Source: Verrucomicrobiota bacterium
GTDB lineage: Bacteria > Verrucomicrobiota > Verrucomicrobiia > Limisphaerales > J093
Reading direction: 5' to 3'
Length of the DNA stretch: 64,000 bases
Assembly: GCA_022710935.1 (NCBI GenBank)
Contig: JAKLFY010000004.1
Coordinates: 62,001 to 126,000, forward strand
The translations under genes and the position numbers were made by a program. The stretch's first letter is position 1. Each line of letters begins with the position of its first letter. The notes beneath the pieces are model-generated. The model saw only the letters and a list, made by a program, of their open reading frames with translations, was not told the DNA's origin and made no database searches. Below, piece after piece: positions 1-64,000 of this stretch.

Positions 1-1179
1 CGTTCCGCTCTCATCTATGCTTCCCTGGCCGTGGACGCCACGGGGGTCCGGCATGGGCAAATGGAGGCACTGGACCAGATTCGCGCGGTGGCGAATGCGC
101 CGCTCTTCGGCCCGATGGAGGAATATCTGGGGCACGGCATTCTCGGCGGACGGCTCATTTCGAGCCGCTCCTTTGGACGTCAAGCGGCCGACATTGCAGC
201 GCGCGTGATTCGTGGCGAAGCGGCGGGGTCCATCGCCCCCGCGGCGATCAAGCCGGGGCCGCCCACCTACGACTGGCGCGAGCTGCAACGATGGAATGTC
301 GACGCGCGGCGGTTGCCAGCCGGCAGCACCATCCTCTTCCGGCAACCTCGAGTGTGGGAGCGGTACCGCGGCTACATCGCCGCGGCCATTGCGATCATGG
401 CCGCGCAGGCGGCGACGATCGCAGCGTTGGTGGTGCAGCGCGCCCGACGCCGCCGGGCCGAGGCTTCGGCCTACGAGCTCGCAGGCCGCCTGATCTCGGT
501 GCAGGAGAAGGAGCGCCAACGCCTCGCGGGCGAACTGCACGACGGTTTGAGCCAGGACCTGCTGGTCATCGCCAACCAGGCCCAGTTGAGCCTCACCCAA
601 ACCGCCGAGACGCCCAGCATCGCCGCGCGGTTGACCGAGATCTCCCAATCGGCCCACAGCGCCCTGCAACAGGCCCGGCGCCTGGTGCACAACCTGCGCC
701 CCGGCCTTCTCGAGGAACTGGGGCTCACCGAAGCGATTCAAGCCAGCGCCGAGAAGATTGCCCAGGCCGGCGGCCTCTCCGCAAAGCTCGAAATCGCGGA
801 CATCGATGGCCTGTTGCCAGCCGAGTCCGAACTGAACCTGTTTCGCATCGTTCAGGAAGCGCTCAACAACATCCTCAAACATGCCGACGCTTCCGAAGTC
901 AGAATCGTCCTGACCCGCGAGTCGACCGCTTTGCGACTGCTGGTGGAGGACAATGGCCGCGGCTTCGACCTGCGCCGGTTCACTTCGCCGTCGCCTGACC
1001 AACCGGGTTTGGGGATGCGCCAGATGTCCGAGCGCATCCGCATGATGGGTGCGCGCATGGACCTCGAGTCCCACCCCGGCCGGGGCACGCGGTTGATCGT
1101 CACCGTGCCGCTGCCCGAAGAGCCGATCACGCGCAGCCTTGTCAAATGTCCGAGCTCGAGGAATCCCGATCCGCGATGA
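1..1179 (+). CDS. Sensor histidine kinase with periplasmic binding domain (5' end outside window)
   Basis: The frame is open from the first base, so the N-terminus lies upstream; 392 residues are visible. Residues 1-75 (SALIYASLAVDATGV, then GGRLISSRSFGRQAADIA) look like the end of an ABC-type substrate-binding sensor domain. A hydrophobic segment at about 121-145 is a transmembrane helix. A HisKA_3 dimerisation/phosphoacceptor motif (RLAGELHDGLSQDLL) puts the likely phospho-histidine near residue 180. A HATPase_c domain follows, with N box (FRIVQEALNNILKHA), G1 box (VEDNGRGFD) and GLGMRQMSER. This is the NarL/DegS kinase class. It overlaps the next gene by ATGA, so the two very likely form a two-component pair. 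The ligand is unknown. Confidence 0.9.
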   Translation, partial: RSALIYASLAVDATGVRHGQMEALDQIRAVANAPLFGPMEEYLGHGILGGRLISSRSFGRQAADIAARVIRGEAAGSIAPAAIKPGPPTYDWRELQRWNVDARRLPAGSTILFRQPRVWERYRGYIAAAIAIMAAQAATIAALVVQRARRRRAEASAYELAGRLISVQEKERQRLAGELHDGLSQDLLVIANQAQLSLTQTAETPSIAARLTEISQSAHSALQQARRLVHNLRPGLLEELGLTEAIQASAEKIAQAGGLSAKLEIADIDGLLPAESELNLFRIVQEALNNILKHADASEVRIVLTRESTALRLLVEDNGRGFDLRRFTSPSPDQPGLGMRQMSERIRMMGARMDLESHPGRGTRLIVTVPLPEEPITRSLVKCPSSRNPDPR

Positions 1180-1835
1180 AACCCGTTTCTCCCGTCACCG
1201 TTCTGATCGCCGATGACCATCCGATCTTCCGGCGGGGTCTCTGCGGGATCATCGCCGGCGACTCCTCGTTGCGACTGGTCGGCGAGGCCGCGGATGGCGA
1301 GCAGGCGTGGCGCCTGATCCAGGAACTGCGGCCGACGCTGGCCGTGTTGGACAACCACATGCCCAGGCTCACCGGGCTGCAAGTGGGGCGCCTCGTCTTC
1401 CAGCACCGCGTGCCGGTCGGGTTGATCATGCTGACCGTCGACACGGAGGAAGCGCTGTTGAACAAGGCGCTGAACCTGGGCTTCAAAGGCTACCTGCTCA
1501 AGGAAACCGCCGCCGCGGATTTGTTGCACGCGGTGCATGCCGTGGCGAAGGGCAACGCCTATGTCACGCCGGCCCTCTCCGATGCCCTGATCCGCCGGCA
1601 GCGCGCCAGCAGCGAGTTGCGGGGGCAAAAGCCGGGTCTGGACAAACTTAGTCCCAGCGAGCGCGCGGTCCTGAAACTCATCGCCGAGGATCGCACCAGC
1701 AAGGAAATCGCCGCTCTTCTGGGCTGCAGCCATCGCACGGTGGATACGCACCGCCAACACATCTCCCAGAAACTCGAGCTGAGCGGCACCCACAGCCTGC
1801 TCCGTTTCGCCTTCGACCACAAATCAGAGCTCTAA
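1176..1835 (+). CDS. NarL/FixJ-family response regulator
   Basis: An N-terminal receiver domain carries the acidic pair in IADDHPIF, the phospho-acceptor aspartate in AVLDNHMPRL and the conserved lysine in YLLKET. A C-terminal LuxR-type HTH follows (LSPSERAVLKLIAED, then SKEIAALLGCSHRTVDTH). I chose the ATG at 1176 because it overlaps the kinase stop as ATGA and begins just before the receiver; a start at 1146 in the same frame is possible but adds only a non-conserved leader. It is presumably the DNA-binding partner of the upstream kinase. Its targets cannot be read from the sequence. A large inverted repeat begins at its stop codon. Confidence 0.93.
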   Translation: MKPVSPVTVLIADDHPIFRRGLCGIIAGDSSLRLVGEAADGEQAWRLIQELRPTLAVLDNHMPRLTGLQVGRLVFQHRVPVGLIMLTVDTEEALLNKALNLGFKGYLLKETAAADLLHAVHAVAKGNAYVTPALSDALIRRQRASSELRGQKPGLDKLSPSERAVLKLIAEDRTSKEIAALLGCSHRTVDTHRQHISQKLELSGTHSLLRFAFDHKSEL

Positions 1836-1925
1836 CAAGACCTCGCCTTGGACCGACGAGGCGCGTGCCTTCCTGGCCCTTCGAGTCTTGATACCAGCCT
1901 CGTCGGTCCAAGGCGAAGTCTTGTT
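1834..1925. repeat. Near-perfect 29-nt inverted repeat directly after the response-regulator gene
   Basis: Arms 1834-1862 and 1897-1925 are reverse complements at 28 of 29 positions (core CCTTGGACCGACGAGGC / GCCTCGTCGGTCCAAGG), separated by 34 bases. The left arm starts inside the TAA stop codon. The RNA would form a very long stem, but no U-tract follows, so a classical intrinsic terminator is not obvious. It could be an mRNA 3'-end structure or a small palindromic mobile element. Confidence 0.8.
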
Positions 1926-2016
1926 GAGCATTCCGTGGCCGTGTTGCGCAATCGGAGAGCTCCGTTTGCCTGAGCTCGGCGAGGCTCTGCCTCGTGCCAA
2001 ATGCCAATTGACCACC

Positions 2017-2054
2017 TCCGTGTTCACACGTACGCCGTCTTCCGTGTTCACACG
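2017..2054. promoter_or_regulatory. Tandem palindromes upstream of the receiver gene (candidate operator pair)
   Basis: TCCGTGTTCACACG occurs at 2017-2030 and again at 2041-2054. Each copy holds the hyphenated palindrome CGTGT-TC-ACACG, and the second extends to CCGTGT-TC-ACACGG. The copies are 24 bp apart, roughly two helical turns, and lie about 45 bp upstream of the receiver gene start. This spacing suits a dimeric regulator binding side by side. The function is inferred from symmetry and spacing only. Confidence 0.4.
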
Positions 2055-2098
2055 GATTCCCGGACGGCGCGGCGCGGTGAGACAGTGCCCGTTCAGCA

Positions 2099-2473
2099 GT
2101 GCACAAGATCTTGATCGCGGACGACGACCCGCGGATGCGGCGGATGGTCAGGCAAGTCGTGGAGAGCCTCGCCAGCCGGATTTGCGAGGCTGCTGACGGC
2201 CTCGAAGCGATTGGGGTGTGCGCGGCTGAGCGCCCCGATTGGGTGCTGATGGATTGGCGGATGAAGCCGATGGACGGCCTGCGCGCCACGGCGGAGATCA
2301 CGGCCCGGTTTCCGGGAACGCGTGTCGTTCTCGTCTCGCAATACGACGATCCCAGATTGCATGCGGCCGCCCTGCGGGCAGGCGCCTGCGCGTGCGTCCT
2401 GAAGGAGAATCTCTCGCAGTTGCCGGCCATCATCATGGAGCCATCATCAACTGGAACAACGAAACCTGCATGA
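2099..2473 (+). CDS. Single-domain response regulator (receiver only)
   Basis: This 124-residue protein is a CheY-like receiver with no output domain. It has the acidic pocket (ILIADDDPRM), the phospho-acceptor aspartate in WVLMDWRMKPMDGL, the switch threonine/serine region (VVLVSQYDD) and the conserved lysine (CVLKENL). The GTG start at 2099 is the only reasonable one, because the domain begins three residues later. No strong ribosome-binding site is visible. It lies about 260 bp downstream of the NarL regulator and may take part in the same phosphorelay. Its C-terminal tail (MEPSSTGTTKPA) is unstructured. Confidence 0.82.
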   Translation: MHKILIADDDPRMRRMVRQVVESLASRICEAADGLEAIGVCAAERPDWVLMDWRMKPMDGLRATAEITARFPGTRVVLVSQYDDPRLHAAALRAGACACVLKENLSQLPAIIMEPSSTGTTKPA

Positions 2474-2477
2474 TCGA

Positions 2478-3257
2478 ATGACAACCTGGAAAAACAGAAC
2501 CTCCCACAACTCCTGCGCGGGATTCGCGGCGCCCGCCGCCGCCGCCACGGTGCTCCTCACACCCCTGGCGCTCGGGCAGTTGCAGATTGATTCCTTCGGC
2601 GCAAACGGGCTCTTGAGCTGGAGCGATCCAGCGGGGACCGGGACGCACTACGCGGTGCAATGGGCTTCCTCGATCGACGGCCCGTGGTACAACTGAAGCG
2701 ATGCCGTGGCCAATCTGACCGGCCTGGGGAGCGAAGGGACAGCGTCCGTGCCGATGTTCTACCGCGTGGTGACGCCACTGGAAACGAACGAAATGCGGAT
2801 CACGTTCATGGGGTCGATGATTCCCTTGCCCGTGCGCCGGGCCCAGGCCGAGATGAGCGTCTTCGTCGAGGTGGGCTGGAACCCGGATCCGGACGACCGT
2901 GTGTATCAGGGGCGGGCGGTCGACCAGTTCGTCTTTGACTGCGGCGCCGGGGTGTCGGCGAACTACGCGGCGGCGGTGGTCGGGTTCCGTCGGATGGACA
3001 AGGTGTTCATCAACCACCTGCACGGCGACCACATGAACGATCTCACCCACATCTACTGCTTCGGCCCGGCGGGAGACCGCAAGTCGCCCCTCTACGTCTT
3101 CGGGCAGAGCAAGTCTGGGGTGCCGGATCCTGTCACGGGAGTCATCTACGACGACGGGAGTGGCAAAGGCGATCCCTACGCCCAGATCGACCGGTCAACG
3201 GAGATTCCGCCAACCAATGACGACGGATCCGTGAACTACCGTGCCGATGGTCACTAG
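2478..3257 (+). pseudogene. Broken metallo-beta-lactamase-fold hydrolase (in-frame TGA and 3' truncation)
   Basis: The reading frame begins at 2478 with a signal-peptide-like N-terminus and a short domain ending GPWYN, is interrupted by TGA at 2694-2696, and continues in the same frame (SDAVANLTGL). The expected residue at the stop is probably Trp (TGG to TGA). The downstream part holds the MBL metal motif (INHLHGDHMND). Translation ends at 3257 after only about the first third of a typical MBL enzyme, and repeats follow at once. A complete enzyme would need roughly 200 more residues, so both the stop and the missing C-terminus indicate decay. Confidence 0.75.
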
Positions 3258-3265
3258 CCCCCATA

Positions 3266-3340
3266 GCAGGCCGGGTCCCCTGACCCGGCGTCTGCACCGG
3301 TGTCTGTTCTCGCGCCGCGTGAGGGCACGCGGCCTACAGG
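3266..3340. repeat. 75-bp double-hairpin interspersed repeat, copy 1
   Basis: The unit consists of two hairpins, GCCGGGTCCCCTGACCCGGC and CGCCGCGTG...CACGCGG, joined by a short linker, with outer ends close to GTAGGCC and GGCCTACAG. A nearly identical unit lies at 26955-27029 in the same orientation. The layout matches REP/BIME-type elements. This copy fills the gap between the dead MBL gene and the next repeat. Confidence 0.8.
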
Positions 3341-3343
3341 TTT

Positions 3344-3402
3344 GTAGACATCATGCGAAATCTGATCGCCTGTGCACTCACGCTAAGAAACATGCGGGCT
3401 AG
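3344..3402. repeat. CTAGCCCGCAT-family repeat, degenerate copy
   Basis: The right end CATGCGGGCTAG (3391-3402) and the interior (TCTGATCGCCTGTGCAC) align with the copies at 25761-25834 and 58956-59028. The left inverted end is missing; the unit seems cut off next to the double-hairpin repeat that ends at 3340. Confidence 0.6.
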
Positions 3403-3483
3403 GCGCCTGGCCTTGACCGGGCGGATGGCCTCTTGCATCTTCCGGACGGCCTCCGGTTTATGCAGGATGCGTCCGCCCCGCTC

Positions 3484-4815
3484 ATGATCGGTGTGTTGCA
3501 TCGCAGTTATCTCCGCCTGCGCGCGCTCAGCGCTTGGCTTCAACGGCGGTTCACACCGGCAGGCGGGTTCGTGCTGGCCGGACTGGCGCTCACGGCGGGC
3601 GCGTCAGATCCGGACACCATGGGGTTGTCGGCGTTCGTGCTCCTGCTCGCGATGCTGTCGGCGGCCTGGCTCGCGGCGCCGCTTTTTCGGGCCCGGTTTG
3701 CCGTCGAGCGCCAGGCCCCTCGGTTTGTGACGGCCGGCGAGCCCTTCACGCTGCGCGTGCGGGTTCAGAACCTCTCGAACCGGACGCAACGCGGGCTCGA
3801 GTATCTGGAAAACCTGCGCGATCCCCCCGTGACGGCCGCCGAGTTCGCCGCCCGCCTGCGTCCCGGCCGCGGCAACCGCAGCTTTCGCATCGAGTCGCCG
3901 CTGCCCCCCATCCGCCCCGCGCGAGTCCGTCCGGAGCCCATCCCCGTGCTGCCATCGCGCGGCCGGATCGAGCTCCGGGTCGAGATTGTGGCGTACCGTC
4001 GCGGGCCGTTGGTGCTGACGGGAGGGTGGTTGGCGCGGGCGGATCCGTTCGGCCTGGTGCGGGCCTTCAGCCGCACCTCGACGCCCCAAACGGTGCTCGT
4101 CCTGCCGCGGCGCTATCCGCTGCCCCCGCTGTCGTTGCCCGGCCAGTCGCAATACCAGCGTGGCGGAGTGTCCATGGCGGCGGGCGTGGGCGAGTCGGAA
4201 GAGTTCGTGGCGCTGCGCGAGTATCGGCGCGGGGATTCGTTGCGGCGGGTGCATTGGCGCAGCAGCGCGCGGCGCGGGCAGTTGATCGTGAAGGAATGCC
4301 AGGACGAGCATTTCGTGCGGCATGCCCTGGTGCTCGACACGTTTTGCGAGGCGTCCCGGGATGCCCTTTTCGAGGAGGCGGTGGCGGTGGCGGCGTCGTT
4401 TGCCTGCACCGTGCCGGACCAGGACTCGCTGCTGGACCTGCTGTTTGTGGGGCCAAAGACCGTCTGCGTGACCAGCGGCCGCGGCGTGGGCCATGTGCAG
4501 CAGATGCTCGAAGTGCTGGCGGCAGTCAAGCCCTGCCGCGAATCCCGGCTGGCCGAACTCGAATCCCTGGTGCTCGATCACAGCCCGGTGCTGAGCGGAT
4601 GCCTGCTCGTCCTCCTCGAGTGGGACGAGCCGCGACGCGCCTTGGTCCGGCGTCTGCGCGCCCTGCGCGTGCCTGTCCTGGCTATGATCCTGATGCGGCC
4701 CGGGGAGACTCGGGCGTTCGATCCCGGCGCGGCGGCCGATCAGCCGGATCGCCTCCTCCGTCTCGAGTCGGGTCGTGTCGGCGAGGGGCTGCAGCAACTG
4801 GGTGAAATGCGATGA
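3484..4815 (+). CDS. DUF58 domain protein
   Basis: The N-terminus has two hydrophobic segments (about residues 28-70), followed by a beta-rich region on the polar side (PFTLRVRVQNLSNRTQRGL). The DUF58 signature is EYRRGDSLRRVHWRSSARRG, and after it a vWA-like C-terminal domain (ALVLDTFCEA). DUF58 proteins usually pair with MoxR ATPases and TgpA-type transglutaminases in envelope or stress systems. I took the ATG at 3484; in-frame starts at 3433 (TTG) and 3460 would add a leader without conserved features. It overlaps the next gene by ATGA. No MoxR gene is adjacent, unlike the second DUF58 cluster in this window. Confidence 0.85.
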   Translation: MIGVLHRSYLRLRALSAWLQRRFTPAGGFVLAGLALTAGASDPDTMGLSAFVLLLAMLSAAWLAAPLFRARFAVERQAPRFVTAGEPFTLRVRVQNLSNRTQRGLEYLENLRDPPVTAAEFAARLRPGRGNRSFRIESPLPPIRPARVRPEPIPVLPSRGRIELRVEIVAYRRGPLVLTGGWLARADPFGLVRAFSRTSTPQTVLVLPRRYPLPPLSLPGQSQYQRGGVSMAAGVGESEEFVALREYRRGDSLRRVHWRSSARRGQLIVKECQDEHFVRHALVLDTFCEASRDALFEEAVAVAASFACTVPDQDSLLDLLFVGPKTVCVTSGRGVGHVQQMLEVLAAVKPCRESRLAELESLVLDHSPVLSGCLLVLLEWDEPRRALVRRLRALRVPVLAMILMRPGETRAFDPGAAADQPDRLLRLESGRVGEGLQQLGEMR

Positions 4816-6959
4816 ACAGCCGCATGGACAACGCCGCCGCGCCCAGGCCGCCGCTCCTGTTGGCTCTTGCCCTCTGGGGCTGGGAGACCGGGTTGTTTCC
4901 CTGGGCGCTGGCAATGGGCGCGCTGCTCGAAGCGATCCGGTTCTCGAAGCTGCGTTTCGAGCTCCGGCAGGAGGACTTTGTCCGCCTGTGGAACTTCACG
5001 GCGCTGCTCTTTCTCGGCGCCGCCTTGTACCTGTTCCTGGCCCGGGAAGGGCTCGGCACGGTGGGAGCGATTGTCACGACCGCTTCTCCGGCGACGCGGC
5101 TCGAGGAGATGCGGCGGATCTCCCAGACAGTGGTCGCGCTCTTTCGCTGGCTGCCCTTCGTCCTCTACCCGTTCCTGCTCGCTCAGGCCTTGAGTCGCAC
5201 GACAACCCTCCCATGGGCCACGTTCTCGTTCCGCTCGAAGGCATCCGACCCATCCGCTGCGCCGCACGCGGGGCCGGATTGGGCGGCGAGCCGCGTTCAC
5301 ACAGGCTACGTGTACTTCGCCGTGGTGTTGTTCGCGTCCTCCGCCAGCACGGACCACTCGAAACTCTACCTGCCGATGCTTTTGGGCGTGATCTCCTGGG
5401 CGCTCTGGCCCTGGCGCAGCCCGCGCTATCCGGCGCCGGTCTGGATCGGGATGTTCCTGGTGCTGCTGGCGGGGTCGCTGCTGGCACAGCGCGGACTCGA
5501 GGGTGTGCGCCAGACGTGGCTTTCACTCGAAACCCGCCTGTTCCAGGGCGTCGGCCAGGCGCGATTCGACCAAGTCCGCGGCGCCACAGCCCTCGGCGCC
5601 GTGGGACGATTGAAACAATCCGGGCGAATCGTCCTGCGGATACGCACGGACGATGGCGTGGCGCCCGGCTTGCTGCGCGAGGCCGCGTTCAACCGATTCC
5701 GCGCCAACATCTGGGGAACAGCGCACCGGGAATTTCAAAGCGTCGGGCTGCCGATCGATGGCCATGTCTGGCGCCTGGCCGCGGAGCCGGGCCAGGGGCG
5801 GCTCATCACCATCGCGCGGTACACTTCGAGGGGCGAGGCGCCGCTTGCCTTGCCTGGCGACGCGCTGACCATCCGCGACCTGCCGGCCCTGGATGTGGAA
5901 ACCAATTACCTCGCCTCGGCCCGCATGCAGGAGGGCCCGCCCTTGGCGATCTACACGGTCGAACACGGCGCAGGCGGGGGATTTGACGGTCCGCCAGAGC
6001 CCGAGGATATGGATCTCGACCCGCTGAACGGACCGGACGCCGAGGCGATCGCGCAGACGGCGCGGGCGCTGGGCCTGGCGGGGCAGACGCCCGAGGCGGC
6101 CGTTGCCGCCGTCGAGCGCCATTTTGCCGGCGCGTTCGATTACACCCGATGGCAAGGGCCTGCGGTGTCCCGAACCAACAGCAGCGCGCTGTCCAGGTTC
6201 CTGCTCGAGTCGCGGGCGGGTCATTGCGAGTACTTCGCCACGGCCACCGCGCTTCTGCTGCGGGTCGCCGGCGTGCCCACGCGCTATGCCGTCGGGTTCA
6301 GTCCCGGCGACCGCCGCGGCGACCAGTGGCTGGCGCGCGGACGGGACGCCCACGCCTGGTGCCTGGCCTACATCGACGGGCGCTGGCGCGATGTCGACAC
6401 GACGCCGGGCACCTGGCGCAAGCGCGAGGCGGCGGGGGCCGGGCCGTTCGAGAGGCTCGGCGACTGGTTCTCCCAGGCGTGGTATCGCTTCGCCGTGTGG
6501 CGCCAGCGCGGCGGCAATTGGCGCATCCTCGTCTTCGCGGCCGGCATGCTCGCCCTCTCCTGGCTGGCCTGGCGGCAGATCCGCGGCAGCCGCTGGCGCC
6601 GAACCCGGGAGCGCCCCGCAACAGCCTCCGAACGCCCGCCTGCGCGCCCCGGCCTGGATTCCGAGTTCTACGCCGTGACCCGCCATCTCGAGAAGCGCCA
6701 CGGGCCGCGCCCGCGTCACCAGACATTGCGCGCCTGGGTGCGCGGCCTGGCTCCACCGGGCAGCCATGCCGTGTCCAACTCGCTCGAGGAGGCGCTCGGA
6801 CTGCACTACCGACTCCGGTTCGATCCGCGCGGATTGCCCGAGCCCGAGCGGCGGCGTTTGCGGGCGTTGGCGGTCGAATTGGCGGATGGAGAAGACGGTT
6901 CGGGGCGCCGCGGGCGCAGCGCCGAGGATGCGGCGAGGCCTGCTGAATTCCCCCGTTGA
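4812..6959 (+). CDS. TgpA-type membrane transglutaminase
   Basis: The protein has 715 residues. The N-terminal third is rich in transmembrane helices (for example VWIGMFLVLLAGSLLA). A periplasmic transglutaminase-like core follows with the Cys-His-Asp triad in GHCEYFATATALLLRVAGVP (Cys near residue 472), DAHAWCLAY and WRDVDTTPGTW. One more helix (ILVFAAGMLALSWLAW) precedes a DUF4129-like C-terminal tail. The family pairs with DUF58 proteins, and this gene overlaps the DUF58 stop by 4 bases. It probably acts on periplasmic or surface proteins; the substrate is unknown. Confidence 0.88.
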   Translation: MNSRMDNAAAPRPPLLLALALWGWETGLFPWALAMGALLEAIRFSKLRFELRQEDFVRLWNFTALLFLGAALYLFLAREGLGTVGAIVTTASPATRLEEMRRISQTVVALFRWLPFVLYPFLLAQALSRTTTLPWATFSFRSKASDPSAAPHAGPDWAASRVHTGYVYFAVVLFASSASTDHSKLYLPMLLGVISWALWPWRSPRYPAPVWIGMFLVLLAGSLLAQRGLEGVRQTWLSLETRLFQGVGQARFDQVRGATALGAVGRLKQSGRIVLRIRTDDGVAPGLLREAAFNRFRANIWGTAHREFQSVGLPIDGHVWRLAAEPGQGRLITIARYTSRGEAPLALPGDALTIRDLPALDVETNYLASARMQEGPPLAIYTVEHGAGGGFDGPPEPEDMDLDPLNGPDAEAIAQTARALGLAGQTPEAAVAAVERHFAGAFDYTRWQGPAVSRTNSSALSRFLLESRAGHCEYFATATALLLRVAGVPTRYAVGFSPGDRRGDQWLARGRDAHAWCLAYIDGRWRDVDTTPGTWRKREAAGAGPFERLGDWFSQAWYRFAVWRQRGGNWRILVFAAGMLALSWLAWRQIRGSRWRRTRERPATASERPPARPGLDSEFYAVTRHLEKRHGPRPRHQTLRAWVRGLAPPGSHAVSNSLEEALGLHYRLRFDPRGLPEPERRRLRALAVELADGEDGSGRRGRSAEDAARPAEFPR

Positions 6960-7031
6960 CGCCGCATGGAAAGTCTGGACGCCCAGGCGCACAAGCTGCA
7001 TTTTGTCCGGGGTGGATGATTCTCTGAGACC

Positions 7032-7838
7032 ATGAACCAAAAGGAACAACACCGGGCTCTTCAAACGGCGGTGACCGCCGCGCTTGAAGCGGGCCGCCTG
7101 ATGCGCCGGAACGCGCATGCCGCCAAAAAAGTCCATGCCGCGACCCGTCACGACATCAAGCTCGAACTGGATGTCCGCTGCCAGGCCCTGATCCAACGCC
7201 GTTTGCTCGAGGGCTTTCCCACGAGCGCCGTGCTCGGCGAGGAGGGAGTCGCCGGCGACGCCCGATCCCCGCTTCGCTGGGTGGTGGATCCGATCGACGG
7301 AACCGTCAACTTCACGTACGGCATCCCGCACGCCTGCGTGTCCGTCGCCCTGGACCTGCGCGACTCGAATTCCGCCGGCGGTTATCGGACCGTTGTGGGC
7401 GTCGTCTATGACCCGTTCTCCGTCGAGCTCTGGACCGCGATCCGCGGCAAGCCGGCGCGGCTCAACGGACGTTCCATCCGCGTCAGCGGCCGCCGCAAGC
7501 TGGCCGACACGATTGTCTCGGTCGGGTTCGGCAAGGATGCCGATGCGCTGAGCCGGATGTTGCCGATGCTGCAGCGCCTGGTGCATCGCGTGCGCAAGAT
7601 CCGCATCATGGGCTCGGCGGCGCTGGCCTTGACCTACGTGGCGTCGGGCCGATTCGACGCCTACGTCGAGCCGCGTTTGAGCCTTTGGGACATCGCAGCC
7701 GGCGGGCTCATTGTCGAGTGCGCCGGCGGCGTCTACCGACCCCGCCCGCTCGCGGGCGAGCACGCCTTCGAGGTGATCGCCAGCAACGGCCCGCTGCATC
7801 GGCCCCTCGAACGCCAGCTCAAACAGACCCCATGCTAG
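7032..7838 (+). CDS. Inositol monophosphatase family enzyme
   Basis: This 268-residue protein carries the family's metal/phosphate motifs: GEEG (near 70), WVVDPIDGTVNF (near 90) and LWDIAAGGLIVECAGG (near 220). These bind the catalytic Mg2+ ions and the phosphate. Members hydrolyse inositol phosphate, fructose-1,6-bisphosphate, PAP or histidinol phosphate, and the motifs alone do not settle which. The length is typical. It follows TgpA by 72 bp on the same strand and may be co-transcribed without a clear functional link. Confidence 0.88.
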   Translation: MNQKEQHRALQTAVTAALEAGRLMRRNAHAAKKVHAATRHDIKLELDVRCQALIQRRLLEGFPTSAVLGEEGVAGDARSPLRWVVDPIDGTVNFTYGIPHACVSVALDLRDSNSAGGYRTVVGVVYDPFSVELWTAIRGKPARLNGRSIRVSGRRKLADTIVSVGFGKDADALSRMLPMLQRLVHRVRKIRIMGSAALALTYVASGRFDAYVEPRLSLWDIAAGGLIVECAGGVYRPRPLAGEHAFEVIASNGPLHRPLERQLKQTPC

Positions 7839-7930
7839 CCTGCATTTCTCGCCACTTTCTTGCCACCGCAAAGCCGGAGTTCACAAGAGAAATCAGCAAG
7901 CAGGCTGGGAACTCATCCGCATCGAATCGC

Positions 7931-8770
7931 ATGACCCGGATTGGCTCGCTTTCCTGGATTCTCGCGGTGCTCTGGACCTCGCTGGCCGCCGGGCGCGCCG
8001 CCGACAGCCTGGCCCAGGTTCACACGCCCCTCGGAGACTGGCTCCTTGTCCTGTTCGACACGGACAAGCCCGTGACAGTCGCCAATTTCAAGCAGTATGT
8101 CGCCACTGGGCGATTCCGCGATTCGTTCGTGCAGCGGTGGGAACCGGGCTTCGTCATCCAAGGCGGCGGGTTCTTTGTGACCAACCGGTTCAAATCGAAT
8201 CCGGCCATCCTGTCCGTGCCGACGTTTGGCAGCATCACCAACGAGTATTCCGTTGGCCCGACTCTGAGTAACACCTACGGCACGATCGCGATGGCCCGGG
8301 CTGGCGGCCAGACCAACTCCGCCACCTCACAGTGGTTCCTCAACCTGGCGGACAACGTCGGACTCGACACGGTCGACGGCGGCTTCACGGTGTTCGGACG
8401 CGTGGCGGTCGGAACGAACCTGTTGAATCGCTTCAACCGGACCTCGGTCGCCAATGGCATCTTTCCGCTCAATCTCGGCGGCGCGCTCTACCGGGTGCCG
8501 GTCCTGTCGCCCGCTCCGACGTTCGGCGACCTCATCTACAGCGACTTCTCCCTGCCGGACTGGCCGCGCGTCCGGATCGCGGTCGACGCCGGGCGCCTGC
8601 GCCTCGCGTGGAACAGCCTGAGCAACTTCGTCAATCACCTCGAATTCGCCTCGGGCTTTCCCCTGTCGTGGCAGACTTTCGTCAGCACCAACGGCACCGG
8701 GCAGACCATCGAGGTGTTCGACGACCGGCCCGGCACCGCCGGTGGCTGCTACCGCGTCCGCATCGAGTAG
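7931..8770 (+). CDS. Secreted cyclophilin-type peptidyl-prolyl isomerase
   Basis: The signal peptide (ILAVLWTSLAAGRAADS) is followed by a cyclophilin fold: TPLGDWLLVLFDTDKPVTVA, FVIQGGGF, YGTIAMARAGG and the conserved NSATSQWFLNL. The C-terminal 70 residues (RLRLAWNSLSNFVNHLEFAS) form a short beta-rich tail of a type seen in secreted Verrucomicrobia proteins. It presumably acts in the periplasm or outside the cell. I chose the ATG at 7931 because it directly precedes the signal peptide. The gene ends 11 bp before a dead pseudopilin gene. Confidence 0.85.
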   Translation: MTRIGSLSWILAVLWTSLAAGRAADSLAQVHTPLGDWLLVLFDTDKPVTVANFKQYVATGRFRDSFVQRWEPGFVIQGGGFFVTNRFKSNPAILSVPTFGSITNEYSVGPTLSNTYGTIAMARAGGQTNSATSQWFLNLADNVGLDTVDGGFTVFGRVAVGTNLLNRFNRTSVANGIFPLNLGGALYRVPVLSPAPTFGDLIYSDFSLPDWPRVRIAVDAGRLRLAWNSLSNFVNHLEFASGFPLSWQTFVSTNGTGQTIEVFDDRPGTAGGCYRVRIE

Positions 8771-8781
8771 ATTCTCAAAAG

Positions 8782-9171
8782 ATGGGTTCCGTCCGCAGTG
8801 CGGACGCGCAAGGCCTCGCGCGGGCGCGCGCATTCACATTGATCGAGCTGTTGGTGGGGATTGCGATCATCGCGATCCTGGCCGGCATGCTCCTGCCGGC
8901 GTTGAGCTAGGCCAAGCAGAAGGCGCAGGGCATCATGTGCATGAACAACACGCGGCAGTTGACGCTGGCGTGGATTCAGTACGCGCAGGACAGCAACGAT
9001 CGCCTGGGTCGCCGAACGCACGACCATGCGCAACTGAGGGCGGACGGTTTCTGGATCGCCCTCCGCGTCATTCGGAAAGCGGCCCCTTGGGCAACGGAAT
9101 GTGAACTGCCGCTGGCGAGCCAGCGCGGGGACTCGGGCCCGAGGCGGTTGTGCCACAGGCCGGACATCTGA
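8782..9171 (+). pseudogene. Broken pseudopilin / type II secretion-like protein gene
   Basis: The frame starts at 8782 with the prepilin cleavage and helix motif (FTLIELLVGIAIIAILAG, MLLPALS), hits TAG at 8908-8910, and continues in frame with AKQKAQGIMCMNNTRQLTLA, then WIQYAQDSNDRLG. The stop most simply replaces a Lys codon (AAG to TAG). After NDRLG the family resemblance is lost, so the 3' part has also been replaced or scrambled. Intact relatives are usually 200-300 residues. The distal end abuts the convergent gene that ends at 9196. Confidence 0.8.
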
Positions 9172-9183
9172 TTTGGCGCAGCG

Positions 9184-9210
9184 CTGGGGAATGGGCTATT
9201 TGTTCCCCAG
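9184..9210 (-). terminator. Hairpin spanning the stop codon of the DUF6067-like gene
   Basis: CTGGGGAA (9184-9191) and TTCCCCAG (9203-9210) form a perfect 8-bp stem with an 11-nt loop that holds the TAG stop (9196-9198). No U-run follows, so it could be a Rho-linked or mRNA-stabilising structure rather than an intrinsic terminator. Confidence 0.4.
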
Positions 9211-10680
9211 CACGCGCACATCATCGATCGCGCAGACCCCGGCAGGCCCGAGCGTGCTGAAGTCTTCGTTTTTCGAGCCTGGGCTCATCTTGCCAAGCCG
9301 CACCGCCCCTGGGGCGCGGCTGACAATCCGCGGACCGTCGCTCCGCCAGATCACTGGTCGATCGTTTTCCATTCGGACAACCCAACGCATCGGCTCGGCC
9401 AGCAGCTCCCGCGGGGTGCCTGCGGCACCGTCCACGTTGCGCGTGAAGGTGCTGGCGATCCCCGACAGCAAACCGTTGTCGGCCAATCCCACGGTCCGAC
9501 CGAGGACGCTGAAGTTGCGTTCTCGAACTTCGACCGGCGTATAGGGCGGGTACACTTCCTGGTCCAGGCCAATGGTCGAGTCGAGCCAACGCAACCGCGC
9601 ATGCCGCCACAGATCGCCGACGCCGGCGTCTTCGAGCACCGTGTCGGCAACGCGCAGCGTGAAAGCGATGGGGGTGAATGGGGCGTTCCTGGCGCGCAGC
9701 GTCACCGTGCCCCGGTACATGCCCGGAGGCGCATCGCGCGGGACGGCGACGCTGAACCAGAGCGCCTGCACCTTGCGCCGGGGCACCGTCACGACCTTGC
9801 GCAGTGGCCGGCCGAGCCAGTCGGTGCCGCCCAGGTTGAAACAGCGCCAGGCGCTGGCTGGGATGGCTTTGCCTGCCCCCGATGTCAAGTCACTGAACTC
9901 CGCCGCGACGTCCTCGACCGCCTGCCCGTGGGCGTACAGGCCGATCTGGAAGGCGTAGTCCTCGCCCCGGCACGCCTCGCCCGCAAACGCCGCGCTCGGC
10001 CCGGCGCGGACCCAGCGCAACGGCAGTTCGTCGGTCATGCGAATGGGATGCCGCCGGTCCTCGGGAAAGAGCAGGTACGGACTTCCGGGATGGGCGGCCA
10101 CGAGTGTCTGGGTTTCGTGCGGTGAGGCCACGATTTCCATGGGATCGAAACGGTGGAACGTGTTGATGGCCTGAAACTCGAGCACCCGTGCCGGTTCAAG
10201 TCCGGATGTGTCACCCGCGCGCAGCCGTTCGGCCAGTGGGCCACAGGCCGCGGCCCACGCCGGCTGCGCGGTGTTGCTGGGCGGCAGGTAGACCGTGGCC
10301 GGAAAGTATGCTGAGCCTTCGGTCTTGTAAGGCATGTAGTAGACCAAACACTCACCGGGCACGGTGAGCGGCTGGAACAACAGATCTCCAAACTGCCGCT
10401 GAATATTCACCCGCAGCACGTTCTCGATGCGCTGGTTCGTCGCGGCATCGATCACGATGATCTCCGTCCGCTCCGGCGCCGTGTCCCGCCGGCGCCAGGG
10501 CAGCCGCACCCACACCGCCTCGGCCGGCTGCTCGACGCGGATGCGGGCGCGGTGGTTGCCCAAGGCCTCGGGCCAGTCGCCGACGCCGTAGGGCACTTCC
10601 TCGGCTCTTCCCGGGCCGATGCCGACGGTGACGAAAAACGCGAAGAAAAACCGAAGCCGATGGCCCCATGCGCTGGCCAT
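9196..10680 (-). CDS. Secreted DUF6067-like (glycoside hydrolase-type) protein, probably shortened
   Basis: A signal peptide (HRLRFFFAFFVTVGIGPGRA) precedes a beta-rich region beginning ALGNHRARIRVEQPAEAVWV and containing YFPATVYLPPSN and VYYMPYKTEG, then a region near LRVADTVLEDAGVGDLWRHA. I recognise this as the N-terminal part of the large DUF6067/glycoside-hydrolase-like secreted proteins of Verrucomicrobia and Planctomycetes, which are often 900 residues or more. At about 495 residues the catalytic part may be missing, and the C-terminus (GPAGVCAIDDVRVLGNK) reads like the end of a lectin-type domain, suggesting an internal deletion. The ATG at 10680 gives the best signal peptide; an upstream start at 10719 is possible. 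Its stop faces a broken gene. Confidence 0.5.
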   Translation of the reverse strand: MASAWGHRLRFFFAFFVTVGIGPGRAEEVPYGVGDWPEALGNHRARIRVEQPAEAVWVRLPWRRRDTAPERTEIIVIDAATNQRIENVLRVNIQRQFGDLLFQPLTVPGECLVYYMPYKTEGSAYFPATVYLPPSNTAQPAWAAACGPLAERLRAGDTSGLEPARVLEFQAINTFHRFDPMEIVASPHETQTLVAAHPGSPYLLFPEDRRHPIRMTDELPLRWVRAGPSAAFAGEACRGEDYAFQIGLYAHGQAVEDVAAEFSDLTSGAGKAIPASAWRCFNLGGTDWLGRPLRKVVTVPRRKVQALWFSVAVPRDAPPGMYRGTVTLRARNAPFTPIAFTLRVADTVLEDAGVGDLWRHARLRWLDSTIGLDQEVYPPYTPVEVRERNFSVLGRTVGLADNGLLSGIASTFTRNVDGAAGTPRELLAEPMRWVVRMENDRPVIWRSDGPRIVSRAPGAVRLGKMSPGSKNEDFSTLGPAGVCAIDDVRVLGNK

Positions 10681-10752
10681 ACCCCGCTGATCATTGCTGC
10701 CGTGATTGTGTTGGCTCATAGATTGAAGACCAGGTCTTGGATGGACCCGTTG

Positions 10753-11637
10753 TCACGCCTTGCCGTGCCAGCGGGTCAAACGCTCGCGGAGTGAATCGAT
10801 GTGGCTGGTCTGGGGGCACAAGCCGGGGATCTCCTCGAGCAGTCGTTCGATCCGCGGAATCTCGCCCCAGGCAGTCACGGTGAAGACTTCCATCGCGTGC
10901 GGGGAAGCGATCTCGAGTTCCCGGTTCTTGCGGTCGAACCGGCGGCGTAGAGTGGCCTTCCAATCCGCCCGGTCTCGGGGCACGTCCATGTGGTGGCGTC
11001 CGACCCAGGGCAGCCATTCCTTGATCTGGGACTGGTGGCACCAGGTCATGGCGCAGAGGGTGTCGAACGCCTCCTCGACGTCGACGGCCAGGTCGTGGGT
11101 GTTCGCGCCGAACATGTAACCGTCGTAGACCGCGATGATCACCGGCACCGCGCAGGCGACTGACGCCGTCTCGTCGGCCGGGTATTCGGGCGTGAAGGCG
11201 TGCGGCACATTGATCATGTAGGCAACCTCGCGGACCGCCTGTGCCACCGCCAGGTGATCCACATGCACGCCGGCCAAGGGATCCGCCGGCAAGGGCGGAC
11301 ACAGCAGATAGTCGGGTTCGAAGTCGCGGATGGCCTTCCAGAGAGCGGCCAGGAACTCGAGTGTCACACGCAGACAGGCCTCTCGAGAGACCTGCCCGCC
11401 CGGCAGCCGGAGCAGCTCGAACTCGTAACCGCCGATCCGCGCGGACTCGAGCTGTTCGCTCAGCCTGAGGCGGGCCGTTTCCTCGCGCGTGCGGAAGTGG
11501 TGTCCGGCGGCGCCGTCGGTGCAGACGATGACTTTGCCGCGGAAATCGTTCCCGAGCCGCTGCCGCCAGACGTGGAAGGTGCCGGCGGCGGTGAATTCGT
11601 AGTCGTCGAAGTGCGCGTGGATGTAGAGGACTTTCAT
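10753..11637 (-). CDS. PIG-L / LmbE-family N-acetyl-sugar deacetylase
   Basis: The start MKVLYIHAHFDDYEFTAAGT contains the family's zinc motif (H-x-DD), and HVDH near residue 128 supplies the second part. The family removes N-acetyl groups from amino sugars such as GlcNAc-inositol derivatives. The protein has 294 residues, typical length, and lacks a signal peptide, so it is probably cytoplasmic. It sits 53 bp downstream of the delta-60 gene and about 70 bp upstream of the DUF6067-like gene on the same strand, so the three may form one transcript. The actual substrate is unknown. Confidence 0.88.
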   Translation of the reverse strand: MKVLYIHAHFDDYEFTAAGTFHVWRQRLGNDFRGKVIVCTDGAAGHHFRTREETARLRLSEQLESARIGGYEFELLRLPGGQVSREACLRVTLEFLAALWKAIRDFEPDYLLCPPLPADPLAGVHVDHLAVAQAVREVAYMINVPHAFTPEYPADETASVACAVPVIIAVYDGYMFGANTHDLAVDVEEAFDTLCAMTWCHQSQIKEWLPWVGRHHMDVPRDRADWKATLRRRFDRKNRELEIASPHAMEVFTVTAWGEIPRIERLLEEIPGLCPQTSHIDSLRERLTRWHGKA

Positions 11638-11690
11638 GAAAGCAGATCGGTGGGGCGAGGTGACGTGATGGAGACTCCGTGAAACACAGG

Positions 11691-14234
11691 TTAGCGGACA
11701 ACGCGGAAGAAGCGGGCGGGCTGGCTGGGGGGCACGGAGGCTGGGCTGCCGAGCCCGGGCTCATCGCGCCAGGGGCCGATGGGCGAATCGCTCGATTGCA
11801 GAGTGCCGGGTCCCTTCCATGACACCACGGCGGTTGCCTGGTCCAATCCGATCGCGACGGACGCGGGCGCCGGGTCCGCGGATCGGAATCGAGCGAGCCC
11901 CTGCCGCGCCTTGCCGTCGATCGTGGTGAACGGGCCGCCCACCAGGATATTGCCCTCGGCGTCGACCGCAGCCGCGAGGGCCCAGCGATCCATCCAACCC
12001 TTCGGGTCGAAGTCGGGGTCGAGTGAGCCGTCGGCACGGACGATGGCCAGGTTGAGCCGCGGCGTGCCGTTGAATGACTCGAATTCGCCGACGACGACCC
12101 ACCACCCGCCCGGTCCGAGAGCCGCGCCGTAAACAGCAGGCAGGCCGCCTCCCGCGATGCCTGCGCCCGGATCGAAGCTCTGATCGAGTGTTCCCTCGGG
12201 GTCAAGGCGGGCAATGCCGCGGTGCGGTTCGCTCTCGACCGTGCTGAAGGTGCCGGTGACGAGCAGGCGTCCATCGCCCTCGAGGGCGATGCCTGTGACG
12301 ATCGGCAGATCGCCATCGAGGAGGGACAACCCGCCGAAGTCGGAATCCAGCGAGCCATCGGGCCGCAGCCGGGCGAGACCCGATCGCGTTTGCCCATTCA
12401 CGGTGTCGAAGTAGCCTCCGATGACAAGGCGTTCGTCGTCTTGCGCAACGATGGAATAGACATCCGGCGCGGCAACCCACGAGGCCACATGAGGATCGAA
12501 TCCGGGATCGACGCCGCCCGAGGCGTCGAGGCGCGCCAGCCGAAAGCGGGGCACGCCGTTGACTTCGTCGAACAGTCCCCCGACCAGAATGTGGCCGCCG
12601 GGCTGAAGCGCCAGGCAGTAGACCTCGCCATTGGGCCCCAAGCCCGGATCGAATGTCGCGTCGAGTTGGCTATTGGCCGCAAGGCGAACCAGGTTGGCTC
12701 GAGACTTGGCCTGCACGGTGGCAAATCGTCCGCCCACGATCACCTCGCCCTGCGGTTGGAGAACGATGGCATTGACCACGCCGCCCTGGCTGACATGGGC
12801 GTCGAACGATTCATCCAGTGCCCCATGCGGGAGGATTCGCGCCAGGGCCTGGCGGGGCTGGCCATCGACGCGTTCGAAATCCCCGCCGACCAGGATCCGG
12901 CCGTCCTCCTGCACCGTGATCGCGTTCACCGAGCCAACCCGCTCGACGATCCGTTTGGAATCCGAATAGTCCGGGTCGGCCGATCCGTCCGAGTGCAGCC
13001 GCCCGAGGTTGTGGCGCACCTCGGTTCCGATCTGCCTGAATTGCCCCGCCACCAGGATGCGCCCGTCGCCCTGGACTGCGACCGCCATGCCGACACCCGC
13101 CGATCTCCCGGCCGTTTGCAGGCCTGGCCCCGGGTCAAACGTCTCGTCCGGTGCGCCGCCGGCCTCGAGCCGTGCGATCCCCGGGTGCAGGCTCTCTCCG
13201 AACCGATCGAAATCGCCCGTCACCACGATCCGGCCATCCGGTTGAATTGTCAGGTCGCGCACCGCGTTCACCACGCCATCGCCCCAGCCATCGCCCTCGA
13301 AACTGGCATCCGCGACCCCTGTCTCCTGCAAGCGGGCCAGGCCGAAGAGCGTCTGGCCCTCCAACTGGTCGAAGCGCCCGGCTACGAGCAGATGACCGTC
13401 TTCCTGACGCCGGACCAGCGCGACGCTGACCAACCCTTGGCTCCAGTACAGGCCGGGGTTGAACTCGGGAACCACGTTCCCCGCGGCGTCAAGCCGGACC
13501 AAACCGGGGCGTGTTTGCCCGTCGAACTTCGTGAACAACCCGGCAACCACAACACCCCCGTCCGGCAGCGGCGCCAGGTCCTGCACAATCCCGAATGCGT
13601 CTTCGACTCCCGCGCCAGGATCGAATGTCTCATCGAGGGCGCCGTCGGGCTTCAACCGCGCCAGGCAGGCGCGCGGGGCCGATTCGACCGTGTTGAACTG
13701 GCCGCCGATGAAGAGGCGCCCGTCCTCGAGAACCCGCACCACATCGATTCTGCGCGACCGTTGTCCGTCCACATGCGGCGCGAAGGCCTCATCGAGGTTC
13801 CCCTCGGAGTCGACCCGGGCCGCACCGTGCCGCGCCTGGCCGGCCACGCTCGTGAAATCGCCTCCGAACACAATCTTCCCATCCGGTTGGAGTGCGACGG
13901 AGTTGACGGCGCCCTCGACTCCGGGCCACAGCGCAAAACTCGTGTCCACCGCGCCGTCCGTATCGAGCCGGACCAACCCGCTGATGGGGCGTCCATGAAA
14001 GAACTCGAACCGGCCCGCGACGATCGCCTTGCCATCGGCCTGCACTGCGACCGCTCGCAAATCGGCGTCGGCTGTGGTGGTGAAAGATGGACCGAAATGG
14101 GGATCGAGGCCGGGCGATGAACCCGCCTCGGCCAACGCCGCCATCGCGAACCATGCCGCCAATGAGACGCCGAGCCGGCCCGGGCGCGCTCGGGCTGGCA
14201 GCCTAACTCGATTGGCACAGCACTCGGATACCAC
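11691..14234 (-). CDS. Secreted delta-60 repeat beta-propeller-type protein
   Basis: This 847-residue protein has a signal peptide (LGVSLAAWFAMAALAEA) and about 13-14 delta-60 repeats, each about 55 residues with a unit of the form VALQPDGKIVFGGDF... LDEAFDP. The C-terminus (ARFFRVVR) is a common ending in secreted Verrucomicrobia proteins. Delta-60 repeats probably form propeller-like blades. The role may be adhesion or polymer binding, but no enzyme motif is visible. The start is a GTG at 14234 and is uncertain by a few codons. The repeats make the opposite strand look like a long open frame, which is an artefact. Confidence 0.85.
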   Translation of the reverse strand: MVSECCANRVRLPARARPGRLGVSLAAWFAMAALAEAGSSPGLDPHFGPSFTTTADADLRAVAVQADGKAIVAGRFEFFHGRPISGLVRLDTDGAVDTSFALWPGVEGAVNSVALQPDGKIVFGGDFTSVAGQARHGAARVDSEGNLDEAFAPHVDGQRSRRIDVVRVLEDGRLFIGGQFNTVESAPRACLARLKPDGALDETFDPGAGVEDAFGIVQDLAPLPDGGVVVAGLFTKFDGQTRPGLVRLDAAGNVVPEFNPGLYWSQGLVSVALVRRQEDGHLLVAGRFDQLEGQTLFGLARLQETGVADASFEGDGWGDGVVNAVRDLTIQPDGRIVVTGDFDRFGESLHPGIARLEAGGAPDETFDPGPGLQTAGRSAGVGMAVAVQGDGRILVAGQFRQIGTEVRHNLGRLHSDGSADPDYSDSKRIVERVGSVNAITVQEDGRILVGGDFERVDGQPRQALARILPHGALDESFDAHVSQGGVVNAIVLQPQGEVIVGGRFATVQAKSRANLVRLAANSQLDATFDPGLGPNGEVYCLALQPGGHILVGGLFDEVNGVPRFRLARLDASGGVDPGFDPHVASWVAAPDVYSIVAQDDERLVIGGYFDTVNGQTRSGLARLRPDGSLDSDFGGLSLLDGDLPIVTGIALEGDGRLLVTGTFSTVESEPHRGIARLDPEGTLDQSFDPGAGIAGGGLPAVYGAALGPGGWWVVVGEFESFNGTPRLNLAIVRADGSLDPDFDPKGWMDRWALAAAVDAEGNILVGGPFTTIDGKARQGLARFRSADPAPASVAIGLDQATAVVSWKGPGTLQSSDSPIGPWRDEPGLGSPASVPPSQPARFFRVVR

Positions 14235-14382
14235 AGATTTCAGGAGCAGGATCGACCCATTCCGTCCGCAACGGCTCTCGGACAGAACCTGGTTGCGTCA
14301 CCCATCAAGGAGCAGATAAAGAGCAGATGTTGTGCCGGGAACTTCCGCCACACCCGCCCGGCGTGTCCCGGGCACCCTCCAA

Positions 14383-15492
<1,110 letters not shown>

Positions 15493-15501
15493 AATCCGCC
15501 G

Positions 15502-15912
15502 TCACCGCACCTCGATCCTCAGCGCTTTGACTCGGGCGCGAAGCTTGCGGTAGAGCGGGTGCTTGCGGAAGGAGGCCAGGTCCGGATCCCGAGCCAGCCA
15601 GCGGAAATCGCGATACCCGCGGTCGATGGCGAGGTTGAGGGCCGCGTAGGCGGCATCAAACTGGTTGGTGAGGGCGTAGCTGCAGGCGAGGTTGTAATGG
15701 GCCAGCGGATCTTCCGGCCGCAGGCGGGCCAACTGCGCGTCCACGCGCAGCCCGTCCTCGAAGCGCCCGCGGCGCGAGTAATCGTCGGCGAGGAGCCTCA
15801 GGGCGTCGTCATAGCACGGATCGCGTCGTGTGAGTCCCTCGAGGAACCCGATCTCGATGTCCAAATTGCGGCGTTCGTCGCGGCGCAGCTTCTCTCTCCT
15901 GGTCTCAGCCAT
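15502..15912 (-). CDS. Small tetratricopeptide-repeat protein
   Basis: The 136-residue protein begins MAETRREKLRRDERRNLDIE and contains about two TPR-like helical pairs (DDALRLLADDYSRRGRFEDG; PLAHYNLACSYALTNQFDAA). It ends with a basic segment (HPLYRKLRARVKALR). No signal peptide or membrane segment is present. The start at 15912 gives a compact domain; the frame runs much further upstream only because it is antisense to the GH95 gene. It lies 9 bp upstream of mtnA. Relatives act as protein-interaction adaptors; the partner here is unknown. Confidence 0.75.
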   Translation of the reverse strand: MAETRREKLRRDERRNLDIEIGFLEGLTRRDPCYDDALRLLADDYSRRGRFEDGLRVDAQLARLRPEDPLAHYNLACSYALTNQFDAAYAALNLAIDRGYRDFRWLARDPDLASFRKHPLYRKLRARVKALRIEVR

Positions 15913-16026
15913 ATACCCGGGCCGGATCATGCCAGCCGTTGCGGCAGCGTCAAGGGACAGTGAAGGACCCGCCGCGGTGTCCTCACAAGCTTGACGCTGG
16001 GGCGGGCCTGGGAAACCCTTGCCTCC

Positions 16027-18450
16027 ATGATTCGCATCCGATTCGTCGGCGGGCTTGCTTTTGCGCTCGGGCTGGCCGCCTGGCTGCCGGGGATCCCCGG
16101 AGCGGCTTTGGGGGCGGCATCTTTGCCATCTTCGCCGTCGGCGGCAACCGGCGCCCCTGGGGGGCTCAGAATCTGGTTTGCCGAACCGGCGACAAACTGG
16201 GAGAAGCAGGCATTTCCGATCGGCAACGGGCGTGTGGGGGCGATGGTGTTCGGAGGGACCGGGCGTGAGCGCATCCAGCTCAACGAGGACACGCTCTGGT
16301 CGGGCGGCCCGCGCGACACCACCAACCCCGAGGCGCTCAAGCACCTGCCCGAGGTGCGGCGGCTCCTGTTCGACGGGCGGCCGGACGAGGCCGTCAAGCT
16401 GGCCCAGGAGCATCTCATGGGCAGACCCATGAGGGTCAAACCGTACCAGTCGCTCGGTGATCTGCGCCTCGATTTTCCGGGTCACGAAGCGGCCCAGGAC
16501 TACCAGCGCGAGCTGGATCTCGAAAGGGCGGTTGTGCGCATCCAGTACCGGGTTGGGGAGATCCGGCACACGCGCGAGCTCTTTGCGAGCCATCCCGATC
16601 AGGTGCTCGTGCTGCGCCTCACCTGCTCGAGGCCGGGCGGTTTGACGTTCTTTGCGACGCTGGATCGCGAGCAGGATTTCCGGACCAGCACGCGTTCGCC
16701 CGATCGCGTGCTGCTGCAGGGACAGGTGGATGGCGGGCAGGGCACCGAGTACTGCGCCGTTCTTCAAGCCAACGCCCAGGGCGGCCAGATGTTCGCCCCG
16801 GCGCGCCGCCTCGAAGTGCGGAACGCGACATCGGTCACCCTGGTTCTGGGGGCGGCGACGAGCTTCGGCGGGCGCGACGCGCTGCAGGTCGCCACCGAAG
16901 ATGTCGAGGCGGCGATCCGCAAGCCGTACGCCGCCCTGGTGGCGGCGCACGTGCGTGATTACCAGGCGTTGTTTAACCGGGTCAGCCTCGATCTGGGCGG
17001 GGCGGACGCCGCGGTCCACCCCACCGACGCGCGGCTGGCGGCGATGAAGAAAGGCGGGAACGACCCGCATCTGCTGGCCACCTATTTTCAGTTCGGACGG
17101 TACCTGTTGATCTCGAGCTCTCGTCCGGGCGATCTGCCGGCGAATCTCCAGGGTCTTTGGGCTGAGGGCATGAACCCGCCCTGGAACAGCGACTACCATC
17201 TCAACATCAATCTCCAGATGAACTACTGGCCCGCCGAGGTCACGGCCCTTTCCGAGTGCCACCAGCCGCTGTTCGAGCTCATCGAGTCCCTGCGCGAATC
17301 GGGCCGCCGCACGGCCCGGGTGCACTACGGCGCTCGCGGATGGGTGGCGCACCACTTGACCGATGTGTGGGGGTTCACCACGCCTGCGGACGGCGCGGGC
17401 TGGGGATTATGGCCGATGGGCGCGGCGTGGCTTTGCCAGCATCTGTGGGAGCATTTCGCGTTTACGGGCGACCGGACGTTCCTGGCCAGGCGGGCTTACC
17501 CGCCCATGAAAGAAGCCGCGGAGTTCTTCCTCGATTTCCTGGTCGAGGATTCGAAAGGCCGGCTGGTGAGCGGGCCATCCAGTTCGCCGGAGAACACCTA
17601 CCGCCTCCCGAACAGCACGAAGGGAGGACTGTGCATGGGGCCCTCGATGGACTCGCAAATCATCCGGGATCTCTTCTCGAATTGCATCCGAGCCTCCGAG
17701 ATCCTCAGGATCGACGCCGAGTTCCGCGGCCAGCTCGCCGCCACCCTGGCCAAACTGCCGCCCACTCAGATCGGACGCCACGGCCAGATCATGGAATGGT
17801 CCGAGGATTACGATGAACCGGAGCCGGGGCATCGGCACATCTCCCACCTGTTTGCCCTGCACCCGGGCAGAGAGATCACCCGCACCGGCACGCCCGAACT
17901 CGCCCAGGCGGCCCGGAAGACGCTCGAACGCCGGCTCGCGCACGGCGGCGGCCACACCGGCTGGAGCCGGGCGTGGATTCTGAACTTCTGGGCGCGGCTG
18001 GGAGACGCCGACAAGGCGCACGAGAATCTGCTGGCATTGCTCCGCCAAAGCACGGCGCCCAACCTGCTGGATCTGCATCCGCCCTTCCAGATTGACGGCA
18101 ACTTCGGAGGCACGGCCGGCCTCGCGGAGATGCTTCTCCAAAGCCACGCCGGGGAAATCGAGTTGCTGCCCGCCAAACCGTCCGCCTGGGCCGATGGGCA
18201 CGTCAGCGGATTGCGCGCCCGGGGCGGGTTCGCCGTCGATCTCGCGTGGCGGGGCGGACAATTCGAGTCGGGGCGCATCGAATCGCTCGACGGGGCTGTG
18301 TGCCGGCTCCGGTGTCCGGTCCCGGTCACCGTGCGCTCGGGGTCGGCGCGCGGCGCCGTGGTAAAGACGAGGCCGCTAGCCACCCAGGCGATCGAGTTCG
18401 CCACGAAACGGGGCGGGGAGTATTTTCTGGCGAGGCGCGATGCACACTGA
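16027..18450 (+). CDS. GH95 alpha-L-fucosidase
   Basis: This 807-residue secreted enzyme has a signal peptide ([20 protein letters not shown]), the N-terminal GH95 beta-domain ([33 protein letters not shown]), and the (alpha/alpha)6 barrel with the catalytic-centre motifs: [20 protein letters not shown] with the two catalytic-site Asn, [25 protein letters not shown] and FQIDGNFGG with the Asp. It probably removes terminal alpha-1,2-linked L-fucose (or galactose) from glycans. The ATG at 16027 gives the signal peptide. Its stop overlaps the moxR start by 11 bases. The window also encodes Fkp (38015-40930), which could salvage the released fucose. Confidence 0.9.
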
Positions 18451-19429
18451 CTTGCAGCCGCTCGAAGCGGCCATTGGGGGGCATCAAGCGCGGTTGGAGG
18501 CGCTGCGCGCGGAGATGGCGCGTTCGATTGTGGGGCAGCAGACGCTGATCGAGCGGCTCCTGGTCGGCCTGCTCGCCAACGGCCACGTCCTGCTCGAAGG
18601 CGTGCCCGGCCTGGCCAAGACCGCCACCGTCAATGCCCTGGGCCAATGCCTCCACCTCAAGTTCGCCCGCGTCCAGTTCACGCCGGATCTCCTGCCGGGC
18701 GATCTGATCGGCAACCTGGTCTTCAACCCGCGCGACAACAGCTACCACACGCGCAAGGGGCCGATCTTCGCGAACCTGGTCCTGGCGGACGAAATCAACC
18801 GCGCCCCGGCCAAGGTGCAGAGCGCGCTGCTCGAAGCGATGCAGGAACGACAGGTCACGATTGGCGAACAGAGCTTCCCTCTGCCCTCTCCCTTTCTGGT
18901 CTTGGCAACGATGAATCCGATCGAGCAGGAGGGAACCTATTCGCTCCCGGAAGCGCAGGTGGACCGCTTCATGCTGAAGGTCGTGGTCACCTATCCGACC
19001 GAACCCGAGGAACGGCAGATCATGGCCCTGATGGCCCGGACGGCTCCGCGCCCGCCGCTGACGACCGTGGTGCGACCCGAGGATATCCTGGCCATGCGCG
19101 CGCTGGTCGATCAGGTGTTCGTCGACGAGCAGGTGTCGGACTATATCGTGCGGCTGGTGTTCGCCACGCGGGATCCGTCGACGGTGGCGCCGCGCCTGGC
19201 GCCGTTCATCCGGTTCGGCGCGTCGCCCCGGGCCTCGATCAACCTCTCGCTGGCGTCCAAAGCGCTCGCGTTCCTCCGCGGGCGTCCGCACGTCACGCCC
19301 GAGGACGTCAAGGCGGTCGCGGCGGACGTCCTCCGCCACAGGGTGCTGACGACATTCGAGGCCGATGCGGACCGGATGACCTCGGAGCACATTGTGGCGG
19401 AGTTGCTCGCCCAGGTGCCGGTGCCTTGA
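18440..19429 (+). CDS. MoxR-family AAA+ ATPase
   Basis: The protein has 329 residues: Walker [10 protein letters not shown], Walker [14 protein letters not shown], sensor 1 [13 protein letters not shown] and the arginine finger/sensor 2 region ([20 protein letters not shown]). MoxR ATPases act as chaperone-like partners of DUF58 and vWA proteins, here the genes that follow. The start at 18440 lies inside the end of the GH95 gene. A 200-bp gap with repeats separates it from the DUF58 gene, the only sizeable gap in this operon. Confidence 0.92.
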
Positions 19430-19437
19430 AGTTTCTC

Positions 19438-19613
19438 GTTCATGGTCCTCAAGCGCATTCAACTGTTGAGTTTTAACCCGTCCCGTGAACTGTGTATCCG
19501 TAGCCGCGGACGTAAGTCCGCGCCATCTCGCTCCGCAAAGACGGGAATCAGCGCCGACTCACGTCGGCGGCTACAAACCGGTTCATGGTCCCCAGTGCGC
19601 ACTCAACCGTTGA
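19438..19613. repeat. Gap between moxR and DUF58: palindromic direct repeats around a 75-bp double-hairpin element
   Basis: A roughly 33-bp sequence beginning GTTCATGGTC occurs at 19438-19470 and again at 19581-19613 (about 80 percent identical, one indel). Each copy contains the palindrome TCAAC-N-GTTGA (19459-19469 and 19603-19613). Between them, 19500-19574 is a 75-bp unit with inverted ends GTAGCCGC/GCGGCTAC and two perfect hairpins, GCGGAC-GTAA-GTCCGC and GCCGAC-TCAC-GTCGGC. The palindromes could bind a regulator, or the flanks could mark an insertion of the inner unit; the sequence alone cannot decide. Confidence 0.65.
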
Positions 19614-19629
19614 ATCGCAGCGCCTCCCC

Positions 19630-20610
19630 ATGAAGCGCGCCCCGTCACATCACCTCCCGCCGCCGATTCGGACCGAGGGGAGCGCGTCACCGGGCCGCGC
19701 GCCCGCCTCGCACGGCGCGACCGAAATCATGCGGCGGGTGCGCCTGGTCGAGCTGCGCGCCCGGCGGTTCGTGGAAGATCTGCTCGCCGGCCCCTACCGT
19801 TCGGTGTTTCGGGGTCGGGGGCTCGAATTCGACCAGGTCCGCGCCTACGAGCCGGGAGATGACGTGCGCAGCATCGACTGGCACACCACAGCCCGCACGG
19901 GGGCTGTTCAGATCAAACAGAGCGTCGAGGAACGATCGCTGACGGTGATGCTGGCGGTGGATGTGAGCGCCTCGGGCGATTTCGGGTCGGTGCCGCAGAG
20001 CAAACGCGAGCTGGCCGCCGAGCTGGCGGCGGTCCTCGCCCTCAGCGCGGTCCTGAACAACGACCGTGTGGGACTGCTGCTCTTCACGGACGCCGTCGAG
20101 TGCTATCTCGCGCCCCGCACCGGGCGCCGCCAGGCCCTCGCCATTGTCTCGGCCATCCTCACACACCAGGCCCGTTCACCCCGCACCTCGCTGCGCCAGG
20201 CCCTCCAGATCCTCGGCAACGCGCTGCAACGGCGCGCGACGGTGTTTGTGCTGTCGGATTTCTGCGACGACGGATTCGAGCGCGCGCTGCGTCTGGCCGC
20301 GCGGCGCCACGACGTGGTTGCCATGTGTGTCCATGACCCCGTCGAGGCGCGCCTGCCGGAGGTCGGGTGGCTCGTGTGCGAGGATGCGGAAACGGGAGAG
20401 GTGGTCGAGTTGAATACCCGCGACCCCGCCGTGCGGCACGCCTTCGAGACGCAGCGCCTGGCCCGAACCGCGCGTCTGACCGACATCTTCCGCCGTGCCG
20501 GCGTCGAGAGCGTCACCTGTCAGACCAATCAGCCCTATCAGCGCGCCCTGCTTCAGTTCTTCGAACAACGCCTGCGCCGACTCCGACTGGCGCCCCCCGC
20601 GGACGGATGA
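19630..20610 (+). CDS. DUF58 domain protein of the MoxR/Bat operon
   Basis: The DUF58 core is clear: GRGLEFDQVRAYEPGDDVRS, IDWHTTARTG and a vWA-like fold (LTVMLAVDVSASGDFGS; ATVFVLSDFCDDGFERALRL). Unlike the DUF58 protein at 3484-4815 it has no membrane segments, so it is probably cytoplasmic and membrane-associated through partners. The ATG at 19630 follows the repeat gap. The stop overlaps the next gene by ATGA. In related operons MoxR and DUF58 precede BatA/BatB, as here. Confidence 0.9.
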   Translation: MKRAPSHHLPPPIRTEGSASPGRAPASHGATEIMRRVRLVELRARRFVEDLLAGPYRSVFRGRGLEFDQVRAYEPGDDVRSIDWHTTARTGAVQIKQSVEERSLTVMLAVDVSASGDFGSVPQSKRELAAELAAVLALSAVLNNDRVGLLLFTDAVECYLAPRTGRRQALAIVSAILTHQARSPRTSLRQALQILGNALQRRATVFVLSDFCDDGFERALRLAARRHDVVAMCVHDPVEARLPEVGWLVCEDAETGEVVELNTRDPAVRHAFETQRLARTARLTDIFRRAGVESVTCQTNQPYQRALLQFFEQRLRRLRLAPPADG

Positions 20611-21146
20611 ACGAGACGAACCTCATCGAGGATCTGCGCTTGCTCTCGCCCCCCAGTTTCGGTTGGGCGCTTGCCGCGGCGGCGGTGGCGGCCTGCGGCC
20701 TCCTTCTGGCTCTGGCCCTCCGTGGCAAGGCGCGGCGCGAGCGGACATCACCCCCCGGGACGCCGGACGCCCCCGCGCCGTGGGATTGGGCCCTGGCCGA
20801 GCTCGAACGTTTCACCGGTCTGTTGCGAACGGATCGGTCGCGCGACTACGGCATCGCCGCCACCGGCGTTCTCCGCGGCTATGTCGAGGCGCGCTATGGA
20901 TTGCGCGCCCCGCGCCTGACGACCGAGGAGTTCCTCACGGCGGCGGGGGCGTCGGACGCCCTTCCCGCGGCGGACCGGCAGCACCTGGGGCGGTTCCTTC
21001 AATTGTGCGATCTGTGCAAGTTCGGACGCTACGTGGCGGGTGTCGGCGAGTTGCAGGAGCTCCACGCAGCGGCTCTTGCGTTTGTCCTGCGGTCGCGTCC
21101 GGAGTCCGACGCCGCCCCCAGGAAGGCAAGCACCCATGCCGAGTGA
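20607..21146 (+). CDS. DUF4381-type membrane protein
   Basis: The 179-residue protein has one N-terminal transmembrane helix (FGWALAAAAVAACGLLLALA), then a cytoplasmic helical domain: WDWALAELERFTGLLRTDRS, VLRGYVEARYGLRAPRLTTE and FLQLCDLCKFGRYVAG. This pattern is that of DUF4381, a regular member of MoxR-DUF58-BatAB operons. The ATG at 20607 overlaps the DUF58 stop. A 99-bp gap precedes batA. The exact function of DUF4381 is unknown. Confidence 0.82.
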   Translation: MNETNLIEDLRLLSPPSFGWALAAAAVAACGLLLALALRGKARRERTSPPGTPDAPAPWDWALAELERFTGLLRTDRSRDYGIAATGVLRGYVEARYGLRAPRLTTEEFLTAAGASDALPAADRQHLGRFLQLCDLCKFGRYVAGVGELQELHAAALAFVLRSRPESDAAPRKASTHAE

Positions 21147-21245
21147 TCTGGCAAAACCGGGCCGATCTGATCGGTCGGTGCGCCATCGCGGCGCGCGCCC
21201 AGGCCAACCGACCGTCGTGAACTCGGTTCGGGGAAGGACGCGCCC

Positions 21246-22199
21246 ATGAGTGATGGGTTCCGTTTCGCCTCGCCGGCCTGGCTGCTTGCCCTGGCCCTGC
21301 TGGCGCTGCTCGCCTGGCGCCGCGGGCGCGCCGGACCAGGCGCGGCCCTCGTCTTCAGCTCGGCCCTTGTGCTGCGTCCTGCCGCGCAGGCGGTGCGCCG
21401 CGCCCCGGGGCGCGCGGTGCTGGCCCCGCGGCTGGGCGTCCTGGCCTTGGTGATCCTGGCCCTGGCACGCCCCCAAGTCCCGAAAGCCGAGATGCGGGAA
21501 GACGCGCGCGGAATTAACCTGATGCTGGCTCTGGATTTCTCGGGCACGATGCGGACTCGGGACTTTCTCCTGGACGGGCGCCAAGTCACCCGCTCGGCCG
21601 CCCTGCAGCGCATTTCCGCCGAGTTCATCCGCACGCGCCCCCACGATCGCATCGGCCTGGTCTGCTTTGACCGCGACGCCTATCTGGCCAGTCCGCTGAC
21701 GCTCGATCACCAATGGCTGCTTGAACGATTGGCCGGCGAGACCAACGGCGTCGGAACCGATGTCGGGTCAGGGCTCGTCGTGGCCGCCCACCATCTCCAG
21801 CGCCACACCAACGAGACCCGCGTCGTTCTCCTGGTCACCGATGCCGAGAACATCAGCGCCGGCCCCGAGCCGGAAGCCGTGGCTGAAGCGCTGCATGGGC
21901 TGGGCATCCGGCTGCATTGCATCCAGCTCCTCAGTCCGCAGGAGGCCGCGCCCGGCGATGAATTGAGCGAGGCGTTGACCCACGCCGCCGCCCGGACGGG
22001 CGGCGAGTTCTTCCGGGTACGGAGCGGGGCGGACCTGCGGGCCGTTTCCAGGGCCATCGACCGGCTCGAGAAGCAGAAGCTCAGCGATCTGCGGCAGAAG
22101 GGATGGCGCGAGCTCTTTCCATGGCTCGGGTGGGCGGCCCTCGGCTTGTTATTCATCGAGCAGGCCCACTCGCACACGCGCGGACGGAGGCTGCCATGA
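21246..22199 (+). CDS. batA: BatA-like vWA membrane protein
   Basis: An N-terminal hydrophobic hairpin (PAWLLALALLALLAWRRG; LGVLALVILALARPQVP) precedes a von Willebrand A domain: INLMLALDFSGTMRTRD, THNETRVVLLVTDAENIS and a C-terminal helix (LFPWLGWAALGLLFIEQA). The MIDAS motif reads DFSGT, with Thr where the last Ser of DxSxS is usual; the change is conservative. BatA is part of the Bacteroides aerotolerance-type membrane complex. It overlaps the next gene by ATGA. Confidence 0.88.
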   Translation: MSDGFRFASPAWLLALALLALLAWRRGRAGPGAALVFSSALVLRPAAQAVRRAPGRAVLAPRLGVLALVILALARPQVPKAEMREDARGINLMLALDFSGTMRTRDFLLDGRQVTRSAALQRISAEFIRTRPHDRIGLVCFDRDAYLASPLTLDHQWLLERLAGETNGVGTDVGSGLVVAAHHLQRHTNETRVVLLVTDAENISAGPEPEAVAEALHGLGIRLHCIQLLSPQEAAPGDELSEALTHAAARTGGEFFRVRSGADLRAVSRAIDRLEKQKLSDLRQKGWRELFPWLGWAALGLLFIEQAHSHTRGRRLP

Positions 22200-23224
22200 C
22201 ATTCGGCGCACCCATCTGCCTGTGGCTATTGTCTCTCCTCGCGGCGGGTTTGCTGCTCTTTCGGCTTTGGGCGGGGCGCCGGGCCCGCCGCGATCTCGAG
22301 GCGAGCTTCCGTTCCCCGTTGCTGCCGCGCCTGCTCCGTTCGGTAAACTACCGGCGTCGGAGATGGAAGCTGGCTCTGCTTATGGCCGGGGTGCTGGCGC
22401 TGGGAGTGGCACTGGCCCGACCGCAATGGGGACGTCGACAGATCGAGCTCGAGCAAACGGGCATCGACCTGGTCATCGCTCTGGACGTTTCACGCTCGAT
22501 GCTCGCCGCGGATGTCGCAGGGACGAACCGGCTCACCGTGGCGGCCGATGCCATCGAACGTCTGCTGGCCGGATTGGGCGGAGATCGGGTTGGGCTGGTG
22601 ATCTTCGCCGGAGAAGCTTTTGCGGCCGCTCCGCTGACCCGAGATCACAGCGTCATCGCACGCGCGATCGAGTCGGCGGTTCCCGGCACGGTGTCCGACC
22701 CGGGCAGCAACCTGCAGCAAGCAATCGAAGAATCGCTCAAGGGCTTCGATCGTGAGACGCGCGGTCCGCGCGCCCTCCTGCTGGTCAGCGATGGCGAGCA
22801 GTTGCAGGGCGACGCGATCGGGGCCGCGCGCGCGGCGCGCGCGGCAGGGCTGCGCGTGCACACGGCCGGAGTCGGATCGGCGCTGGGCGCTCGCGTGCCG
22901 GCGCCGAGGTGGGGTGCCGCGGGCTTTGTCAGGAACTCATTGGGCCGCGAGGTGGTCTCACGGCAGGATGAACTGCGATTGCAGCGCATTGCCGAGGCTG
23001 GAGGCGGCGTGTACACGCGTCTGGACGCGCGCCATAGCACGGCTTTGAGCGGGTGGTTTCGACAAACCGCTGCCGGCTTGCCACGGTCGACGGCGAAGCG
23101 GATCCTCAATGAACCGCAGGAGCGCTTCCAATGGCCGCTGGCGGTGGCGCTGGCATTGCTCGGCGCGGAATGGTGGCTGGGCGACCGGCGAAGCGGTGGC
23201 GGCAGAGACCGAATGAAGTTTTGA
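22196..23224 (+). CDS. batB: BatB-like vWA membrane protein
   Basis: N-terminal transmembrane segments (ICLWLLSLLAAGLLLFRLW; LALLMAGVLALGVALARPQW) precede a canonical vWA domain with intact MIDAS (LVIALDVSRSMLA), the conserved Thr region (VGLVIFAGEAFAAAPLTRD), GTVSDPGSNLQQAIEESL and LLLVSDGEQLQGDA. The C-terminal helix (FQWPLAVALALLGAEWWLG) returns to the membrane. It overlaps batA by 4 bases and is followed after 13 bp by the TPR gene. It probably heterodimerises with BatA; the physiological role of the complex is still debated. Confidence 0.88.
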   Translation: MTFGAPICLWLLSLLAAGLLLFRLWAGRRARRDLEASFRSPLLPRLLRSVNYRRRRWKLALLMAGVLALGVALARPQWGRRQIELEQTGIDLVIALDVSRSMLAADVAGTNRLTVAADAIERLLAGLGGDRVGLVIFAGEAFAAAPLTRDHSVIARAIESAVPGTVSDPGSNLQQAIEESLKGFDRETRGPRALLLVSDGEQLQGDAIGAARAARAAGLRVHTAGVGSALGARVPAPRWGAAGFVRNSLGREVVSRQDELRLQRIAEAGGGVYTRLDARHSTALSGWFRQTAAGLPRSTAKRILNEPQERFQWPLAVALALLGAEWWLGDRRSGGGRDRMKF

Positions 23225-23237
23225 TCAATTCGCAGGC

Positions 23238-24812
23238 ATGGTTGACACACAACGAGTCGGCCCGATCCTGAGACTGCTGTTCGTCGGTGCGGCGCTGATG
23301 GCGTCTCGCCTGCCCTCGGCGGGCGCCGACATCTCCCCTTCGCCATGGGATGCCTATAACCGGGGCGTCCGGGCCTACGCGGCAGGTCAATACTCCGCGG
23401 CGTTTGACTGTTGGCGGGATCTCACCTCGCAGCCGCTGCCGCGCCGGCTCCGGTCGGCGGTCTGGTTCCAGTCGGGCAACGCCCAGTTCCGGCTGGGCGA
23501 ACCGCACGAGACCAATGCGCCCGAGCAGGCGGTCGAATGGTGGCGCCGCGCGCTCGAATCCTATCGCGTCGCTCTCGAACGAAGTCCGCGCCACGGCGCC
23601 ACCCGGCACAACTACGACCTGGTGCGGCGGCGATTGGCCCGCGTGTTGCATCGGCTTGGGATGGAGGCGCTCGAGGCGGCGCAGAAGCAGCCTCTCGATC
23701 CGGCAATCGACCTGCTCGAAGATGGTCTGGCGAAGGCCGACGAAGCGGTTCTGTGGCATCCCGAGGATGGGGCGCTGCGCGTCGATCTGGAGCGGATCGA
23801 GGCGGCTCTCAAGGAGCGGTGGATCGAGCGCGCCGCCGGGGCGGAAGCTAAAGGCGACGTCGAGGCGGCGCGCAATACGAGCTGGGGGGACCTGGAAGCC
23901 GAGTCGAAGTACCGCGCCGCGCTCGAGGATCTGGGGGCGGCACGCGCGCGAGCGGATGCCACGGCCCAACCCGAGGATCGCGCGTCTGCCCCAGCCTCTC
24001 CCCAACCGGCAAAGCTCGACGAGGCCGCTGTCCGTGGGGAAGTGCGCGTGCGCGAGAAACTGTCGGATCTCCTGACTCGAATGGGGCGGCGGGAACAGAA
24101 GACAGGGGATGAAAACTCGAAGTGGGACACGGGATCGGCGATCGAGCCCTACGAGGCCGCGCTCGGCCATTTCCGCGAAGCCCTCGAAGTTCGGACCGAT
24201 CACGAGGGCGCCCGGCGGGGCCAACTCGAAGTGCGCGCGGCGCTCGAGGCACTGCACGTGCGCCTCGGCAACACGGAACTCGAAGAAGGACGCGACCGGT
24301 TGGCGCGCAAGAGTCCGGAGGCGGCGCCGCGGCTGATGGCGGCGCTGGACAACTTCGAGGCCGCGCGAGGGCTGAATCCGGACAACGCGGAGGCGAATGC
24401 TGGCGCGGCGGAGGCGCGCCGCTTGCTGCCCGAGGCACTGGTGCTTGCCGGGCAGCGGGCCGTGGCCGGAGGCGAGCAGGCGGAGGAACACCGCCCCGGG
24501 GAAGCCCTCGGGCACTATCAGGACGCGCAGACGGCCTTTGAACAGGCCTTGGAGCTCGAGCCCGGGCAGGAGCCCGCCCGCGAGGGTCTGCAAGAAGTCG
24601 AGCCCCGGATCGCGCGTTTGCGCGAGCGGGTCGCCCTCGAGGCGGAGCAGGCCGCCCGGCAACGCACGCTGCGGGACGGACAACCATCGACACTCGAAGA
24701 GCTGCTGGGCCAGGCCAGCGAGCGGCAGCAGGAACGCGAGGGCGAGTGGGATCGGCGCCGCCAGCGCGCCCGGAAGGAAACCGGGACGCGCCGCAGCGCG
24801 CTCGACTGGTGA
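23238..24812 (+). CDS. BatC-like secreted TPR protein
   Basis: A signal peptide (LRLLFVGAALMASRLPSAGA) precedes a helical protein of 524 residues with TPR-like repeats (AYNRGVRAYAAGQYSAAFDC; SGNAQFRLGEPHETNAPEQA; YRVALERSPRHGATRHNYDL) and a charged, Glu/Arg-rich C-terminus (ERQQEREGEWDRRRQRARKE). It holds the BatC position in the operon but is much longer than a typical BatC. No BatD gene follows, because the next gene is convergent. The long charged tail is unusual and could interact with other complex members. Confidence 0.78.
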   Translation: MVDTQRVGPILRLLFVGAALMASRLPSAGADISPSPWDAYNRGVRAYAAGQYSAAFDCWRDLTSQPLPRRLRSAVWFQSGNAQFRLGEPHETNAPEQAVEWWRRALESYRVALERSPRHGATRHNYDLVRRRLARVLHRLGMEALEAAQKQPLDPAIDLLEDGLAKADEAVLWHPEDGALRVDLERIEAALKERWIERAAGAEAKGDVEAARNTSWGDLEAESKYRAALEDLGAARARADATAQPEDRASAPASPQPAKLDEAAVRGEVRVREKLSDLLTRMGRREQKTGDENSKWDTGSAIEPYEAALGHFREALEVRTDHEGARRGQLEVRAALEALHVRLGNTELEEGRDRLARKSPEAAPRLMAALDNFEAARGLNPDNAEANAGAAEARRLLPEALVLAGQRAVAGGEQAEEHRPGEALGHYQDAQTAFEQALELEPGQEPAREGLQEVEPRIARLRERVALEAEQAARQRTLRDGQPSTLEELLGQASERQQEREGEWDRRRQRARKETGTRRSALDW

Positions 24813-24823
24813 GGGGTGCGGAA

Positions 24824-24836
24824 GGGCGCGGCGCCC
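24824..24836. terminator. Short GC-rich hairpin between convergent genes
   Basis: GGGCGC and GCGCCC (24824-24836) could form a compact hairpin in the 30 bp between the TPR gene and ppk2. There is no U-tract on either strand, so a terminator role is weakly supported. Confidence 0.25.
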
Positions 24837-24842
24837 GGGCCG

Positions 24843-25739
24843 TCACTCCTCGAGCAACGCCTGTTTCGCCGCAACGAGTTCCTTGCGCTTGTCTTTGTCG
24901 ACTTCCGGGTAGGCGAGTTCGAGGGAGGCAAGCGTCTCGATCACCGCCGCCGCGACCACGGCGCGTGTGAACCACTTGTGGTCGGCCGGCACCACATACC
25001 ACGGGGCCTCCGGTGTCGCGGTGTGGCGGATCATCTCCTCGTACGCCGCCATGTACTCGCGCCAGAATCCCCTTTCCTGAACGTCGGTCGACGAGAACTT
25101 CCAGTTCTTCTCCGGCTTCTCGATCCGTTCGAGGAACCGTCGCTTCTGTTCCTCTTTCGAGACGTGGAGGAAGAACTTGCGCACGACGATGCCATTGCGG
25201 GTGAGGTAGCGTTCGAAGCTGCGGATATCCTGGAAACGTTCGTCCCAGATTCGCCGGGTCACCAATTCGGCTGGAAGACGCTGCCTCTCGAGCAGCTCGG
25301 GATGCACCCGCACCACCAGCGTCTCTTCATAGTAACTGCGGTTGAAGATGCCGATGTGGCCGCGGTTGGGCAGGTGTTGAAAGCAGCGCCAGAGGTAGTC
25401 GTGATCCAGTTCCTCGGCGCTCGGCGCCTTGAAAGACATCACCTGGCATCCCTGCGGGTTCACGCCCGACATCACGTGCTTGATGGCGCTGTCCTTGCCG
25501 GCCGCATCCATCGCCTGGAAGATCAGCAGCAGCGCCCAGCGATTGTCCGCGTAAAGCCTGTCCTGAAACTCCGCCAGGGCCTGAATCCCCTCCTCCAGGG
25601 CTTCCGCCACCCTGGACTTGTCCTCGCGCTTGAGCCACAGGGTGTCATCCGGATCGATCTTCTTGAGACGGAACTCCTTGCCGTCCGTCACGCGAAACGG
25701 CTGCGTCAGCTTGCGACACTTCTTTTGGATGGACTTCAT
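24843..25739 (-). CDS. Polyphosphate kinase 2 family enzyme
   Basis: The 298-residue protein has the PPK2 Walker A (IFQAMDAAGKDSAIKHVMSG), Walker B and lid regions (IGIFNRSYYEETLVVRVHPE; FFLHVSKEEQKRRFLERIEK) and KNWKFSSTDVQERGFWREY. PPK2 enzymes transfer phosphate between polyphosphate and nucleotides (AMP, ADP or GDP). The single-domain form fits a class I or III enzyme, and the substrate cannot be set from motifs alone. It is cytoplasmic. A repeat (25761-25834) lies just upstream of its start. Confidence 0.9.
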   Translation of the reverse strand: MKSIQKKCRKLTQPFRVTDGKEFRLKKIDPDDTLWLKREDKSRVAEALEEGIQALAEFQDRLYADNRWALLLIFQAMDAAGKDSAIKHVMSGVNPQGCQVMSFKAPSAEELDHDYLWRCFQHLPNRGHIGIFNRSYYEETLVVRVHPELLERQRLPAELVTRRIWDERFQDIRSFERYLTRNGIVVRKFFLHVSKEEQKRRFLERIEKPEKNWKFSSTDVQERGFWREYMAAYEEMIRHTATPEAPWYVVPADHKWFTRAVVAAAVIETLASLELAYPEVDKDKRKELVAAKQALLEE

Positions 25740-25760
25740 GTTGTGCCTGAGTCTGCTCTC

Positions 25761-25834
25761 CTGACCCGCATAGCAGACATCCTGCGAGGTCTGACCGCCC
25801 TGTGTACGAACGGGGCGTAAAACATGCGGGTCAG
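25761..25834. repeat. CTAGCCCGCAT-family repeat, copy at 25.8 kb
   Basis: The 74-bp unit is bounded by CTGACCCGCAT and ATGCGGGTCAG. Its interior (CTGCGAGGTCTGACCGCC) matches the copies at 58956-59028 and, inverted, 31664-31736 and 44036-44109. The TGA stop codon of the cupin gene (25831-25833) lies inside its right end. It occupies the upstream region of ppk2. Confidence 0.85.
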
Positions 25835-26223
25835 GGGGTTTCGATCAGGATGTCGGATACCACATCCGGGCTTTGGCGATCGTGCACTTGATCGGAGAAT
25901 GCGATCACCACCATCGGGCGGGCACCGGTGTTCTGCATCGCGTGCGGAACGCCGGGCGGGAAGACAAACCTCCAGGCCTGGCCATCCGGCACCTGGATTT
26001 CCTCGATGCCCGACTCGCGACGGATGCACACCCGGGCGGGCCCCAGAACAACCGAGACTTCCGTGGCGCGCCGATGCCAGTGGTTGCCCCGCACGGCCCC
26101 AGGTTCGGTGAGGACAACGTGGCAGTTGCGCTGCCGGATCAGCACATCGGCATCCACCGGCTCGAACAACACACCCCGCGGATCGCAACGCACCGAAACC
26201 GGTTGATGCGAGCCCGGGTCCAT
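25831..26223 (-). CDS. Small cupin-domain protein
   Basis: The 130-residue protein is a single cupin: PGAVRGNHWHRRATEVSVVL carries the metal-binding His pair of motif 1 and WRFVFPPGVPHAMQNTG the His of motif 2. The fold resembles sugar-nucleotide ketoisomerase/WxcM-type cupins, although an enzymatic role cannot be claimed. I used the Met at 26223 because the cupin starts soon after; the frame is open further upstream. Its stop codon comes from the end of a repeat (see 25761-25834), so the original C-terminus may have differed. Confidence 0.75.
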   Translation of the reverse strand: MDPGSHQPVSVRCDPRGVLFEPVDADVLIRQRNCHVVLTEPGAVRGNHWHRRATEVSVVLGPARVCIRRESGIEEIQVPDGQAWRFVFPPGVPHAMQNTGARPMVVIAFSDQVHDRQSPDVVSDILIETP

Positions 26224-26270
26224 GAGAGGCGGGGGCTCCACGGGATCGGTTGGCTTCGAGATGGGCCCAT

Positions 26271-26318
26271 CTAGCCCGGTTGCGGTTCCTCGCGAAGCGT
26301 GCAAAATGACCGGGCTAG
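26271..26318. repeat. 48-bp palindromic repeat with CTAGCCCGGT ends, copy 1
   Basis: Perfect 10-bp inverted ends, CTAGCCCGGT and ACCGGGCTAG, flank a 28-bp interior (CGGTTCCTCGCGAAGCGTGC). A second copy lies at 44106-44152. The lipoprotein gene's TAG stop (26315-26317) lies within the right end. Confidence 0.8.
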
Positions 26319-26788
26319 GGGTTCACGGCTTTCTTCGCAGCGTCGCCCGCGTCCTTGGCCGCATCCTTGGCAGCGTCTCCGACCGCCTTGACCGCCTCGC
26401 CTGCGGCCTTGCCGGCATCCTCGCCCACCTTCTTGACGGCATCGACGGCCTGGCCGGCGGCTGCGCCAATTTTGGCCTGCACCTGGGCCAGGAGATCCTT
26501 CACAGCTTTCTGCTGCTCGGGCGTGAACTTCAGGTTCGAGGCAGCGGCCTTCAGCGACGCGACCGCCCCTGCGTAGTCGCCTGCCTTGACCGCGGCAATC
26601 GCCTTCTTGACATCGCCCGTGTCTTCCTCGGCAGCCCCCGAGAATGCGGATTCGATCTGGGCAACGTCGATGGCAGGAGCCGTCGTGGCGCCTTCGATGC
26701 TGGATTCGGAATCTGGCTTCGAGCAGCCGGTCACGGCCAGAAGAGCGGACACGGCGATGATTGTGAGACTGAGCAGAGATCGTTTCAT
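26315..26788 (-). CDS. Small lipoprotein with Ala/Lys-rich helical tail
   Basis: The lipoprotein signal (SLTIIAVSALLAVTGCSKPD) has a lipobox ending AVTGC. The mature protein has a TPR-like middle (AIAAVKAGDYAGAVASLKAA; FTPEQQKAVKDLLAQVQAKI) and a low-complexity tail of Ala/Lys/Asp heptad-like repeats (AAKDAAKDAGDAAKKA), probably an amphipathic helix. It is presumably anchored in a membrane facing the periplasm. Its TAG stop is supplied by the CTAGCCCGGT repeat, so the last residues (AVNP) may not be ancestral. The function is unknown. Confidence 0.78.
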   Translation of the reverse strand: MKRSLLSLTIIAVSALLAVTGCSKPDSESSIEGATTAPAIDVAQIESAFSGAAEEDTGDVKKAIAAVKAGDYAGAVASLKAAASNLKFTPEQQKAVKDLLAQVQAKIGAAAGQAVDAVKKVGEDAGKAAGEAVKAVGDAAKDAAKDAGDAAKKAVNP

Positions 26789-27209
26789 TTGGTTTATCGA
26801 GTTTCTGATGTTTCCGACCGTTAATCGGCACATTGCCTCACCCTTCGCACAAAAGCAAGGCCGCATGAGCCCGCATGAGTAAACGCCCTTGTCGGTGGGA
26901 AGCGAGTCTGCGCCGCGTGGGGGCACGCGGCCTACAGAATGGGCATCATCGGCTTGTAGGCCGGGTCCCCTGACCCGGCGCCTGGACCGATGTCTGTCCC
27001 CGCGCCGCGTGGGGGCACGCGGCCTACAGCCTGAGTCTCCATCCTCTGTAGGCCCGGTGCCCTCACCGGGCGACAGAACATCGACAACAGTCCGACGCAC
27101 ACCTTGGCGGAGGCTCAGGCTCCGCGGTGGTCAAGAATCGGCGAAACGGGAGGCTGGTCCGGATTTCTCACGACCGGTCAGATGACATCAAATGTTGGTG
27201 AGAAATGGG
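26789..27209. other. Gene-free 421-bp stretch of interspersed repeats
   Basis: No coding sequence with recognisable features lies here. 26789-26909 is plain upstream sequence of the lipoprotein gene. 26910-27072 is filled with double-hairpin repeat units, and 27160-27213 holds a palindrome that ends in the neighbouring gene's stop codon. Short open frames across it follow the repeats and are not credible genes. Confidence 0.8.
26910..27072. repeat. Cluster of double-hairpin repeat units
   Basis: 26955-27029 is a full unit nearly identical to 3266-3340: hairpin GCCGGGTCCCCTGACCCGGC, linker, then hairpin CCGCGTGGGGGCACGCGG, with outer TGTAGG/CCTACAG. Half-units flank it: the second hairpin alone at 26910-26937 and a variant of the first, GTAGGCCCGGTGCCCTCACC, from 27048 to 27072. 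This mosaic suggests local duplication or recombination among units. Confidence 0.8.
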
Positions 27210-27213
27210 CTAG
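27160..27213. repeat. ATTTCTCAC palindrome with CTAGCCC end, copy 1
   Basis: ATTTCTCAC (27163-27171) and GTGAGAAAT (27199-27207) form inverted arms. The right end GGGCTAG supplies the TAG stop of the GH106-like gene (27210-27212). The interior CCGGTCAGATGACATCA matches, inverted, the copy at 37171-37216. Confidence 0.75.
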
Positions 27214-30200
27214 AGGGGGCTTGACTGCAACAGGGCGAACGGTTCGAAGAGACCGTAACCGACTGTTTGATAGTAGCCGCCTCGAGGCGGGCCCTGCTCG
27301 GGGGCCGCGTGGAACATCGCCGGCCAGGCGCTGCCCAGTGGCGGGTTGTTGTGATGCGGGCCGAGCGTGTTCTTAAGAGTGCCGAAAACCGTCACCTCGA
27401 CTCGATTCACGCCCGTGATCAGCTCCGCGGTCACGTCCAGTTCCCACGGCGGGGCGCTGATGTAGCCGGCCAAATCCCCGTTCACCCGCACGCGCGCAAC
27501 GCTCCCGTTCCATCGCCCGAGCCGGATGAACGATCGCGGGGCCTTCGAGTCGACGCAGAATTCCTGGCGATACGCGACCCCGGCGCTGTAGAAGGGATGG
27601 CCTTGGTCGTTCCAGCCGGCCCCGTCCTTCAAATGCAGAGGTTGCTCGGGAACCACGCTGAATCCGCAAGCGGCTGGCTCGAGCGCGAACGCGCCGCGAA
27701 GATACGCCGGCTCGATCTCATGATTCATGGTGAAAGGCGATGCCTCGAGCGTCACCACGTTCTCGCCGACCCGGGCGACGGCATCGATTTCGATCCGGCC
27801 AAAAGCCCGGTCGAGCCACCACGCCCCTGCCCTGGCCTTCACGGGATGCCCGTTGCACGTGATCTGATAAAGATCGGGCCGCTCGATCACGATGGTCAGA
27901 TCTGACGGCACCGCGCCCCCGATCACAAACCGGTAGCTCGCCCTGAAACCGCTGTCGGACGGGAATGTCCTGGCAATCAGTTCGTCCTTGAACTGCACGG
28001 CGCTGTCCCACGGGTTACGGTCCATTCCGTGCTTCTGCCAGGCGAACCGGTTCGCTTGATAGAAATAGACATTGGTCCGCGACTCGCCCCCGGCGGTCAC
28101 GTCCACGTAATCCAGGGTCAGCACGTTGGGTTCGAGCCGGGCGACCTCGATCGGCCCGGCGGCAGGCACGGGCAGAGGAGCGCCCCAGACTTTGGTCTCC
28201 GGAGAGCGGCTGGCGCGGGAGAGGAAAAGGAGCAGGCTGCCGGCGGGCGGGAGGTCAAATCGGGCCGTGACGCCGCTGCCCTTGACGAAGGCGTAGGGCT
28301 CGACCGCCCCGGTATCGAGGTTCCACCGTTCGATGCCTTGCCGGTCGCTGATCAGAGTGCCGCGCGCGGGGTGCTCGAGACTTGTGTTGACGAGGAACAC
28401 CAACTCGCCGTCGTCGAGCTGCCGGCGATGATGGAACAGGATGCCCCGATCGCCGTCGTCGCGGTGCAGAGCGAAGCCATCGGACGGGAGGCAGTGTGCG
28501 AGTTCGGCCGCGATCCGGGCCGGGTAGCGATCGAGGGCGGCGCGGTCCATGCCGCGCTCTGGGACGGAAGAGGTCCGTTCCTGGCCGTCGATGCGGGGCG
28601 ATTCGGCCCGGCCGTAGGCGCGGACGCATGTCACCTGATCGAAGAGCCTGGCCGTGGCCGCGTTGAGATTCTCGAGGGCGGGCGGGAGGACCACGGTGTG
28701 GTAGGTGCGTTGGCCGACGCGCAGTTCCTTGTGGAGGACGCGGTGGGCGGGCGCGGCGACGGCGACCGTCTCGCCGACGGGTTGCCCATGCCGGGCCAGG
28801 ACATCCTCGCAGCCGAGATCGTATTCGATCTGAGCGGCTTCGAGCGCCATCAGCAGGTTCGAGAACGAATCGCCGATCTCCTTGAGTCTCGCTTCGTTTC
28901 CCTGGTACATCCAGGCGGTGGTCGTCGGCTCGATCACAAGCAGGCGATTGTACTGATCGCCCTGGGACAGCGCGGCGCTGAGGCGGGCGAAATAGGCGGC
29001 GGAGAGGTGATAGGCTTCCCACCACGGCTCGTGGTAGGAGAACGATTGCGGGTGATCGCGTTTGCGGGCGCCGCGCAGGGTAATGTAGCTGAGGTGTTGG
29101 TCGAGCGTGTTCAGGCCCAGCACCTGCAGCCAGTCGCCGATCCGTTTCATGTCGACGAACCGGAGATCCCACCCGCCCGCGCCATAGAGCTCGACCAGCG
29201 TGCGCTTGCGGCCCAGTTGGTTGGCGATGCTCGACACTTCGCGGCAATACCGCACGTTGCCGAACTGGGCGTGCGTGTGCTCGGCATACTGGTTCATGAG
29301 CGTGTCAACACCCGGGCGATGCTGCCACGCCGCCATCGCCATGTTGTCGGGCACGCCGATGCACCGCGGCCATTCGTGATCCCAGTAATGCCCCGTGAAT
29401 TCGAGTCCGTTCGTCCCGCACCAGTCGTACATCGGCTTTGCCCAACGCTCGATGAACAGATCGAGCAGGGTCTGGAAGTAATTGTGTCGAACGCGCCTCC
29501 AATCCCCCACTTCGAGGACCAGGCTCGGGAGTTGGTCGACCAGGCAGTAGCCCCAACGCTGTTCGAACTGCTCCGGCAGGTCGCGCGCCCACGGCAACCC
29601 GCCCGCCGGGCAGATGTTGGGTTCGTCGGTGAACACCCCGGGCACGCGCTTGCCAAAGTGCTCGCCGATATTCGTGCGATAGGCCTCGAGGGTGACCTCG
29701 ATGAACGTCTCGGTCACCCCCGGCGTGAGCAGGTTGACATACCACCTGTTCCCGTGCCACGGCGAGTTGCCCGCTTCCTGAACCGATGCGACGAAATACC
29801 GGCCTTCGGGCAGGGATCTTCCCTCCTTGAGCGAGGCGGTGATGTCTTCGGTCCTGGTGTAGGCGTCGTCTTGGACTTGCAACACCTTGAGAATCTGTTC
29901 GTGCCACGCCGGGGCCGCCTTGGTTTCGACCAGCTTCAAACCCAGTCCGCGCGCCGAGGGCATCAGCTCGGGCACCCAACCGCCGGCGAAGCCCGACGGA
30001 TACGAGTTCTCGTCGTAGATCCAGACGTTCATGTCGAGACGCTCCGCCTCATCGAGGGCGATCTTCCACAAGCGGAACCATTCCTCCGACAGATAGGGCG
30101 TCATCAGACCCGGACGCGGGTGAACGAAGACCTGGTTGACCCTTTGCCCGGCCAGGTCGCGCAGCGTCCCCCGGACCTGGGCTTCGGTGAGCCTGTCGTT

Positions 30201-30347
30201 CCAGACCCAGAGGGGCGCCGTGGCGTACTCGCGCGGCGGTTCGGCGAAGAGGCGCTTGACAGCCGAGGACTCCGACGCGGCGATCAGCGTCGGGTCAAAC
30301 GCCGGGGACAAGAGTGCAAGCGCGACAAGGATGGAATTGCACTTCAT
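27210..30347 (-). CDS. Secreted GH106-like glycoside hydrolase
   Basis: This 1045-residue protein has a signal peptide (CNSILVALALLSPAFDPTLI). Its start, YATAPLWVWNDRLTEAQVRG, and NQVFVHPRPGLMTPYLSEEW are typical of the large hydrolases related to alpha-L-rhamnosidase family GH106. A TIM-barrel-like central region (NVWIYDENSYPSGFAGGW; GVFTDEPNICPAGGLPWARD) and C-terminal beta-domains (LGRWNGSVARVRVNGDLAGY) follow. I chose the start at 30347 from the signal peptide. It follows the Gfo/Idh gene on the same strand with a 106-bp gap. The true substrate is not known, and rhamnose is only the family's best-studied one. The stop TAG comes from a repeat. Confidence 0.78.
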   Translation of the reverse strand: MKCNSILVALALLSPAFDPTLIAASESSAVKRLFAEPPREYATAPLWVWNDRLTEAQVRGTLRDLAGQRVNQVFVHPRPGLMTPYLSEEWFRLWKIALDEAERLDMNVWIYDENSYPSGFAGGWVPELMPSARGLGLKLVETKAAPAWHEQILKVLQVQDDAYTRTEDITASLKEGRSLPEGRYFVASVQEAGNSPWHGNRWYVNLLTPGVTETFIEVTLEAYRTNIGEHFGKRVPGVFTDEPNICPAGGLPWARDLPEQFEQRWGYCLVDQLPSLVLEVGDWRRVRHNYFQTLLDLFIERWAKPMYDWCGTNGLEFTGHYWDHEWPRCIGVPDNMAMAAWQHRPGVDTLMNQYAEHTHAQFGNVRYCREVSSIANQLGRKRTLVELYGAGGWDLRFVDMKRIGDWLQVLGLNTLDQHLSYITLRGARKRDHPQSFSYHEPWWEAYHLSAAYFARLSAALSQGDQYNRLLVIEPTTTAWMYQGNEARLKEIGDSFSNLLMALEAAQIEYDLGCEDVLARHGQPVGETVAVAAPAHRVLHKELRVGQRTYHTVVLPPALENLNAATARLFDQVTCVRAYGRAESPRIDGQERTSSVPERGMDRAALDRYPARIAAELAHCLPSDGFALHRDDGDRGILFHHRRQLDDGELVFLVNTSLEHPARGTLISDRQGIERWNLDTGAVEPYAFVKGSGVTARFDLPPAGSLLLFLSRASRSPETKVWGAPLPVPAAGPIEVARLEPNVLTLDYVDVTAGGESRTNVYFYQANRFAWQKHGMDRNPWDSAVQFKDELIARTFPSDSGFRASYRFVIGGAVPSDLTIVIERPDLYQITCNGHPVKARAGAWWLDRAFGRIEIDAVARVGENVVTLEASPFTMNHEIEPAYLRGAFALEPAACGFSVVPEQPLHLKDGAGWNDQGHPFYSAGVAYRQEFCVDSKAPRSFIRLGRWNGSVARVRVNGDLAGYISAPPWELDVTAELITGVNRVEVTVFGTLKNTLGPHHNNPPLGSAWPAMFHAAPEQGPPRGGYYQTVGYGLFEPFALLQSSPL

Positions 30348-30383
30348 GCGAATGACAGCGCTTCCCACGCCCACGTTCGTCCC

Positions 30384-30401
30384 GCCGACTTTCGAGTCGG
30401 C
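30384..30401. repeat. Short perfect hairpin between Gfo/Idh and hydrolase genes
   Basis: GCCGACT-TTCG-AGTCGGC is a 7-bp stem with a TTCG tetraloop. It resembles one half of the double-hairpin element at 19500-19574 and may be a half-unit of that family, or an mRNA processing or stabilising structure in this transcript. Confidence 0.55.
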
Positions 30402-30453
30402 GCGCGTCTCCAACTCGGTAGACCGATGGGTGCCACCGAAATCCCGGCGCGCC

Positions 30454-31602
30454 CTACTTGGTCTTCTTGACCTTCTCCCACTTCGCGGTTTTGGCGGATT
30501 GCAGGACGGCGTCGCAGACGTACTGGGTTTCGAGCGCCTCGGCGAAGGTGGGACTGGCTGGCTTGCCCTTGGCCAGGCCGGTCAGGAAATCCGCGAGCTG
30601 ATGCACAAACGAATGCTCGAACCCGATGTTCAGCCCCGGCACCCACCACTTGTCCATGTACGGATGATCGCCGCCGTGGTCTGTCACGTGGATCGAGCGC
30701 CAGCCTCGGACTTTGCCTTCATCGCGGTGATCGAAGTAGGCCAGGCGGTGGAGATCGTGCAGATCCCAGGCAATGCTCGCCTTCTCGCCATTGATCTCGA
30801 AGGTGTAAAGCGCCTTGTGGCCGCGGGCGTAGCGCGTCGACTCGAACGTCGCCAGCGAGCCGTTGGCAAACCGGCAAAGGAACGCGCAGGCATCGTCGAT
30901 GCCCACCTTTTGCATCTTGCCCGTGAGCTGGTGCTTGCGCTCCTTCACGAAGGTCTCGGTCATCGCCGTCACCGATTCGATCCGCCCGTTGAGCCAAAGG
31001 GCGGTGTCGATGCAGTGGGCCAGCAGGTCGCCGGTGACGCCGCTGCCAGCCGCCTTCACATCCAGCCGCCACAGCGAATCGCCTCCCTGCGGAACGTCCT
31101 TCGAGATGGTCCAGTCCTGCAAAAACTTCGCGCGGTAATGGAAGATCTTCCCAAGGCGCCCCTCGTCGATCAGCTTCTTGGCCAGCGAAACCGCCGGGAT
31201 GCGGCGGTAGTTGAAGGAGACGAAGTTGGGCACGCCGGCCTTCTCGACGGCCTTGACCATGCCTTCGGCCTCCTTGCCGTTGCGGGCGAGCGGCTTCTCG
31301 CACAGGATCATCTTGCCCGCCTTGGCGGCGGCGATCGCCACCTCCGCGTGCATGTTGTTCGGCAGGCAGAGATCGATCAGGTCAATGTCGTCGCGCGCCA
31401 GGAGCTTGCGGTAATCCGTCTCGACGGACTCAAACCCCCACTGGGCGGCGTGGGCCTTGGCCCTCTCCTCGTTCGAGTCGCAGATCGCCTTCAGGACAGG
31501 CCTGTATTCGAGGTCGAAGAAATTCCAGACTTTGCGGTGCGCGTTCGAGTGTGCCCGGCCCATGAAGCCGCAGCCGATCAAGCCGATATTGAGTGTTTTC
31601 AT
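30454..31602 (-). CDS. Gfo/Idh/MocA-family oxidoreductase
   Basis: The NAD(P)-binding Rossmann N-terminus ([20 protein letters not shown]) is followed by the family's EKP motif ([20 protein letters not shown]) with the key Lys, then the substrate domain ([20 protein letters not shown]). At 382 residues it is of usual length. It has no signal peptide and is cytoplasmic. Members oxidise or reduce sugars and inositols. Placement upstream of a glycan hydrolase suggests sugar catabolism, but this is inference. The C-terminus is Lys-rich ([11 protein letters not shown]). Confidence 0.9.
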
Positions 31603-31663
31603 ACGTGATATGCTTCCCCCGGTTTGCAGGAACAGCCGCCCGACTGCAAGGATGAAATGCGCC

Positions 31664-31736
31664 GAACCCGCGTATTCGACACCCCGTCCGTGCGCATGGC
31701 GGTCAGACTTCGCAAGAGGACTGCGATGCGGGCTAG
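31664..31736. repeat. CTAGCCCGCAT-family repeat, copy at 31.7 kb
   Basis: A 73-bp unit with ends GAACCCGCGT and ATGCGGGCTAG; the interior CGCATGGCGGTCAGACTTCG matches the copy at 44036-44109 and, inverted, those at 25761 and 58956. The marC TAG stop (31733-31735) lies within the right end. It occupies most of the gap upstream of the Gfo/Idh gene. Confidence 0.85.
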
Positions 31737-32362
31737 AGCAGCTTGCCCTTCATGGCCTCGAGGGCGTTGAAGACGAACTGGAAGGCGATGGCCACCAGCA
31801 ATAGACCCATGATCCGCGTAATCAGGCGCAGGACGATCGGGCTGAGCCATTTGGCGCCGTGGGCCGAGAGGCGGAGCGTGACATAGCTCACGCCAGCCAC
31901 GGCCAGGATGCAGAAAAAGAGCGCGATCTGCTTCCCAATGCTGCTCCCGGCCTGGTTGTGCAGCAGGATCGCAGTCGTAATCGCCCCGGGGCCGGCCAGC
32001 ATCGGCACGGCCAGCGGCGCAATCGCAATGTCCTGCTTCTCGGTGCCGGCGTCCGTTTCTTCCGAGGTTTCATGCACGCGCGACCGCTGGGCCTTGAGCA
32101 TGTCGAGGGCGACGAGCAAGAGCACGATCGACCCCGCCATCTGGAAGGCAGGCATCGTGATGCCCAGGAAACGGAAGATGTAGTTCCCGACCCAGGCGAA
32201 CACGATCAGCATGCCCGCCGACACGGCACAGGCCAAGCCCGCCATCTTGATCCGCTGCTTGGGCGTGTCGGTGGGCGTCATCGCCAGAAACGCCGGCACC
32301 GCCGCGATCGGATCGACGATCACAAACAGGGAACTGAAGGCCAACAGGACAAACTCAATCAT
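31733..32362 (-). CDS. MarC-family integral membrane protein
   Basis: This 209-residue protein is strongly hydrophobic, with about six transmembrane segments. It begins [20 protein letters not shown], a typical MarC/UPF0056 start, and has the second conserved block [16 protein letters not shown]. The transport or signalling role of the family is not established. The ATG at 32362 overlaps the end of the upstream gene (stop TGA at 32355-32357) by 8 bp, so the two are coupled. Its last codon runs into a repeat that supplies the TAG stop. Confidence 0.88.
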
Positions 32363-33959
32363 CGCCCACACGACACGGGGCCAGGATCGCCTCCTGCATC
32401 CCGTGTATGATTTTCTTATCCGCCGGGCAGAGGGTGGCCAGCACGCCCCCCAACCGGGCCCGCGCGGCCTCACCCTCGCCCGCAACGAAATAATAGGGAC
32501 ACAGCCGCGCGCGTCCAGCCATAGGAACCGTCTGGCCGCGCTCGAAATCGAACCATGCCGCGGCCACCGTTCTCGGCTTGTGATAGCGCTGCAGCACATA
32601 GGGAGAACGCGCGAAGCTCCGCAGCGCATTGTCGACCGCGGCGCTCCAATCGCCGGCCGACAAATCGCTGCCCAGGGCCACACTGCGGGCTCCCCAGGCC
32701 TGGTCGGAGTAGCCGGACACCTTGAGGACGAGATCGCGTTCGCGCTGCGACAGGCCCTTGAGCTGCTGCCAGTCGGTCAAATCGAGGCCGGGCAATGCGG
32801 CATGCGGCGGCAACGGCGCGGGATCCATCACCCATGTCACGGGCACGCAGGCCAGCAGGCGCTCCAGGAAACCCTCCCCCAACTCCTGGCGCCAGAATCC
32901 CCGCAGGTTCCTGTTCCACAACAACGCGAAGAGCATCTTCTCCTCGAAAATCGGCTTGGGCGGCGGTGTGAGCCGGATGCGCCTCGCCAACGCCAACTCG
33001 AACAGGCCGCGGGCGGCCCGGACATTCTCGAGGTCGAACAACTCGAAGAACCGATACACCGCATCCCCCGGCTGGACCCCGTCGAACTCCGCATCCCGCA
33101 CCCGATACTCGACCTCTTGCTCTCCGCTCTCTCTACTCTGTACCCCGCCCTCCGCGCCTTCCAGCTCCCCCGCCAGCCACTCCATCTCCGGTCGATAGGT
33201 CGCCGCCTCCTGAGAGACGACAATATGGACGCGCGGGGCGTCGCCGAAAATCGAGGCGAATCCATCGATCATGCCGCGCGGGCCGCCAAGAATGCCGGCG
33301 CTTGGCGCGTGCTCGCTCGAAATGCGCCCCCCACGGCCGAGGCCCCCAGTCGGGGCGCCTCCGGACGCACCAGGATCCGGCTGGCCGCAGCCGCTGGCGC
33401 CCGCGCTCTCAAGCGCCGCATAGGTCCGGTTCAGCCACGCCGTCAGCCCGATGCCGCCCGGGACGGAATCCAATTCGGTGATGACGAATCCGTCGTCTGT
33501 GAGCAGGAGATCCGGCCGGATCACGCGGGGCAGATCGTTCTTGAACGACGGATGCCGTTGCCAGGCGATCATCTCGGATGGTTTGCCGCGATCGAGCCAT
33601 TCGGCCACCCACGCGGGCTGCTTGCCGGCCACGCTCTGTCGATAGAGCAGGTTCACCGCCCGATTGAACTGGAGCAGGACGCGGCCCAGACGCTCGAGAT
33701 CGGACGCCAGCGCGCGATCGAGAGGAAACGACGCGGGCGCAATCCGCCATCGCATCCCGGCGAACAAGCCGCCCGACGGCAGCGCGGCGCGGACAGCGCG
33801 GGCTGTGCGCTGGGCGGACAGGGCCGGCATGGCCTCGCCCCCGGTCGTGACCTCATTCCGTTGAGGACCGGGATCCGGGAACTCGGATGGAACCGCCTGG
33901 ACCTCGACCGGGTTCTTGCTGCGGATTTCTCCCATAACGATTCGAGTCTTGAGGTTCAT
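32355..33959 (-). CDS. Uncharacterised protein, possible ATP-grasp-like fold
   Basis: I do not recognise this 534-residue protein with certainty. Features suggest an ATP-grasp-type ligase: RPDLLLTDDGFVITELDSVP followed by GGIGLTAWLNRTY, and near the C-terminus DLVLKVSGYSDQAWGARSVA, SPYVLQRYHKPRTVAAAWFD and ARLCPYYFVAG. These recall glutathionylspermidine-synthase-like and other ATP-grasp enzymes, but no substrate can be named. A Gly/Ser-rich low-complexity stretch lies in the middle (GASGGAPTGGLGRGGRISSE). I chose the ATG at 33959. It overlaps marC by 8 bp, so the two proteins may work together. Confidence 0.6.
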   Translation of the reverse strand: MNLKTRIVMGEIRSKNPVEVQAVPSEFPDPGPQRNEVTTGGEAMPALSAQRTARAVRAALPSGGLFAGMRWRIAPASFPLDRALASDLERLGRVLLQFNRAVNLLYRQSVAGKQPAWVAEWLDRGKPSEMIAWQRHPSFKNDLPRVIRPDLLLTDDGFVITELDSVPGGIGLTAWLNRTYAALESAGASGCGQPDPGASGGAPTGGLGRGGRISSEHAPSAGILGGPRGMIDGFASIFGDAPRVHIVVSQEAATYRPEMEWLAGELEGAEGGVQSRESGEQEVEYRVRDAEFDGVQPGDAVYRFFELFDLENVRAARGLFELALARRIRLTPPPKPIFEEKMLFALLWNRNLRGFWRQELGEGFLERLLACVPVTWVMDPAPLPPHAALPGLDLTDWQQLKGLSQRERDLVLKVSGYSDQAWGARSVALGSDLSAGDWSAAVDNALRSFARSPYVLQRYHKPRTVAAAWFDFERGQTVPMAGRARLCPYYFVAGEGEAARARLGGVLATLCPADKKIIHGMQEAILAPCRVGDD

Positions 33960-34080
33960 ACCCGCAGCCTTCGGGGACGGCAAAGGAAAAAGTAACTTGG
34001 AGGGTCGTTTCAGAGAGGAGAGCAGGTTGATGGGCTGAGTGGGCGCGTTTTCTTTGGGTTCGCGCGCGGAGCCGTCGGGC

Positions 34081-34491
34081 TCAGGGGCCGGCAGCGGGGG
34101 CGTGCGGCATGAAGGGCTTGCCGATGGCCAGCCGGTCCTTCAACCTGGCCACCTCCGCTTCGAGGTGCAGGCAATGGTCCGCCAGCGCCTCCGGTTGCGT
34201 GCGCGCCTGATGCAGGAGTTCTTGGCAGCGGGTCATGGGGCGAGCAAGTGGCGCCGCCAATCGGCCCCGCAGGGGGTAGAGCCAGACCGCCTTGGGCGGG
34301 GCCTGCGGGATCGGGGACTTGTTCTGGCGCGTGCGGCCGGTGGTGTTCCCGACGTAGGACCAGTTGGCCGCCCGGTAACAGACGCCCTGGAAACGGCTGG
34401 TATCGACAAAAGTCTCCAGGAGCACGACAGGATGCCCGGCCAGCCTGAAGTCAGTTGCGCCCGCCACCACGTTCCTCAACGGTCGCGCCAT
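34081..34491 (-). pseudogene. C-terminal fragment of a DUF4338 (DruA-type) transposase-associated protein
   Basis: The 136-residue fragment has the C-terminal DUF4338 core: HPVVLLETFVDTSRFQGVCY, RAANWSYVGNTTGRTRQNK and PKAVWLYPLRG. Intact DUF4338 proteins are about 300-400 residues, so the N-terminal two thirds are missing. The frame stays open upstream into the repeat at 34458-34554 (LLTYGIWLEQLRGMARPLRN) but without a good start. It is probably debris of a mobile element rather than a functional protein. Confidence 0.7.
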
Positions 34492-34554
34492 GCCCCGGAG
34501 CTGCTCCAGCCAGATCCCATATGTCAGTAATACCGATCTGACCCTATTGCCTTT
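34458..34554. repeat. Left outward-facing copy of a long inverted repeat around the toxin-antitoxin pair
   Basis: 34458-34554 is the reverse complement of 35500-35597. The innermost 26 bp (34529-34554 against 35500-35525) match at 25 of 26 positions, with the core GATCTGACCCTATTGCCTTT; the outer part is about 80-85 percent identical. Both copies run into transposase-like coding fragments pointing away from the centre. A shorter relative of the core (GATACGGATCTGACCC) lies at 34614-34629. Confidence 0.8.
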
Positions 34555-34689
34555 GGCCGCCTCGTAGATCTGGGTGGGGTGCTGCGGGGCCTTCTCTGAA
34601 ACTACGACATCACACGATACGGATCTGACCCATCCATGTTCACGGACTGAATGCGTCGGGTGAGGCAGAGGGAGGAGAATGCGCAGACA

Positions 34690-34718
34690 TTGACAATCTT
34701 TGTGTAGCGAGGCAAAGT
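34690..34718 (+). promoter_or_regulatory. Candidate promoter of the parD/PIN pair
   Basis: TTGACA at 34690-34695 is a perfect -35 hexamer. With a 17-bp spacer, CAAAGT at 34713-34718 is a weak -10 match. It lies 10 bp upstream of the antitoxin ATG. The -10 is poor, so the call is tentative. Confidence 0.3.
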
Positions 34719-34727
34719 CGATTCATC

Positions 34728-35000
34728 ATGGCAACGACGCCGATGAATGTCTCGTTGACACCGGAGTTGCGCGCGGCGGTCGAACGGCGGGTCCGGTCCG
34801 GCCGCTACGGCAACGCCAGCGACGTCTTGCGGGCGGGCTTGCGCGCCTTGGAGCGTGAGGAGATGGGTGAGGCATGGCGCGACTGGCACGAAGCACGCCG
34901 CCACCTGCCCCAGGAGCCAATCACGCCTGACATCGTGCAAGACATCGAGCGCCAAATCCGCGCCGCGCGCCGGACAGTGAAGCGGAAAGCCAACCCATGA
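34728..35000 (+). CDS. ParD-family ribbon-helix-helix antitoxin
   Basis: The 90-residue protein has the RHH DNA-binding start (MNVSLTPELRAAVERRVRSG) and RYGNASDVLRAGLRALEREE, typical of ParD antitoxins. The C-terminal half (DIVQDIERQIRAARRT) would bind the toxin. It overlaps the PIN toxin gene by ATGA, as expected for a toxin-antitoxin operon, and probably represses its own promoter. ParD classically pairs with a ParE toxin; a PIN-type partner is less usual. Confidence 0.85.
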   Translation: MATTPMNVSLTPELRAAVERRVRSGRYGNASDVLRAGLRALEREEMGEAWRDWHEARRHLPQEPITPDIVQDIERQIRAARRTVKRKANP

Positions 35001-35410
35001 TCCGGGCCGTGTTCGATTGCGGCGTGGTGATCTCCGCACTGGGCTGGACCGGTAATCCCCGTTTTTGCCTCGACCTGGTCTATGCCGGGCAAGTGCTTCT
35101 CTGCGTGACGCCGCCAATCTGGGATGAGTATCGCGAGAAGACCCCGATGATCCTTGAGGCGCACAAGCGTCGCGTGGATCCGGAAACCGAGTTGGCGCGA
35201 CTGCTGAAGGTGGTGCAATTCGTCGCTCCGGCGCCGCTGGGCAAGCGGCGGGGCCGCGATCCTCAAGATGAACCCTACCTGGCTGCCGCGCTGGGCGCCC
35301 AGGCATCGGTCCTCGTGAGCAACGACCGCGATCTCCTGGCGTTGGAAAAGCCCTTCGGGATCTCCGTGGTCACACCCGTCGAGTTCCTCAAACTGGTTCG
35401 GTCGCCGTGA
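34997..35410 (+). CDS. PIN-domain toxin (putative ribonuclease)
   Basis: The 137-residue PIN domain keeps the acidic active-site residues: Asp in AVFDCGVVISAL, Glu/Asp in GRDPQDEPYLAAALGAQ and LVSNDRDLLAL. The usual DTN of the first motif reads DCG here, so the conserved Asn is replaced by Gly. Related PIN toxins cut RNA and are silenced by a cognate antitoxin, here the upstream ParD. The gene overlaps parD by 4 bp. The pair is bracketed by inverted repeats (34458-34554 and 35500-35597). Confidence 0.85.
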   Translation: MIRAVFDCGVVISALGWTGNPRFCLDLVYAGQVLLCVTPPIWDEYREKTPMILEAHKRRVDPETELARLLKVVQFVAPAPLGKRRGRDPQDEPYLAAALGAQASVLVSNDRDLLALEKPFGISVVTPVEFLKLVRSP

Positions 35411-35499
35411 TTCAGTTGAAGGTCGAACGGAACAAACAACTATGCGAGTTAGGCGCCGGCCTCGCCTCGGAGTCGGCCCGCCCGCCACCATGATTTGCG

Positions 35500-35597
35500 A
35501 AAGGCAATAGGGTCAGATCCGTATTGTTGACATATGAGATCCGGTTCGAGAAGCTCCGGGGCATCGCGCAACCGTCGAGGATCCTGGCGGCGGGCGG
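35500..35597. repeat. Right outward-facing copy of a long inverted repeat around the toxin-antitoxin pair
   Basis: This is the reverse complement of 34458-34554 (25 of 26 identical at the inner edge, core AAAGGCAATAGGGTCAGATC). The plus strand reads LLTYEIRFEKLRGIAQPSRI, matching LLTYGIWLEQLRGMARPLRN on the other side. So both sides carry the same element's coding start, facing outward. Confidence 0.8.
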
Positions 35598-35681
35598 ATG
35601 GACTCGGGGGCGAAGCCGGCGCCGGGTGCAATGGGAACAGAGCCATACCTTCTACATTTGTGTAGACCCGCGAGCCATTTC

Positions 35682-35894
35682 TCATCCTCGCTCTCCCCAC
35701 CTTGCCCCGCACAGCTTTCGCCTCATGCCTTCCACGAACCGAACCTTCGCCGCGTCCTTGCCCAGACCGGCCGCGAACCGTCGCACCGCCTGTGCCGCCG
35801 CTTCGTGCTTCAACCCGCCCATTGCCCGCACTACGTCCGCCAGCCGCTGCCGCCGTTCCTCCCGGCTGCGTCGCCCGCAGCTCGCAACGATCAT
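35682..35894 (-). pseudogene. Remnant resembling the C-terminal helical domain of a REP-associated transposase
   Basis: The minus-strand frame encodes LADVVRAMGGLKHEAAAQAV, then RRFAAGLGKDAAKVRF, a pattern like the small HTH domain at the C-terminus of REP-associated tyrosine transposases. No catalytic HUH or Tyr motif is present nearby. The resemblance is from memory of the family and is not strong; it could also be unrelated. Confidence 0.35.
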
Positions 35895-35966
35895 CTCGCT
35901 CCTCAGCCATTTCGGAGCCGATCCCAGCTTGGCTTCGGCACGCCTCGTGCAGTAGGCTCAGCGGCG

Positions 35967-37163
35967 ATGCGATCGCTTACGAAAGGGTGTCGGGCCGCCA
36001 AGCACGCGGCGTGGATTGTGTCGACTGTTTGCGCGCTCCTCTCGGGAGCGGCCGCCACGAGCCAGGTGATTCCCCCGGACCGCGCTCCCGATCTCTCGCT
36101 GCGCAACGAAGTGCAGCACGCGATCGACCGCGGTTTGACCTGGCTCCTGACGCGGCAGGACGCCGCCGGCTGGTGGTCAACCGCGGATCATCCGGCCCTG
36201 ACCGCCTTGGTTGTCAGCGGCTTCCTCGGCGATCCCAGCGGACGCTACCGAACCAATCCGCCCCCGGCCATTTCGAAGGCGATCGATTACCTGGCGTCGA
36301 GCGCCCATCCCGATGGCAGCCTCCACCGCGGCAGCCTGATCAACTACAACACGGCAATCACCGCGACCGCGTTGGCCCTCGCCAACCGGCCCGAGCATCA
36401 CGACATGCTCCGGCGCGCCCACGGATTTCTGGCGCGTTCACAGAATGACTTCGGCGAGCCGGGCAAACTCGATACGCCCCTCGATGGGGGTGTCGGGTAT
36501 GGCGACAAGAACCAACATGCCGACCTCAACAACACGCTTGTCGCCCTCGAAGCTCTGCGGGCCACGGACCACCTCGTCCAGGACCGACTGCCCGCCGGGA
36601 CCCGCCCCCTGAACTGGGACGCGGCCATCCAGTTCATCCAGAACTGCCAGAATCTCCCGAGTCACAACCGTCAGCCCTGGGTCTCCGACGCCCCCGAGGA
36701 TCGGGGCGGGTTCGTCTATTATCCCGGATACAGCATGGCGGGCGGAGTGACCAATGCGGCGACTGGGCGCGTCGCGCTCCGTTCCTACGGCAGCATCAGC
36801 TACGCGGGACTGCTCAGCTACGTGTACGCCCGTCTCGATCGGAACGATCCGCGCGTGGCGGGGGCGGTCGATTGGCTGCGCGCCCACTACACACTCGACG
36901 AGAATCCGGGCATGGGAGAGCAGGGATACTACTACTACCTGCATCTGATGGCCAAAGCCCTCAACACCTGCGGCATGGACACACTCGAACTCAAGGACGG
37001 ACGCCAGATTGCGTGGCGCCGCGAGCTTGCGCTGCGCCTGATGAACCTGCAGAACGCCGACGGATCGTGGGTCAACACGCACAACCGCTGGTGGGAGAAA
37101 GACCCCCACCTCGTCAGCGCCTACGCCATCCTTGCCCTGGATATCCTGTGGCGCGGTTTGTGA
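35967..37163 (+). CDS. Secreted alpha/alpha-toroid (prenyltransferase/squalene-cyclase-like) protein
   Basis: A signal peptide (IVSTVCALLSGAAATSQVIP) precedes a 398-residue protein built from QW-like helical repeats: AIDRGLTWLLTRQDAAGWWS, LINYNTAITATALALANRPE, YGSISYAGLLSYVYARLDRN and LMNLQNADGSWVNTHNRWWE. This pattern is that of the prenyltransferase/squalene oxidase repeat superfamily. A DxDD cyclase motif is not seen, and a secreted location argues against squalene cyclisation, so the role is unknown. I chose the ATG at 35967 from the signal peptide. Confidence 0.75.
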   Translation: MRSLTKGCRAAKHAAWIVSTVCALLSGAAATSQVIPPDRAPDLSLRNEVQHAIDRGLTWLLTRQDAAGWWSTADHPALTALVVSGFLGDPSGRYRTNPPPAISKAIDYLASSAHPDGSLHRGSLINYNTAITATALALANRPEHHDMLRRAHGFLARSQNDFGEPGKLDTPLDGGVGYGDKNQHADLNNTLVALEALRATDHLVQDRLPAGTRPLNWDAAIQFIQNCQNLPSHNRQPWVSDAPEDRGGFVYYPGYSMAGGVTNAATGRVALRSYGSISYAGLLSYVYARLDRNDPRVAGAVDWLRAHYTLDENPGMGEQGYYYYLHLMAKALNTCGMDTLELKDGRQIAWRRELALRLMNLQNADGSWVNTHNRWWEKDPHLVSAYAILALDILWRGL

Positions 37164-37170
37164 AGCGCTT

Positions 37171-37216
37171 CAGCCCGCATTTCTCACCAACTTATGACGT
37201 CATCTGACCGGTCACC
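37171..37216. repeat. ATTTCTCAC palindrome family, copy 2
   Basis: CAGCCCGCATTTCTCACCAA followed by GACGTCATCTGACCGGTC aligns with the inverted sequence of 27160-27213. The unit starts 8 bp after the stop of the toroid gene. The right arm is degenerate. Confidence 0.65.
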
Positions 37217-37249
37217 GTCACATTTGACCTGAAATCCGCGCCAAATGAG

Positions 37250-37879
37250 TCAAGTCTCAGGCCGCAATTCAGCCCGCAGGGCGGGCAGAAACCGCTGTGT
37301 ATACACGCCGATCGAGATGAGGTTGATTAGCATGCTCAGGCCCTCGAGGCCGTGCACCAGCCACGCAGGCGGGCGCAAGATCCAATCCGCTGGAGCCTGC
37401 AGAAAGTAATAGATCAGGCAGATCGTCGGGAACGAGATCAGGGTCCGCACCTTGCCCGACCAATTCGCCTTCGCGCTGATGTCGTGGAGCGCGCCAATCG
37501 AGCGGAGGAACGACACCCACTGATCCCGCAGCAGAAACAGGATCGCAAGGACCAATAGGATGCGCGCGTGCCCGAGTTGTCCGTCTCGGGCGGCCAGGTA
37601 GACCAGGGTCGGAAACGTCGTCAGGTAGAAGATCTTGTCCGTCAGGGGATCGGCGTGGCTGCCCAGCCTCGAGGTCACCCCGAACCGGCGCGCAAAGTAG
37701 CCGTCGAACAAATCGGTGACCGCCGACAGAATCATCGCGCCCAAGGCGGCGACGAACCACCCGGCGGAGAGCGGGACGCCGCCAAACACGCTGATCGCCA
37801 GGAAAGCGAGGATCAATGGGACACGGATCAGCGTGAGCGACTGGACAAAGTAGTACTCGAGCCGCATCGAGGATTTCAT
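37250..37879 (-). CDS. CDP-alcohol phosphatidyltransferase
   Basis: The 209-residue membrane protein carries the complete family motif D-x2-DG-x2-AR-x8-G-x3-D-x3-D in DLFDGYFARRFGVTSRLGSH followed by ADPLTDK. Several hydrophobic helices surround it (LILAFLAISVFGGVPL; ILLVLAILFLLRD). Such enzymes join CDP-diacylglycerol or a similar donor to an alcohol (glycerol phosphate, inositol or other) in phospholipid synthesis. The acceptor is not clear from sequence, and PgsA-like is the default guess. It diverges from fkp with 135 bp between starts. Confidence 0.88.
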   Translation of the reverse strand: MKSSMRLEYYFVQSLTLIRVPLILAFLAISVFGGVPLSAGWFVAALGAMILSAVTDLFDGYFARRFGVTSRLGSHADPLTDKIFYLTTFPTLVYLAARDGQLGHARILLVLAILFLLRDQWVSFLRSIGALHDISAKANWSGKVRTLISFPTICLIYYFLQAPADWILRPPAWLVHGLEGLSMLINLISIGVYTQRFLPALRAELRPET

Positions 37880-38014
37880 TTCGCCGCACCCTAATTGGAA
37901 ACTTGGCCGACGGAAAGCACCGCGTGTCGGAGGTTCATCCGGCCGTCAGCGCCCACACCGGGCAGCAATCGGCTCGACGCGCCCTCGATCGGATGACACC
38001 ATCGCGCCGTTCGC

Positions 38015-40930
38015 ATGAACGCAACTCGTCTCCCGATGCAGGTCCTGTTGTCGCTTCCGTCGCGCATGGCGGAGTCGTTTGAAGCCCTCGAAGGACGCCC
38101 GCGTCCCGAGTGGTTCGCCACGAGTGACCCGCCCGGCCCGCACATCGGATCCGGAGGAGGCACCGCCCACGTCCTGGCCGAGGCCTGGCGCGCAACGGAG
38201 CCTGCCTCTCCCTTCGCCCAATGGCTCGGCCAAAGCCGCAAGCTCATCATCCACGGCGGCGGCCAAAGCCGGCGGCTGCCCGCCTACGCGCCGGTGGGCA
38301 AGCTGCTCATGCCCACCCCCGTCTTCCGCTGGGCGCGCGGACAGAGGCTCGATCAAACGCTGCTCGATCTGCAACTGCCAGCCTACCGGCGGGTCTTGGA
38401 CCACGCGCCCTCCGGATGCGTGGCGATGGTTGCCAGCGGCGATGTGCTGCTCGAATTCGCCCGCCAGCTCCCTCCGTTTCCCGCTGTGGACGTCCTGGGG
38501 CTGGGCATGTGGGTGCCGCCCGAGAAAGCCCGGCATCACGGGGTGTTCTTCGCCAATCGCCGCCGCCCGACAGAACTCGCGTTCTTTCTGCAGAAGCCCA
38601 GTCCAGCCCAAATCCGCGAGGCGGCGGGCGATTGTTTCCCGCTGGTCGACACAGGCATGTGGCTGCTGAGCGAACGCGCGATCCGCGTTCTCATGCAACG
38701 GTGCGGCTGGAAGGGGAGCGGCTTTGCCGGCGATCGCGCGTCGAACTACGAGCTCTACAGCCAGTTCGGATTGTCGCTCGGCACTTCCCCCGTCGAGCCC
38801 GACCCTGAGATCAGCGCCCTGAGCTGCGCTGTCGTGGCGCTTCCCGAGGCGCGATTCCACCACTTCGGCACAAGCCGCCAGATGATCGACTCGATCTCGG
38901 CGCTGCAAAACACCCAGTTGGACGAGACCCGACTGGGCATCACCGGCGTCAAAAGGCATCCGGACATCTACCGCCTCAACTGCCGATTCGACCTGCCGAT
39001 CGGTCTCGATAAGAACCACACCCTCTGGGTCGAGAACAGCGTCGTGCCGCGGACGTGGAACCTCGGCTCCGAGCACGTGTTGACCGGCATCCCGGACAAC
39101 GCCTGGGATCTGCGGCTCGAGTCGGGGGTCTGCCTGGATTTCGTCCCCGTGGGGGACACCGCATACGCAGTGCGGTTCTATGGTATCAACGACGAGTTCC
39201 GCGGCCCGGTCGGGGACCCGCTGACCCTCTGGCTGGGGGCCCCGGCGCCCGATTGGTTCGCCCGCCGACAGATCGCTTTGCGCGCGACCGGCCTCGACCC
39301 GGGCGTCGATCTCCAGCAGGTGCCCCTGTTCCCCGTGCTCGAACCCGAGACGCTGGCCCCGCGGTTCATCGAGTGGCTGTGCGCCCCCGACCCCGCACAC
39401 GACCCGAAACTCGCGACTCTCTGGCGCGAGGCGCGGCGGCTTTCGGCCGAGGGCCTCAGCCAGCAGGTCAACCTCGAACGCCTCTACCGGCAACGGGCCC
39501 AGCGCCGGCGCCAATGCCTGCTCCCCATGCTGCGCAACTCGCGCTGGAGCGTCTTTTACCGGCTTGACCTCGAGGCGACTGCCCGGATGTTCGCCGAGAC
39601 CCCCGACCCGCTCCCCGAACAGCCCTCGAATGCCGATGCCCCCCAGCCGGTCGAACCGCTCCATCGCGTCCACGACGAGATGTTCCGATCGGCCGTGCTG
39701 CGGCATCGCCGGCAACCCGACTGGGAACAACTCGAACAGAGCGCTTTCGCCCGCCTGCGCGAGTTGATCGTTCAGGAGGTTCAGTTGCAGCCTGTGCTCC
39801 CGCGACGCAACATCCTCGAAGACCAGATCATCTGGGGACGCAGCCCAGTGCGGCTCGATCTCGCGGGGGGCTGGACCGACACCCCGCCTTACTGTCTGGA
39901 ATTCGGAGGTCAGGTGGTGAACGTGGCGGTGGACCTCAACGGACAGCCGCCCATCCAGGTCTTCTGCAAGTTGTGTCCGCGGCCTGAAATCGTCCTGCGC
40001 TCGATCGACCTGGGCGTCGAGCAACGGATCCGCAGCTATGAGGATCTCGACACATGCGGTCAGCCCGGAAGCGAGTTCGGGCTCGCCAAGGCCGCCTTGG
40101 CCCTGGTGGGATTCCTCCCCCGCTTCCACGCCCACGGCAGATTCGCAACCTTGGAAGAGCAACTGCTCGATTTCGGCGGCGGCATCGAGATCTCGATGCT
40201 CGCCGCGGTCCCCAAAGGCTCCGGACTGGGCACCAGCAGCATCCTCGCCGCCACCCTGCTCGCAACCGTCGGCGAACTGTGCGGACTCGGGTGGGACCGC
40301 GACATCCTGTCCTCGAGAACGCTCGCCCTCGAACAAATGCTGACTACGGGCGGCGGTTGGCAGGATCAGGCCGGGGCGATCTTTCGCGGACTCAAGCTCG
40401 TCGAGACCACGCCGGGCCTGGCGCAGAAACCGAGAGTGCGGTGGCTCCCGCATCACTTGTTCGAGCCCGCATACGCCAACACGCTGATGCTGCTCTATTA
40501 CACCGGCGTGACCCGGCTCGCCAAAGGCATCCTCCACGAGATCGTGCGCGGCATCTTCCTGAACTCGCCGGAGCACCTGGCCACCATCGGCGCTATCGGC
40601 GCCAACGCGACGCGCGCCTGCGATGCCCTCCAGCAATGCGATTACGCCGCGCTCGGCGAGGTCATCCGGCGCAGTTGGCAGTTGAACCAGCGGCTCGACG
40701 CCGGCACCAACCCGCCCGAAACCCAGCGCGTCCTCGACCAGGTTGGCGACTGGCTCGCGGCCGCCAAACTCCTGGGCGCCGGCGGCGGCGGCTTCTTCCT
40801 CATGCTCGCCAAAGACGAGGAAGCCGCCAAGCGCGTGCGCCGCTCTTTGACCGAGTCCCCGCCCAACCCGCGTGCGCGGTTCGTCGACCTGAGCCTCTCC
40901 GAGACCGGCCTCCAGTTGACGCGCAGTTAG
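38015..40930 (+). CDS. fkp: Bifunctional L-fucokinase / L-fucose-1-phosphate guanylyltransferase
   Basis: At 971 residues the protein matches the two-domain Fkp of Bacteroides. The N-terminal pyrophosphorylase part starts with SLPSRMAESFEALEGRPRPE and the conserved SDPPGPHIGSGGGTAHVLAE, the nucleotide-binding region of the guanylyltransferase. The C-terminal GHMP kinase part begins ARSPVRLDLAGGWTDTPPYC and has the ATP loop VPKGSGLGTSSILAATLL and the motif KLLGAGGGGFFLMLA. Together they convert L-fucose to GDP-L-fucose, used for surface polysaccharides or glycoproteins. The ATG at 38015 is followed by an alternative Met at 38036. The window's GH95 fucosidase could supply the fucose. Confidence 0.92.
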   Translation: MNATRLPMQVLLSLPSRMAESFEALEGRPRPEWFATSDPPGPHIGSGGGTAHVLAEAWRATEPASPFAQWLGQSRKLIIHGGGQSRRLPAYAPVGKLLMPTPVFRWARGQRLDQTLLDLQLPAYRRVLDHAPSGCVAMVASGDVLLEFARQLPPFPAVDVLGLGMWVPPEKARHHGVFFANRRRPTELAFFLQKPSPAQIREAAGDCFPLVDTGMWLLSERAIRVLMQRCGWKGSGFAGDRASNYELYSQFGLSLGTSPVEPDPEISALSCAVVALPEARFHHFGTSRQMIDSISALQNTQLDETRLGITGVKRHPDIYRLNCRFDLPIGLDKNHTLWVENSVVPRTWNLGSEHVLTGIPDNAWDLRLESGVCLDFVPVGDTAYAVRFYGINDEFRGPVGDPLTLWLGAPAPDWFARRQIALRATGLDPGVDLQQVPLFPVLEPETLAPRFIEWLCAPDPAHDPKLATLWREARRLSAEGLSQQVNLERLYRQRAQRRRQCLLPMLRNSRWSVFYRLDLEATARMFAETPDPLPEQPSNADAPQPVEPLHRVHDEMFRSAVLRHRRQPDWEQLEQSAFARLRELIVQEVQLQPVLPRRNILEDQIIWGRSPVRLDLAGGWTDTPPYCLEFGGQVVNVAVDLNGQPPIQVFCKLCPRPEIVLRSIDLGVEQRIRSYEDLDTCGQPGSEFGLAKAALALVGFLPRFHAHGRFATLEEQLLDFGGGIEISMLAAVPKGSGLGTSSILAATLLATVGELCGLGWDRDILSSRTLALEQMLTTGGGWQDQAGAIFRGLKLVETTPGLAQKPRVRWLPHHLFEPAYANTLMLLYYTGVTRLAKGILHEIVRGIFLNSPEHLATIGAIGANATRACDALQQCDYAALGEVIRRSWQLNQRLDAGTNPPETQRVLDQVGDWLAAAKLLGAGGGGFFLMLAKDEEAAKRVRRSLTESPPNPRARFVDLSLSETGLQLTRS

Positions 40931-40933
40931 AAT

Positions 40934-40967
40934 CCTTGACCTGTCAAACTCCTTGTAGACGAGTCAA
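40934..40967. terminator. Hairpin between convergent fkp and copA-like genes
   Basis: CTTGAC (40934-40939) and GTCAAG (40962-40967) form a stem with a 22-nt loop in the 66 bp between the two stops; flanking GAA/TTC can extend it with a bulge. There is no clear U-tract, so a bidirectional terminator is only a possibility. Confidence 0.3.
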
Positions 40968-40996
40968 GTTCCTGAGCTGCGTTGAAGGGGTCAAGG

Positions 40997-43348
40997 CTAG
41001 CTGCGATATCGCCAACGCCGCAGACGCAGCGCGTTGCCGATCACCAGAACATCCGATAATCCCATCGCCGCCGCGCAAACCAGCGGACTGAGAAACCCGA
41101 GTGCGGCCAGCGGCACAGCCGCTGCGTTGTAAAAGAAGGCCCAAAACAGATTCTGCCGGATCGTGCGGAGCGTCGCCCGCGCCAATCCCATCGCCTCCGG
41201 GATCGCCTCGATGTCGGACCGCAGCAGGATGATGTCCGCCGCCTCGCGCGCCACATCGCTGGCTCGGCTGACCGCAATCCCCAGGTCCGCCTGTTCGAGT
41301 GCCGGGGCGTCGTTGATTCCATCCCCAACAAACGCCACCCTCTGCCCCTGGTCCTGCAAACGCTGCACAATCTCCGCCTTCCGCTCGGGCCGCACCTCGG
41401 CAAAAACCCGTGTTGGATCAATCCCCGCCTGCCGCGCGATGGCCGCAGCCGTCGCCGCCTGATCGCCCGTCACCAGGTACACTTCGTTTCCCTGACGACC
41501 AATCGCGGCCACCACATCCTGCGCTCCGGACTTGAGCGTGTCCGTCAAAGCCATCACGCCTTCCAATGCGCCGGCCGTCGCCACCCCCAACACGGTCGCG
41601 CCCCGCTCTGTCCAGTCGGTCACGAATCGCGTCGCCGGCGTGACATCAATCCCGCCCTCGCGCAGCCAGCGAAGCGATCCCAGTCGGACAAGGGCTCCGC
41701 CCCGGCGGGCCTCGACTCCGCATCCGCGGACTTCGCGCCAATCCTCGAAGGCCGGCGCCTTGGCCGATCCGACCGTCGTCGCCTCGAGCCGGCTGCGTCC
41801 CCATGCCGCAATCGCCACGCTAAGCGGGTGGCGCGACGGCTCGGCGAGATCTGCTGCCAGCACCTGCGCGGTTCCATCCTGACCCGAGCCCGCTCTCAAA
41901 TCCGCGAAGGCAGCCACGCTGACCTTGCCCGCGGTCAGCGTGCCGGTCTTATCGAACAGGACGGCCGTGATGCGTCCGCTTTTCTCGAGGGCGTGGCCGT
42001 CGCGGATCAGCAGGCCGCGCCGGGCAGCGACGTTGGCGCCGGCCATGATGGCGGCCGGAGTCGCCAGGCCCATCGCGCAGGGACAGGCGACAATCAGCAC
42101 CGCCGCGGCATGAATGAATGCTGCCGCCAGAGGCGTCGCCGGCAGTGTGACCGCCCACAACCAGGGCATGAATCGCCCGGCAGTCTCCCGGGCCGACGCG
42201 TAATCGAGCCCCCACCACAAACCCGTAGCGATCGCAACCAACACCACAGCCGGCACGAACACGGCGCTGACCCGGTCCCCGAGCTTCTGAATCATGGCTC
42301 GGCTGTTCTGCGCCCGCTGGACGACCGCAATGATACTCGCCAGGGCAGTGTCTTCGCCCAGAGCTGTCACCCGCGCCACTAATCGCCCGCCCCCGTTGAG
42401 CGTGCCGGCGTAGACCTTCGCGCCCGCCCTCTTCTCGACCGGCATCGACTCGCCGGTCAGCATCGATTCGTCGAGTGCGGAGGCGCCGTCGATCACCTCG
42501 CCGTCAATCGGAACGCGGTCGCCTGGGGCGAGCAGAATGCGGTCCCCGATCACCAATTCGGCCACCGGCACAGCCGACTCCGCGCCGTCCGCGCCCAACC
42601 GCCGGGCCTTGGGCGGCGCCAACTCGATCAGGCTGCGCAGGGCGGCGGACGCTCGCGCCGTGGCGGCGGCTTCGAGCCAATGTCCGAGACTGATCAGGGT
42701 CAGGATGCCCACTGCCTCCATGAAGTACAGATGCGTTGCCGCGCCTGCGAACAGGGCCCAGGTGCTGTAGGCGAACGCGGTGGTCGAGCCCAAAGCCACC
42801 AGCGTGTCCATGTTGGCCTGCCCAACCCGAAGCTGATTGAACGCGCCCCGGTAGAATCGCGATCCGCAAGCGATCTGGACCGGCAGGGCCAGTCCGAACG
42901 CGAGCCACTGGAACCATCGCGTCATCCCCAGACCCAACACCCACTCGCCAACCATCAGCACCAGGGTCGCCGCCCCGCCCACCACGACGTTGAACCGCCA
43001 ACCCGCCAGCGGAGACCAGACCTCGGCGCCGCGGCTCGCGCCGCTGACCGATCTGCTCGCGTCATGTGCGTCTTCGGTAACGAGCGGCGTCGCGCCGAAC
43101 CCGGCTCGTCGGACAGCGGTGACCACGGCATTCTCGTCTGCGGCCCGGCCCGGTTCCCACCACACCGTCGCCCGGCCCGCCGTCAGATCCACGACTGCGT
43201 TTGCCACACCTGCAACGCCCTGGATCGCCTGGGTCGCGTTGCGCGCGCAGCCCTGGCACGTCATGCCTGTGATCGAGAAGCCGGATTTCGTCCGTATGGC
43301 ATCGGTATCCACAGAAGCCAATAAAGCCGCAGTCGCGCCATTCCGCAA
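40997..43348 (-). CDS. copA: Copper-type heavy-metal P-type ATPase
   Basis: An N-terminal HMA domain with metal motif GMTCQGC precedes P1B-ATPase membrane helices. The transport motif CPC lies in VACPCAMGLATPAAIMAG. The catalytic DKTGT (AVLFDKTGTLTAGKVSV), the HP motif (SRHPLSVAIAAW) and GDGINDAPALEQADLGIAV are all intact. CPC with a CxxC HMA domain indicates Cu+ export. At about 780 residues the length is typical. The start is uncertain: the annotated TTG at 43348 has no good alternative ATG, and a GTG at 43312 is possible. The physiological metal is inferred from motifs. Confidence 0.88.
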   Translation of the reverse strand: MRNGATAALLASVDTDAIRTKSGFSITGMTCQGCARNATQAIQGVAGVANAVVDLTAGRATVWWEPGRAADENAVVTAVRRAGFGATPLVTEDAHDASRSVSGASRGAEVWSPLAGWRFNVVVGGAATLVLMVGEWVLGLGMTRWFQWLAFGLALPVQIACGSRFYRGAFNQLRVGQANMDTLVALGSTTAFAYSTWALFAGAATHLYFMEAVGILTLISLGHWLEAAATARASAALRSLIELAPPKARRLGADGAESAVPVAELVIGDRILLAPGDRVPIDGEVIDGASALDESMLTGESMPVEKRAGAKVYAGTLNGGGRLVARVTALGEDTALASIIAVVQRAQNSRAMIQKLGDRVSAVFVPAVVLVAIATGLWWGLDYASARETAGRFMPWLWAVTLPATPLAAAFIHAAAVLIVACPCAMGLATPAAIMAGANVAARRGLLIRDGHALEKSGRITAVLFDKTGTLTAGKVSVAAFADLRAGSGQDGTAQVLAADLAEPSRHPLSVAIAAWGRSRLEATTVGSAKAPAFEDWREVRGCGVEARRGGALVRLGSLRWLREGGIDVTPATRFVTDWTERGATVLGVATAGALEGVMALTDTLKSGAQDVVAAIGRQGNEVYLVTGDQAATAAAIARQAGIDPTRVFAEVRPERKAEIVQRLQDQGQRVAFVGDGINDAPALEQADLGIAVSRASDVAREAADIILLRSDIEAIPEAMGLARATLRTIRQNLFWAFFYNAAAVPLAALGFLSPLVCAAAMGLSDVLVIGNALRLRRWRYRS

Positions 43349-43447
43349 ACCAGGCGGATCCGCAACAATCCTGCTTTCTTTCGTAGGAGGGACTCAATCT
43401 CTCCCTCGGTGAACTCCCTCGGCAGGAACAGCTTTACACTGCCGTCC

Positions 43448-43633
43448 TCACAAACCCGCGTTCAGGCTCACCTGCCATCGGTTCGGCTTATCCTTGATCG
43501 GCTGGACCGCTGCCGCAACCTCAAGGTCTCTCTCATTGAATTTCGTTTCCTTGTCGGCCTTGAACTGCGGATTCGCTTGGCAATTCAGGTCCGTCAGGAA
43601 ATAGCCTTCAAGTTGGAGTGGTGCGAGTTTCAT
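43448..43633 (-). CDS. Short SecB-like protein or fragment
   Basis: The 61 residues (MKLAPLQLEGYFLTDLNCQA; KFNERDLEVAAAVQPIKDKP) resemble the start of SecB-like chaperone-family proteins, which are normally about 140 residues. It stops at 43448. Beyond it another frame encodes EDGSVKLFLPREFTEGEIES and LLRKKAG, so a frameshift or a replaced 3' end is possible. The ATG overlaps the preceding gene's stop (ATGA), so the two were probably translated together. The SecB link is by resemblance only. Confidence 0.45.
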   Translation of the reverse strand: MKLAPLQLEGYFLTDLNCQANPQFKADKETKFNERDLEVAAAVQPIKDKPNRWQVSLNAGL

Positions 43634-44046
43634 GCGACGAGTGCGTCTGGAATCTCAAAACGCGGACTTTGCGCGGCCCTTGGCTCCGCCGGCCGCACTG
43701 CACGGCCCACAGGGACCGTGTGCTTCACTGGCTGCACCGGGATCAGGTTTCCGGGCGCCGAGCTCACAAAGGTGACCCTGTCCTCCATCTGGAAACCAAA
43801 GTCACCCTGCCGGCCCCTTGACATCAGGTAGCCGGCCACCGCCTCCTGTATGGCCTGCGCCAGTTCGATTCCCGCTTGCGGCTCCCACCCCTCCCACATC
43901 GCCTGAACCGCATCGAGCCAGGGGTTACGTGGCGCACAAGGCCCCTCTGCCAACCGCGTCGCCCAGTCATTTCGCCGCCGGGCCACGGACCGCAGGTAGG
44001 CCGCGTCGAGTTTACCGTCGTTCAGGGCAAATATCTTAACCCGCAT
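43630..44046 (-). CDS. Hypothetical protein whose start codon lies in a repeat
   Basis: The 138-residue frame (MRVKIFALNDGKLDAAYLRS; ARRRNDWATRLAEG; LDAVQAMWEGWEPQAGIELA) is not a family I recognise. No signal peptide or membrane segment is visible. Its first codons (ATG CGG GTT) are the end of the repeat at 44036-44109, so the present N-terminus may have been created by the repeat and the original start lost. It overlaps the SecB-like gene by 4 bases. It could equally be a truncated remnant. Confidence 0.4.
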   Translation of the reverse strand: MRVKIFALNDGKLDAAYLRSVARRRNDWATRLAEGPCAPRNPWLDAVQAMWEGWEPQAGIELAQAIQEAVAGYLMSRGRQGDFGFQMEDRVTFVSSAPGNLIPVQPVKHTVPVGRAVRPAEPRAAQSPRFEIPDALVA

Positions 44047-44152
44047 GTTTCACACCCCGTCGGTGCACATGGCGGTCAGACTTCGCGAGAGAACTGCTAT
44101 GCGGGTTAGCCCGGTTACGGTTCCTCGCGCAGCGTGTGAAATAACCGGGCAA
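44036..44152. repeat. Two repeats side by side: CTAGCCCGCAT-family and CTAGCCCGGT-family
   Basis: 44036-44109 has ends TTAACCCGCAT and ATGCGGGTTAG and interior CACATGGCGGTCAGACTTCG, matching the copies at 25761, 31664 and 58956. Directly abutting it, 44106-44152 reads TTAGCCCGGTTACGGTTCCT...AATAACCGGG, matching 26271-26318. The two families share the T-A-G/A-CCCG edge and overlap by 4 bases, which suggests they insert next to or into each other. Confidence 0.8.
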
Positions 44153-44227
44153 AGGGCTGACCCTGACGATCACACGGCGTGACAATTCGGGCGTGCAGCG
44201 GGCTTGGGCTCCTCTAGACTTCCTCGC

Positions 44228-45046
44228 ATGAACCTCGAAGACCATCTTGGCGACATCCTCCGCAAAGGGCGCCTGCATGCCGGCATCGGCCTCGAACCAG
44301 CCGCCGCCGCCGCCAGTCTGACGGTCCCCGAACTCGAAACACTCGAAGAGAGCGGGGTCGCAGCGAGACCCTGCAACCTCGAGGCGCTTGCCTCTCTGGT
44401 TGGACTCGATGCGCCCAAACTGCGGGCCCTTGCCGAAGGCTGGAATCCGCGGCCTGTCGACCTCGGCACATGGCGCGAGCTCAAGGTCGTCACCACCACA
44501 GTGGGGATGAGCGTCAACGCTTACCTCGTGTGGGATGAATGCACACACGACGCCGCTCTCTTCGACACCGGCTTCGATCCGGCTCCGGTCTTTGCCCTGA
44601 TCCAGGAGCACAATCTCCAGATGCGCCACCTTTTCATCACGCACGGCCACGCGGACCATGTCGCCGCCTTGCCGGCCATTCGCGCGCGCTTTCCCAAAAT
44701 GCGCCTGCACTCGAGTTCGTGGACCGCACCGGTCGATCAACGAAACCGTCCAGACGAGTGCCTTCAACTCGGCAGTCTGCGCATCACGCATCGCGACACG
44801 CCCGGCCATGCCGAGGACGGTGTGACTTACGTCGTTGGCACATGGCCGGACGACGCGCCGCACGTGGCGATTGTGGGCGACGCCCTGTTCGCCGGGTCGA
44901 TGGGCCGGGCGACCGGCCAGGCGCTTCTCGCCAGACAGAGAATCCGCGAGTGCATCCTCACCCTGCCGCCCGCCACGCTCCTCTGTCCCGGCCACGGCCC
45001 GCTCACGACCGTGGCGGAGGAGAGGGCCCACAACCCGTTCTTCTGA
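44228..45046 (+). CDS. HTH-metallo-beta-lactamase-fold fusion protein
   Basis: The N-terminal about 75 residues look like an XRE-type HTH region (GDILRKGRLHAGIGLEPAAA; PCNLEALASLVGLDAPKLRA). The C-terminal 190 residues are an MBL fold with the dinuclear metal motif (FITHGHADHVAALPAIRARF), a later His (RDTPGHAEDGV), AIVGDALFAGSMGRATGQAL and a final His (LLCPGHGPLT). It resembles glyoxalase-II-like hydrolases. Fusion to a DNA-binding-type domain is unusual. The ATG at 44228 precedes the HTH; the frame opens earlier without conserved sequence. Confidence 0.8.
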   Translation: MNLEDHLGDILRKGRLHAGIGLEPAAAAASLTVPELETLEESGVAARPCNLEALASLVGLDAPKLRALAEGWNPRPVDLGTWRELKVVTTTVGMSVNAYLVWDECTHDAALFDTGFDPAPVFALIQEHNLQMRHLFITHGHADHVAALPAIRARFPKMRLHSSSWTAPVDQRNRPDECLQLGSLRITHRDTPGHAEDGVTYVVGTWPDDAPHVAIVGDALFAGSMGRATGQALLARQRIRECILTLPPATLLCPGHGPLTTVAEERAHNPFF

Positions 45047-45079
45047 AATCCCGGAGTTCGCCGGGTGCTCTCAACCGTT

Positions 45080-45511
45080 TTAACCGTTCCTGGCGGCCAG
45101 CAGGTAGATCCAGTTGAGGATCAGGGCCGCCAGGCCAATCCAGTACCAGGGCCAAGCCGCCCAACCCCGCAGCCGCGGACCCCAGCGCGTCCCCAACCAC
45201 CGATCCGCCGCCCACGCGACAAACAGGGCGACGGACGCCGCACCCAGCGCGCACGCCAGAGGGTTGAGCCGGATCGCAGTCGCAAAGTCCAGTCCCGCTG
45301 CGGCGGACGCCGCCCGCGTGGCGCCGCAGAAGGCGCAGGGCAATCCGGTGATCGTCTTGAACCAGCAATGGGGCAGAGGGAGCCGCCAGAGCTCGGCAAG
45401 GCGCGCGCCGGCCAGCAGGCCCAGCAGCCCAAGAAACAACCACGCCGGCCAGGCGCCGGTCCAGCCCTCCGGCTCAGAGTCGGGGCGGGATTCGAGAAGA
45501 GGGGGCGTCAT
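45080..45511 (-). CDS. DUF2752 membrane protein
   Basis: This 143-residue protein has about three transmembrane helices (WPAWLFLGLLGLLAG; AASVALFVAWAADRW) and the DUF2752 signature CWFKTITGLPCAFCGATRA with three Cys. The function of the family is unknown. The start at 45511 overlaps the end of the upstream membrane gene by 38 bp, and it is the last gene of a three-gene unit. Its stop faces the HTH-MBL gene, 33 bp away. Confidence 0.78.
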   Translation of the reverse strand: MTPPLLESRPDSEPEGWTGAWPAWLFLGLLGLLAGARLAELWRLPLPHCWFKTITGLPCAFCGATRAASAAAGLDFATAIRLNPLACALGAASVALFVAWAADRWLGTRWGPRLRGWAAWPWYWIGLAALILNWIYLLAARNG

Positions 45512-45866
45512 TGGATTTCGGCGCGGGCGAGGGGCGAGCGGCTCGACGATGCATCCGGATGCTGCTGGCCAGGGCCCAAAGCCAGGCAGACGCGAACAGC
45601 CCCAGCCCAAGCACCGCCACCACCAGGCCCCGGGTAAACCCTTCCGGCATCTCTCCGGTGTCGAACCAGACGCGCAGGTGCGCCACCAGGCCTCCCAGGC
45701 TGAGTGCAAAACCGATGAGCGCACACGCGGCCTGGACATACCCCACTTTGCGGCCGCCGGCGACGGTGCCGAGGCCGGGAAGAGTGGCCGCGTTGGTGAT
45801 CGTGCAGGCCCAGGCCGTGGGCTTATCGATCGGCTCCTGCCCGGCGCGGGCCGAAGAGGTCTTCAT
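45474..45866 (-). CDS. Small membrane protein of the GYF/DUF2752 unit
   Basis: The 130-residue protein has two transmembrane helices (GYVQAACALIGFALSLGGLV; TRGLVVAVLGLGLFASAWLW) in a TM2-like arrangement preceded by ITNAATLPGLGTVAGGRKVG. The C-terminus is proline-rich and basic (RMHRRAARPSPAPK). It overlaps the upstream gene by 44 bp and the downstream one by 38 bp. I do not recognise the family; the overlaps argue that it is a real, co-translated gene. Confidence 0.65.
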   Translation of the reverse strand: MKTSSARAGQEPIDKPTAWACTITNAATLPGLGTVAGGRKVGYVQAACALIGFALSLGGLVAHLRVWFDTGEMPEGFTRGLVVAVLGLGLFASAWLWALASSIRMHRRAARPSPAPKSNDAPSSRIPPRL

Positions 45867-46812
45867 ACGCTTGGAGCAACGCCGCATACCCAAACGGCAT
45901 GCTCAACAGAACGACGAGTTGTTCCTGCAAACCCAGGGTCATCATGAACTCGCCGATTTGCGACTTCTTGTTCTGAATGGCATCGAGTGTCCACGTGCCC
46001 GGCGGCCCCAGGATGTCGGTCAGGAACGTCATCATCCGCAAGCCGCCATACACTTCAAAGACCAGCAGCGGCAGAAACGCCACGCACATCAACAGCGCCA
46101 CCTTGAGAAAGTGACGCTGCACGGTTTGCCGGCTCAGTTCCAAGGCCGGCCAGAAGACCAGTCCGCGATCCGCGGCCAGCGGAAGGGCGAACGCCCAGAT
46201 GACCTTGAGGATCAGGCCGGGGACCAGACAGAAAATCAAGCCGATCTGGCTCAGCAACTGAGTCACGATCGCGATGAGCATCAGCGGGACGAACCGCGGG
46301 CCAAAACAGGTGAAGAGAGTGCCAAGAGACGCCGGTTGGCCCCGCATCAAGCCCAGGTAAAGCAGCATCAGACCGCCATAGAGCGCGCCGCTCAGGATAA
46401 GGCCCAGCACGCCTCCGATGCATGTGGCCATCGCGCTGACGGTCAGAATCGCCCAAACCAGCGCGCAGCCCGCTGACACGAGCAGGAAATGCCGGCGCAA
46501 GAACACCCACCCGCGCCCCAGGCAATCGCCGGCACTGAAGCTCGCCGCCGGCGCGGCATCCCACGCCTCGATCGCCCCGTGAGTCTCCTGCGTCGACGGT
46601 TCGGACCGCGTCAGGCCGGCAGCCGCGCCGGGATACGCCTGGCGCAACACCTCATCGAACTCAGGCACCGTGGACAAAGGCTGCCACTCCGATCTGCCTT
46701 CGACCTGGACCATCGTCTGGCCATTGGCCCGATGATCCAGAATCCAGACGCTCAACTCCTCCACGGTTGCCGGACCGTACTCGCGGCCGTCGCCACCGAT
46801 CATCTTGAACAT
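45823..46812 (-). CDS. GYF-domain membrane protein
   Basis: An N-terminal GYF_2-type domain (GGDGREYGPATVEELSVW; TMVQVEGRSEWQPLSTVP) precedes several transmembrane helices (LLVSAGCALVWAILTVSAMA; LMLIAIVTQLLSQIGLIFCL; VALLMCVAFLPLLVFEVYGG). The 329-residue layout (GYF, linker, multi-helix domain) is common in Verrucomicrobia and Planctomycetes proteins of unknown role. GYF domains bind proline-rich peptides, so the proline-rich tail of the next gene product is a conceivable partner. The start at 46812 was chosen from the GYF domain. Confidence 0.75.
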   Translation of the reverse strand: MFKMIGGDGREYGPATVEELSVWILDHRANGQTMVQVEGRSEWQPLSTVPEFDEVLRQAYPGAAAGLTRSEPSTQETHGAIEAWDAAPAASFSAGDCLGRGWVFLRRHFLLVSAGCALVWAILTVSAMATCIGGVLGLILSGALYGGLMLLYLGLMRGQPASLGTLFTCFGPRFVPLMLIAIVTQLLSQIGLIFCLVPGLILKVIWAFALPLAADRGLVFWPALELSRQTVQRHFLKVALLMCVAFLPLLVFEVYGGLRMMTFLTDILGPPGTWTLDAIQNKKSQIGEFMMTLGLQEQLVVLLSMPFGYAALLQAYEDLFGPRRAGADR

Positions 46813-46932
46813 GACGGCCAGTCTGTTGGCAATCCGCACGCAGCGTCAAGCGCCGGTCTGAATCGTGCCGGTCTGAATCGCATCCACCCGCGGCGGGATG
46901 GGTCTCGCTGCCGTTGCTTCGGGCCTTGCGGC

Positions 46933-48447
46933 TCAGAAGCCGTTTCCGCCAGCGATTGCCCGGGCCAGTGGATCGAGCAGCAACCCGGGCAATGCACCCA
47001 ACACAAGGACGCCGACCGCCGCCGCGATCAGCACAAGGCGGTCAGTCCACGGCACGACAATCCGCGAGGCCTCTTCGTCGCCCGTGGCGACATACGCCTG
47101 CTTCAAGACGCGCAAGTAATAGTACAACGACACCGTGCTCATCGCGATCGCGATGCCGACCAGCCACAACAGGCCCAGGCCTGCGGGGTCGGCCCCCATG
47201 GCCGCCGTAAACAAGCCGAACTTCCCGAAGAACCCAGCCAGGGGCGGGATGCCGGCAAGCGACAACAAGAAGACCATCAGACACAAGGCCAGCAGCGGCG
47301 ACCGGCGGCTGAGTCCGGCCAGCGCGTCGATCCGCCCATCGCCCGATGCCCTCTCGATCACCGACGCCACGCCGAAGGCCCCCACGGTCGTCAACCCGTA
47401 CGTCGCCACGTAATACAGGACCGCGGACAGCGCCGCGGAACGCTGCGAAGGATAGCCCATCGCCATCAGCCCGAGCAGGACGTAGCCCGCATGCGCGATG
47501 GCCGAATAGGCCAACAACCGCCGCAGATGCCCCTGCACAATCGCCGTGAGATTGCCCAACACCATCGAGCCCACGGCCAAAACCGCCAGCACCGGCAGCC
47601 AGCCCGCGCGCAACTGTCCCCACGCGCCGCTGCCTTCCACACCGGCGAATCCCAGCACGGCGATCTTGGCCAGAACGAAGAAGCTCGCCACCTTCGATCC
47701 CGACGCGATCAGGGCGGCGGCCGGGACGGGTGCGCCTTCGTAGGCGTCGGGCGCCCACAAATGAAACGGCACCACGGCCACTTTGAATCCGAATCCCATG
47801 ATCACCATCACCACGGCCACGGCGAGCAGCGGATCGAGACGATGCACCCGCAGGCCGGCCGCGATCTCGGTCAGGTTGGTCGCTCCCGACAACCCGTAAA
47901 CAAGGCTCAATCCGAAGAGGGTGAATGCGGCGGCCACGCTGCCGAAGAGAAAGTACTTCAGCGCCGCTTCGCTGGCATGGCGCGTTCGCTTGTCCAGCGC
48001 CGTCAGCACGTAAAGCGAGAGGCTGGTCAGTTCGAGCGACACGAAGATCATCAGGATCTCCTCGGTGCTCACCAGGAACATCATCCCCACCGTCGCGAGC
48101 AGCAGGAGCGCGAAATACTCGCCCACATGCTCGGTGAACTCCGCCTGCGCCGAGATGCCCGCGGTGAACAGCGTCAGCACCACCACGAAGATCTTGACCC
48201 ATTGGGTCAGCGAATCGACCACCAGCACCCCGTCCAGAAACCGCAGATGCGCCCGGCTCAGCGCGAGAATTCCCAGCGTCACCAGGCAGCCAAGTCCCGC
48301 CGCCGCGCTGGCCGTCAGAAACCGCTGCCGCAGGGGGGCCGACCGCATGAGCCCCATGTCGATGAACAGCACCGCCACAGCCGCCAGCACGAGCGCGGTC
48401 TCCGGCGCCAACGCCACCAGCAAATCGCCGTAACCCACGCCTGTCAT
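46933..48447 (-). CDS. nuoN: NADH-quinone oxidoreductase subunit N
   Basis: The 504-residue antiporter-like membrane subunit has many transmembrane helices and the lysine/histidine-bearing helix segments of the family (GVEGSGAWGQLRAGWLPVLA; LLAYSAIAHAGYVLLGLMAM; SLAGIPPLAGFFGKFGLFTA). It probably forms one proton channel of complex I. The ATG overlaps the preceding nuoM stop as ATGA. It is the last gene of the cluster, and a membrane-protein unit follows after 120 bp. Confidence 0.92.
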   Translation of the reverse strand: MTGVGYGDLLVALAPETALVLAAVAVLFIDMGLMRSAPLRQRFLTASAAAGLGCLVTLGILALSRAHLRFLDGVLVVDSLTQWVKIFVVVLTLFTAGISAQAEFTEHVGEYFALLLLATVGMMFLVSTEEILMIFVSLELTSLSLYVLTALDKRTRHASEAALKYFLFGSVAAAFTLFGLSLVYGLSGATNLTEIAAGLRVHRLDPLLAVAVVMVIMGFGFKVAVVPFHLWAPDAYEGAPVPAAALIASGSKVASFFVLAKIAVLGFAGVEGSGAWGQLRAGWLPVLAVLAVGSMVLGNLTAIVQGHLRRLLAYSAIAHAGYVLLGLMAMGYPSQRSAALSAVLYYVATYGLTTVGAFGVASVIERASGDGRIDALAGLSRRSPLLALCLMVFLLSLAGIPPLAGFFGKFGLFTAAMGADPAGLGLLWLVGIAIAMSTVSLYYYLRVLKQAYVATGDEEASRIVVPWTDRLVLIAAAVGVLVLGALPGLLLDPLARAIAGGNGF

Positions 48448-49943
48448 GATCCACCTCCCCTCTCGAGGCCCTGGATCAGGGGCGTCACGCTCGGCACGAT
48501 GAGGTCCAGCAGCAGCCGCGGATAAAGCCCGATCGCCAACGTCGCCCCCAAGAGCAATACCGCCCCCGCGCGCTCGGGAAGCGAGATGGGCTCGATCGCC
48601 TCTCCCGCCCGTTCGCCGCGCGCGTCACCCGCCGAATCGGCGAAGAAAGCACGCTGAAGCGCCCGCAGCAGATACGCCACACCCAGCACAATCCCCACGC
48701 CCGCCCCCAGGCCGGCAGTCGGGAACGCCCGCCACGACCCGATCAAGACCTGGAGTTCGGCCACGAACCCGCTGAAACCGGGCAGCCCCATCGACGCCAT
48801 GCCCGCCAACACGAACGTGACGGCTGCAAACGGCATCGCTCGGGCCAGGCGCATCCCCTCGAGTTCGTCCAACTGCCGCGTGTGCGTCCGGTCGTACACC
48901 ATCCGGCCCACGACGGCGAAGAGCAGGCCTGCGATGACGCCGTGCGAGAACATCTGCAGCACGGCGCCGCTGAGCCCCACCTCGTTCAGAGTGGCCAGCC
49001 CCAGCAGGACAAATCCCATGTGGCTCACACTCGAATAGCCGATCACAAACTTGAAGTCCTTCTGGACCAACGCCGTCATCGCACCCGCCACGATGCCCAC
49101 GACGGCCAGCACCGCAATCTCCGTCTGCCAGTGCCTCACACCCGCGGGGAACAGGGTCATGGCAACCCGCAGACACCCGTACGCCCCCAGCTTCATCACG
49201 ACCCCCGCCAAAAGCATCGACGCCCCGGTCGGGGCGGCCACGTGGCCGGTCGGCGCCCAGGTGTGAAACGGCCACAGACCCGCCAGAATCCCAAAGCCCA
49301 CAAAGACCAGCGGGAACGCCCACCGCTGAAAGCTCTCCGGATAGTTGACCCGCGCCAAAGCGGTCAGATCGAATGTCGGCACGCCCGTCTGGGATCGCGC
49401 CACGACGAACGCCGCGATCAGGCCGATCAGCACCAGCGCGCTTCCGGCAAAGGAGTAGAGCGCCAGCTTCATCGCGCCGTATTCCTTGCGGGTCGAACCC
49501 CAGATCGCGATCAGGAAGTACTTCGGAATGATCGCGATCTCGTAGAAGACGAACAGGACAAACGCGTCGAAGCTCAGGAACACCCCGTACACTCCGCCAA
49601 TCAGGGCCAGGTAGAACGCGAAAAACTCCTTCGCGCGCCGCGTGATGTTCCACGAGAACAGAATCCCCGCCACCGCCGCCACCGCCGTCAGAAGGATCAG
49701 CGTGACGCTGATCCCGTCGACGGCGAGGTGGTAATCGATGCCCAGGGACGGGATCCAGCTCGTCCTGGCAATGGTCCGCAGCCCGCTTCCCGCCTGGTAT
49801 TGGAATGCCCCGCCGAATGCCGCAATCGCCCCGGCCAGAGCCGTGCCAAGCGCCACCCACCGCGCCCGCCCGGCCTGGTCCCGCGGCAGGAGCATCAGGA
49901 CCGCCACGCCCGCAAATGAAATGTAGATTGTCCAGGCGAACAT
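48444..49943 (-). CDS. nuoM: NADH-quinone oxidoreductase subunit M, second copy
   Basis: This 499-residue antiporter-like subunit has the conserved features VDGISVTLILLTAVAAVAGI, FYEIAIIPKYFLIAIWGSTR, WPFHTWAPTGHVAAPTGASM and FKFVIGYSSVSHMGFVLLGL. I took the ATG at 49943, two bases after the first nuoM copy, rather than the longer open frame. Its sequence differs clearly from the adjacent nuoM at 49946-51508, so this is an old duplication and not an assembly repeat. It overlaps nuoN by 4 bp. Confidence 0.92.
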   Translation of the reverse strand: MFAWTIYISFAGVAVLMLLPRDQAGRARWVALGTALAGAIAAFGGAFQYQAGSGLRTIARTSWIPSLGIDYHLAVDGISVTLILLTAVAAVAGILFSWNITRRAKEFFAFYLALIGGVYGVFLSFDAFVLFVFYEIAIIPKYFLIAIWGSTRKEYGAMKLALYSFAGSALVLIGLIAAFVVARSQTGVPTFDLTALARVNYPESFQRWAFPLVFVGFGILAGLWPFHTWAPTGHVAAPTGASMLLAGVVMKLGAYGCLRVAMTLFPAGVRHWQTEIAVLAVVGIVAGAMTALVQKDFKFVIGYSSVSHMGFVLLGLATLNEVGLSGAVLQMFSHGVIAGLLFAVVGRMVYDRTHTRQLDELEGMRLARAMPFAAVTFVLAGMASMGLPGFSGFVAELQVLIGSWRAFPTAGLGAGVGIVLGVAYLLRALQRAFFADSAGDARGERAGEAIEPISLPERAGAVLLLGATLAIGLYPRLLLDLIVPSVTPLIQGLERGGGS

Positions 49944-49945
49944 GA

Positions 49946-51508
49946 TCAGCAAGGCCCCAGGCGCTCGACCCAGAGGAGCACGGTACGGTGAATCACGCCA
50001 ATGACCAACTGCGGGTAGATCCCCAGCACAAACATCAGCGCCGTGGCGGGCGCGACCATCCAGATCTCCGCCCGGCTCAAGTCGGGGAAGGCCGCCCACC
50101 GCGCCGGCAACGGCCCGTGAAAAACCCGTTCGAGGAACGTCAGCAGAAACACCGCGGTGATGAGAAGCCCGGCCGTCGAAACCGCGGCAGCCCACGGCGC
50201 CAGGGCAAATGTGCCCTTGAAAATCAGGAACTCACCCACGAACCCGTTGAGGCCCGGCAAGCCCAGCGATGCGAACGCCGCCACCCCCATCAGACCGGCG
50301 AGCACAGGCGCCGGCTTCCGCAGCCCGCCGAAGTCGTCCAGTCCTCGCAGGCCGCCGGCCCGCCGCTCGATTAGTGCCACGAAACCGAAAAGCACCGCGG
50401 CGGTCAGCCCGTGATTGAACATCTGGAGCAGAACGCCGTTCAAGGCCGCCGCTTTCTCCACCGCCCAGCGGGCCTCTTCTCCCGTCACCCGCAGCGCGGC
50501 GAACATTGCCAACAGACAGTAGCCCAGGTGGTTCACCGACGAATAGGCCAGCATCCGCTTCAGATCCCGCTGCGCAAACGCCGCCGCCGCCGAGCAGACG
50601 ATCGTCAGCACGGCCAGACCCAAAAGCGGCGTCTCCCACGCCCGCATCTGGTCCGGAAAGATCGGCACCAGAATCCGCAGGAAACCGTACACGCCCATCT
50701 TGGACAGCGCCCCCGTCAGAAGCATGGTCGTGCCCGTCGGGGCCGCCGCGTAAGCCGAGGGCAGCCACGTGTGAAACGGCAGCACCGGCACCTTCACCGC
50801 AAATCCCAGAAACGCCCCGAAGAAGACGGCTTGAGCCAAGGCGTCAGCGGACATCCCGGACCAGCCCAGGTGGGCATGCAGAAGCGCCGCCGTCTGATGG
50901 GTCCGACCGAAGTCCGAGAGTTCGAGGAAATTGAATTTGCCCGTCGCGAGGAACAGCGCGAGGAAGGCCAGCAGCAGACCCACGCTGCCCGCCATGGTGT
51001 AAATGAAGAACTGCGTCGCCGCCCGACTCCGGTCCGGACCGCCCCAGAGCCGGACCAGGAAGAACGCCGGGATCAGACTCAATTCCCAGAAGAGGAACCA
51101 GTGGAAGAAATTCAGCGCGGTGAACGCCCCGAACAGCCCGGCTTCGAGCCAGAGCACCAGCGCGAAGTAGAGGGGGACGCGTCCCTCGATCCGCCACGAC
51201 ACCAGCAGCGCCAGCGGCACGAGAAGCGCCGCCAGCATCACCATCAGCAGCCCCATGCCGTCCACGCCCACAAAGTACTCGACGGCCAGCGTCGGGATCC
51301 ACGCCCGTCGCTCGACATACTGCAACGCCGTCGTATCCCGGTCGAATCCCGCCCAGAGCGCCCCCGCCATAGCCAGGGCGAGCAGGCTCACGCCCAGGCC
51401 CAGGCGCCGGGCGAGTGTCTTCTGCCCCGGCGGCAGAGCGGCAACGATTAGCCCGCCCACCAGCGGGATCAAGGTCAGGAGCGTGATGGAGCCAAACGGG
51501 TTCATCAT
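49946..51508 (-). CDS. nuoM: NADH-quinone oxidoreductase subunit M, first copy
   Basis: The protein has 520 residues: VDGMGLLMVMLAALLVPLAL, FWELSLIPAFFLVRLWGGPD, LPFHTWLPSAYAAAPTGTTM and LKRMLAYSSVNHLGYCLLAM. These are the Lys- and His-bearing helices of antiporter-like subunits. The ATG at 51508 overlaps the nuoL stop as ATGA. With the following gene it makes two nuoM genes in tandem between nuoL and nuoN. That arrangement is known from so-called 2M complex I types, thought to pump additional protons. Confidence 0.92.
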   Translation of the reverse strand: MMNPFGSITLLTLIPLVGGLIVAALPPGQKTLARRLGLGVSLLALAMAGALWAGFDRDTTALQYVERRAWIPTLAVEYFVGVDGMGLLMVMLAALLVPLALLVSWRIEGRVPLYFALVLWLEAGLFGAFTALNFFHWFLFWELSLIPAFFLVRLWGGPDRSRAATQFFIYTMAGSVGLLLAFLALFLATGKFNFLELSDFGRTHQTAALLHAHLGWSGMSADALAQAVFFGAFLGFAVKVPVLPFHTWLPSAYAAAPTGTTMLLTGALSKMGVYGFLRILVPIFPDQMRAWETPLLGLAVLTIVCSAAAAFAQRDLKRMLAYSSVNHLGYCLLAMFAALRVTGEEARWAVEKAAALNGVLLQMFNHGLTAAVLFGFVALIERRAGGLRGLDDFGGLRKPAPVLAGLMGVAAFASLGLPGLNGFVGEFLIFKGTFALAPWAAAVSTAGLLITAVFLLTFLERVFHGPLPARWAAFPDLSRAEIWMVAPATALMFVLGIYPQLVIGVIHRTVLLWVERLGPC

Positions 51509-53586
51509 GAATCGCCCCAAATGAACAGCAACAACAGCACCACCAGCGCCATGCCCAGCGCACGCAGATAGTCGTGCACCTGCCCGCTCTGAAAGCGCGA
51601 GCCGGTCTGCCCGCCGCGGGCAACCCGCCGACACGCCTGGTCGAATCCCAGGTTGATGCCGTAGTCGTCCAGGGCCCGGGTCAGCCAGGCGCACCCGACG
51701 ACAACCGCGCCGATGGCGAAAACGATCCCGCCCCAGACCCAGCGGTCCAAGGCATCGCAGATCCAGGCCCAGGCGGCGTGCCAGCGCACCACCGTGCGGG
51801 CATAGAATTCATCCACATAGTACTTGCCCCGGAGCACCGCGAAGAAGGTTGGCTGATACCGCTCGATGGCGTCCGGGGCCTCCGGGCTTGTGATCGGCTG
51901 CCGCCCATACCAATGCCAGCCCAGCCCGAAACCGGTCAGCACGATCAGCGCCGACAGGAGGATCATCGGCCAGTGCTCGCGGGAGAAAAGTGCACTCGCG
52001 TGGAACTCGACCGGTTCGCCCGTCAAATAACCCTGAAACCATGGCCAGACCGGCGTCCCGACAAATCCCAACACCACCGCGAACGCCGCCAGCACAATCA
52101 AGGGCGCCGTCATCACAGCCGGACTCTCGTGCGGCGTGTCGCGACGCGATGCATGGGCAGCCGCGGCGCGCCCGGCCCCGCCCCGGTATGCCCCGCCAAA
52201 CACATAACAGACCTGCCGCGTCATGTAGAACGCCGTCAGAAGCGCCCCGCACAAACCCAGGTAAAACGGCGCCGCCGACACCGTCCAGCCGTGCGCGGCG
52301 TGCAGGATGGCGTCCTTGCTCCAGAATCCCGAGAAGAACAGCGGCACGCCGGCCAGAGCCATCATGCCGACGCCATAGGTCGCGAAGGTGACCGGCATCC
52401 AGCGCCGCAGTCCGCCCATGCGCCGGATGTCCTGTTCCTCATGGACGCCGTGAATGACCGAGCCGGCCCCGAGGAACAGCAGCGCCTTGAAAAAGGCGTG
52501 CGTGATCAGGTGAAACATGCCCACCGCCACGCCCCCCACGCCCAATCCCATCATCATGAAGCCAAGCTGCGAGACGGTGGAATACGCCAGAATGCGCTTG
52601 ATGTCGGTCTGGGCCACCGCGATCGACGCCGCAAACACCGCCGTCAGCACCCCCACCCAAGTCACCGCCTGCAGCGCCGTCGTTGTCTCCGCCGCCCCTT
52701 CCGGATGCGCCGCCATCAGCGGATAAACGCGCGCCACGAGAAACACGCCGGCCGCCACCATTGTCGCCGCATGGATCAAGGCGCTCACCGGCGTCGGCCC
52801 CTCCATCGCGTCCGGCAGCCAGACATGCAGCGGAAGCTGGCCGGACTTGCCGATCGCCCCGCAGAAAAGCAACAGGCTGATCGCCGTCGCCACACCCAGC
52901 CCGCCGACGGTCGTTTGGGCGACCAGCCGGGTCAGGGCCGAATGTTCGAGGCAGCCCGCGCCGTCGTCGTAGAACTGCAGTGTGCCCGTTTGGGCGTAAA
53001 GCCAGACGATCCCGAGCAGAAAGCCGACGTCACCCACACGGGTGGTCAGGAACGCCTTCTTCGCCGCGGCGGCGGCGCTCGGTTTGTGGTACCAGAATCC
53101 AATCAGCAAATACGATGCGAGCCCCACCAGTTCCCAGCAGATGAACAGAAGCAGCAGGTTGTTCGCGATCACCAGGCCCAGCATCGCCGCGGCGAACAGC
53201 GCCAAAAAACCGAAGAAGCGCGTGAAGTTCTCGTCGTGCGCCATGTAGCCCACGCTGTAAACGAAGATCATCAGCCCCACCAAAGTCACCATGACTAGCA
53301 TCGACGCCGTCAGCGGGTCCAGCACCCACCCCAACTCGAGATCCGTCGGCCCCAGCGCAAACCAAACAAAGCTGAATCTGTCGCGTGCCGGCACGCCCTG
53401 CCCCTGCCCCGCCCCGCCCAGCGTCGTCCAAAACGCGACGAGCGACAGGACAAGGCTCAACGCGATCGAACCGATGGCCAGACCGGCAGCCAGCGTCCTG
53501 TGCCGCTGCCGCAGCAGCGCGATCACCCCCGCCGCGGCGAGCGGGAGAGCCGGGATCAACCAGAGATGAGGCGTGATGGCGGTCAC
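51505..53586 (-). CDS. nuoL: NADH-quinone oxidoreductase subunit L
   Basis: The 693-residue subunit has the NuoL hallmarks: LGWVLDPLTASMLVMVTLVG, ICWELVGLASYLLIGFWYHK, LPLHVWLPDAMEGPTPVSAL and TDIKRILAYSTVSQLGFMMM, followed by the long C-terminal part that forms the lateral helix and final membrane segments. At 693 residues it is somewhat longer than the commonest NuoL (about 610-660). Whether this reflects a longer lateral helix, as in two-NuoM complexes, needs structural modelling. It overlaps nuoK by 4 bp. Confidence 0.93.
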   Translation of the reverse strand: MTAITPHLWLIPALPLAAAGVIALLRQRHRTLAAGLAIGSIALSLVLSLVAFWTTLGGAGQGQGVPARDRFSFVWFALGPTDLELGWVLDPLTASMLVMVTLVGLMIFVYSVGYMAHDENFTRFFGFLALFAAAMLGLVIANNLLLLFICWELVGLASYLLIGFWYHKPSAAAAAKKAFLTTRVGDVGFLLGIVWLYAQTGTLQFYDDGAGCLEHSALTRLVAQTTVGGLGVATAISLLLFCGAIGKSGQLPLHVWLPDAMEGPTPVSALIHAATMVAAGVFLVARVYPLMAAHPEGAAETTTALQAVTWVGVLTAVFAASIAVAQTDIKRILAYSTVSQLGFMMMGLGVGGVAVGMFHLITHAFFKALLFLGAGSVIHGVHEEQDIRRMGGLRRWMPVTFATYGVGMMALAGVPLFFSGFWSKDAILHAAHGWTVSAAPFYLGLCGALLTAFYMTRQVCYVFGGAYRGGAGRAAAAHASRRDTPHESPAVMTAPLIVLAAFAVVLGFVGTPVWPWFQGYLTGEPVEFHASALFSREHWPMILLSALIVLTGFGLGWHWYGRQPITSPEAPDAIERYQPTFFAVLRGKYYVDEFYARTVVRWHAAWAWICDALDRWVWGGIVFAIGAVVVGCAWLTRALDDYGINLGFDQACRRVARGGQTGSRFQSGQVHDYLRALGMALVVLLLLFIWGDS

Positions 53587-53894
53587 CCTTTCATTTCCTC
53601 GATTTGATCCAGGTTGGTCGTCCGGTAATGCCGGTACACGGCGATGACCAGGGCCAGGCCAACCGCCGCCTCAGCGGCCGCAATTGCGATCGCGAACAAA
53701 ACGAACATCACGCCCGTGAGCGCCTCCGGGTGCGGACCGTGCCGCCAGAAGGCAATGAAATTCAGGTTCGCCGCATTCAGCATCAGCTCGATCCCGATCA
53801 GGACCACGATCGCGTTGCGCCGCGTGAGCACGCCGGCCAGCCCAATCCCGAACAGAAGGGCCGCCAGAACCAGATAGCGCGCGAGTTCTCCCAT
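53583..53894 (-). CDS. nuoK: NADH-quinone oxidoreductase subunit K
   Basis: The protein is 103 residues with three transmembrane helices; the conserved Glu residues lie in VVLIGIELMLNAANLNFIAF and AAAEAAVGLALVIAVYRHYR. This Mrp-like small subunit is part of the proton path. The length is typical. It lies 3 bp downstream of nuoJ and overlaps nuoL by 4 bp. Confidence 0.93.
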   Translation of the reverse strand: MGELARYLVLAALLFGIGLAGVLTRRNAIVVLIGIELMLNAANLNFIAFWRHGPHPEALTGVMFVLFAIAIAAAEAAVGLALVIAVYRHYRTTNLDQIEEMKG

Positions 53895-53897
53895 AGA

Positions 53898-54446
53898 TCA
53901 ATCCTCGGGCCGGCCCTCGACCGGTCCCCGCTCCCCGGGCTTCGCCCTCTGCGCAGGGCCGTCTTCCCTCAGCGCCACGAGCGCCGCCCCGATCAGCGCC
54001 ACCGTGAGAAGAACCCCCACCACTTCGAGCGCCACGACGTATCGCGTCATGAGCAGATCCCCGATCTCCTTCACGGCCGGCACCGGCGCAGAGGATGGCG
54101 CGCGGCCCGTCAGGCCGCTCCCCAGAATGGCCGAGACGACGGCGCCCGACACCAGCAGCGCGATGGCCAGACCGAGCGTCCACGGCCTGAACGCCAGCGC
54201 CTCGTGCATGGCCTCGAAGTTCCGCGTGAGCAACAGCGCGACGACAATGAGAATCGCCACGGCGCCGACGTAGACCAGCAACTGGGCGAAGCCGACAAAC
54301 TCGGCGCGCAGTTGGAGGAACGCCACCGCCAGACCCGCGAACGAGACCACTCCGCACAGGGCGCAGTGCACCACGTTGCGCGCGGCCATCGCGCCCGCCG
54401 CGCCGGCCAGAATCGCCGCTGCTGTGATGAGAAAGGCGATGTCCAT
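53898..54446 (-). CDS. nuoJ: NADH-quinone oxidoreductase subunit J
   Basis: The 182-residue membrane subunit contains the typical VVHCALCGVVSFAGLAVAFL and FAQLLVYVGAVAILIVVALL segments. It starts at ATG 54446 (IAFLITAAAILAGAAGA). The C-terminus is polar (GPAQRAKPGERGPVEGRPED). It sits 13 bp downstream of nuoH and directly upstream of nuoK. Confidence 0.9.
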   Translation of the reverse strand: MDIAFLITAAAILAGAAGAMAARNVVHCALCGVVSFAGLAVAFLQLRAEFVGFAQLLVYVGAVAILIVVALLLTRNFEAMHEALAFRPWTLGLAIALLVSGAVVSAILGSGLTGRAPSSAPVPAVKEIGDLLMTRYVVALEVVGVLLTVALIGAALVALREDGPAQRAKPGERGPVEGRPED

Positions 54447-54459
54447 TGTCAGTTCCAGG

Positions 54460-55656
54460 TCAGGCAGCCATGCGGTAGGTCCGCGGACCGATGTGTTGTC
54501 CGGCAAACAGCCGCCGCCCCAGCACGACATAAGGCACGCCCACCAGGCTCGCGCACAGGAGCCAGCGGGCCAGCCCGGCGCCGGCGAAAGTCCACTGCGC
54601 CGTGTAGTGCCAGAGGGCGGCGGACATCGCGTTCAAGAGCACCAGCGGCAGGAGGAATTTCCAGGCCAGATTCATCAGGTGATCCGCTCGCAGGCGAGGC
54701 AGCGTTCCGCGCAGCCAGATAAACAGCGCGACAAAGCCGCCCAATTTCAGGAAGAACCACATGTACGAAGGCACCCACTCGAGCCAGAGGACCGGGGCGC
54801 GCCATCCGCCCAAAAACAGCGTGATCCCCAACGCGCTCACCGCGAACATCCCCAGGTACTCCCCAATGAAAAACAGGGCATACTTGAATCCCGAGTACTC
54901 GACCAGGTGCCCGGCGATAATCTCCGATTCGCCCTCCGGCAGATCGAATGGGGCGCGATTCGACTCGGCCGTCGCCGCCACGGTGAAAAGCAGCAGACCG
55001 GCCAGGCCCCACGGTGTGAACACATGCCAGCGCGCCAGCCATCCGCCATAATGCCCGCCCTGCGCGTCGGTGATATCGACCAGAGACATCGAGCCCGCCA
55101 GCATGACGACCGGCAGCGTCGAGAGAATCAGCGGCAACTCGTAACTGATCATTTGGGCAATCGCCCGCATGCCGCCCAGGAGCGAGTATTTGTTGCGGCT
55201 CGACCACCCCGCCATGAACACCGCCAGTTCGATGCACGCCCCAACCGCGAAGAAGAACAACAGGCCCGCGTTGAAGTCAACCGCCGCCATGTTGCGTCCG
55301 ACGGGGATGACCGCGTAGGCCAGCAGCACCGGCACCACCATCACCAGAGGCGCCACAAAATGCACAACACGGTCCGCCCCGCTCGGCACAATGTCCTCTT
55401 TGGTCAGCATCTTGATGAAATCCGCCATCGGCTGCAGCAGCCCCCACGGACCGACCCGGTTGGGCCCATACCGGTTCTGGATGCGTCCCAGTCCCTTGCG
55501 CTCGATCAGGACGGTCAGCGCAAACAGGGTCATGAACACACCGAGAATCGCCGCCGCCGAAATCACCAGCGACGCCCAGGGTTGCAGGGCGGCCGGCAAC
55601 TGGCCCACCAGCCAGTGCTTCAGGCTCACAAAAAGCTGATCGAGCGCGTCAAACAT
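54460..55656 (-). CDS. nuoH: NADH-quinone oxidoreductase subunit H
   Basis: The 398-residue quinone-chamber membrane subunit has conserved loops ERKGLGRIQNRYGPNRVGPW, GLLQPMADFIKMLTKEDIVP, MAGWSSRNKYSLLGGMRAIA, QMISYELPLILSTLPVVM and ESNRAPFDLPEGESEIIAGH. All key charged residues of the quinone-site loops appear intact. I chose the ATG at 55656 (MFDALDQLFVSLKHW). It follows nuoI after 80 bp. Confidence 0.93.
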   Translation of the reverse strand: MFDALDQLFVSLKHWLVGQLPAALQPWASLVISAAAILGVFMTLFALTVLIERKGLGRIQNRYGPNRVGPWGLLQPMADFIKMLTKEDIVPSGADRVVHFVAPLVMVVPVLLAYAVIPVGRNMAAVDFNAGLLFFFAVGACIELAVFMAGWSSRNKYSLLGGMRAIAQMISYELPLILSTLPVVMLAGSMSLVDITDAQGGHYGGWLARWHVFTPWGLAGLLLFTVAATAESNRAPFDLPEGESEIIAGHLVEYSGFKYALFFIGEYLGMFAVSALGITLFLGGWRAPVLWLEWVPSYMWFFLKLGGFVALFIWLRGTLPRLRADHLMNLAWKFLLPLVLLNAMSAALWHYTAQWTFAGAGLARWLLCASLVGVPYVVLGRRLFAGQHIGPRTYRMAA

Positions 55657-55736
55657 CGTCGCTGCCGGAGGCGCCACGCCCCCGACCAAGGGCGTATGCT
55701 CCGGGAATTGGAATGGTCTGGCGGGCCGCGCGCATC

Positions 55737-56339
55737 TTAAGTCCTGTCTGAACCGGCAGGTGTTGCCCCGGACGTCGTTCCCGCCGCAGGCGCCGGCGCC
55801 GCCCCCGGTTTGGCCTTCGTCTCAGCGTGGCCCGGTCCCGCCGCAAGCCGGGCGTTCACCTGCCCCGCCTCGACGGGATGCAGCCCGAGATAGTACGAGG
55901 CGGGTTTGGCGAGATCCATCTTGTGCAGGAGAAGGGATCCGAACCGGTCGGCCGTGCTCAGCTCGAATTCCGTGTTCATCTTGATCGAGTCGAAGGGACA
56001 AACCTCGACACAGATCTGGCAGCTCATGCAGACCGAAATGTCGAGGTCGAAGATCCGCGGACGCCTCCGCGGCCGGCCCTTCTCGTCCCGGTCAAGAACG
56101 ATATAGATGCACTGCGGCGGGCACTCCTTTTCGCAGATCTTGCAGGCCACGCACCGCAGGCCCTTCTCGGGATCCTCGCCGTCATAGACGAGCATCGGGA
56201 AACTGCGCGCCTTCTCCGGCAACGGAAGGCGTTCGTCCGGGTACTGGATCGTGACCAGCCGCGCCGGGTCGTAATAGCTGCCGACGAAATTCCGGGCTGT
56301 CTCGACGAGGCCCTTGAGAATGCCGCTGCCCAGATTCAT
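55737..56339 (-). CDS. nuoI: NADH-quinone oxidoreductase subunit I (2x[4Fe-4S])
   Basis: The protein has 200 residues with two intact ferredoxin motifs for clusters N6a and N6b: [12 protein letters not shown] and [12 protein letters not shown]. The start is ATG 56339 ([15 protein letters not shown]). The C-terminal about 40 residues form an Ala/Pro-rich extension ([20 protein letters not shown]) not found in standard NuoI and probably flexible. It overlaps the nuoD stop as ATGA. Confidence 0.93.
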
Positions 56340-57595
56340 CGGTCCACCTCCCCCATCACGATGTCGACCGCCCCCAGGATGACCACGGTGTCCTGAAGCG
56401 TCGCTCCCCGGCACATGTCCTCGAGAATCGTCAGGTTGATGAAGCTGGGCGGACGGATCCGATAGCGGTAGGGATTGGCCGATCCGTCGCTGATCAGGTA
56501 AAAGCCGAGCTCGCCCTTCGGCGCCTCGATGCGCCCGTACACCTCGCCCACTGGCGGCTTGAACCCGCGCAGCCGCGCCTTCGGGTTGATGATCGGGCCC
56601 GCAGGCACCGCCCGCAGCGCCTGCTGCAGGATGCGCACCGATTCGCGCATCTCGAGCATCCGGATCATGTAGCGATCGTAAACGTCGCCGTGCGCCCCCA
56701 GCGGAACACCAAACTCGAATCGATCGTAGATCCCGTAGCGATCCACCCTCCGCAGATCGTAGTTCACACCGCTCGCCCGAAGCATCGGTCCCGTCACCCC
56801 GGCCTGCACCGCCAACTCGGACGAAAGCACGCCGATCCCCTGCGTGCGCGCCATCAGGATCTCATTGGTCGACAAAAGGTTCTCGAACTCGTCCAGGAAC
56901 CGGGGCAGGGCGTCCACCACGTCCCGGCAGGCCTCGATCCAGCCATTCGGGAGATCGCATCGGCATCCGCCAAATCGCATGTAGTTGCACATCATGCGCG
57001 AGCCCGTCAGGGCCTCGACCAGTTCGAGAATCTTCTCTCGCTCGCGGAAGGCATACATGATCGGCGTGCCCATCGCCCCCAGCTCCTGCAAGAGAAACCC
57101 GATCAGGCACGCGTGGTTGAGCACCCGGGTCAATTCGGCCGTGATCACCCGGATGTACTCCGCCCGCTCCGGCACCTCCAGCCCGGCCAGGCGCTCGACG
57201 GCCAGGGCGTAGGCCCAGTTGTTCGTCAGCGAACAGAAATAGTCGAGCCGGTCCGTGTACGGCATCGCGGCCAAATACGTCCCCCCCTCGCCCAGCTTCT
57301 CGTGGTTGCGGTGCAAATACCCGAACACCGGCTTGAGCCGGACCACCCGCTCCCCGTCCAGCACGACATCCATCCGAAACACCCCGTGCGTCGATGGATG
57401 GTGCGGCCCCACCGCCACTTCGAGCAGCGCCCCCTCGGAGTCGTCCCGCGAGATCGGATGCGGGCTGGCCTCGGCCTCCGCCTGCGGCGCCTTGTCCGGG
57501 CGCGGCAAGACCGCCGCGCGCGGCGGACTCTCCGGCACCAGATCGCCGGTGGACAACGCCTCGATCAGAACGTCTTCGGGGATCCGGCGGTTCAT
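56336..57595 (-). CDS. nuoD: NADH-quinone oxidoreductase subunit D
   Basis: The 419-residue 49-kDa-type subunit has the conserved [20 protein letters not shown] motif, [20 protein letters not shown] and [20 protein letters not shown], and ends [12 protein letters not shown]. These line the quinone site near cluster N2. The N-terminal about 45 residues ([20 protein letters not shown]) are an extra proline-rich leader. The ATG at 57595 overlaps the nuoC stop. Confidence 0.93.
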
Positions 57596-58227
57596 GCGTC
57601 GGCCTCGATCGGATAATGGCGCCGCGCCTTCTCCCTCAGGTCGTCGTGCGGCGTCGGCTCGTATTCGTAATCGTCCGGCTCCACGTAGTCCTTCCGCATC
57701 GGAGAATCCCGGAACTCGTCCCACATCAGGATCCGCCTCAGATCCGGATGCCCCTCGAACACAATGCCGAAAAGATCGTACGCCTCGCGTTCCTGGAATT
57801 CCGCGCTCCGCCACACGGGCGTCAGCGAGGCAAGGCGCGCCTGGTCCACCCGGTTGACCGTGCGCTGACGCAGGATGACCGGCCCGTGCTTCAGCCGCAT
57901 CGAGTAGAGGTGATACACGGCTTCGAGATGCCCCGGGACACGCCGTTCCCGGCACTCCTCGAACACCCGCTCCTGCCCGTCGACCAACCGCGTCACACGC
58001 ACATGCTCCTCCACAACCCGGTCCAACCAATCGACCCCGCTGACATTCGAGCAGTAATCGAGCGCCAACCGCGAATCGTCCCGCAGGAACCGCGCCACCT
58101 CGAGCGCGCGGGCCGGGGGCACAACCAGCGACGCCTGGCCCGGCACGACCCTGTTGCACTGGATGTCAAGCCCGACACCGGGGATTGCGGCTTCGATGCG
58201 GCACTTGATTTGTTCCAGTGTCTCCAC
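57592..58227 (-). CDS. nuoC: NADH-quinone oxidoreductase subunit C
   Basis: The 211-residue 30-kDa-type subunit contains [20 protein letters not shown] and the signature [37 protein letters not shown]. Its start is a GTG at 58227; no ATG fits. It lies 42 bp downstream of nuoB and overlaps nuoD by 4 bp. Confidence 0.92.
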
Positions 58228-58269
58228 AGGCTCGGATTGGGCGCGCGGCGCGCGGTCAAGGAATGTGAT

Positions 58270-58884
58270 TTACTCGTTGCGGGTGATTGGCTTCGGACGC
58301 CACAGGTCGGTGTTCTTGGCCGGGACCAGGTCGTAGGGGCCATACTCCGGCACCGGGAATTCGCCGGGGGCCTCTTCCTGAAACGCCCGGGCGCGGGAAG
58401 GTCCGGTCAGTTTCCGCGAGGCAATCTTCTCTTGGAGCGTGATGAGCGCGTGCAGCAAGGCTTCCGGGCGCGGAGGACACCCCGGGATATGGACGTCGAC
58501 CGGCACATACCGGTCGATCCCCTTGAGAACGTTGTAGCCGCGCTTGAACGGCCCGCCCGAAATGGCGCAGGCCCCCATCGCGATCACGTACTTCGGCTCC
58601 GGCATCTGGTTGTACAGCCGCACCACCTGCGGTGCCATCTTCTTGGTCACTGTCCCCGCCACAATCATCAGATCCGCCTGCCGCGGCGAGGGGCGGAACA
58701 CCTCCGCGCCGAATCGCGCGATGTCGAACCGCGCCATCGAGGCTGCGATCATCTCGATGGCGCAACAGGCCAGACCAAAATTGAGAGGCCAGAGCGAGTT
58801 GCGGCACCCCCAGTTGTAAAGGTCCTGGATCGTCGTGGCGAAGACGCCCTGTCTGCTCAACTCGCTGCGCAGTCCTTCATCCAT
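58270..58884 (-). CDS. nuoB: NADH-quinone oxidoreductase subunit B (cluster N2)
   Basis: The protein has 204 residues. The N2 cluster ligands are in [20 protein letters not shown] (tandem Cys), MGACAISGG and [20 protein letters not shown]. It sits at the junction with NuoD and NuoH. An unusual 140-bp gap upstream, towards nuoA, holds a repeat (58956-59028). The C-terminus ([18 protein letters not shown]) is a short tail. Confidence 0.93.
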
Positions 58885-58955
58885 GCTGATCGCCCTCCTC
58901 CCATTGTCGAGTTTTCGGCTTCGCGATGGTCACAACTCCATGAAACATGCTCTTC

Positions 58956-59028
58956 CAGCCCGCCTGGCAGCCCTCTTGCGAGGTCTGACCGCCCTCTGTG
59001 CACCGCCGGGGTGTACCATGCGGGCTAG
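58956..59028. repeat. CTAGCCCGCAT-family repeat inside the nuo operon
   Basis: The 73-bp unit runs from CAGCCCGCCTGGCAG to ATGCGGGCTAG with interior CGAGGTCTGACCGCCCTC, matching 25761-25834. It separates nuoA from nuoB, and its right end supplies the nuoA TAG stop (59025-59027). Because the following genes lack their own obvious promoter, the repeat is presumably transcribed. Confidence 0.85.
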
Positions 59029-59402
59029 CGCCACCGCAACAACCCCTTCCCCCATGCCCAGACCAGCCCCTCGACCAGCAACAACAGAAAAACCATGATT
59101 GCCACAAACGCCCCCGGCGCCAAACCGGTGAACGACACCGCGAACGGCAGCAGGAAAACAGTCTCGACGTCGAACACCAGAAAGATGATCGCGTAGAGAT
59201 AGTACTGGGATTGGAACCGGATGCGGACATCGCCTTGCGGCGCCAGGCCGCATTCGTAGGCCGCACCCTTGGTGGGACCCGGCTTGGGGGGGGAGACCCA
59301 CACCGCCCACAATCTCGCCAGGCCCAGCATCCCCAGGCAGAAGACGAGACCCGCCGCCAGCATCAGAGCCAGAAACAGGTATGGGTTGGATGCGGACGGC
59401 AT
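59025..59402 (-). CDS. nuoA: NADH-quinone oxidoreductase subunit A
   Basis: The 125-residue membrane subunit has three helices and the conserved loop KGAAYECGLAPQGDVRIRFQ plus YYLYAIIFLVFDVETVFLLP. It begins with ATG 59402; a GTG at 59411 is an alternative. Its C-terminal end (WGKGLLRWR) is followed at once by a TAG that lies inside a repeat. It starts the nuo cluster. Confidence 0.92.
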   Translation of the reverse strand: MPSASNPYLFLALMLAAGLVFCLGMLGLARLWAVWVSPPKPGPTKGAAYECGLAPQGDVRIRFQSQYYLYAIIFLVFDVETVFLLPFAVSFTGLAPGAFVAIMVFLLLLVEGLVWAWGKGLLRWR

Positions 59403-59431
59403 GCGCGGCACGATATCCCGATTCCCATGGT

Positions 59432-59701
59432 TCAGTTCTGCTCGGGTGACTTTCGCCGAAGACCGACGTCGTGGGCAATGTCGTCGAACTCCTCCGCGCT
59501 CACGTCCTCGAGACGCTTGCCGCGCTCGGCCAGTTTCTCGTTGATCTTCAACGCTTTCTCGGTCATGTGCTCATGGGTCGCCTCCGAGCCGCCAATGAGC
59601 GCAAAGTTCGGCCCGGTCGTAATGCGTTTATGGCCGTCCGAATCCAGGCCCAGGCCCAGCAAGAGGGCCATCTTGCGCTTTCCGGCTGCGACATCTGACA
59701 T
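59432..59701 (-). CDS. Small hypothetical protein upstream of nuoA
   Basis: The 89-residue protein (KMALLLGLGLDSDGHKRITT; MTEKALKINEKLAERGKRLE; FDDIAHDVGLRRKSPEQ) is charged, helical and probably cytoplasmic, and I do not recognise it. It lies 29 bp upstream of nuoA and overlaps the 3' end of the methyltransferase frame by 139 bp. Its codon pattern and protein-like composition favour it over the overlapping frame as the real sequence in that overlap. Confidence 0.65.
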   Translation of the reverse strand: MSDVAAGKRKMALLLGLGLDSDGHKRITTGPNFALIGGSEATHEHMTEKALKINEKLAERGKRLEDVSAEEFDDIAHDVGLRRKSPEQN

Positions 59702-60396
59702 GCCGACACGCTACGGTCGCAGCCCCCTCCCTTCCAAGCAAAAAAGGCGCCGCCCGACATCGTTCCACCCCGCGCGCCCGCCTCGGCCTTCAGCAGGAAC
59801 AGGTCCGCCCGATCCACCGCCTCCCTGACTTCGAGCCCGACCGGACGCAGCAGGGCAGGCCAGCGCGCCGCCGGCGGGAGGTGGTCGTGGCCGACCGCTC
59901 CGCCCACGCTCTGGTGAAAGGCGTTGAGCTGGCTGCTGCCCGCAAGATGCAGCACCAGGAGCTGGCCGCCGGGCTTGAGATGCCGGGCCATCCGCCGCAG
60001 CGCCCCCGCCTGGTCGCGGAAATGGGGGAACGAGTGGAAACATAACACCCGGTCGAAAGACCCCTCGAACGGCTCGTCACCGCAGATGTCCAGAAGCACA
60101 AACTCGGCGTCCACGCCGCGCGCGCGCGCCTGCGCCAGCATCCCCTCCGAGAAATCGACCGCCACAACCCGGCCCGGCCTCACCGTGCTGGCCAGCCAGC
60201 CGGTGATCTGTCCGGTGCCGCAACCCACTTCGAGGAGATCGAGGCCCGCCTTCAGCCCGAGCCGCCCGTCGAGTTCCCGCAGCCGGCGCATGGTCGCGTC
60301 CGGATCGGGTCCGGTCCTGTCCCAGGTCGGGGCCTGGCGGTCGAAGAAGGCGACGCGCGGGTCGCGGGTCGGCGGGGATCCGTGGGCGCGGCTCAT
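59563..60396 (-). CDS. SAM-dependent methyltransferase, C-terminus reading into the next gene
   Basis: A class I methyltransferase with motif I (LLEVGCGTGQITGWLASTVR), RVVAVDFSEGMLAQARARGV, FVLLDICGDEPFEGSFDRVL and HLKPGGQLLVLHLAG. The methyl acceptor is unknown. The natural protein probably ends near VDRADLFLLKAEA; beyond that the frame continues without a stop for about 70 residues (PSCWAWAWIRTAINALRPGR), antagonising the 89-residue gene in another frame. A loss of the original stop by frameshift is likely. It diverges from the metal-uptake operon. Confidence 0.75.
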   Translation of the reverse strand: MSRAHGSPPTRDPRVAFFDRQAPTWDRTGPDPDATMRRLRELDGRLGLKAGLDLLEVGCGTGQITGWLASTVRPGRVVAVDFSEGMLAQARARGVDAEFVLLDICGDEPFEGSFDRVLCFHSFPHFRDQAGALRRMARHLKPGGQLLVLHLAGSSQLNAFHQSVGGAVGHDHLPPAARWPALLRPVGLEVREAVDRADLFLLKAEAGARGGTMSGGAFFAWKGGGCDRSVSACQMSQPESARWPSCWAWAWIRTAINALRPGRTLRSLAARRRPMST

Positions 60397-60451
60397 ACTA
60401 TTTTTTTTGGGTTGCGTAACACGGCATTTCTGGTAACATGCTTTATATCGA

Positions 60452-60462
60452 CAGTAATACTG
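60452..60462. promoter_or_regulatory. Palindrome in the divergent promoter region of the metal-uptake operon
   Basis: CAGTA-A-TACTG is a perfect hyphenated palindrome in the AT-richer 130-bp gap between the divergent methyltransferase and metal-uptake genes. GTAAC also occurs twice nearby (60413-60417 and 60433-60437). It is a candidate regulator site (a metal sensor would fit the operon), but it does not match a known Zur or MntR box that I can confirm. Confidence 0.3.
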
Positions 60463-60529
60463 GCGCGCGCGGCTCGTCAAGCCCGTCCTGCGCGCGCCGC
60501 AGGGCGGCGAGGGCTTGGGGAAAACGAAA

Positions 60530-61687
60530 ATGGTCATGTCCTATGAATCCGCCGCGCGCCGGATCGTCCTGGCAATCGCGCTGGGCGCGGCCGCGGCGCC
60601 GGCTCTGGCGCAGACGGAGACGCACGCCGCCCTTCAGGCGGTCAACGGCGTGGGGGCAAGCGCGTGGAACGGCTCGTTCCCGTTCACGCTGCGGGGGGTG
60701 CTCCTGTGCGATCCGGACGCGATGCTCGATGCCACGCCGCAGTTCCTGCCGTGGGACAACGGGGCCAACCAGTATCGGATGGGGGGCGAATGGCAGGTGA
60801 CGTTCCAGGCCGTGGATCCAGGCGACCGGGGCGGGACGACGTGCTGGATGGGGCAGAACTACGGCAACCAGCCCTGGATCCACCAGAGCGATCTGAGCTA
60901 CAGCAACGAGGCCTGGGTGCCGGAGATCCTGCGGCTCGGTTTCGACCCCTCGAACCTGCGCCAGTTCCGCGCCGGCGACCTGATCGAGGTGACGGCGCGC
61001 CAGGCGCTCTTCTACGGCGGCAAACGCAACATCAACGAAGGACACGACATCGACCCGGCCTTCAATTTCGACATCCGGCTCGTGACGCCCGACTATGGCC
61101 TGCCGGCGCCGGAAGTGATCACCCTCGCCGATGTCATGCAGCCGGGCGGCAGCGCGGACGATCCTGCGTCCTGGCCGGCCATTTTCGACCCGACCCGCGC
61201 CACCGGAGGCGAGCATTACCAGGGCATGCGGGTGCGCCTCAACAACCTCACGCTCGTGACGGCAAACGGATGGAACCCCACGAACAGTTGGGCGGCGCGC
61301 CGCTGCACTGTCACCGACAACGACGGGCGGTTCTTCTGGCTGCGCCATCCGCGCTTCAGCCTTGGCCCGGCCCCGGCAGGCCGGTTCGACGCCGTCGGCG
61401 TCTTCAACCAGGAATCCGGTTCCGGCAGCCAGGGCACCAACGGGTACGAGCTCTTCGTGCAGCAGGTGATCCCGCAAGAGCCGCCGGTGCTCGGCATCGA
61501 CCACACCGTCGCCCTCTCATGGCCGGTCAGCGGCGCGGCTTATCAGCTCGAGTCCCGTCCCGACGTGAATTCGACGGAGTGGTCGGCGGTGACGAACAGG
61601 CCGGCGGAGATCGAGGGCCGGAACACGGTTCTTGTGCCGCCCGCCCCCGATCCGCAACAGGTGTACCGGCTGAGGAAGACGAATTGA
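60530..61687 (+). CDS. Secreted protein of unknown function in a metal-uptake operon
   Basis: A signal peptide (SAARRIVLAIALGAAAAPAL) precedes a 385-residue beta-rich protein (AVNGVGASAWNGSFPFTLRG; MGGEWQVTFQAVDPGDRGGT; AARRCTVTDNDGRFFWLRHP). The C-terminal 60 residues (VALSWPVSGAAYQLESRPDV) are a short beta domain seen at the ends of secreted Verrucomicrobia proteins. I do not recognise the main domain. It is the first gene of a tight unit with a pseudopilin and a ZnuA/ZnuC-type ABC importer, so a role in metal binding or surface display is a reasonable guess. Confidence 0.7.
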   Translation: MVMSYESAARRIVLAIALGAAAAPALAQTETHAALQAVNGVGASAWNGSFPFTLRGVLLCDPDAMLDATPQFLPWDNGANQYRMGGEWQVTFQAVDPGDRGGTTCWMGQNYGNQPWIHQSDLSYSNEAWVPEILRLGFDPSNLRQFRAGDLIEVTARQALFYGGKRNINEGHDIDPAFNFDIRLVTPDYGLPAPEVITLADVMQPGGSADDPASWPAIFDPTRATGGEHYQGMRVRLNNLTLVTANGWNPTNSWAARRCTVTDNDGRFFWLRHPRFSLGPAPAGRFDAVGVFNQESGSGSQGTNGYELFVQQVIPQEPPVLGIDHTVALSWPVSGAAYQLESRPDVNSTEWSAVTNRPAEIEGRNTVLVPPAPDPQQVYRLRKTN

Positions 61688-61696
61688 CGCCCTCTC

Positions 61697-62344
61697 ATGC
61701 GCGCGGCGAGCCAACGATTCGCGGGATTCACACTGGTCGAGCTGCTGGTGGTGATCGCCATCATCGCCAGCCTCGCCGGCCTGCTGCTGCCCGCGCTGGC
61801 GCGCGCCAAGGAGAAGGCCAAGGTCATCAAAGTCCACGCCGAACTCTACGGCGTCGGCCTCGCGCTCGAGATGTACTCCGACGACCACGGCGGCCAGTTG
61901 CCGCCCGTGCGCGTCGACTGCAACAGCGATCTGTCCGCTCACTGGTGCCAGTTCCCCGTCGAGCTGGCCCAGGAAGGGTACCTCGCCCGCGGCAGCAAGC
62001 CCGGCCTGGCCGCCAACATGCAGGATGCGTTCAACCCCGGCCACACCTACAAGTACGCCACCCCCGGCCCGCAACTGCTCAACGACTCCGCCGGCGGCAA
62101 CTACAGGCTTTGGGTTCCCGACGATTTTCCCAATTGCGCCAGCGCGTCCGGCAAGTACTACTCGAACCGGATCGACTCCCCCGTGCGGTGGGTTCTCTGG
62201 AGCCTGGGACCGCGCCCGGACAGTGACAGGACCCAGGACAGCCACGCGCCGATCGCCAGCCGCAGTTGGTACCGCCGCGCCGGGGAGGGCGGTGTCATCG
62301 CCCGCATCGCTACGCGCGAGGCGATGCAGTTCAAGACGCCATGA
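61697..62344 (+). CDS. Pseudopilin-like protein (type II secretion/type IV pilus N-terminus)
   Basis: The 215-residue protein has a prepilin leader (MRAASQRFAG) and the hydrophobic stretch FTLVELLVVIAIIASLAG, then LLLPALARAKEKAK, and DUF1559-type sequence (VIKVHAELYGVGLALEMYSD). The remaining C-terminal part (YYSNRIDSPVRWVLWSLGPR) is typical of Verrucomicrobia pseudopilins. It lies 9 bp after the secreted protein and overlaps the metal-binding lipoprotein gene by ATGA, so it is co-translated with a metal importer, which is unexpected. Confidence 0.88.
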   Translation: MRAASQRFAGFTLVELLVVIAIIASLAGLLLPALARAKEKAKVIKVHAELYGVGLALEMYSDDHGGQLPPVRVDCNSDLSAHWCQFPVELAQEGYLARGSKPGLAANMQDAFNPGHTYKYATPGPQLLNDSAGGNYRLWVPDDFPNCASASGKYYSNRIDSPVRWVLWSLGPRPDSDRTQDSHAPIASRSWYRRAGEGGVIARIATREAMQFKTP

Positions 62345-63174
62345 CCCGGCCCCTGCTCCGAATCTGCGCGGCCGCCGCGCTGGGACTGCTGATCCTGCCG
62401 GGCTGCCGCCGCGCCGCCCCGCCGCCCGATGTCCCGCGCATCGCCACGACAACCTCCTACCTCGAAGCCGCCGCGTCCGACCTGCTGGGGGACGCCCTCA
62501 GCATCGTCCGGCTCGCCGAACCCGGCACCTGCCCCGGGCACTTCGACATGCGCCCCAGCCAGATCGCCGCCCTGCGCCAGTGCCGCGCCTTGTTTCGATT
62601 CGACTTCCAGAAAGGCCTCGATGCGAGGTTTCCCGGGGCGGACGACCCTCTGCGTGTCACCCCGGTGAGCGTTCCGCGCGGGATGGCCCGGCCCGACAGC
62701 TACCTTTTGGCCTGCCGCCAGATGGCCGATGCGCTGGCCGCGCTCGACCTGCTCTCCCGAACTGAGGCCGAGACACGCCTGCGGGAAATCGCGGACCGGC
62801 TCGATGCCTTGTCCCGCGACGCCACAAACCGCGTGAGCCGCGCCGGATTGAGCGGCGCGGCTGTCATCGCCAGCGGGCGGCAGCGCGACTTCTGTGAATG
62901 GCTCGGGCTCGATGTCGTGGCCACCTTCAGCGCCGCTGACGCCGCCAGCATCGGCGAAATCGAGCAGGCCATCGCGGCAGGCAAGCTCGCCTCCATCAAG
63001 CTGGTCATCGCCAACCTCCCCGAGGGCCGGCGGACGGCCGATGCCTTGGCGAAACGGCTCAAGGCGGACGTGGTCGTGTTCGAGAACTTCCCTCGGGTGC
63101 GCAACGGACGCGTCTCGTTCGACGCCATGCTCGAAGCGAATGTCGAGGCCCTGGCGCGCACCGCGCTTCCATGA
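62341..63174 (+). CDS. Metal ABC transporter substrate-binding lipoprotein (ZnuA/TroA-like)
   Basis: The lipoprotein signal (AAAALGLLILPGCRRAAPPP) has a lipobox ending LPGC. The protein (277 residues) has cluster A-1-type features: ATTTSYLEAAASDLLGDALS, CPGHFDMRPSQIAALRQCRA with the metal-site His, MADALAALDLLSRTEAETRL and a C-terminal VVFENFPRVRNGRVSFDAML. The familiar His-rich loop of zinc binders is absent. Mn or Zn are the likely ions. It overlaps the ATPase gene by 4 bp. Confidence 0.82.
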   Translation: MTRPLLRICAAAALGLLILPGCRRAAPPPDVPRIATTTSYLEAAASDLLGDALSIVRLAEPGTCPGHFDMRPSQIAALRQCRALFRFDFQKGLDARFPGADDPLRVTPVSVPRGMARPDSYLLACRQMADALAALDLLSRTEAETRLREIADRLDALSRDATNRVSRAGLSGAAVIASGRQRDFCEWLGLDVVATFSAADAASIGEIEQAIAAGKLASIKLVIANLPEGRRTADALAKRLKADVVVFENFPRVRNGRVSFDAMLEANVEALARTALP

Positions 63175-63974
63175 CGCGCGCAGCCGTTGAAGTGCGCCGC
63201 CTCGGAGTCCGGGCCGGGCATCGCTGGCTGCTCGACATCGAGGATCTGCGGGCCGATCTGGGCAGCGTGGTGGCGCTCATGGGGCCCAACGGGGCCGGCA
63301 AAACCACGTTGCTCCGGGCCTGTCTCGGCCTGGCGCGCCCCGCGCGCGGCGACTGCGCGGTGCTCGGGGTGAACGTGGGCGGGCTGCAAGGCCGCGCCCT
63401 GGCGAGTTTGCGCCGCCGGATCGGCTACGTGCCGCAGTTGCTCCCGGTGCGCAGCGAGCTGCCGTTGACGGTGCGCGAAGTGGCCGCCATCGGCCGCACC
63501 GCGCGCGCCGGCCTGTGCCGTCCGCTCACCGGGGAGGATTGGCGGGTTGTGGACCAATGGCTCGAGCGCCTCGAATTGACGGCGCTGGCCGACCAGGCCT
63601 TCAGCCAGGTGTCGGGCGGCGAGCAGCGCAAGGCGATTATCGCCCGGGCGATGGCGCAGGATCCGGAGCTGCTCTTGCTCGACGAGCCCACGGCCAACCT
63701 GGATCTGGGCTGGCGCGAGCGCATTGTCGAGACGGTGCAATCGCTCCACACCCAAACGCGCATCAGCGTCCTCCTGGTCTGCCACGAGCTGGAAGTTCTG
63801 CCGCCGGCCTGTCGCAAGGTCATCCTGATCGAGGGTGGTCGGGTCTCGGCGTCCGGCTCGCCCGAAACCGTGTTCACCACGGCGCGGGTGTCCCAACTCT
63901 ACGGCGCGGGCCTGCGCGCGGTGCATGAGGGCGGACGCCACGGCGTGGTGCCGGGAGGATCTGCCCATGATTGA
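63171..63974 (+). CDS. Metal ABC transporter ATP-binding protein (ZnuC-like)
   Basis: The 267-residue ATPase has Walker A GPNGAGKTTLLRACLG, the ABC signature FSQVSGGEQRKAIIARAMAQ, Walker B ELLLLDEPTANLDLGWRERI and the H-loop LLVCHELEVL. It is homologous to ZnuC/MntB-type ATPases. It ends inside the start of a permease gene (ATG 63968). Together with the lipoprotein it forms an importer of the Zn/Mn family. Confidence 0.9.
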   Translation: MTRAAVEVRRLGVRAGHRWLLDIEDLRADLGSVVALMGPNGAGKTTLLRACLGLARPARGDCAVLGVNVGGLQGRALASLRRRIGYVPQLLPVRSELPLTVREVAAIGRTARAGLCRPLTGEDWRVVDQWLERLELTALADQAFSQVSGGEQRKAIIARAMAQDPELLLLDEPTANLDLGWRERIVETVQSLHTQTRISVLLVCHELEVLPPACRKVILIEGGRVSASGSPETVFTTARVSQLYGAGLRAVHEGGRHGVVPGGSAHD

Positions 63975-64000
63975 TCTCGTGTTCTGGGCTCCCGTGATGG
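63968..64000 (+). CDS. Start of the metal ABC transporter permease (cut by window end)
   Basis: The ATG at 63968 overlaps the ATPase stop (63972-63974), and the first codons read MIDLVFWAPVM, a hydrophobic start as expected for the permease of the importer. Only 11 codons are visible. Confidence 0.6.

Follow-up and report, generated by a model that had tools for sequence, protein, structure and literature searches.

What occupies the 140 nt that separate nuoA from nuoB in this respiratory operon, and does it serve the operon or only reside there? Within the window (the whole stretch of 64,000 nt that was analyzed), a chain of 12 open reading frames (ORFs) at positions 46933 to 59411 resembles a complex I operon, with Pfam run on the first three. 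The ORF of nuoA (NADH-quinone oxidoreductase subunit A, 128 amino acids; 59025 to 59411, minus strand) matched PF00507 (E value, 5.6e−30) to position 99 of 99, and that of nuoB (204 amino acids; 58270 to 58884, minus strand) matched PF01058 (E value, 3.2e−30). With starts picked by coding score, the 11 junctions of the chain measured 140, 42, −4, −4, 80, 13, 3, −4, −4, −7, and 5 nt. The first-pass annotation had described these genes as joined mostly by ATGA overlaps, which is too strong; four of the 11 junctions are −4 overlaps, and the last (5 nt) contains an ATGA that would give a fifth with an alternative start. The wide nuoA-nuoB spacing, with a dispersed palindromic repeat inside the operon, was borne out.

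Content and comparison of the nuoA-nuoB gap

The gap (58885 to 59024, minus strand) consists of most of one repeat, R1, a 4-nt linker, a second repeat, R2, and 17 nt matching neither. R1 (58955 to 59028, minus strand; profile match from 59028 to 58956; E value, 3e−15) is a 74-nt imperfect palindrome of the form CTARCCCGCAT...ATGCGGGYTAG, here with the arms CTAGCCCGCAT and AGGCGGGCTGG. The left arm, CTAGCCCGCAT, lies at 59018 to 59028 (minus strand) and contains the nuoA TAG. A chance motif was ruled out for this arm, as nine occurrences with at most one mismatch (three exact) were found in the window against 1.17 expected, with a maximum of six in 100 shuffles. A covariance model also matched the nuo copy (contig coordinates C194:120954-121028 in its own genome, G000), and no known RNA family was identified in the window using Rfam at the gathering score. 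The linker, AAGA (58951 to 58954, minus strand), resembles the GAAA(A)GCATG junctions that follow R1 elsewhere. R2 (58902 to 58950, minus strand; E value, 2.6e−14) lacks its first bases at this site (model positions 6 to 54 of 70). Although R2 was first found with a query from the nuo gap, its model was made from 21 full copies, none of them from the nuo locus. Related R2 copies were found elsewhere, and R2 has the arms of R1 around a different center. The earlier description of the gap as largely one repeat copy was therefore correct as to the presence of R1, but R1 makes up only about half of it and 58902 to 58950 belongs to R2. A Shine-Dalgarno-like AGGAGG precedes nuoB (58894 to 58899, minus strand) within an 11-nt stretch, GGGAGGAGGGC (58892 to 58902), that is missing in the sister genome (L211).

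The stop codon of nuoA (TAG; 59025 to 59027, minus strand) lies inside the left arm of R1, as had been noted, but the repeat did not provide it. NuoA ends at the same codon in all 12 loci compared (the genome itself, its sister, and 10 other genomes of the family), and the last position (99 of 99) of the Pfam NuoA profile falls at residue 127 of 128. The stop is therefore native and R1 sits on it, and R1 as supplier of a new nuoA stop was rejected.

In the sister genome (G001, the only genome of the same genus compared), the nuo operon is syntenic but lacks R1 in this gap. The sister gap measures 58 nt and matches R2 (model positions 1 to 60 of 70), the match starting at the nuoA stop and ending one base ahead of nuoB; relative to it, G000 carries 71 nt extra plus the 11-nt stretch with AGGAGG. 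A nuoB gene lies close behind nuoA in 10 of 12 other family genomes, with gaps of 25 to 74 nt, and no R1, R2, R3, or D9 (the latter two described below) was identified in these 10 gaps, where the best matches were at chance level (E values, 0.37 and 2.2). According to the first-pass annotation, the same repeat at this place in all relatives, together with even RNA coverage, would have argued for a neutral ancient feature. The relatives compared do not all carry it, and the repeats in the nuoA-nuoB gap are lineage-specific. As R2 is common to the sister's gap, the invasion is at least as old as the common ancestor. Among 80 named loci, nuoA was found upstream in 71 (9 without), with a gap of 3 to 300 nt (median, 49 nt). 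Gap lengths here are approximate, but seven of the 71 were ≥147 nt, so a gap of the size seen in this operon is not odd in the wider comparison. The closest named relatives by NuoB (82 to 77%) were mostly labeled Verrucomicrobia, Verrucomicrobiales, or Limisphaera(les), different labels appearing lower in the ranking, and the host most likely belongs to this group.

Either G000 gained the 71 extra nucleotides by insertion, or G001 lost them by deletion between GCATG repeats present in the R1 and R2 modules. Further R1-GAAA(A)-GCATG junctions lie at C55, at C121, and at the orthologous pair C54/C168, a recurrence that favors, without proving, an ancestral composite with loss in the sister. The sister gap being an R2 copy, its interpretation as an empty preinsertion site, with GCATG as a 5-nt duplication, was rejected.

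Distribution, exchangeable centers, and mosaic partners of R1

A covariance model built from 19 copies gave at least 132 R1 matches in G000 and at least 87 in G001, lower bounds obtained from 150 scored candidates per genome. Other copies in the window include one at 25761 to 25834 (minus strand), whose left-arm TGA is in frame with upstream coding sequence and which the sister carries unchanged at the orthologous site, and a partial copy (model positions 1 to 64) at 3342 to 3402 (minus strand; E value, 1.6e−10). A copy at 31665 to 31736 (plus strand) has its right end at the stop codon of a gene that faces it, and at the same site the sister (L205:15918-15991) has a diverged R1-type copy in the opposite orientation. 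The surrounding 18 kb (15748 to 33991, compared with L205) are 97.0% identical to the sister, with other aligned stretches of the window at ∼90 to 93%; this block may reflect a recent exchange or slow evolution.

Beyond the genus, 9 of 12 other family genomes had no R1 match at an E value of ≤0.001, while G007 and G008 had one each (E values, 9.4e−5 and 1.7e−4) and G012 had two (best, 4.0e−7). Across the order, with stricter filters and an E value of ≤1e−5, R1 was identified in 2 of 146 genomes, both of this genus. In G007, G008, and G012, the matching elements keep the arms of R1 around another center, with an R3-like right-hand tail in G012; within the genomes searched, the R1 center is thus confined to the genus, whereas the arms are not. 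An exact arm pattern, TARCCCGCATRTTTCA-N22-52-ATGCGGGYTA, was present in six of the 293 genomes searched across the order (G000, 16; G001, 5; G007, 3; G008, 1; G012, 2; and G041, which belongs to another family, 3), and a reversed control of this pattern had no matches in the 293 genomes. The same arms with exchanged centers therefore span four genera and two families, and restriction of the whole family to one genus was dropped on finding them in G007, G008, G012, and G041. Arms of R1 with other centers were seen in these four genomes at L303 to L305, L308, L309, L312, and L330 to L332, and R3-like tails follow same-arm elements in G012 and G041.

R1 also joins other repeats, always at the same side. 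To the right of 143 R1 copies lie R3 (24 copies), D9 (16 copies), or R2 (3 copies), and none of the three lies to the left of any of the 143. These 43 composites have the neighbor in the orientation of R1 in 41 cases; all R3 and D9 neighbors agree with R1, whereas two of the three R2 neighbors are reversed. An all-against-all comparison of flanks gave in-register matches for 48 right flanks and 3 left flanks. R3 is an ∼111-nt repeat (GCAAAACCGCGCC...GGGCGCGGTTTTG; for example, at L302 and in the G000 and G001 stretches) that often joins the right end of R1, and in G000 all 40 scored candidates matched it (99 candidates altogether). D9 is a 46-nt palindrome (TAGCCCGGTTACGG...AACCGGGCTA) with CTAG-type ends that likewise often joins the right end of R1; by profile, one window copy (44107 to 44151, plus strand) directly follows an R1 copy (44037 to 44109, plus strand), and another lies at 26272 to 26317. 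Seven pairs of R1 arms were found 606 to 3,125 nt apart. The window also carries a 72-nt repeat pair (AGGCCGGGTCCCCTGACCCGGCG...; 3268 to 3339 and 26958 to 27029; 92% identical) with a related 28-nt unit at 26910 to 26937, and a near-perfect hairpin at 1834 to 1925 with 29-nt arms (97% complementary) and a 34-nt loop.

R1 ends and the stop codons of host genes

Sitting on native stop codons is a habit of R1 at many genes. The 143 copies surveyed were identified by profile in stretches of G000 (1.165 Mb) and G001 (1.069 Mb) picked for high-scoring R1 copies, with orthologous copies counted in both genomes, and the 150 nt adjoining each usable end were scored for coding in six frames. The arm trinucleotide at the 133 left ends was TAA in 54, TAG in 45, TGA in 11, and no stop in 23. 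Upstream of these ends the sequence was forward coding in 59, reverse coding in 9, and not scored as coding in 65. Where it was forward coding, the arm stop was the stop of the gene in 55 of 59 copies and out of frame in 4 (binomial test against 1/3, P = 5e−22), the in-frame to other counts in the two genomes being 31:1 and 24:3. The 131 right ends gave 14 stops in frame and 2 further forward cases; 15 were reverse coding, and 100 were not scored as coding. As a background, CTAG outside the repeats, counted on both strands with forward frames only scored, fell at stops 101 times, in other forward frames 121 times, and in neither 544 times. Against this background, left ends were enriched at stops (odds ratio, 4.6; P = 6e−13) and right ends showed no excess (odds ratio, 0.79; P = 0.48).

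The asymmetry between the ends was also seen within copies. Where both ends were usable, 45 copies had the left end only on a stop, 6 the right only, and 6 both, and other thresholds gave left-only to right-only counts of 51:6 and 34:4. The 80 solo copies, with no adjoining modules, gave 30 left only, 6 right only, and 6 both (30:6, P = 7e−5). When the G000 codon model was applied to nine same-arm elements of other genera, their left ends were in frame in three cases, off frame in one, and unscored in five. For R2 and D9 the numbers were small. The R2 left ends comprised four on a stop, two other forward, and 18 unscored. None of 24 D9 left ends lay on a stop, and D9 right ends comprised 6 stops, 1 other forward, 4 reverse, and 13 unscored.

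When the 143 copies were compared with the other genome, 32 could be paired by both flanks (some reciprocally), 55 by one flank, and 55 by none; one had too little flank. Clean empty sites were few, and some contained related remnants. The filled allele at C194:127k reads GCTAG-R1-GCTAG and the other allele has a single GCTAA, with the stop at the same codon. At C4, C113, and C255, a single CTAR in the other allele is set against two ends in the filled one (the left end of C4 being CTGA), along with modules or extra bases. As regards TA duplication, four sites thus have one CTAR in the other allele, the rest being complex or holding remnants. The upstream stop codon is the same with and without R1 at C123 and C121 and lies one codon later at C255. 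Other filled and unfilled pairs (e.g., C35, C213:10036, C190:11720, C163, C186, C153, and C17:9624) were heavily rearranged.

Affinities, origin, and possible roles of R1

The properties of R1 recall several known repeats. GTAG REPs are palindromic, occur in many copies near the 3′ ends of genes, and often give flanking ORFs a TAG stop from their termini (PMC3733652); they are abundant in the verrucomicrobium O. terrae as singles, dimers, and clusters (Di Nocera et al. 2013, PMC3733652). R1 is similarly palindromic, dispersed, high in copy number, and stop supplying near gene 3′ ends. However, GTAG-type REPs are 20 to 40 nt long with GTAG at one end (PMC3733652), whereas R1 has 74 nt and CTAR at both ends within the stem. 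A RAYT/Y1 gene flanked by the repeat, by which GTAG-type REPs are recognized, was not found for R1, none of the 12 PF01797 loci of G000 being directly flanked by it. One of these Y1 loci (L036) has R3 and a weak R1/R2-like match (E values, 0.0067/0.0055) ∼1 kb away, and three (L030, L032, and L037) carry repeats of their own (163-nt direct repeats, repeated ∼22-nt units, and 29-nt inverted repeats) that are distinct from R1. Like BIMEs, the R1 family joins different palindromic modules in recurring combinations, but BIMEs are described as alternating in orientation (PMC2817692), while the R1 mosaics are polar, with R1 at the stop and modules to the right only. Bacterial MITEs such as RUP, NEMIS, and ERIC (70 to 300 bp) share with R1 a short length, terminal inverted repeats, and a frequent location beside genes, but have arms of 15 to 30 bp rather than ∼11 bp (PMC3733652), and no parental insertion sequence of R1 was found among the loci scanned. 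The MIRUs of mycobacteria are described as dispersed repeats that enter gene boundaries with little disturbance of flanking expression; they are said to enter start codons and to carry a coupled ORF (PMC12548453), whereas R1 is found on stop codons. R1 was not named in the literature searched at the level of titles and abstract openings. Stop-supplying palindromic repeats are thus already known from the GTAG REPs, and R1 is a variant of REP/MITE-like repeats for which membership in neither class is claimed; its novelty relative to GTAG REPs lies in its length, its ends, its polar mosaics, and the finding of no RAYT gene flanked by it.

Taken together, the nuoA-nuoB gap is a mosaic of R1 and R2, two related dispersed palindromes lying on the stop that is native to nuoA. 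The R1 family is probably a nonautonomous REP/MITE-like element, and in this gap R1 would be a tolerated passenger and not a purpose-built regulator. Since the left arm begins with TAG, TAA, or TGA in 110 of 133 copies, a mobile R1 landing on a stop codon would usually re-form that stop and leave the upstream protein unchanged. Stop sites could in this way act as safe harbors where copies build up in packed operons. At nuoA, R1 would have lengthened the gap and placed the stop at the foot of a hairpin with NuoA unaltered; the sister would have deleted R1 between the GCATG copies of the two modules, or the G000 lineage would have gained it. Re-formation of the stop would not by itself explain the left-end bias, which may be due to directional insertion or to selection on a transcribed hairpin.

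The first-pass annotation had suggested that the palindromic RNA tunes the ratio of NuoA to the rest or guards a processed 3′ end. A putative cis-regulatory hairpin acting on NuoA relative to NuoB in this manner appears improbable. The transcribed strand of R1 alone is predicted to fold with ΔG of −36.1 kcal/mol (a figure without a shuffle baseline), with the stop at its foot, and ribosome stalling has been reported for REPs lying no more than 15 nt from a stop (PMC12306157). However, the 161-nt RNA around the nuo copy folds no better than dinucleotide shuffles (z = −0.07) and the sister has no R1 at nuoA-nuoB, both of which weaken a role specific to nuo, and the same element is found at many other genes. 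A general REP-like effect of R1 on translation termination or the mRNA 3′ end may nevertheless exist. A second possibility, which we consider unlikely, is that selection keeps the whole family as a generic 3′-end device for termination, mRNA protection, or ribosome release, with nuoA as one client. Such a device would account for the orientation bias, both among all copies with two usable ends (45 to 6) and among the solo copies. It also draws on covariation of the arms at the stop positions. Among 122 full copies, 92% have a third stop base that pairs with its counterpart in the other arm, where 50% would be expected, and covariation is also seen at the second base. All 26 distinct sequences matching the arm pattern, which come from several genomes, have the third base mirrored in the opposite arm (14 G-C and 12 A-T), with both A and G types present in the family found in G041, and one orthologous site differs on both sides between the species (TAA..TTA and TGA..TCA). 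Cells with G-U number nine at the second stop base, and those with A-C two. On the other hand, the covariation in R1 largely separates two subfamilies, and common descent can yield covariation; quasipalindrome correction is likewise a mechanism able to produce matched changes in two arms. The third base has four G-U and four A-C cells, and the 9:2 at the second may reflect just that TGA is an allowed stop; selection on the RNA is therefore not proven by these counts. In a 19-row alignment, 92.8% of cells were paired, compared with 31 to 44% when the arms were slid and 91.5% in shuffles (6 of 500 as high), a narrow difference arising because most pairs hardly vary. RNAalifold returned a structure on the 19 rows and none on the 122-row alignment. 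That copies differ between the sister species also speaks against a conserved device.

A third possibility, which we regard as doubtful, is that R1 is a MITE of an IS630/Tc1-type element, with the TA of a CTAG target duplicated around an element R-CCCGCAT...ATGCGGG-Y. The target of IS630 is CTAG, and since CTAG is often a stop in this GC-rich genome, the association with stops would be a by-product. The ends of R1 are CTAR and YTAG in most of the 122 full copies, with the C (left) and G (right) outside the TA kept in 105 and 113 of them, respectively. The terminal inverted repeats pair over 11 positions, with no pairing excess beyond the C of CTAR. CTAG is itself scarce in these 64% GC genomes (190 against 779 expected in the G000 stretches and 232 against 720 in those of G001), and the single-CTAR alleles at C194:127k, C4, C113, and C255 also fit this origin. 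In contrast, no IS630-type parent with R1-like ends was found at the three DDE_3 loci of the two genomes, and the four copies with TGA arms paired with TCA are a misfit to TA duplication. A CTAG target together with purging from genes would account for no more than part of the association with stops and for none of the left-end bias.

The passenger reading of R1 extends, more speculatively, to a superfamily of selfish palindromes built from one pair of arms with exchangeable centers, the arms being stops on both strands. Such elements might enter gene-dense operons harmlessly exactly at stop codons and spread in one orientation as an ordered mosaic, with the third base of the stop mirrored in the opposite arm across families in several genera, and would leave the stop within a transcribed hairpin at scores of genes, those of complex I included; we hold this wider picture only tentatively. 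R1 suggests a route by which repeats enter tight operons, by landing on a stop codon that their own arm re-forms. The many natural sites that are occupied in one of the two species and differ in the other offer a test of whether a hairpin at the stop codon affects termination, coupling, or mRNA ends.
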